From: an uncultured Prevotellaceae bacterium
Lineage (GTDB): Bacteria > Bacteroidota > Bacteroidia > Bacteroidales > Bacteroidaceae
Assembly: GCA_945787625.1 (NCBI GenBank)
Contig: CALZJL010000005.1
Location: 1-24,060, forward strand
Direction: 5' to 3'
Length of the DNA stretch: 24,060 nucleotides
Below are positions 1 to 24,060 of this stretch, in pieces. The stretch's first letter is position 1, and each line of letters begins with the position of its first letter. The position numbers and the translations under genes were made by a program. A model generated the notes under the pieces. It worked only from the letters and a program-made list of their open reading frames with translations, did no database searches and had not been told where the DNA came from.

Positions 1-53
1 AAAAAATCAGGAGTCCTCGGCTGGGGTGTGTGGGGATTGCCTTGGACTCCTGA
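1..53 (-). terminator. Rho-independent terminator of tRNA-Gly
   Basis: A 10-bp perfect inverted repeat pairs 7-16 with 44-53. Read on the minus strand it is followed by six T (plus-strand A1-A6), the classic intrinsic terminator layout. The loop is long (27 nt) and can form a further GGC/GCC pairing. It begins 11 nt past the encoded CCA of tRNA-Gly. I see no hairpin between the OmpP1-like gene and the tRNA, so it may also stop transcripts arriving from that gene cluster. Confidence 0.85.
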
Positions 54-64
54 GGGGTTGGGGT

Positions 65-139
65 TGGAGCGGTAGACGGGGGTCGAACCCGCGACTTTCA
101 GCTTGGGAAGCTGACGCTCTACCACTGAGTTACTACCGC
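65..139 (-). tRNA. tRNA-Gly, anticodon CCC
   Basis: The minus strand folds into a full cloverleaf. The acceptor stem GCGGTAG/CTACCGC has 7 perfect pairs. The anticodon stem is TCAGC/GCTGA with loop TTCCCAA, giving anticodon CCC (plus-strand ggg at 105-107). The T arm is GCGGG-TTCGACC-CCCGT, with one non-Watson-Crick pair. The discriminator is T73 and the 3' CCA is encoded (65-67). The D stem is ACTC/GAGC, so position 10 is A opposite C25 and only three pairs form there. The tRNA reads the glycine codon GGG. It has its own upstream promoter and a strong downstream terminator. Confidence 0.95.
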
Positions 140-159
140 ATCTTCGTGGTTTGCGCTTG

Positions 160-190
160 CAAAGGTAGTACTTTTTGCGGAATATTGCAA
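160..190 (-). promoter_or_regulatory. Bacteroidota-type promoter for tRNA-Gly
   Basis: On the minus strand a TTG (188-190) is followed after 20 nt by TACCTTTG (160-167). The second element matches the Bacteroidota -7 consensus TAnnTTTG and the spacing is right for the -33 element. The start of transcription would fall about 10-15 nt before the mature 5' end of the tRNA. Confidence 0.75.
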
Positions 191-222
191 GTTTTTCGTG
201 TGGTTTTTGTGTTTTTGGGTGT

Positions 223-1752
223 TCAGAACTTGATGCCGAGGGTGGCTATGAGTTGCTGACGGCTGAGATTGATGTCGCCTGAGGGCATATTGATGGGCTG
301 ACCATGGGCATTGATGCTGTTGGTACTGTGGAAGGCGTAGTGCTGACCTTTCTGATGTCGGTATTTGTAGGCGAGATCGAAGGTAAGCTTCTTGTAGCGG
401 AAGCCTATGCCTGCGGTGCAGATGTGGGTGTCGCTGAGGTTGGTGTACTGGAGACTGGTGGGACAGTCGATGGCAAGGTCATTCTCACGTTGGGTGAGGT
501 TGGGATTGAGTTCTATGGGGTCCCAATATGCTCCGGAGCGGTGAATGCTGCTGATATAGTTGTAGCCTGCACGTACGCTGAGCCAGCTGAGGGGACGGAT
601 TTCGATGCCTGCACGGAGGGTGTGCTGACCTGTGAGGACGTCGGGGTGGTAGGTGGTATGGGTGGCGTATTGGTATTCTGCTCCCCAGGCTACGAGATTG
701 CTGTGGGTACAGCCTGCCTGGAGTCGGAATTTCCATGGGGTTGTGAGGCGGTAGGTGGTATAGTTGTCAGTCTCGTTGTAGTGTTCGTAGATTTCTTTGC
801 CGTCGTAGTGGAGCTGACCTTCCTGGTCTTCGTAGAAATGGGTGATGACGCTTTGGTTGTCGTGGTATTTTAGGGTGTACCATGTGGGGGTCTCGATGGT
901 GACGCCAAGACGTAGGGGGGAATCTTTGAGGGGGCGTATGATGGCTCCGAATTTGAGATTGACACCTGTGCCTCGCACGTGTTGGTCATTGACGAATCCG
1001 AAGTCGTGGCTGATGTTTGGATCGTCGACGTCGCTGCGATACTCGTAGTAGTCTGTATAGTTGTCGAGCATGACTTGGTCAAAGCCGAGGGTGAAGCCGA
1101 GGTAATAGCGGTCGTCGATGTTTGCGCTGACGTTGATGTCGTAGCCTCTGATGGAACCTGTGGTTTCTCCTATGGTGTTGTGACTTTGGGTGTTAGTGTA
1201 CCATTGATCGTGGTCGATGGTGATGACTCCGTAGCGATTGGCATCGTAGTAGATGGTGGGGTCGTATGGGGTGGTAAGAGCGTCTTGGCTCATGTTGTAG
1301 AGTTGGTGTGCCCATGAGGCTTCACTACTGATGGTGCTGAATATGGCAGCAAGATAGTTCTGACGTTGCTGGTAGTTGAATCCGAGATTGACATTGCGCA
1401 CACGGCCGTTGGTATTGATACTGGTGACGATGCCTAACTGGTCGAATGTGGCTTGTGTGTCGCCGAAACCTCGTCGGGTGGCATCATTGGCATTGGACAG
1501 CCAGATAGCACCTCCTGTGATGGTGGCGGTTGTTCCGCTCATCATGGCTGTGCCTGCGGGGTTTGCACTGATGGTGGATATATCTGCTCCGAGAGCCCCG
1601 AGGGCTCCGCCCATGGCTACGCTGCGTGCTGTGCCGAAGATGTCGTCCTGAGTGGTTGTCTGTGCATTGAGATATGGGTCTTGGACTTGGGCGCAGACAT
1701 TGGCGACAGGGCTAAATGGTATGAGGGCAAGGGTGAGAAGTATTTTGTTCAT
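223..1752 (-). CDS. OmpP1/FadL-family outer membrane beta-barrel protein
   Basis: Predicted 509-residue outer membrane protein, probably a barrel of the OmpP1/FadL/TodX type that takes up hydrophobic compounds; in Bacteroidetes these are often labelled hemin receptor or outer membrane transport protein. The ATG at 1752 is chosen because it opens a signal peptide (about residues 1-21, ending VCA before QVQDPYL); the frame is open further upstream but that stretch lies inside prmA. The segment near residues 35-70, with GTARSVAMGGALGALGAD and SANPAGTAMM, is the typical family N-terminus. The protein ends in IKF, an aromatic C-terminus as expected for a barrel inserted by the BAM complex. It lies 28 bp downstream of prmA and is the last gene of the minus-strand block. 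Substrate unknown. Confidence 0.85.
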   Translation of the reverse strand: MNKILLTLALIPFSPVANVCAQVQDPYLNAQTTTQDDIFGTARSVAMGGALGALGADISTISANPAGTAMMSGTTATITGGAIWLSNANDATRRGFGDTQATFDQLGIVTSINTNGRVRNVNLGFNYQQRQNYLAAIFSTISSEASWAHQLYNMSQDALTTPYDPTIYYDANRYGVITIDHDQWYTNTQSHNTIGETTGSIRGYDINVSANIDDRYYLGFTLGFDQVMLDNYTDYYEYRSDVDDPNISHDFGFVNDQHVRGTGVNLKFGAIIRPLKDSPLRLGVTIETPTWYTLKYHDNQSVITHFYEDQEGQLHYDGKEIYEHYNETDNYTTYRLTTPWKFRLQAGCTHSNLVAWGAEYQYATHTTYHPDVLTGQHTLRAGIEIRPLSWLSVRAGYNYISSIHRSGAYWDPIELNPNLTQRENDLAIDCPTSLQYTNLSDTHICTAGIGFRYKKLTFDLAYKYRHQKGQHYAFHSTNSINAHGQPINMPSGDINLSRQQLIATLGIKF

Positions 1753-1780
1753 GGTTGGTTGCTTTATTATAACTAAATAA

Positions 1781-2629
1781 CTACCCCTTGCGCAGCAAGA
1801 GCTGTGACCACTCTTGGTCATGGTGCTGCTGTATGGGGGTGAGATTATATGCTGCTGCTGCTTTGAGGAGTATAGGGATATCTTGACGATAGAAGCCGCT
1901 GAGTATGAGCTGGCCTTGGGGATGGAGTATGGTGGCGAACCGAGGGAGGTCGGAGAGTAGTATATTGCGGTTGATGTTGGCGATGAGGAGATGGGCTTTC
2001 TGTATGTCGGGGGCTGCGAGGAGACTTGAATCGCCGAGTTTGACCTGGACATTGTGTATATGGTTAAGGTCGAGGTTATGTTTTGCATTGTCTACGCTCC
2101 ACTGGTCGATATCGTAGGCGAGGACGCTGGCAGCTCCGAGTTTGCTTGCCATGATGGCGAGGATTCCTGTGCCTGTGCCTGCGTCAATAACGTGACAATC
2201 TCGTATGTCGTCTTGCAACTGGAGCAACTGACGTAGTATCATACGGGTAGTTTGGTGACTGCCTGTGCCGAATGCTTGGCATGGATTTATGATGATATCG
2301 TGGCGTGCGGGAGGGATGGAGGTGTGGCGGGTGTCGTGTATGACGATGTCGGGACTGAGGTCTATGGGTTGAAATCCGTCTTGCTCCCATTGCTGGTTCC
2401 AGTTCTGGTCTGGTGCTTGAGTGATGGTGTAGGTGATGTGGGTATCGGCAATCGGGAATGTGGCAAGGAGCTTGTCGATGGCTTCTGAGTCTAGCAGTGG
2501 TTGTTGTATCCATGCCGTCAGATTGTCTTGGAAGGCTTCGAATCCTATGTCGGCAAGCAGGGCTGCGAGGATATCGCTGGCGTCCTGAGTGTCGGGGGTA
2601 AGACTGAATTTGACTTGGTAGTATTTCAT
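1781..2629 (-). CDS. prmA: Ribosomal protein L11 methyltransferase
   Basis: Cytoplasmic SAM-dependent enzyme that trimethylates ribosomal protein L11. The 282-residue length fits the family. The ATG at 2629 gives the usual start MKYYQVKF; an upstream open stretch overlaps the permease gene and is not coding. The N-terminal substrate-recognition part (about 1-100) is followed by INPCQAFGTGSHQTT (114-128) and by SAM-binding motif I, VIDAGTGTGILAI (147-159). An acidic residue follows at the next strand (AYDID, 171-175) and ANINRNIL (217-224) replaces the usual NILA-type motif. Many homologues carry DPG where this has NPC; I read this as a lineage variant, since the GTG loop is intact. The permease ends 20 bp upstream and the barrel gene starts 28 bp downstream, suggesting cotranscription. 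Confidence 0.93.
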   Translation of the reverse strand: MKYYQVKFSLTPDTQDASDILAALLADIGFEAFQDNLTAWIQQPLLDSEAIDKLLATFPIADTHITYTITQAPDQNWNQQWEQDGFQPIDLSPDIVIHDTRHTSIPPARHDIIINPCQAFGTGSHQTTRMILRQLLQLQDDIRDCHVIDAGTGTGILAIMASKLGAASVLAYDIDQWSVDNAKHNLDLNHIHNVQVKLGDSSLLAAPDIQKAHLLIANINRNILLSDLPRFATILHPQGQLILSGFYRQDIPILLKAAAAYNLTPIQQHHDQEWSQLLLRKG

Positions 2630-2649
2630 GTCGTGGGGGCTGTGGGGTA

Positions 2650-3897
2650 TTATTCGAACTTTATGCTGCGCGCTGGGTGTATGTGGCTCACAATGTAACT
2701 GGGTATGATAAGGGCTCCTGTGCTGATGATGATGGTGGCGATGTTGACTATGGCAATCTTGACCCATGGGAATGCTACGGGAACGTAACTGAGGTAGTAG
2801 CTTACGGGGTCGAGGGTGAGAAGATGGGTGTGGTGCTGGAATATGAGGAGTAGCAGGGCTATGGAGTTGCCGATGATGACTCCACGTAGGATAATGATGG
2901 TGGCGAGGCTGAGAAAGATGTGTCGGAGTTGGGTGTTGGTGGCTCCCATGGCTTTCATGATGCCAATGAAGGGGGTGCGCTCGAGGATAATGATGAGCAG
3001 TCCGCTTGTCATGGTGACTATGGCTACGAGGGTCATGAGTATGAGTATGGCTATGACGTTGGTATCGAGGAGGCTTAGCCACGAGAATATCTGCGGATGT
3101 AGTTCGCTGACGGTGGGACTTGCGTAGTAGGCTCCGTAGGGGTCACGGTGATGTATGAGGCGGCGGTTGATGGCTGAGGCTATACGCGGAATGCTGTCGT
3201 AGGTGGTGATGGTTATCTGGGCTGCGCTGTATTGGTCGGGCTGCCACTGCATGAGTTGCTGCACGAGTCGTGCGTCTGCCAGAACAATCTGGTTGTCGAT
3301 GTCTGAGAGGTGGGTTTGGAAGATGGCTGCTATGGTGAGTCGCCTGGCTTTGAGGGTGCCTCGGTTGAAGAAGTAGGCGTAGACTCGGTCGCCTGGGTGA
3401 AGTCTGAGACGGAGGGCTGTATTTTCGGAGATTATGATGCTGTCGTTTGGTGTGAACGAACTGGTGGTCTGATAGTGGGGCATTATGCCTTGTGTGAGGT
3501 GGTGGCTGATGAAGGCTGGTGGGGCGTCGGGGCCTGTGCCGCGGAGTGTAATGCCGAGAAAGGTGCTGTCGGTCTTGAGTATTCCGAGAGTTTGGGCATA
3601 GCGTTGTACGCTGTTTACTCCGGGTATTGCGCTGAGGACATTGTATAGGCTGTCGTTAATCTGAATGGGGTCGGTACTGTTGCGAAACAGGCCACGACAG
3701 TTGATGATCTGGACGTGTCCGCTAGTCTGGGCTACGCGCTGGCGTATTTGTTCTTGAAAGCCTGTGGTGATGCTGAGACTGATCACCATGACGAGAATAC
3801 CTACGGCGACTCCTGCTGTGGCTATGTTGGTGGCTGAGGCTGTGGCTTTGGTGCCACTGCCTCGGCTGTATAGTCTGCGTGCTATCTGGTATATCAT
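2650..3897 (-). CDS. ABC transporter permease, LolC/LolE (FtsX) family
   Basis: Predicted 415-residue inner membrane permease with the four-helix layout of LolC/LolE and MacB-type proteins: one helix at about 24-46, a large periplasmic domain (about 47-275), then helices at about 280-305, 327-353 and 380-403. The sequence ILERTPFIGIMKAMGAT (304-320), just after helix 2, is the conserved cytoplasmic coupling segment of this family. Such proteins move lipoproteins from the inner membrane towards the outer membrane with a LolD-type ATPase. No ATPase gene is next to it here, so the partner must be elsewhere. The ATG at 3897 is chosen because the protein then begins directly with the short basic pre-helix segment. 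It sits 20 bp before prmA and 29 bp after the aminotransferase. Confidence 0.85.
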   Translation of the reverse strand: MIYQIARRLYSRGSGTKATASATNIATAGVAVGILVMVISLSITTGFQEQIRQRVAQTSGHVQIINCRGLFRNSTDPIQINDSLYNVLSAIPGVNSVQRYAQTLGILKTDSTFLGITLRGTGPDAPPAFISHHLTQGIMPHYQTTSSFTPNDSIIISENTALRLRLHPGDRVYAYFFNRGTLKARRLTIAAIFQTHLSDIDNQIVLADARLVQQLMQWQPDQYSAAQITITTYDSIPRIASAINRRLIHHRDPYGAYYASPTVSELHPQIFSWLSLLDTNVIAILILMTLVAIVTMTSGLLIIILERTPFIGIMKAMGATNTQLRHIFLSLATIIILRGVIIGNSIALLLLIFQHHTHLLTLDPVSYYLSYVPVAFPWVKIAIVNIATIIISTGALIIPSYIVSHIHPARSIKFE

Positions 3898-3926
3898 GGT
3901 GTTTGTGTGCGTGGCAGTATCGTGGA

Positions 3927-5126
3927 TCACTCGGTGCGTCCTGGATAGGCTTCGAGGGCTTTGCGTAGGACGTAGAGGGCGCGTGTGAGGTCTTCTTTTT
4001 TGAGGACGTAGGCAAGGCGTACTTGGTTGATGCCTGCCCCGGGTGTGGTATAGAATCCTGCGGCTGGAGCCATCATGATGGTCTCGCCTTCGTACTGAAA
4101 GTCGCTGAGACACCATGCGCAAAAGCGTTCTGCGTCGTCAACGGGGAGCTTGGCTACGGTGTAGAAGGCTCCCATTGGGATTGGGCTGTATACTCCTGGG
4201 ATACGATTGAGTCCATCGATGAGACACTTGCGACGCTCGACGTATTCGTCGTAGACTTCACGGCTATACTCGGCTGGCTCGTCGAGTGAGGCTTCGGCTG
4301 CTATCTGACCTATGAGTGGTGGGGAGAGACGAGCCTGGCAGAACTTCATGACGGCCTGGCGTACTTGTTTGTTTTTGGTGATGAGGGCTCCGATGCGTAT
4401 GCCGCACTCGCTGTAGCGCTTGGAGACGGAGTCGATGAGGACGACATTGTTCTCGATGCCTTCGAGGTGGCAGGCTGAGATGTAGGGGGAGCCTGTGTAT
4501 ATGAATTCACGGTAGACTTCGTCAGAGAAGAGATATAGGTCGTACTTCTTGACTAGATCGCGTATCTGATTCATCTCTCGGCGTGTGTAGAGGTAGCCTG
4601 TAGGATTGTTGGGGTTGCAGATGAGTATGGCTCGGGTACGCTCGTTGATGAGCTCTTCAAACTTCTCTACCTTGGGGAGTGAGAAGCCCTCCTCGATGGT
4701 GGTGGCTATGGTACGTATGACTGCACCGGCTGAGATTGCAAAGGCCATATAGTTGGCATAGGCTGGCTCAGGGACTATGATTTCGTCACCGGGATTGAGG
4801 CAGGCGAGGAAAGAGAACAGTACGGCTTCACTGCCGCCACTGGTGATGATGATGTCGTCGGGGGTAAGGTTGATGTTGTAGGTGGCGTAGTAATGGACGA
4901 GCTTCTTGCGATAACTGAGATAGCCTTGTGAGGGGCTATACTCCAGTATGGTCCGGTCTATGTTGCGAATAGCGTCGAGGGCACTCTTGGGGGTGGGAAG
5001 ATCGGGCTGTCCGATGTTGAGATGGTATACGTGTACGCCTCGCTCCTTGGCTGCTGTGGCAAGGGGGGCGAGCTTGCGGATTGGTGATTCGGGCATTTGA
5101 TTGCCTCGTTGGGATATCTGGGGCAT
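3927..5126 (-). CDS. Class I/II pyridoxal-phosphate aminotransferase (aspartate aminotransferase-like)
   Basis: A 399-residue fold-type I aminotransferase, probably transferring amino groups between aspartate or a related amino acid and 2-oxoglutarate. Visible landmarks are the N-terminal NIGQPDLPTP (37-46), the cofactor-contacting GGSEAV (97-102), NPNNPTG (171-177), SDEVY with Asp202, the PLP lysine in DSVSKRYSECGIRIG (Lys236) and the carboxylate-binding Arg370 in NQVRLAYV. The start at 5126 gives an N-terminus like Bacteroidetes homologues (MPQISQRG then MPESPIRKL); the second Met at residue 11 is possible but less likely. The exact substrate cannot be read from sequence. It lies 18 bp downstream of the membrane-protein gene. 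Confidence 0.88.
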   Translation of the reverse strand: MPQISQRGNQMPESPIRKLAPLATAAKERGVHVYHLNIGQPDLPTPKSALDAIRNIDRTILEYSPSQGYLSYRKKLVHYYATYNINLTPDDIIITSGGSEAVLFSFLACLNPGDEIIVPEPAYANYMAFAISAGAVIRTIATTIEEGFSLPKVEKFEELINERTRAILICNPNNPTGYLYTRREMNQIRDLVKKYDLYLFSDEVYREFIYTGSPYISACHLEGIENNVVLIDSVSKRYSECGIRIGALITKNKQVRQAVMKFCQARLSPPLIGQIAAEASLDEPAEYSREVYDEYVERRKCLIDGLNRIPGVYSPIPMGAFYTVAKLPVDDAERFCAWCLSDFQYEGETIMMAPAAGFYTTPGAGINQVRLAYVLKKEDLTRALYVLRKALEAYPGRTE

Positions 5127-5144
5127 ATTGTCTGTTGATTGTTT

Positions 5145-6239
5145 TTAGTGTTTGTCTTGTGTTGGGAGGGTGGTTTGTTGTAGGGCGTCAGTGTATGCCT
5201 TGGGCAGAAGTGAATCTATGGGATAGTATTTTGGGAGCTCGGCGCAGAACTCGTCGGTCTTGCCGTCGAGTAGCAGACTACACAGGTAATAGTCGATGAG
5301 GTGATGGTCTTGGGGGGTGAGGACGGGCTGGTAGTATCGGATGATGGGTTCTGATTCTGGCTGGGCTGACTGTCCGTATCGGACTCTGAGGGTGTCGATG
5401 CGTTGGTGTATGGCCTGTTCAAGAAAGATGGCTACGGGGGGGTGGCTGCCTGCGGTGGGGGCAGCTCCGATGTGTCGATATATGGCTTGGGGTATCTGCT
5501 GCATTCTCATCAGGGGAGTAGCTTGGGGTATAAGGCTCTGGCTACCTTTGTGGCTTGAGATGGTGTGGAGTTGCTGTGTAAGCTGGTCTTGTACGCTCAG
5601 GGCATATAGATACATGGATAGGGTATTGCGGTCTGATCTGCTGATGGCGTGGTGGGGGTGAGCTGTGACTTGGGTATAGTGCTGCTGGTGCAGTTGATGG
5701 GATAGGTAGAGTTGCTGATGGAGCCTAATGTCGGCTGGGGTGAGAGTGAGGGTAAAGAGTATTCCTACGCTGTGTACTACTATGTTGGGGACCAGATATA
5801 CGCTTAGGGGAGAATGTTCGGAACGACTCTCGTAGATGGTGAGGGCTGCGAGGATAGCGAGGATGGTGATGAGGCTCAACAATATGGTGGTAACGATGGG
5901 GAATACGGTATCTGTGCTGGCTGCATCTTGGATAGATGTGCCGCTGAGGACTCCGAGTATGATGTATGATGGTAAGAGGGCGAGTGCTTTGTAGCGTAAT
6001 GGGAAATCGAAGACCCGATAGAGTATTAGGGCTGGGAGGATACTTAGAATTGTCCCGATGATGGCTACAAGGCTACGTGTATCGGGGGCGTATTGACCTG
6101 ACTTCATGTAGTGTAGCAGCAGGGCAAGGTCTCCTCCGTAGCCGTAGAATGTGGACATGGAATACACGGCAAACAACAGAAGGCAGGCTCCCACGAGGAA
6201 GCCAGCCATCTGTTGCGTGGTCTTATAGTGATACTTCAT
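5145..6239 (-). CDS. Five-helix membrane protein of unknown function
   Basis: I do not recognise a characterised function. The 364-residue product has about five hydrophobic segments (roughly 10-29, 56-75, 85-103, 112-136 and 146-167), followed by a soluble tail of nearly 200 residues very rich in His and Gln. The end (FCAELPKYYPIDSLLPKAYTDAL, here cited only by position 331-353) resembles my memory of the C-terminus of the Bacteroidetes-specific family DUF6057, but I cannot confirm it. Its coding strand is strongly C/A-rich, which may account for part of the His/Gln/Thr/Pro content. It lies 38 bp after glgB and 18 bp before the aminotransferase. The start is the first Met of the frame and gives a short polar pre-helix segment. 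Confidence 0.7.
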   Translation of the reverse strand: MKYHYKTTQQMAGFLVGACLLLFAVYSMSTFYGYGGDLALLLHYMKSGQYAPDTRSLVAIIGTILSILPALILYRVFDFPLRYKALALLPSYIILGVLSGTSIQDAASTDTVFPIVTTILLSLITILAILAALTIYESRSEHSPLSVYLVPNIVVHSVGILFTLTLTPADIRLHQQLYLSHQLHQQHYTQVTAHPHHAISRSDRNTLSMYLYALSVQDQLTQQLHTISSHKGSQSLIPQATPLMRMQQIPQAIYRHIGAAPTAGSHPPVAIFLEQAIHQRIDTLRVRYGQSAQPESEPIIRYYQPVLTPQDHHLIDYYLCSLLLDGKTDEFCAELPKYYPIDSLLPKAYTDALQQTTLPTQDKH

Positions 6240-6277
6240 GTCAGGTATTGCGTCAGTTCAAGAAAACTGTCTATGGT

Positions 6278-8431
6278 TCAATCTTTTGTCATGCGTAGTA
6301 CGCAGGCGCTACGGGCTGGCAAATAGAGCTTGAGCCAACCTTTTCCATCACGGGCGAGGTCGCGGTCGTAGATGGTCAGGTGTCTGAGGCTGTCATCGTT
6401 GAATCCCTTGCCTCCATACTTGACGGCATCGGTGTTGAGAAGGTACTCGTATGTGCCTGCCTTGACCATGAAGCCGTAGTCTGTGTAGGAACGTGTCGGA
6501 CTGAAATTGAAGAAGAACAGGAGCTCTCCTCGCTGGTAGGCTAAGACTTGGTCGCCATCATTGTGCCATATCTCGGTGACGTGGGTCTTCTGTATGTCCT
6601 TCTCGCTCTTGAGTATCTTGAGCATGGTTCGGTCGAAGTCGCCGAGGTAATGGAAGCAGAGTTCCTTGTTGTCTACGAGATTCCACTGGCGGCGTGCGTA
6701 CTTGTGGCTCCAACCGTTGCCTTCGCGTGGGAAGTCTATCCATTCGGGATGACCGAACTCGTTGCCCATGAAGTTGAGGTAGCCTCCGTTGATGGTCGAT
6801 GAGGTGACGAGGCGTATCATCTTGTGGAGTGCGATACCGCGCTCTACGGTGTAGTTTTCATCGCCTTTCTTGAAGTGCCAGTACATGTCGGCATCAACAA
6901 GGCGGAAGATGATGGTCTTGTCGCCTACGAGTGCTTGGTCGTGTGACTCGCAGTATGATATGGTCTTCTCATCGGCTCTGCGATTGGTAGTCTCCCAAAG
7001 TATGCTACTGGGCTTCCAGTCTTCGTCGCGCAACTCCTTGATGATTTTTATCCAGTAGTCAGGTATGTTCATGGCCATGCGGTAGTTGAATCCGTAGCCA
7101 CCGGCTTCGAAACTGGCTGCAAGACCTGGCATACCGCTGACTTCTTCGGCTATGGTGATGGCGTTGCGGTTGACTTGGTGTATGAGACAGTTGGCGAGGG
7201 TGAGGTAGACTATGGCATTGTCGTCTTGACTGCCGTTATAGTAGTCACCGTAACCACCAAATGCTTGTCCTAATCCGTGGCTGTAATAGAGCATTGAGGT
7301 GACGCCGTCGAAACGGAAGCCATCGAAATGAAACTCATCAAGCCAGTATTTGCAGTTGGAGAGGAGGAAATGGAGGACTTCGTTCTTGCCGTAGTCAAAG
7401 CACAGGCTGTCCCATGCGGGGTGCTCGCGACGGTCGCCCTGGTAAAAGTATTGACAGGGGTCTCCAGCGATGTTGCCTATGCCTTCCATCTCGTTCTTGA
7501 CGGCGTGTGAGTGTACGATGTCCATAATGACGGCTATACCGAGGCTATGGGCTTCGTCGATGAGGGCTTTGAGCTCTTCGGGGGTACCGAAACGGCTGCT
7601 GGCAGCGAAGAAGTTGCTGACGTGGTATCCGAAGCTGCCGTAGTAGGGATGCTCCTGGATAGCCATTATCTGTATGCAGTTGTAGCCTGCTTTATGTATG
7701 CGTGGCAGGACGTTGTCCTTGAACTCGGTGTATGTGCCTACTTTTTCTGCGTCCTGCCCCATACCGATGTGGCACTCGTAGATGAGGAGCGGACTGGTAT
7801 TGGGCTTGAATTTGCTTACCTTCCACTCGTATGGGGTTTCTGGTTCCCATACTTGAGCTGAGAATATCTTGGTGACATCGTCTTGGACTACGCGTCGCAC
7901 CCATGCTGGTATGCGCTCGCCTTGTCCGCCCTCCCAGTGTACGCTGAGTTTGTAGAGGTCGCCGTGTTTTAGAGCCTGCAGCGGGAGCTTGAGTTCCCAA
8001 TTGCCATTGTCTCCGCGCTTGAAGGCGTAGTGGCCGTCTTCTTTCCATCCATTGAAGTCTCCTATGAGATATATGGCTGTAGCGTTGGGCGCCCACTCAC
8101 GGAGTATCCAGTTCTTGCCTTCTTTGTGTAGTCCAAAGTAGAGGTAGCCTGTGGCGAAGTCTGAGAGGGTCACCTTGCCGTTCTGAGTGAGCTCAGAAAT
8201 CTTGTTGAGGGCAGACTGATGTCGACCATTGATGGCTTCTGCATACTCGGCCAAATACTTGTCATTTTTGATTAGTCGCAAGACTTGTGGCTTGGCAGGT
8301 TCGACGGCTGCTGTTTTCTTGGTGGTCTTCTTAGCAGGAGCCTTCTTTGCTACGGCTTTCTTACTTGTCGCACTGTTTGCTTTCCGGGTGGTCTTGGATG
8401 TCTTTTCGGCATCAGATTTCTTGGTCGCCAT
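6278..8431 (-). CDS. glgB: 1,4-alpha-glucan branching enzyme with a Lys/Ala-rich N-terminal tail
   Basis: Makes alpha-1,6 branches in glycogen (GH13). At 717 residues it is of the eukaryote-like GBE type. Order: a basic low-complexity tail (about 2-48), a CBM48-like domain (about 95-185), the GH13 barrel (about 215-600) and a C-terminal beta domain. Catalytic residues are visible: nucleophile Asp375 in GFRFDGVTSM, acid/base Glu429 in IAEEVSGMP, and Asp498 in SYCESHDQ. The first 48 residues carry repeats such as KKAPAKKTTKKTAA that resemble a histone H1 tail and are not part of the enzyme fold. No other Met occurs before residue 224, so the tail belongs to the reading frame unless a non-ATG start is used. 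It lies 47 bp after the YhcH-family gene and 38 bp before the membrane-protein gene. Confidence 0.95.
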   Translation of the reverse strand: MATKKSDAEKTSKTTRKANSATSKKAVAKKAPAKKTTKKTAAVEPAKPQVLRLIKNDKYLAEYAEAINGRHQSALNKISELTQNGKVTLSDFATGYLYFGLHKEGKNWILREWAPNATAIYLIGDFNGWKEDGHYAFKRGDNGNWELKLPLQALKHGDLYKLSVHWEGGQGERIPAWVRRVVQDDVTKIFSAQVWEPETPYEWKVSKFKPNTSPLLIYECHIGMGQDAEKVGTYTEFKDNVLPRIHKAGYNCIQIMAIQEHPYYGSFGYHVSNFFAASSRFGTPEELKALIDEAHSLGIAVIMDIVHSHAVKNEMEGIGNIAGDPCQYFYQGDRREHPAWDSLCFDYGKNEVLHFLLSNCKYWLDEFHFDGFRFDGVTSMLYYSHGLGQAFGGYGDYYNGSQDDNAIVYLTLANCLIHQVNRNAITIAEEVSGMPGLAASFEAGGYGFNYRMAMNIPDYWIKIIKELRDEDWKPSSILWETTNRRADEKTISYCESHDQALVGDKTIIFRLVDADMYWHFKKGDENYTVERGIALHKMIRLVTSSTINGGYLNFMGNEFGHPEWIDFPREGNGWSHKYARRQWNLVDNKELCFHYLGDFDRTMLKILKSEKDIQKTHVTEIWHNDGDQVLAYQRGELLFFFNFSPTRSYTDYGFMVKAGTYEYLLNTDAVKYGGKGFNDDSLRHLTIYDRDLARDGKGWLKLYLPARSACVLRMTKD

Positions 8432-8478
8432 AATTATCGTTTTGTTTTTGTTGTTTGTCTCTGGATGGGTTGTGGCGG

Positions 8479-8919
8479 TTAAACTTTGACTTTGAATACT
8501 GCTTTTTTTATGCCTTGAGTGGTGATGGCAGGACTGTGTCCTTCGCCGGGGAAGTGTATGGACATCTCCCCTACCCTTACGGTGTAGTATGTGGTGGGGG
8601 TATCGGGGTGGAGACTGCTGTCAGTCTGAGGGTCGTATGACTGTGATGTGAGGACGCTGGCTGGACGATAGCCTTGTATCTCGTCTCCGCTGATGGGGAC
8701 GTGGATATCTATCATCTGACGATGTGCCTCCATTTGGGCTTGATTGTATGCCTTGGGGGCAGTCTGGAATATATTGACACTGACTTGCCCCTCGACGATG
8801 TCGTAATGTCCTAAGGAGAGCTGTGCAAGGTCATGTGTGGAGAGGAATTGTATGACTGTTGCGAAATGGGGATTTATGGCTGTATAAGTGCCTAACTTGT
8901 CGATTGTGTCGTGTATCAT
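8479..8919 (-). CDS. YhcH/YjgK/YiaL (DUF386) family protein
   Basis: A 146-residue cupin-like protein of the YhcH/YjgK/YiaL family, members of which are linked to sugar (sialic acid, xylulose, beta-galactoside) metabolism; the reaction here is not certain. Family marks are the start MIHDTIDKLG, the metal-site-like EAHRQMIDIHV (64-74, the usual ExHxxYIDxQ with Met for Tyr and His for Gln), the GDE at 78-80 and IHFPGEGHSP (121-130) with conserved histidines, then the basic KKAVFKVKV end. Length is normal. It is 39 bp downstream of the MORN gene and 47 bp upstream of glgB, a plausible carbohydrate context. Confidence 0.88.
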   Translation of the reverse strand: MIHDTIDKLGTYTAINPHFATVIQFLSTHDLAQLSLGHYDIVEGQVSVNIFQTAPKAYNQAQMEAHRQMIDIHVPISGDEIQGYRPASVLTSQSYDPQTDSSLHPDTPTTYYTVRVGEMSIHFPGEGHSPAITTQGIKKAVFKVKV

Positions 8920-8958
8920 GAGACTGTCGCGTGATTGTTTGAACTATGGGGTTGTCTA

Positions 8959-10017
8959 TCACTTTACCTTTTCACCCCGTCTGAATTGGCCTTCGTAACG
9001 TCCGTCCTTATCTTCGAGTATGCCGTAGCCTTCTTTGAGTCCGTTTTTGAATCCTCCTCTGTACTTGACGCCGTCGCTTTGATGGAGTGTACCCTGACCT
9101 TCCATCTTGCCCTCGGACCAGTCTCCTTCGTAGACATCACCGTTTGCCCAGGTGTATTTTCCACGACCGTGTTGCTTGTCTTTTTTCCATTGTCCTGTGT
9201 AGGAGGCTCCGTTTTGCCATGTGAATGTACCTTGTCCATCGTACTGCCCGTCGAGGAAATGACCTACATAACGGTCTCCGTTGCTGTACGTAAAAATGCC
9301 TTCGCCTGTACGCTGTCCGTTGAGATATTGGCCTTCGTAACGATTGCCGTCTTGAAAGGTATATATGCCACGACCATGCTGATGGTCATTGGCCCAATCT
9401 CCTGTGTATTTGTCGCCTGAGGAATAGTAAAAGGTGCCTTTACCCCATTTTAAGTTGTCACGCCACTGACCGTCATAGATATTGCCGTTTCCCCAATCAA
9501 AGATGCCTTGACCATTCTTCTTGTCTGCTTTCCAAAGACCTTTGTAGCTCGCTCCGCTCTTGTAGGAATAAGTGCCTTGACCGTCGCGCTTGTCATTGAG
9601 CCAATTGCCGTCGTAGATATCGCCATTGTAGTAGTACATAATGCCGTGACCATGCTGGTAGTCCCGGAACCACAGACCTTCGTAGCGGTTGTTGTTGATG
9701 AAATAGTAGGTACCCCGACCGTGCTGCTGGTTTTGATACCATTCTCCTTCGTAGCGTTCACCATCGGCAAACTGATATACTCCGTAACCTTGGCGCTTGC
9801 CTTTTACGTATTGACCTTCGTGACGATCTCCGTTCTTGAAGACTGTGACTCCTTTGCCGTATGGCTTTGAGCGGAAGAGTTCTCCTTGGTATGATCCTCC
9901 TTCGGGGAATTCGTATGTTCCTATCCTGATCTCCTGAGCCGTAAGCGTAGTGACCATGAGCAAGCTTAAGGGCAAGACGGTCAGTATCTTCGTTGGTATA
10001 GAAAAAATGCGTAACAA
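8959..10017 (-). CDS. Secreted MORN-repeat protein with a TTG start
   Basis: A 352-residue protein that is almost entirely MORN repeats. A signal peptide (about 1-28, cut near TAQ) is followed by 13 repeats of 22-23 residues from Tyr43 (pattern Y-x-G-x-W/F-x7-G-x-G) and a partial 14th at 341-352. MORN arrays form an elongated beta sheet used for binding or scaffolding; the partner is unknown and the export signal implies a periplasmic or envelope location. The start is inferred as TTG (10015-10017): a stop lies in frame 12 nt upstream and the next Met (21) would remove most of the signal peptide. The inferred promoter is about 30 nt upstream. Its coding strand is G-rich, unlike most of its neighbours, which the Gly-rich repeats explain. 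Confidence 0.88.
   Translation of the reverse strand: MLRIFSIPTKILTVLPLSLLMVTTLTAQEIRIGTYEFPEGGSYQGELFRSKPYGKGVTVFKNGDRHEGQYVKGKRQGYGVYQFADGERYEGEWYQNQQHGRGTYYFINNNRYEGLWFRDYQHGHGIMYYYNGDIYDGNWLNDKRDGQGTYSYKSGASYKGLWKADKKNGQGIFDWGNGNIYDGQWRDNLKWGKGTFYYSSGDKYTGDWANDHQHGRGIYTFQDGNRYEGQYLNGQRTGEGIFTYSNGDRYVGHFLDGQYDGQGTFTWQNGASYTGQWKKDKQHGRGKYTWANGDVYEGDWSEGKMEGQGTLHQSDGVKYRGGFKNGLKEGYGILEDKDGRYEGQFRRGEKVK
8962..9891 (-). repeat. Tandem 69-bp-period repeat encoding the MORN array
   Basis: The DNA of the MORN gene is a degenerate tandem repeat with a 69-bp unit (23 codons), 13 units plus a part, one unit being a codon short. The plus strand repeatedly shows forms such as ccttcgtaacg and ccttcgtagcg at the unit boundaries. 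Units have diverged at the nucleotide level, so the array looks old rather than recently expanded. Confidence 0.85.
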
Positions 10018-10043
10018 TGCTTGACTATTTTACTGTTCGCAAG

Positions 10044-10074
10044 CAAAGTTACGCAAATTTATCTTAAATTCAAA
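10044..10074 (-). promoter_or_regulatory. Bacteroidota-type promoter upstream of the MORN-to-OmpP1 block
   Basis: On the minus strand TTTG (10071-10074) is followed after exactly 19 nt by TAACTTTG (10044-10051), a full match to the Bacteroidota -33/-7 pattern. Transcription would start about 7 nt further on, leaving a leader of about 20 nt before the TTG start of the MORN gene. It is the only clear promoter seen for the eight genes that follow. Confidence 0.85.
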
Positions 10075-10136
10075 ATGTGTTTAGGCTTTAATGCGTTCTT
10101 TTTTGTTTTTTTTTGCTTTTATGCCACGAAATCCTC
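10075..10136. other. Intergenic stretch after the penicillin-binding protein gene
   Basis: Between the stop of the penicillin-binding protein and the MORN promoter there is a T-rich run on the plus strand (about 10097-10120), which is A-rich in the direction of transcription. No stem precedes a T run on the minus strand, so I see no intrinsic terminator for the pyrBI-PBP unit. Two near-identical 10-mers (GCATAAAAGC and GCATTAAAGC on the minus strand) flank the A-rich run; this may be chance. Confidence 0.4.
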
Positions 10137-12467
10137 TTATATTGGGACATTTGCGTTCGATGTCGTGGAGGGTGTTGTCGCGGTACTATCTGTCTGGGCA
10201 GCCTTGGCATCATACTGGGCTCCTTGTGGTGCCTGAAACGTCTCGTCCGGACTGTAGCCGAGGGTAGGAATGGCGTAAACACGTTTGAGGAACTTGGCGG
10301 CTATGGGTAGTGCGGCAGCGGCTCCTTGACCGTATGACATGGAAGCGAAGTGCACGTCGCGCTCATCGCCGCCGACCCATGCCCCATAAGCGAGACTGGG
10401 CGTGTAGCCCACGAACCATCCGTCGGTATTGTCGTTGGTGGTACCTGTCTTGCCAGCCATCTCAGACTTGATATTGTAGCGGTTGCGCATCCTGGCTCCT
10501 GTGCCTGAGTTGATGACGCCTTGCATCAAGGATACCATTTTCCATGCTGCATCGGGGCTTAGGACATTGTGTATGTCGGGATGAAATTCTGCTATGATAT
10601 TGCCTTCGTTGTCTTCAATCCGTGTAACAAAGCGCGGAGCACGTCGCATGCCTCCCATGGGGAATGCTGTATATGCGCTAACCATCTCAAGTACACTGAT
10701 TTCAGCTGCACCAAGACAGATGGACATGGTAGCTGGGATTCTGTTGTTGCGAACGCCAAACTCGTGTATGAGCGTAACGAGCATCTCGGGATCGAGTTGA
10801 TTCATGAGCCACGCGGATATCCAGTTGTTGGACTGGGCAAGCCCCCAACGGAGTGTTACCATCTCTCCGATGCGTGACTTGCCAGAATTGCGCGGTGTCC
10901 AGGTCTGGTTGCCTATATGATAGGTCTGCTGGACGTTGGGGGCAAGGTCGTCGGGGGTAAATCCGTTGTCCATGGCAAGGGCGTAGAGGAAGGGCTTGAT
11001 GGTGGAACCTACTTGACGGCGTCCCTGACCAGCCATGTCGTAACGGAAATGGGTGTAGTCCACTCCTCCGACGTAGGCTTTGACATCGCCTGTCATAGTC
11101 TCCATGCAGACAAAGCCTGCGTGGAGGTAGCCTTTATAGTAGCGTATGGAGTCGAGTGGGCTCATGATGGTGTCTTTGTCGCCATGCGGGCTATAGACTG
11201 TCATCTCGATTTTTTCGTTGAAGAACTGCTCTATTTCTTGATCTGTGTGGCCGTTTTTCTTCATCATGACATAGCGCTCGCTTTGCCGCTTGGCTCTCTC
11301 TATATCGTTTGCGACCTGACGAGCACTGAGCCCACGATAGTACGGGCGGTTAGGATTGCCTACTTGCTCGCGCTCGAATGCCGGCTGGAGGTAGCCTGTG
11401 ACGTGCTCGTAGACGCTATGCTCTGCGGCTTCCTGCATACGGCTGTCAAGGGTGCTGTATATCTTGAGACCATCGGTATAAAGGTTGTAGGGACGTCCCT
11501 CACGGTTGAGATTTTTATTGCACCAGCCGTAGAGGGGGTCTTGCTCCCATGCGAGCGAATCCTCATAGTATTTCTGGCCCTGCCATGAGGCGTAGTCTGA
11601 CCGCACAGGTCTCTTGGCCATGAGGACTTGACGCAGATACTCGCGGAAGTAGGTGCCGATGCCGCTCTTGTGGTCAACACGATGGAAGTTGAGCGTCAGT
11701 GGTATGGCTTTAATGCTGTCAGACTGTGCGGTGGTGAGGTAGCCTGACCTGAGCATCTGGTCAATGACCACGTTGCGACGCTGCTGAGCCCTCTCGGGCG
11801 AACGAACTGGATTGAAATAGGAGGGATTCTTACACATACCGACGAGGGTGGCAGCCTCTTCGACAGTGAGGTTGTAGGGGTCTTTGTTGAAGTATGTACG
11901 TGATGCAGTCTTGATGCCCACGGCATTGTGCAGAAAGTCGAAATAGTTGAGATAGAGAGTGATTATTTCTTCCTTCGTATAATAGCGTTCAAGTTCGAGG
12001 GCTATCATCCACTCTATCGGCTTCTGCATGAGACGCTCCATAGTGCTCTCGGCGCGTTCGCTATATAGCTGCTTTGCAAGCTGTTGCGTGATGGTCGATC
12101 CTCCTCCAGCATTTTTCTGGCCTAATATACCTCGCTTGATGATGGCTCGCATGAGGGCTTTGACATCAATGCCCGAGTGCTCGTAAAAGCGTTCGTCTTC
12201 GGTGGCAATTAGTGCATTGATGAGGTCGGGCGAAATGGAGTCATACTCGGTAAAGATTCGATTGGTGGCACCATAACTATATGTACCGACAAGCTTGCCG
12301 TCTGCGCTGATTACTTGGCTGGCAAACTTATCCACTGGATTGGATAACTGCTGCATCTCGGGCATATAGCCGACGTATCCCGATCCTATGGATAGGAGTA
12401 TGCCGATTGAGGCTATGATGCCACAGACGAGCAGCACCCACATGGTGATGATTATCTTTTTTTTCAT
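10137..12467 (-). CDS. Class A penicillin-binding protein (PBP1A-type glycosyltransferase/transpeptidase)
   Basis: A 776-residue bifunctional peptidoglycan synthase anchored by one N-terminal helix (about 4-26). The GT51 glycosyltransferase domain shows ATEDERFYEHSGID with catalytic Glu90, GGSTITQQLAKQLYS (122-136) and the amphipathic region near EWMIALELERYYTKEEI (152-168). The transpeptidase domain has all three motifs: SxxK at Ser488-Lys491 (GSTIKPF), SxN at Ser546-Asn548 and KTGT at 673-676. It ends in a Thr/Ser-rich tail. It polymerises glycan strands and cross-links stem peptides on the outer face of the inner membrane and is a beta-lactam target. The gene begins 25 bp after pyrI with no clear promoter of its own, so it is probably cotranscribed with pyrBI. 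Confidence 0.95.
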   Translation of the reverse strand: MKKKIIITMWVLLVCGIIASIGILLSIGSGYVGYMPEMQQLSNPVDKFASQVISADGKLVGTYSYGATNRIFTEYDSISPDLINALIATEDERFYEHSGIDVKALMRAIIKRGILGQKNAGGGSTITQQLAKQLYSERAESTMERLMQKPIEWMIALELERYYTKEEIITLYLNYFDFLHNAVGIKTASRTYFNKDPYNLTVEEAATLVGMCKNPSYFNPVRSPERAQQRRNVVIDQMLRSGYLTTAQSDSIKAIPLTLNFHRVDHKSGIGTYFREYLRQVLMAKRPVRSDYASWQGQKYYEDSLAWEQDPLYGWCNKNLNREGRPYNLYTDGLKIYSTLDSRMQEAAEHSVYEHVTGYLQPAFEREQVGNPNRPYYRGLSARQVANDIERAKRQSERYVMMKKNGHTDQEIEQFFNEKIEMTVYSPHGDKDTIMSPLDSIRYYKGYLHAGFVCMETMTGDVKAYVGGVDYTHFRYDMAGQGRRQVGSTIKPFLYALAMDNGFTPDDLAPNVQQTYHIGNQTWTPRNSGKSRIGEMVTLRWGLAQSNNWISAWLMNQLDPEMLVTLIHEFGVRNNRIPATMSICLGAAEISVLEMVSAYTAFPMGGMRRAPRFVTRIEDNEGNIIAEFHPDIHNVLSPDAAWKMVSLMQGVINSGTGARMRNRYNIKSEMAGKTGTTNDNTDGWFVGYTPSLAYGAWVGGDERDVHFASMSYGQGAAAALPIAAKFLKRVYAIPTLGYSPDETFQAPQGAQYDAKAAQTDSTATTPSTTSNANVPI

Positions 12468-12492
12468 TGTACGCTTTTATTGCTATGGGGGG

Positions 12493-12945
12493 TCATTCCA
12501 CCACCTTTACTTCCGCTCTGGGTACGTCCTTATTGCAATAGCAGCAGCGTAGGTAGCCCTTGTGCACTTCGCGGAAACGAGTGTTCATAGGTTCGTTGTT
12601 GGTAATGCACTTGAGATTGGGACAACGCACTATGCCTACGAGTTCGTCCGGCATCTGTACAGTACGTTTTTCTACGACTTGATAGTTGCGTATGATACAG
12701 AGCGAGACGTTGGGGGCTACAGCAGAGAGTTGGTTGAGTTCTTCATCGGTAAAGAAGCGGTCTGCTATCTTGATTATACTTTTGCTACCCATGTGGGCAC
12801 TCTTGAGGTTGTAACCAATTGTGACAGCCGACTTGCTCTGGCTGAGGTGAAGCATATTGACGATGTCAAAAAGGCGTTCGTTTGGGATATGGTCTATGAC
12901 TGTGCCGTTCTCAATAGCGGCCACAAGAAGTTTCTTGTCTTCCAT
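12493..12945 (-). CDS. pyrI: Aspartate carbamoyltransferase regulatory chain
   Basis: A 150-residue regulatory subunit that binds nucleotides and tunes the PyrB catalytic trimers in pyrimidine synthesis. The N-terminal allosteric part has AAIENGTVIDHI (9-20) and VTIGYN (41-46). The C-terminal zinc part has Cys108-x4-Cys113 and Cys134-x2-Cys137, the four ligands that hold the regulatory and catalytic chains together. Length matches the family. It follows pyrB with a 75-bp gap in which I see neither a terminator nor a Bacteroidota-type promoter. Confidence 0.97.
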   Translation of the reverse strand: MEDKKLLVAAIENGTVIDHIPNERLFDIVNMLHLSQSKSAVTIGYNLKSAHMGSKSIIKIADRFFTDEELNQLSAVAPNVSLCIIRNYQVVEKRTVQMPDELVGIVRCPNLKCITNNEPMNTRFREVHKGYLRCCYCNKDVPRAEVKVVE

Positions 12946-13020
12946 CTTTGAAATAAGATATTTTAGTCGTTAGTCTGTTATATAGGCTATGGTGGGCGGT
13001 GATACGTTGAATGGGACGAA

Positions 13021-13956
13021 CTATTGAGCTTGTCTTATCTGGTCGAGTGTGATACCCAAGACATCGCATATCAGAGCCTGACGGGCATAAAGTCCGTTTT
13101 GGGCTTGACGGAAATAGTACGCATACTTGGTATCATCGATGCTGTACTCTATCTCATTGACGCGAGGCAGAGGGTGAAGAATTTTCATGTTGTCACGAGA
13201 CTTGACAAGCATGTCCTTTTTCAGGAGATAGCGGTCTTTGACTCGCTCATATTCATCGAGGTCTGCGAAGCGTTCTTTCTGAACTCTGGTCATATAAAGA
13301 ATATCTGCATCGCTGATAGTATCAGCATCGAAATCCTTGTGTTCTACGTAGGAAATGCCATGCTCGTCGCAGTAGTTCTTGTAGACATCAGGCATGGCTA
13401 GCTCGTCAGGTGAGATGAAGTGGAAGGTGGGATTGAAGTGGCGCATGGCCATGAGGAGGGAGTGGACGGTACGTCCATACTTAAGGTCGCCGACCATATA
13501 GATATTGAGGTTGTCGAGCGTCCCCTGAGTCTGATATATCGTGTACAGGTCGAGCATCGTCTGTGACGGGTGTTGATTTGCCCCGTCTCCAGCATTCATA
13601 ATGGGCACAGGGGCTATTTCGCTGGCGTACTGTGCCGCCCCTTCGAGATAATGCCGCATGATGATAACGTCAGCATAGTTGCTGACCATCATGATGGTGT
13701 CCTTGAGTGTCTCACCCTTGGTGCCGCTGGTCACCTTAGGGTCGGCAAAACCTATGACCCGGGCTCCAAGACGATTGGCGGCTGTCTCAAAACTGAGACG
13801 GGTGCGAGTGGAAGGCTCGAAAAAAAGGGTCGCCACTACCCTACCGTCAAGAATCTTACGGTTAGGCTGACGCTCAAACTCTTGAGCCATCTGTATCAGA
13901 TACTCGATTTTCTCTCTCGAATGACCAGCTATGGTCACCAGACTTTTTTGCTTCAT
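13021..13956 (-). CDS. pyrB: Aspartate carbamoyltransferase catalytic chain
   Basis: A 311-residue enzyme that condenses carbamoyl phosphate and aspartate to N-carbamoyl-aspartate, the first committed step of pyrimidine synthesis. It carries the carbamoyl-phosphate loop [15 protein letters not shown], a [10 protein letters not shown] segment and the HPLPRVNEI segment that binds the aspartate side. The ATG at 13954-13956 gives the normal start [14 protein letters not shown] longer frame is open to 13998, but those codons would run into the -7 promoter element, so the shorter start is right. The neighbouring pyrI encodes the regulatory chain, giving the E. coli-like catalytic/regulatory holoenzyme. 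Confidence 0.97.
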
Positions 13957-13985
13957 AGTATGTCGTGCGCGATGTTTGTATGTCA

Positions 13986-13993
13986 CAAAGATA
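13986..13993 (-). promoter_or_regulatory. Putative -7 element of the pyrB promoter
   Basis: The minus strand reads TATCTTTG, matching TAnnTTTG, about 30 nt before the pyrB ATG. No TTTG is found at the correct distance upstream, so the -33 part is weak. The position supports the short pyrB start. Confidence 0.5.
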
Positions 13994-14101
13994 ACCATTT
14001 TTTTGCTTTGTATATCACTTAGAGGAAGTCTTATTTTTATTATTTATGGTATTTTGTCGAAAAAATATGGTCAAAATATCCCAAATATGTAATAATTATA
14101 A

Positions 14102-14109
14102 TAAATTTG
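14102..14109 (+). promoter_or_regulatory. Putative -7 element of the glyA promoter
   Basis: TAAATTTG matches TAnnTTTG and lies about 52 nt before the glyA ATG, inside the 205-bp AT-rich divergent region shared with pyrB. There is no clear TTTG 19-20 nt upstream, so this is a half-match. Confidence 0.45.
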
Positions 14110-14161
14110 CGCACTCTACAATTTATAGCGACATCTACAGACACAATAAAACATTTATTAT

Positions 14162-15433
14162 ATGGAACAGGTTTTTGACCTTATCAACGAAGAGCGTGCG
14201 CGCCAGATGCGTGGCATAGAGCTCATCGCAAGTGAAAATTTCGTATCAGACCAAGTGATGCAGGCCATGGGTAGCGTGCTGACCAATAAATACGCCGAAG
14301 GATACCCTGGCAAGCGTTATTATGGTGGCTGCCAAGTCGTGGACAAGGTAGAGGAGTTGGCTATCGAGCGTGTGTGCAAGCTCTTTGGTGCCGAGTATGC
14401 CAATGTACAGCCTCACTCTGGTGCACAGGCCAATGCAGCCGTATTCTTGGCTGTACTTAATCCTGGTGATACCTTCATGGGGCTCAACCTCGACCACGGA
14501 GGTCACCTCAGCCATGGTTCGCTGGTCAACACATCGGGCATAATCTACAGACCTGTCGGATATAATCTCAACAAAGAGACCGGCCGTGTGGATTACGACG
14601 AGATGGAACGTCTGGCCCTTGAGCACAAGCCAAAGATGATCATAGGCGGAGGCAGCGCATATTCTCGCGAATGGGACTACAAGCGCATGCGCAAGATTGC
14701 AGACGAGGTGGGAGCTATCCTCATGATTGACATGGCTCACCCCGCAGGTCTTATCGCAGCAGGATTGCTCGACAATCCAGTAAAATACGCACATATCGTC
14801 ACCTCTACTACCCACAAGACCCTGCGCGGTCCGCGCGGCGGCATCATTCTGATGGGAAAGGACTTTCCTAACCCCTGGGGCAAGACTACGCCAAAGGGAG
14901 AAATAAAGATGATGTCGGCCCTGCTCAACAGTGCCGTATTCCCAGGCATTCAGGGCGGTCCGCTCGAGCATGTGATAGCAGCCAAAGCAGTAGCCTTTGG
15001 AGAGTGTCTCAGGCCAGAATGGAAGGAGTATGCCATGCAGGTCAAGAATAATGCAGCCCGTCTTGCAGACGAATTGATGAAGCGCGGCTTTTATATAGTA
15101 AGTGGCGGCACCGACAATCACTCCATGCTTGTCGACCTACGCACCAAATATCCCGACCTGACGGGCAAGGTAGCAGAAAAGGCATTGGTAGCAGCAGATA
15201 TTACCGCCAACAAGAACATGGTACCCTTTGATAGCCGTTCGGCCTTCCAAACTTCGGGCATACGTCTCGGTACTCCCGCCATCACAACCCGTGGAGCCAA
15301 AGAAGATCTGATGATCAAGATTGCAGCCTTCATCGAACGCGTCCTCGATGATCCCGAAAACGAAGAAAACATCGCAGCTGTACGTAAGGAAGTCAATGCT
15401 ATCATGGCAGACTACCCCCTGTTTGCCTGGTAA
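14162..15433 (+). CDS. glyA: Serine hydroxymethyltransferase
   Basis: A 423-residue PLP enzyme that converts serine plus tetrahydrofolate to glycine plus methylene-tetrahydrofolate, the main one-carbon source. Family marks are [12 protein letters not shown] (19-30), [14 protein letters not shown] (43-56), HSGAQAN (85-91), DMAHPAGL (190-197) and the PLP lysine in [13 protein letters not shown] (Lys219). The start is a few residues shorter at the N-terminus than some homologues but reaches the conserved region. It is the only protein gene on the plus strand, runs divergent from pyrB and ends at a strong hairpin shared with the S1/P1 nuclease gene. G and C are nearly balanced along it, at the point where the strand bias reverses. 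Confidence 0.97.
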
Positions 15434-15463
15434 TAATCCAAATCGGGAATAACAGGATAAGAC

Positions 15464-15502
15464 AAGCCCCTCAAGAGTACCACACCGACTCTTGAGGGGC
15501 TT
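15464..15502. terminator. Bidirectional hairpin between glyA and the S1/P1 nuclease gene
   Basis: A perfect 15-bp inverted repeat (15464-15478 with 15488-15502) encloses a 9-nt loop. It starts AAGCCCCTC and ends GAGGGGCTT, giving a very stable stem flanked by A/T. It lies 30 bp after the glyA stop and 29 bp after the nuclease stop on the opposite strand, so it probably ends both converging transcripts. Confidence 0.88.
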
Positions 15503-15531
15503 ATATATAGTACGTCTATGCGAGAATGATC

Positions 15532-16350
15532 CTACTCCTCAGTTTCATTCTGAGCCGTTATTTCGTTAATCAACATAGCCAAACGGCACCCAGCCTTGTG
15601 AAGCTGCTGTTCCAAAGCAGGAGTCCACTGTGCCACCCAATCGTACGAGAGCGACGAACCCTGCGGAGTCGTAGTATAGATATCACGAGCTACCCGATGC
15701 GTCTCCAACGCCCAATCAGCAGGAGAGCCCTGGGCATATATACGATACAGGTCAAAACGATTGCCGTTCTCCTCGATGACAGGACTGTCTATCTCCTTTG
15801 CCCACTCAGTATAACTCCAGGCGTGAGCACTCTCCACCAGTCTCGTATCCCACACCGTATGCAGGTCAGTCGTGGCCCCGAAATACACCACAGGATACTC
15901 GTTGCCACCACGGTCACTACGATGCCCGACATGCATAGGCTGGTGAATATCACCCACGAGGTGAACGAGCATACGCAGAGCCACCTGACGCTCAGTACGC
16001 GTAGAAAGCTCGGATTTGAGCACCTCCACCTGATGCTCTATAGCCCATACGATATGAGTACTGTCAGTTCTGGCAGACGTGATGACCGAGTCAGCATTCT
16101 CCCCATCGTCAACATTAACGTAGTGCCAAGTGAGAGTATTGGCATAATGAGAGGAGTGGCTGGCATTGTCCATCCAGTTAGCCCAATACATGAGACTTTT
16201 CCCCTCAAAGAGATTGCGTACCATCTCGCGCGACTCTCGGGTCAGATGAAGGGTAGCCACAGCAGCCGTAACATCGTGTCCCTTCTGCCCCCACCCATAT
16301 ACGTCGTGGCAAAAAGCCATGACAAGTATGAACGTCGACATTATTCTCAT
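15532..16350 (-). CDS. Secreted S1/P1-type nuclease
   Basis: A 272-residue zinc nuclease that cuts single-stranded DNA or RNA and can remove 3' phosphates. A signal peptide ends just before Trp20, which becomes the mature N-terminus and a zinc ligand in this family. All nine expected ligands are visible: Trp20, His25, Asp61, His76, His130, Asp134, His140, His164 and Asp168, in segments such as GWGQKGH, WMD, WHYVNVDD, HLVGDIHQPMH and DLHTVWD. It should be a three-zinc enzyme acting in the periplasm or outside the cell, probably for nucleotide or phosphate scavenging. Its ATG overlaps the serB stop by four bases (ATGA), so translation is likely coupled. Confidence 0.93.
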   Translation of the reverse strand: MRIMSTFILVMAFCHDVYGWGQKGHDVTAAVATLHLTRESREMVRNLFEGKSLMYWANWMDNASHSSHYANTLTWHYVNVDDGENADSVITSARTDSTHIVWAIEHQVEVLKSELSTRTERQVALRMLVHLVGDIHQPMHVGHRSDRGGNEYPVVYFGATTDLHTVWDTRLVESAHAWSYTEWAKEIDSPVIEENGNRFDLYRIYAQGSPADWALETHRVARDIYTTTPQGSSLSYDWVAQWTPALEQQLHKAGCRLAMLINEITAQNETEE

Positions 16351-17564
16351 AGGTCAAGGTAACTATCTTTAAAACCAAGGAAATACAATACGCCATCGAG
16401 ACCAATCGTATTGATAGACTGACGCGCATTGGCCACTACCCTCGGCTTGGCATGAAAGGCAATGCCGAGACCAGCAAGCGAAATCATAGGCAAATCATTA
16501 GCACCGTCCCCCACAGCAATAGTCTGCTCAAGGTCGACCTTCTCCACCTGAGCTATGAGACGCAGCAGTTCAGCCTTACGATGCCCATCGACAATTTCCC
16601 CCACATAGTTGCCCGTAAGCTTGCCGTCCGGCCCCACCTCAAGCTCGTTAGCATACACATAGTCTATGCCGAACTTACGCTGTATGTACTCACCGAAATA
16701 CGTAAATCCACCGCTGAGGATAGCTATCTTATAGCCATATTTCTTGAGGACAGACATCATGCGCTCCACACCCTCGGTGAAAGGGAGGTGCTCAGCAATA
16801 TCCTTCATGACGCTGACATCAAGCCCCTTGAGCATCTGACAACGGCGAGCAAACGACTCCTTGAAATCAATCTCGCCACGCATGGCAGACTCAGTAATAG
16901 CCGCGACCTGCTCATAGACCCCATGACGGCGAGCAAGCTCATCAATCACCTCAGTCTGAATAAGCGTAGAGTCCATATCGAAACAGATGAGCCTACGCAT
17001 ACGCCTATACATATTGTCGAGCTGGAAACTACAATCAATGTTCATCTCCGAACTGAGACTAAGCAAGTCAGCCTGAAGCTCGCCCCTGTCGCGGGGAGTG
17101 CCACGCAGCGAGAACTGAATGCAAGCCTTCATCCTCTCAGCAGGACGGACTATACTCTGACGTCCCGTCAGACGATTGATAGCATCTATATTGAGACCCT
17201 GCTCAGTAATCACCCTAGAGACAGCCTCAATCTGACGCGCTTCGAGTCGTCTGCCCAACACAGTCAAGATATAGCGGTTCTTACCCTGACGCGACACCCA
17301 CGCCTCGTACTGTTCGAGAGTGATAGGCTTGAAACGAATGTTCTCACCGAGCTCACTCGTCGTAAAAAGCAAATCCTTCATCATCGAGCCAGAGTGCTGC
17401 TCAGCCACACGCACGAGAATACCGAGACTCAACGTACTGTGTATGCCAGCCTGACCGATATCCTGGATATGCACATCGTAGCGCGCCAACACCCCCATGA
17501 GCCTGGCGACAATGCCCTCCCTATCCTGCCCCGTTATCTGTATGAGAATAATTTCTTCGTCCAT
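16347..17564 (-). CDS. serB: Phosphoserine phosphatase with ACT-like N-terminal regulatory half
   Basis: Catalyses the last step of serine synthesis, phosphoserine to serine. At 405 residues it has an N-terminal part of about 185 residues with an ACT domain near 5-75 (ITGQDREGIVARLM) and a second ACT-like stretch near 97-170. A HAD phosphatase domain follows: motif I CFDMDSTLIQTEVIDEL with Asp196 and Asp198, motif II LSGGF (283-287), Lys330 and motif IV VGDGANDLPM with Asp353. The ACT part suggests amino-acid feedback. It starts 9 bp after gdhA and overlaps the nuclease gene by 4 bp. Confidence 0.95.
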   Translation of the reverse strand: MDEEIILIQITGQDREGIVARLMGVLARYDVHIQDIGQAGIHSTLSLGILVRVAEQHSGSMMKDLLFTTSELGENIRFKPITLEQYEAWVSRQGKNRYILTVLGRRLEARQIEAVSRVITEQGLNIDAINRLTGRQSIVRPAERMKACIQFSLRGTPRDRGELQADLLSLSSEMNIDCSFQLDNMYRRMRRLICFDMDSTLIQTEVIDELARRHGVYEQVAAITESAMRGEIDFKESFARRCQMLKGLDVSVMKDIAEHLPFTEGVERMMSVLKKYGYKIAILSGGFTYFGEYIQRKFGIDYVYANELEVGPDGKLTGNYVGEIVDGHRKAELLRLIAQVEKVDLEQTIAVGDGANDLPMISLAGLGIAFHAKPRVVANARQSINTIGLDGVLYFLGFKDSYLDL

Positions 17565-17573
17565 AAATATACA

Positions 17574-18914
17574 TTATACTATACCCTGCGCCATCATCGC
17601 CTTAGCCACCTTCATGAAACCAGCGATATTGGCACCCTTGACATAGTTGATATACCCATCAGCCTCACGACCATGCTCCACACACTGCGAATGAATACCA
17701 TGCATAATTTCGTGCAAACGCTCGTCCACGTCCTTAGCACTCCAAGAGATATGCATAGCATTCTGGCTCATCTCAAGTCCGCTCGTAGCCACCCCACCAG
17801 CATTGACAGCCTTACCAGGAGCGTAGAGCATCTTATTGCCTACAAACAGCTCGATAGCCTCAGGCGTACAGCCCATATTGCTAATCTCACCAACACACAG
17901 CACCCCATTCTCACAGAGACGACGCGCATCATCACCATCGAGTTCATTCTGCGTAGCACACGGCAAAGCAATATCAACCTTCTGCTCCCACGGACGACGA
18001 TTAGGGAAGAACGTAGCAGAACCAAACACCTCAGCATACGGCGCCACGACATCATTACCGCTGGCACGCAATTCGAGCATATAATCAATCTTGTCGCCAC
18101 AGATACCCTCAGGATCATAGACATACCCATCAGGACCACTGATAGTGACAACCTTAGCCCCCAGCTGAGTAGCCTTGGTAGCAGCACCCCAAGCAACATT
18201 GCCAAAACCACTTATAGCAACCGTCTTCCCCTTGATATCAAGCCCCGCAGTCTGCAACATCTCGTTCACGAAATACAAGCCGCCAAACCCCGTAGCCTCA
18301 GGCCTCACGAGCGAGCCACCCCACTCCAAGCCCTTGCCAGTAAGTACACCACTGAAATCACGAGTGAGACGCTTGTACTGCCCGAAGAGATAGCCAATCT
18401 CACGCGCCCCGACCCCGATATCACCCGCAGGCACATCAATTTCAGGCCCAATATGACGAAACAGCTCACTCATGAAAGACTGGCAGAAACGCATTATCTC
18501 AGCATCGCTCTTGCCGCGCGGAGAGAAGTCAGACCCACCCTTACCCCCACCCATAGGGAGAGTCGTCAGCGCATTTTTGAACGTCTGTTCAAAGCCCAGA
18601 AACTTGAGAATACTCAGATTCACACTCGAATGAAAACGCAAGCCCCCCTTGTAAGGGCCGATGGCACTATTATACTGCACACGATAGCCAAGATTGACCT
18701 GCACCCTACCACTATCATCAACCCAAGGCACCCTAAAAGTGATGATACGCTCCGGCTCGACAAGACGCTCAATCAGCGAAGCACGCTCAAACTCAGGGTG
18801 CCTGTCGTAAACATCCTTAATACTGATAAGAACCTCATGCACAGCCTGCAGATACTCCTTCTCGCCAGGATGCCTAGCCTCCAACGAGCTCATAATTTTT
18901 GCGATGTCCATCAT
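17574..18914 (-). CDS. gdhA: Glutamate dehydrogenase (hexameric, probably NADP-dependent)
   Basis: Reversibly aminates 2-oxoglutarate to glutamate. The 446-residue length fits the small hexameric class. Visible are GPYKGGLRFH with substrate Lys89, LPMGGGKGGSDFSP with catalytic Lys125, VPAGDIGVG with Asp165 and the dinucleotide fold ISGFGNVAWG (234-243). The cofactor assignment follows from overall similarity to NADP-type enzymes and is less sure. Two Met open the frame (MMDIAK); either could start. It is the first gene of a tight unit with serB and the nuclease gene, and a good promoter precedes it. Glutamate is the amino donor for phosphoserine formation, which fits its pairing with serB. 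Confidence 0.96.
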   Translation of the reverse strand: MMDIAKIMSSLEARHPGEKEYLQAVHEVLISIKDVYDRHPEFERASLIERLVEPERIITFRVPWVDDSGRVQVNLGYRVQYNSAIGPYKGGLRFHSSVNLSILKFLGFEQTFKNALTTLPMGGGKGGSDFSPRGKSDAEIMRFCQSFMSELFRHIGPEIDVPAGDIGVGAREIGYLFGQYKRLTRDFSGVLTGKGLEWGGSLVRPEATGFGGLYFVNEMLQTAGLDIKGKTVAISGFGNVAWGAATKATQLGAKVVTISGPDGYVYDPEGICGDKIDYMLELRASGNDVVAPYAEVFGSATFFPNRRPWEQKVDIALPCATQNELDGDDARRLCENGVLCVGEISNMGCTPEAIELFVGNKMLYAPGKAVNAGGVATSGLEMSQNAMHISWSAKDVDERLHEIMHGIHSQCVEHGREADGYINYVKGANIAGFMKVAKAMMAQGIV

Positions 18915-18945
18915 AATCGTGACTATTTTTAAGTTATTGGCGACC

Positions 18946-18976
18946 CTAAATTACAATTATTTCACCACACGGCAAA
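18946..18976 (-). promoter_or_regulatory. Promoter of the gdhA-serB-nuclease unit
   Basis: Minus-strand TTTG (18973-18976), a 19-nt spacer and TAATTTAG (18946-18953), one base off TAnnTTTG. The leader would be about 25 nt. It lies just downstream of the terminator of the metallopeptidase gene. Confidence 0.7.
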
Positions 18977-18984
18977 ACAAAATT

Positions 18985-19023
18985 GCAAAATAAAACGGCT
19001 CGCAGCAACGTTCTGCAAGCCGT
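18985..19023 (-). terminator. Rho-independent terminator of the M6 metallopeptidase gene
   Basis: Inverted repeat 18995-19005 with 19013-19023 (ACGGCT...AGCCGT outer arms, one internal mismatch, 7-nt loop). Read on the minus strand it is followed by TTTTATTTTG. It starts 25 bp after the metallopeptidase stop. Confidence 0.85.
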
Positions 19024-19047
19024 ATATATCAAAATCGGACAAAAAAC

Positions 19048-20721
19048 TCAAAAGCCTATTTCGACCCTACCCCTACCCGTTTTGCAATCACGCAAGATGA
19101 AAAGCCCACGCCCAGAGGCAGCATTGACACGTTGACCAGCCACATTGTACACCACACACTCCCCACGAGCAGAATCCACGATATCCCCCACAGAAGTATC
19201 ATCATCACCCCCACCCATAAATTTAAACGAGATCGTATTATCATCATTCCTCACAATCTCAGTAATAGACTTATGCATCAGCAGTTCCCCATCAGAATTA
19301 GGATTGTACAACACAGCAGCAGGAGCCACACGATCCCCCTCACTACGAGCCTCATCAGTCAGAGCATTGTTGCCCCGAATCCCAAAAAACTCAATCACAT
19401 TAATCTCACCATCCTTGATATCCCTGCTCGTAAACGTATCCCTCAGAGGCCAAAAGTGACCAGCGAGCTCGCTGTAATACCTACGCTTCTCCTCAGCAGT
19501 AAACGAACTCCCCGACTTGAAATTGTCAAGCAATTCAAAATGCCCATTAGCAGGAACGATCGTAATACGCTGACGAGCAGGATCCACATTGACCATATTG
19601 CTACTCCACGCCCCCTCGTCCTCATCAATATGGTAAATCATCAGACCATCACCATACCTGTCACACAACGGCTTGTGCATCACATCACCCCCCACCCCAG
19701 CATAAGTACGATTTTCAAGAATATAATACTCCCCCCTGTCAGCCTCATTATAAACGACATACGCATCACCCCCAGCAGCGACAGACCTCAACGACGTCAC
19801 AGTCACAGGCTCCGTCAGCTCCTTCAGCGTAATCCAGCCAAAATAACTCTTCTCATAAGCCGTAAAAGCCGTAGGGCTAAAGCCCCCATTGACATACTCC
19901 CCATAGTCCATCAAGCTCCACACGTCCATACCAGGAGCCACATACCCACGCCCATTATTATCATACATATCAGGCAGCCCCAACATGTGCGACATCTCAT
20001 GCACACACACACCGATACCATTAAACACCCCCGTCTGCAGCAACTCCGGCACAAGCAGCTGCGTAGCATACGTCACCCCCCCAACACTCGCGGACACGTC
20101 CCAACAGCAAGCATGAGGCCCCGCTCCCCCCGTATTAGCCCCATCACCAGCAAAGACCACGATAACCCCATCGACCTTGCCATCGCCATCAGAATCAAAA
20201 TCCCCCACCCTATCCACAATCTGAGGAGCCAGAGCCGTCAGCGCAGCATTACGGAAGCCAGCCCTATTATTTTTCGCCGCCGCCCGCGTCATATTGACAG
20301 ACACCGGATTCAAGATATTGAAATGAGGAGTAAACAACCCCCTACTATTCTTCTCGAAATACTCATAGACAGAAAAAGCATTATGACCAATCTGCCCCAG
20401 CACATTCCGTCCGTTAAAGAACTTCTCAAACAAATCCTTCAACTCGCCCTCACTCGCAGCGACAGTCATTTCAGCATCACTAAAATTCGCAAGACACACC
20501 ACAATCTCAGGCGTCCCCATAGCCTTGAGAGCAGCATCCTTATGATTCAGCTTCACCCTCATCATATCCGAAGCCCCCATCGCCTCCCCATCACGCACGA
20601 CACAAGCCTCCCTCCTGACCCTCTGACGAAAATCCAAATCATCCTCCCCCCACACACCATCAGACTGCGCCCAAGCAGGCAAAGAAGCCAACAAAGCAGA
20701 CAAAATCAAAAAACCTTTCAT
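19048..20721 (-). CDS. Secreted M6-family (immune inhibitor A-like) zinc metallopeptidase
   Basis: A 557-residue exported peptidase. The ATG at 20721 starts a clear signal peptide (about 1-19, ending AWA before QSDG); the frame is open 14 codons further, but those overlap the promoter. The zinc site HEMSHMLGLPD gives His241, Glu242, His245 and Asp251, the M6 pattern HExxHxxGxxD. Upstream, DFDSDGDGKVDG (174-185) looks like an EF-hand calcium loop, and GDGANTGGAGPHACC (192-206) follows. The last 34 residues (VYNVAGQRV ... GRGLFILRD) resemble short C-terminal segments common on exported Bacteroidetes proteins; whether this is a sorting signal is unknown. It is a single-gene unit with its own promoter and terminator. 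Confidence 0.88.
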   Translation of the reverse strand: MKGFLILSALLASLPAWAQSDGVWGEDDLDFRQRVRREACVVRDGEAMGASDMMRVKLNHKDAALKAMGTPEIVVCLANFSDAEMTVAASEGELKDLFEKFFNGRNVLGQIGHNAFSVYEYFEKNSRGLFTPHFNILNPVSVNMTRAAAKNNRAGFRNAALTALAPQIVDRVGDFDSDGDGKVDGVIVVFAGDGANTGGAGPHACCWDVSASVGGVTYATQLLVPELLQTGVFNGIGVCVHEMSHMLGLPDMYDNNGRGYVAPGMDVWSLMDYGEYVNGGFSPTAFTAYEKSYFGWITLKELTEPVTVTSLRSVAAGGDAYVVYNEADRGEYYILENRTYAGVGGDVMHKPLCDRYGDGLMIYHIDEDEGAWSSNMVNVDPARQRITIVPANGHFELLDNFKSGSSFTAEEKRRYYSELAGHFWPLRDTFTSRDIKDGEINVIEFFGIRGNNALTDEARSEGDRVAPAAVLYNPNSDGELLMHKSITEIVRNDDNTISFKFMGGGDDDTSVGDIVDSARGECVVYNVAGQRVNAASGRGLFILRDCKTGRGRVEIGF

Positions 20722-20751
20722 ACGACACACAATAATTAGAACTATAGAGCG

Positions 20752-20783
20752 CGAAGTTAGCATTTTTTTCCGTCACAGGCAAA
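20752..20783 (-). promoter_or_regulatory. Promoter of the M6 metallopeptidase gene
   Basis: Minus-strand TTTG (20780-20783), a 20-nt spacer, then TAACTTCG (20752-20759), one base off TAnnTTTG. It is back to back with the tRNA-Ala promoter; the two -33 elements are only 17 bp apart. Confidence 0.7.
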
Positions 20784-20800
20784 AAAACTTCCCAAAAGAT

Positions 20801-20831
20801 TTTGTTATTTCGTCAAAACACCATAACTTTG
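20801..20831 (+). promoter_or_regulatory. Consensus Bacteroidota promoter of tRNA-Ala
   Basis: TTTG (20801-20804), 19 nt, TAACTTTG (20824-20831). This is a perfect match to the Bacteroidota pattern, about 20 nt before the mature tRNA. Confidence 0.88.
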
Positions 20832-20851
20832 CACCGCAAACCAAGCAAAAC

Positions 20852-20925
<74 letters not shown>

Positions 20926-20929
20926 CAAG

Positions 20930-20964
20930 AAAGAAGCAGTTCGAATCAACGAGCTGCTTCTTTT
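20930..20964. terminator. Bidirectional terminator between tRNA-Ala and malQ
   Basis: A 14-bp stem (20930-20943 with 20950-20963, one G-T pair) with a 6-nt loop. The arms run AAAGAAGCAG... and ...CTGCTTCTTT, so each strand ends in a T-rich side. It lies 4 bp after tRNA-Ala and 15 bp after the malQ stop and can serve both. Confidence 0.88.
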
Positions 20965-20978
20965 CATACCATATTGAC

Positions 20979-23669
20979 CTACTCCCTCTCCGCCCTCACG
21001 ATCAGCTCGCGAATCCTGGAGTTGAACCCCTCAGCCCCCATAAGATCCTCGATATTCAAGTGCATACGGTAGCGCCAGTAATGATTAGCATCAGCAGGCA
21101 CATTGATACGCTCCGCCAGAGCATCAGGATTACGCAAATCCTCATCAATCGACAACCAATCCTGCAACGAAATCAAGCACAACATCGAAGGCGAGAACAA
21201 ATGGCGCGCCACCACCTCCTCACAGAGCCACCCAGGCATCACCCGAGGCGCATCACCATCCTTCTGCAACACCTCACGCCAATACGCCTGCGTACGCTCA
21301 GCATCCTCCGTCCACCACTCCCTCAGCGTCGGCATATCATGCGTAAAGATCGTCACCACGCTACGATACGGATTATTCTCCAGACGCGCAAACCTCACCC
21401 CAAACGCCTTAGGCATAGTCTGAATCTCCAGCGAAAGAATCTTCAGCCTATCCATCACCCCCTGCACACAAGCAGGCACCATACCAAGATCCTCCGCACA
21501 GCACAACATCAACGTAGACTCCACCAGCGACGGCAGTTTCTCCATAGCCTGCTGCCCCCAGAAGTCATTATGCCTATGATAGTAGAAATGCTCATAAATA
21601 CGATCAAAAGCCACACGCTCCTCCTTAGAAACAGCCCCATAGACAAAAGTCCCACTCGCAGCGATACGCGGACACCAGCCATCCCCCACCCTCACGAACA
21701 ACACATTCTGCACAATCCTGCACAAAGCCCCACGCAAAGCCACAGCACGCGCATCATGCTTATCCGCGAAAAAGTCATACACCTTACGCTCAGAATCAAA
21801 AGCCTCACGAAGCTGATACCAATCAGGCCCAAGAGCCTCAAGACAAGTAGAGCGCAGCCACTCGACATCGGCAGGATCCGAAACCAACCTATGCAGATAC
21901 TTGTCAGTAATATACGGACGCGTAAACATACGCTCGCGCCACTCAAGCCCCCACCCCTCAATCTCCTCCACACTCATCGGCAGACACGGAGCAAAATGCC
22001 CCAGCAGCCCACTACGAGCCTCCACAGGAATCTCCCAGATACGGAAAAAGCCCAACACATGATCAATACGGTAAGCATCAAAATAGTCCGCCATCTTACG
22101 GAACCGATCAATCCACCACTGATAGCCATCAGCAGCCATACGCTCCCAATTATACGTAGGGAAGCCCCAATTCTGCCCGTCCACACTAAAATCATCAGGA
22201 GGAGCCCCCGCAGACCCATTCATATTGAAATAATGCGGTTCCTTCCACGCCTCCACACTCGTCCTCGAGATCCCAATCGGGATATCCCCCTTAAGAATCA
22301 CCCCACGGCTACGCGCATAGCGCGACACCGCCGAAAGCTGCTCATCAAGGATAAACTGCAGCCACGCATAAAAATCCACCTCACGCGCAAAACGCTGAGC
22401 ATAACGATACACCTCCTTATCATCATACACCGCCAGTTCCCCCCACGCAGCGAAATCACACGTCCCCTCCACATCACGCCTATGGCAGAACACACAATAC
22501 GGCGTAAGCCACGCCTCATTCTTCTTTCTGAAGCTCTTAAACGCAGCCCCCGAAATCACGAACTCCCCCTCCTGCACATACAGACGCCTCAGATAGTCCA
22601 TCTTGAGCCCCCACACACGCTCATAATCCAACTGAGGCAACGCATTCACCGCCTTACGCTCCGCCTCATAACGCCACATAAACTCACCATCACAAATCGC
22701 AGCAAGCTGGCTAATATCAATATACATCGGATGCAAAGCATAAATACTAATAGCACTATACGGATAGCAATCACGCCACGAGCCAGACTGCGTCGTATCA
22801 TAAACAGGCAGCAGCTGAATCACCCTCATACCCGAAGTCAAAGCCCAATCCACCATCAACCTCAAATCCCCCATATCACCCACACCCTGACTATGCCAGC
22901 TACGCATCGAAAACAACGGACACACCACCCCCGCAGCCTTCCAATGCTTATCCGTCATACGAATACGGCGATCCCACACCACATGCACCGTAGCACGAGC
23001 CACAGCCCCATCAAACACCCTATTCTCCCCCATCTCCCAAGCCACCACCTCCCCCGAAGCCTCGTCCATGACGACAAACTTATACTCAAACGGCGTCCTC
23101 AGCCCCATAGCATCCAGACTCAGACACCACTCATGCAATCCCCCCCTCATCATCACCAAAGCCCTCTGCGGCAACCACTCCCCCAACTGCGGCGTCGAGC
23201 CCACCAAAGCAAGGCACTGCCCCCTGAGCAACTGCGGAGCCTGCACCCTAAACACCAACGTACTGTCATAGTAATTAATCATCGGGCGAGCAGTAAAATT
23301 CTGCTGCACACTATGCACATACGCCGACGAATAAAGATGATTCAACACAGGCATATCCCTCCAGTAATCCTCCGACACAAACGTCCTGTCACGATGATAC
23401 GGGAAACAACGAGGCACCCCATCCCACTCACGCCTCAACACCACGAGCCTTCCCCCCTCATCACTACCGGCACACACCAGATACCTATACGTAAAAAAGT
23501 CAGCCTCCCTCTCGTTAATCACCACCTCCCCACTCCACACACGTCCGTCCGCCGTCGCCAACGGGCACACACAGACAAAATCAGCACCACGACGGCGCTG
23601 CACCCTCACCTCAACGCAGACCTCCTGTCCCCATGAAGTAATATATTCGAGATTTACCAGTAATTTCAT
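20979..23669 (-). CDS. malQ: 4-alpha-glucanotransferase with tandem CBM20 domains (DPE2-like)
   Basis: A GH77 amylomaltase that moves maltosyl or glucosyl chains between alpha-1,4-glucans. At 896 residues it is of the long type related to plant DPE2. Two N-terminal CBM20-like starch-binding domains lie at about 1-105 and 137-232; the second has the signature LVGSTPQLGEW (155-165). The GH77 barrel follows from about 245: AYRIDHVLGFF with nucleophile Asp536, CAEDLGMVP with acid/base Glu726, and FTHDMPTLREWW with Asp778. ILKGDIPIGISRTSVEAW (458-475) is another GH77 segment. The start at 23669 gives the typical short MKLLVNLEY opening of the first CBM20. The coding strand is extremely G/T-rich. 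It is a single-gene unit with a possible promoter at 23694. Confidence 0.95.
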   Translation of the reverse strand: MKLLVNLEYITSWGQEVCVEVRVQRRRGADFVCVCPLATADGRVWSGEVVINEREADFFTYRYLVCAGSDEGGRLVVLRREWDGVPRCFPYHRDRTFVSEDYWRDMPVLNHLYSSAYVHSVQQNFTARPMINYYDSTLVFRVQAPQLLRGQCLALVGSTPQLGEWLPQRALVMMRGGLHEWCLSLDAMGLRTPFEYKFVVMDEASGEVVAWEMGENRVFDGAVARATVHVVWDRRIRMTDKHWKAAGVVCPLFSMRSWHSQGVGDMGDLRLMVDWALTSGMRVIQLLPVYDTTQSGSWRDCYPYSAISIYALHPMYIDISQLAAICDGEFMWRYEAERKAVNALPQLDYERVWGLKMDYLRRLYVQEGEFVISGAAFKSFRKKNEAWLTPYCVFCHRRDVEGTCDFAAWGELAVYDDKEVYRYAQRFAREVDFYAWLQFILDEQLSAVSRYARSRGVILKGDIPIGISRTSVEAWKEPHYFNMNGSAGAPPDDFSVDGQNWGFPTYNWERMAADGYQWWIDRFRKMADYFDAYRIDHVLGFFRIWEIPVEARSGLLGHFAPCLPMSVEEIEGWGLEWRERMFTRPYITDKYLHRLVSDPADVEWLRSTCLEALGPDWYQLREAFDSERKVYDFFADKHDARAVALRGALCRIVQNVLFVRVGDGWCPRIAASGTFVYGAVSKEERVAFDRIYEHFYYHRHNDFWGQQAMEKLPSLVESTLMLCCAEDLGMVPACVQGVMDRLKILSLEIQTMPKAFGVRFARLENNPYRSVVTIFTHDMPTLREWWTEDAERTQAYWREVLQKDGDAPRVMPGWLCEEVVARHLFSPSMLCLISLQDWLSIDEDLRNPDALAERINVPADANHYWRYRMHLNIEDLMGAEGFNSRIRELIVRAERE

Positions 23670-23693
23670 ACCATAAGCATTAATTCAACACCA

Positions 23694-23701
23694 CAAAGTT
23701 A
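23694..23701 (-). promoter_or_regulatory. Putative -7 element of the malQ promoter
   Basis: Minus-strand TAACTTTG, a full TAnnTTTG match, about 25 nt before the malQ ATG. The matching -33 position holds only TTCT or TCTG, so the upstream element is weak. The rest of the gap to the XRE gene (23702-23837) is A/C-rich on the plus strand and holds a 9-bp direct repeat, CATCATGCA, at 23803-23811 and 23821-23829. Confidence 0.6.
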
Positions 23702-23837
23702 ACAGAATTAAAGATATGGCAGAATCGACATTAACACAAATTAAAACTTGCTATCAAGAATTACAAACATTTAACACACACATACAGCACACCCACAGAC
23801 ATCATCATGCACGTGAGCACCATCATGCAAGACAAGC

Positions 23838-24041
23838 TCAGTCTTCAGACACGACCCTCAATTCCAATCCCAAAGCATCCGTAATTTTGAGAACATTCGC
23901 CAGCGACAAATTATGCTTCCCATTCTCAAACTCGCTGATTGTGCTCTTGTTGATTCCAGCCATTTCCGCCAACTCAACAAGGTTGATACCCTTAGATTTT
24001 CTTGCCGCTTTGATAGCCGTACAGATTTCCAGTTGTGTCAT
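23838..24041 (-). CDS. Small XRE/Cro-CI-type helix-turn-helix regulator
   Basis: A 67-residue protein that is essentially one HTH domain. The helix-turn-helix falls at about 20-45 (LVELAEMAGINKSTISEFENGKHNLSL), with the usual ENG turn after the recognition helix and a C-terminal helix LANVLKITDALGLEL. It resembles HipB-like antitoxins and stand-alone XRE regulators. No hipA-like gene follows: the next minus-strand gene is malQ, 168 bp away, so it is not shown to be part of a toxin-antitoxin pair here. The ATG is at 24039-24041; minus-strand CTTTG at the window edge could be the end of a -7 element whose remainder is outside. Confidence 0.85.
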   Translation of the reverse strand: MTQLEICTAIKAARKSKGINLVELAEMAGINKSTISEFENGKHNLSLANVLKITDALGLELRVVSED

Positions 24042-24060
24042 AATTTATTTTTTAGCAAAG

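What the first reader, a model, noticed from the sequence alone, without database searches (positions are those of the whole stretch)
13000..16000. Reversal of strand composition: probable replication terminus
Hand counts of G versus C on the plus strand in single 60-base lines give: from 301, 20/11; 2881, 25/6; 5401, 28/10; 7561, 23/12; 11401, 18/16; 13081, 16/11; 14701, 17/17; 15301, 13/15; 16021, 12/18; 18301, 11/24; 19921, 7/23; 22861, 7/24. The excess changes sign once, near glyA, and grows with distance on both sides. Leading strands are usually G-rich, so G-rich to C-rich in the 5'->3' direction marks fork convergence; an origin would show the opposite. The smooth weakening towards the middle would fit a zone of termination rather than one fixed point. 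The gene-strand bias fits: minus-strand genes on the right would be leading-strand, while those on the left would be lagging-strand.
Basis: partly seen in the sequence, partly recalled or inferred. Interest (0 to 1): 0.72.

Follow-up and report, generated by a model that had tools for sequence, protein, structure and literature searches.

The report
Many fork-meeting zones in bacterial genome
The strand-composition switch in this window is real, but a close relative shows such switches every few tens of kilobases, as if these bacteria copy their DNA from many starting points instead of the usual one, which would be new for bacteria and now needs a laboratory test.

Summary
The reversal is real: cumulative G-C peaks at 15,108, and synonymous-site skew slides from strongly positive to strongly negative across 24 kb, with the polarity of converging forks. 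It is very probably not the chromosome terminus. In the only close relative held (draft genome G001, 83-85% DNA identity, same reversal), 24 such crossings lie in 910 kb, and 62 of 75 contigs start more G/T-rich than they end. The pattern is a saw-tooth: gradual falls, abrupt rises. Ten strong rises sit at gaps between genes. Sister genome G002 shows 0 falling and 1 rising crossing in 400 kb; G051, from the sister clade, shows a weaker saw-tooth.

Bidirectional replication from many closely spaced origins with dispersed termination would leave this signature (compare human skew N-domains). I know of no demonstrated case in a bacterium. The window then is one termination zone among dozens. What marks the origins is unknown: no shared motif or DnaA boxes at the rises, and both RNases H are present. 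No replication data exist, G001 is fragmentary, and the window's own genome is not held. Many small replicons or another bidirectional strand-biased process remain possible; an inversion mosaic fits poorly.

The parts
1..11500 (.). Left arm: plus strand G- and T-rich; read as mostly rightward forks
   Evidence: GC skew mostly +0.1 to +0.4; third-position GC skew +0.76 to +0.33 in the genes here
11500..17000 (.). Zone of sign change; read as the zone where converging forks most often meet
   Evidence: Fitted zero crossings 11.6 kb (T/A) and 13.1 kb (G/C) with gene strand as covariate; cumulative maxima at 14,057 and 15,108
17000..24060 (.). Right arm: plus strand C- and A-rich; read as mostly leftward forks
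   Evidence: GC skew -0.19 to -0.43; third-position GC skew -0.32 to -0.68 and TA skew -0.85 to -0.93 in gdhA, M6 protease and malQ
65..139 (-). tRNA-Gly (ccc)
   Evidence: ARAGORN
1781..2629 (-). prmA, ribosomal protein L11 methyltransferase
   Evidence: NCBIfam NF001785, 281 bits
6278..8431 (-). glgB-like 1,4-alpha-glucan branching enzyme
   Evidence: NCBIfam best 279.6 bits, below that model's cut-off of 577; 89% DNA identity in G001
10137..12467 (-). PBP1A-family penicillin-binding protein, used to find relatives and for the tree
   Evidence: NCBIfam TIGR02074, 482 bits, cut-off 509
12493..12945 (-). pyrI, aspartate carbamoyltransferase regulatory subunit
   Evidence: TIGR00240, 146.9 bits, cut-off 148.55
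13021..13956 (-). pyrB, aspartate carbamoyltransferase
   Evidence: TIGR00670, 357.6 bits
14162..15433 (+). glyA, serine hydroxymethyltransferase; the only called protein gene on the plus strand
   Evidence: NF000586, 620 bits; gene calls
16347..17564 (-). serB, phosphoserine phosphatase
   Evidence: TIGR00338, 257.8 bits
17574..18914 (-). gdhA, glutamate dehydrogenase
   Evidence: NF010633, 886 bits
20852..20926 (+). tRNA-Ala (ggc)
   Evidence: ARAGORN
20979..23669 (-). malQ-like 4-alpha-glucanotransferase
   Evidence: TIGR00217, 219.9 bits, cut-off 205.65

Best explanation
The window is one interval between initiation sites in a genome (Prevotellaceae, going by the titles of its nearest relatives) that is copied bidirectionally from many closely spaced sites. 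Forks enter from beyond both ends and meet at variable points, so the share of rightward forks, and with it the G/T excess of the plus strand, falls across the window. Shown: the reversal, its gradual course, its conservation in G001, and a genome-wide saw-tooth in G001 with gradual falls and abrupt rises at gaps between genes. Inferred: that the saw-tooth records fork direction, that rises are origins, and a spacing of very roughly 20-25 kb (from the median slope of -0.043 R per kb, and rises of about 0.4-1.0). Unknown: the initiator, and what marks an origin.
For: 62 of 75 G001 contigs have higher keto skew in the first 2 kb than in the last 2 kb (two-sided binomial p 8e-9; contigs 7-10 were cut at 20 kb and contig 11 is partial). 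Strand-corrected crossings with 0.15 hysteresis: G001 24 falling and 5 rising in 910 kb; G051 4 and 3 in 114 kb; G002 0 and 1 in 400 kb. Mean change of R between adjacent genes -0.049 in G001, 0.000 in G002. R jumps at single gaps between genes and 700-bp bins next to the gaps mostly keep the level of their side. Steps over all 1405 positions: 69% negative, but 14 above +0.5 against 6 below -0.5. GC4 and TA4 skew rise and fall together in G001 (r 0.77, 723 genes), in seven other genomes not (-0.48 to +0.01). TA4 is nearly independent of gene strand (means +0.07 and -0.11), so transcription is not the cause. Two contigs speak for several sites on one molecule: C1 (34.6 kb) has rises at about 5.6 kb (weak, +0.23) and 20.8 kb (+0.41), and C10 falls, rises at 8.8-9.1 kb and falls again. 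In the PBP1A tree window+G001 group with G051+G041+G046 (94/87) and the ordinary G002+G003 lie just outside.
Against: No replication measurement exists. G001 is a fragmentary draft (20 of 60 E. coli markers found in the 75 contigs held; largest contig 34.6 kb). The ten rises were picked for size; C50 does not change sign across its gap, and in C16 the last left bin is already shifted. G041, in the same clade, shows 0 crossings in 69 kb and its contig C7 is flat. Two genomes outside the clade also show one falling crossing each (G081 in 51 kb, G140 in 41 kb) and the set G032/G033/G036/G123 one rising crossing in 80 kb. In gene blocks shared by G051 and G001 the slope can agree while the level differs, or the sign is opposite, so positions are not all conserved. 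No shared motif was found at the rises. In the window a single step fits T/A slightly better than a slope. Only the window itself, one interval, is known for this species.
Confidence: 0.55

Rival explanations
1. Another process that spreads both ways from fixed sites and treats the two strands differently, such as double-strand-break hot spots with end resection, or replication started by recombination at such hot spots, causes the saw-tooth without regular origins.
For: No DnaA boxes and no common 8-mer at the ten rises; a hairpin stem of 12 bp or more at 7 of 10 rises against 34 of 257 other gaps of at least 75 bp, which could be fragile sites, though also just terminators.
Against: If deamination of exposed single strands drives the bias (established chemistry, argued and not tested here), resection would make the plus strand keto-rich left of a break and keto-poor right of it, the opposite of what is seen; lagging-template exposure in outgoing forks gives the observed sign.
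Confidence: 0.17
2. The genome is split into many small replicons of a few tens of kilobases, each with one origin and one terminus zone.
For: No G001 contig held exceeds 34.6 kb, and contigs tend to end near rises, as small circles cut at their origin would.
Against: C1 and C10 of G001 carry two falls separated by a rise; G051 has a 52-kb contig with two falls and a rise between them, and 40 kb of a 60-kb contig with the same; contigs are linked by exact 55-bp overlaps.
Confidence: 0.15
3. The window holds the single replication terminus of an ordinary one-origin chromosome.
For: Correct polarity, one sign change in 24 kb, gradual course.
Against: 24 crossings of the same kind in 910 kb of the relative; no convincing dif-like site (weak test).
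Confidence: 0.05
4. An ordinary one-origin genome with extreme skew was broken up by many inversions.
For: Gene order differs between G051 and G001 outside some blocks; Prevotella intermedia strains differ by many rearrangements (PMC4755523, passages).
Against: Inversions give equally sharp switches both ways and no preferred order along contigs; here 62 of 75 contigs decline, falls are spread over many genes and rises are abrupt.
Confidence: 0.05

Closest known systems
Skew N-domains and fork-polarity gradients of human chromosomes (PMC3320577, PMC4729899: abstract beginnings seen in the listing; the shape of N-domains is recalled)
   Same: Abrupt skew rise at initiation borders, gradual fall between them, dispersed termination
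   Different: Megabase-sized, in a eukaryote; here about 20-30 kb, in a bacterium, with much stronger skew
Multi-origin archaeal chromosomes such as Sulfolobus (PMC3269012, passages)
   Same: Several skew polarity changes on one chromosome explained by several origins
   Different: Three origins in the Sulfolobus species named there; here at least 24 falling crossings in 910 kb, and bacterial
Bacteria proposed to have more than one origin: Wigglesworthia, Wolbachia, Synechocystis, Mycoplasma pulmonis (Xia 2012, PMC3269012, passages); paired DnaA-box clusters in DoriC genomes (Gao 2015, PMC4403523, part 1 of 2 read)
   Same: Skew used as evidence for extra origins in bacteria
   Different: A few irregular polarity changes or two oriC-like loci next to replication genes; here a regular saw-tooth, rises without DnaA boxes, and ordinary sister genomes as controls
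oriK / constitutive stable replication of E. coli rnhA mutants (listing and abstract beginnings)
   Same: Initiation away from oriC, possibly without DnaA
   Different: Needs loss of RNase HI; RNase HI-type and RNase HII genes are found in G001, G041, G046 and G051
Prevotella intermedia two-chromosome genome (PMC4755523, passages)
   Same: Related bacteria with unusual replicon organisation; no clear GC-skew transition in the second chromosome
   Different: First chromosome has one clear origin-like and one clear terminus-like transition

Membership tests
Single chromosomal terminus | One G-to-C crossing per chromosome | tested here: not met
   24 falling crossings in 910 kb of G001; tested in the relative, not in the window's own genome
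Single chromosomal terminus | dif site with XerC/XerD arms near the crossing | tested here: inconclusive
   11 matches with up to 2 mismatches to a recalled generic pattern (chance mean 4.46); the two with 1 mismatch lie in pbp1A and pyrB; the 28-bp palindrome at 14082-14109 differs from L001 at 4 positions and overlaps a promoter-like site before glyA
Replicon with many bidirectional origins (N-domain-like) | Recurrent gradual falls and abrupt rises of strand skew | tested here: met
   with the exceptions listed under evidence against
Replicon with many bidirectional origins (N-domain-like) | Several origins on one DNA molecule | tested here: inconclusive
   Two falls with a rise between on C1 and C10 of G001 and on contigs of G051; no long contig in G001
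Replicon with many bidirectional origins (N-domain-like) | Replication starts at the rises | not testable with these tools
   No reads or growing cells available
DnaA/oriC-type origins | DnaA-box clusters at the rises | tested here: not met
   0 boxes (up to 1 mismatch to a recalled E. coli box) in ten gaps with 100-bp flanks, about 4 kb, where about 1 was expected from 0.28 per kb in 326 other gaps; a weak test, but no clusters
DnaA/oriC-type origins | dnaA present | tested here: inconclusive
   PF00308 once each in G002, G003, G041, G046, G051; none in G001, which is too incomplete to count
R-loop (oriK) replication through loss of RNase H | RNase HI and HII absent | tested here: not met
   PF01351 and PF00075 matches in G001, G041, G046 and G051

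The most novel reading that the evidence does not exclude
A clade of Prevotellaceae copies its chromosome from dozens of intergenic origins without DnaA-box clusters, very roughly 20-30 kb apart, with stochastic fork meeting between them: a eukaryote-like replication plan that arose after the split from ordinary one-origin sister species.
Probability: 0.45. Interest if true: 0.97.

Novelty: categorically new. Interest (0 to 1): 0.85.

Why it matters
One origin per bacterial chromosome is treated as a rule; [quoted passage not shown] A clade with a regular, very strong saw-tooth beside ordinary sister species would show that the rule can be broken, on which branch it broke, and where to look for the initiator. 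It would also affect methods that read growth rate or check assemblies from skew and coverage on the assumption of one origin.

Tried and rejected
dif search with a recalled generic pattern and the palindrome at 14082-14109: nothing convincing. Repeated hairpin-plus-promoter element of G001 as the origin (47 core matches with up to 2 mismatches in 910 kb): it lies at the C21 rise and near the C45 rise but also at many other places; mean change of R across 37 measurable copies +0.01 against a background of -0.13. GGTT/AACC arrays as origins: one at the C16 rise, most others at contig ends, where they may only break the assembly. DnaA boxes and 6- to 8-mer enrichment, RNase H loss: not supported. 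Orientation of genes at rises (5 >>, 4 convergent, 1 <<, 0 divergent) was not used, because the coding-strand C preference can imitate a rise at convergent genes. Raw keto skew as a marker in other genomes: G130 and G140 look toothed in raw skew but not after gene-strand correction. First PBP1A tree used wrong frames for several rows and was redone. Plasmid collection: 40 records match, and the 20 listed all match only at the tRNA-Ala gene. Rows left out: loci under 9 kb; three G046 contigs that read only N; the C45 rise (+0.41) from the list of ten, because its gap holds an rnpA match and is not truly intergenic. Literature: five searches for bacterial multi-origin replication or Prevotella skew and two on N-domains (none found; 78) listed no report of this pattern that I recognised; only the passages named above were read, and most subscription papers are not in the library.
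Full report
WHAT IS THERE. GC skew declines across the 24 kb from about +0.3/+0.4 to about -0.4 and changes sign near 14.5-15 kb. Cumulative G-C peaks at 15,108 and T-A at 14,057; 0 of 10,000 block shuffles reach the observed CUSUM range. Of 17 genes measured, 16 lie on the minus strand, on both sides of the switch, so gene orientation is not the cause. Genes were named with NCBIfam; four of 18 proteins (223-1752, 5145-6239, 8959-9957, 15532-16350) had no model at the E-values used, several others fall below the curated cut-offs, and 'MORN' and 'S1/P1 nuclease' for two of them are recalled.

THE RELATIVE. No whole genome is held for the window. A PBP1A scan of the genome collection confirmed 203 loci and kept 80. 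The best, L001 (93% protein identity, titled uncultured Prevotellaceae bacterium), is syntenic at 83-85% DNA identity and shows the same reversal. Its genome G001 belongs to a genus with 139 genomes in the collection; 92 of these match glgB at the strict E-value set, G001 at 89% identity and the rest at 78% or less. I read 75 contigs of G001, 909,787 bases.

THE SURPRISE. Most G001 contigs repeat the window's pattern: keto skew (G+T minus A+C) falls along the contig and in places jumps back up. 62 of 75 start higher than they end. The standard deviation of 2-kb keto skew is 0.154 in G001 and 0.225 in the window, against 0.036-0.085 in seven other genomes of the genus, two of them (G041, G051) from the clade discussed below.

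GENE-LEVEL TEST. Because extreme skew makes long antisense ORFs, genes were called with a dipeptide model trained on other relatives. At fourfold sites the coding strand prefers C over G (mean GC4 -0.28), while TA4 hardly depends on gene strand. The strand-corrected mean, R, falls by 0.049 per gene over 519 adjacent pairs and rises sharply at a few gaps: C16 14414-14606, C36 1607-1752, C4 13207-13592, C21 1098-1236, C33 951-1026, C6 11117-11310, C10 8844-9091, C17 5792-5892, C50 3769-4027, C1 20833-21148. In 700-bp bins most of these show full levels directly on both sides; C16 is partly shifted in its last left bin and C50 stays negative on both sides. The largest 1.5-kb step has a median of 0.70 at these ten rises, which were chosen for size, and 0.37 at 24 falls, 23 in G001 and one in the window. 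Over all 1405 positions of G001 69% of steps are negative, yet strong steps are more often rises (14 above +0.5, 6 below -0.5). Under a strict threshold 24 falls but only 5 rises count as crossings; I take this to mean that contigs tend to end near rises. Genes are only mildly co-directional with the inferred forks (211 against 151).

WHO HAS IT. GC4 and TA4 move together in G001 (r 0.77), the window (0.88, 18 genes), G051 (0.58, and 0.50 with more contigs) and less surely G041 (0.41, 0.54 and 0.30). In seven other genomes the correlation is -0.48 to +0.01, and in single stretches of G032, G036, G033 and G123 it is -0.31 to -0.48. In G002 R is mostly positive over the first 220 kb of a 263-kb contig, an ordinary replichore. 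In G051 R runs from about +0.4 to -0.3, rises near 16.8 kb, reaches +0.5 and falls to about -0.3 by 46 kb. The PBP1A tree (24 rows) joins window+G001 (100/100) to G051+G041+G046 (100/100) with support 94/87, and G002+G003 join next, the seven together at 100/100. It is one gene. G041 shows no crossing in 69 kb, and the G046 contigs fetched read only N. A gene block shared by G051 and G001 keeps its slope at a different level, and another has the opposite sign, so the positions of strong sites have changed.

HOW IT MOST LIKELY WORKS. The saw-tooth looks the same from either strand, so it needs a process that spreads both ways from the rises regardless of gene direction. Bidirectional forks with dispersed meeting points do this, and a G- and T-rich leading strand is the usual bacterial sign (general knowledge). 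In the window, forks from beyond both ends would meet mostly around 11-17 kb. Shown: composition. Inferred: forks, origins, spacing of very roughly 20-25 kb, and dozens of sites per genome. The initiator is unknown. DnaA occurs once in G002, G003, G041, G046 and G051 and was not found in G001, but only 20 of 60 E. coli marker proteins were found in the G001 contigs held, so that absence says nothing. The rises have no DnaA boxes and no shared 8-mer. They have more strong hairpins than other gaps (7 of 10 against 34 of 257; 15 of 42 among convergent gaps), which transcription terminators may explain. RNase HI-type and HII genes are present.

RIVALS. One terminus: contradicted by the relative. 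Many small replicons: disfavoured by several teeth on single contigs of G001 and G051, not excluded. Inversions: should give equally sharp switches both ways. Resection at break hot spots: wrong sign if deamination of exposed strands is the cause. Transcription: TA4 does not follow gene strand.

COMPARISON. It works like human skew N-domains and multi-origin archaea; as a multi-origin replicon it meets the sequence feature, while initiation itself is untested. Xia 2012 (PMC3269012, passages) and Gao 2015 (PMC4403523, part 1) raised multi-origin bacteria; both warn that skew alone is not proof, and that warning applies here. New here are the number and regularity of the teeth, the contrast of gradual falls and sharp rises, and the ordinary sister genomes.

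Noticed in passing
window 16452-18932 (+) and 20880-23636 (+): Open frames of 826 and 918 aa lie antisense to real genes; probably shadows of the extreme skew at third positions, and a trap for gene finders.
   Followed up: partly
window 23838-24041 (-): 67-aa HipB/Y4mF-like antitoxin-type HTH protein, below the family's curated cut-off (57 against 71.65 bits); a partner would lie beyond the window.
   Followed up: no
L113, L115, L121, L129, L130 and other G001 contigs (e.g. C3:16298, C21:1185, C37:8294): Repeated element of a hairpin followed by a Bacteroidetes-type promoter core TTATTCGTAACTTTG: 47 core matches with up to 2 mismatches in 910 kb of G001, none in the window.
   Followed up: partly
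G001 C5:23167-23392, C16:14547-14571, C30:2-58, C44:8784-8824, C58:7465-7529, C73:89-113: Intergenic GGTT/AACC arrays, in C5 and C16 arranged as inverted halves; 16 array matches in 910 kb of G001, 2 in 400 kb of G002, none in the window.
   Followed up: partly
G001 contig ends, e.g. C1/C23, C14/C8, C36/C18: Exact 55-bp overlaps between contig ends look like assembly-graph neighbours, so the draft might be chained further from its original graph.
   Followed up: no
window 14082-14109: 28-bp imperfect AT-rich palindrome just before glyA; 4 differences from L001 and overlap with a promoter-like site, so not a likely dif.
   Followed up: partly
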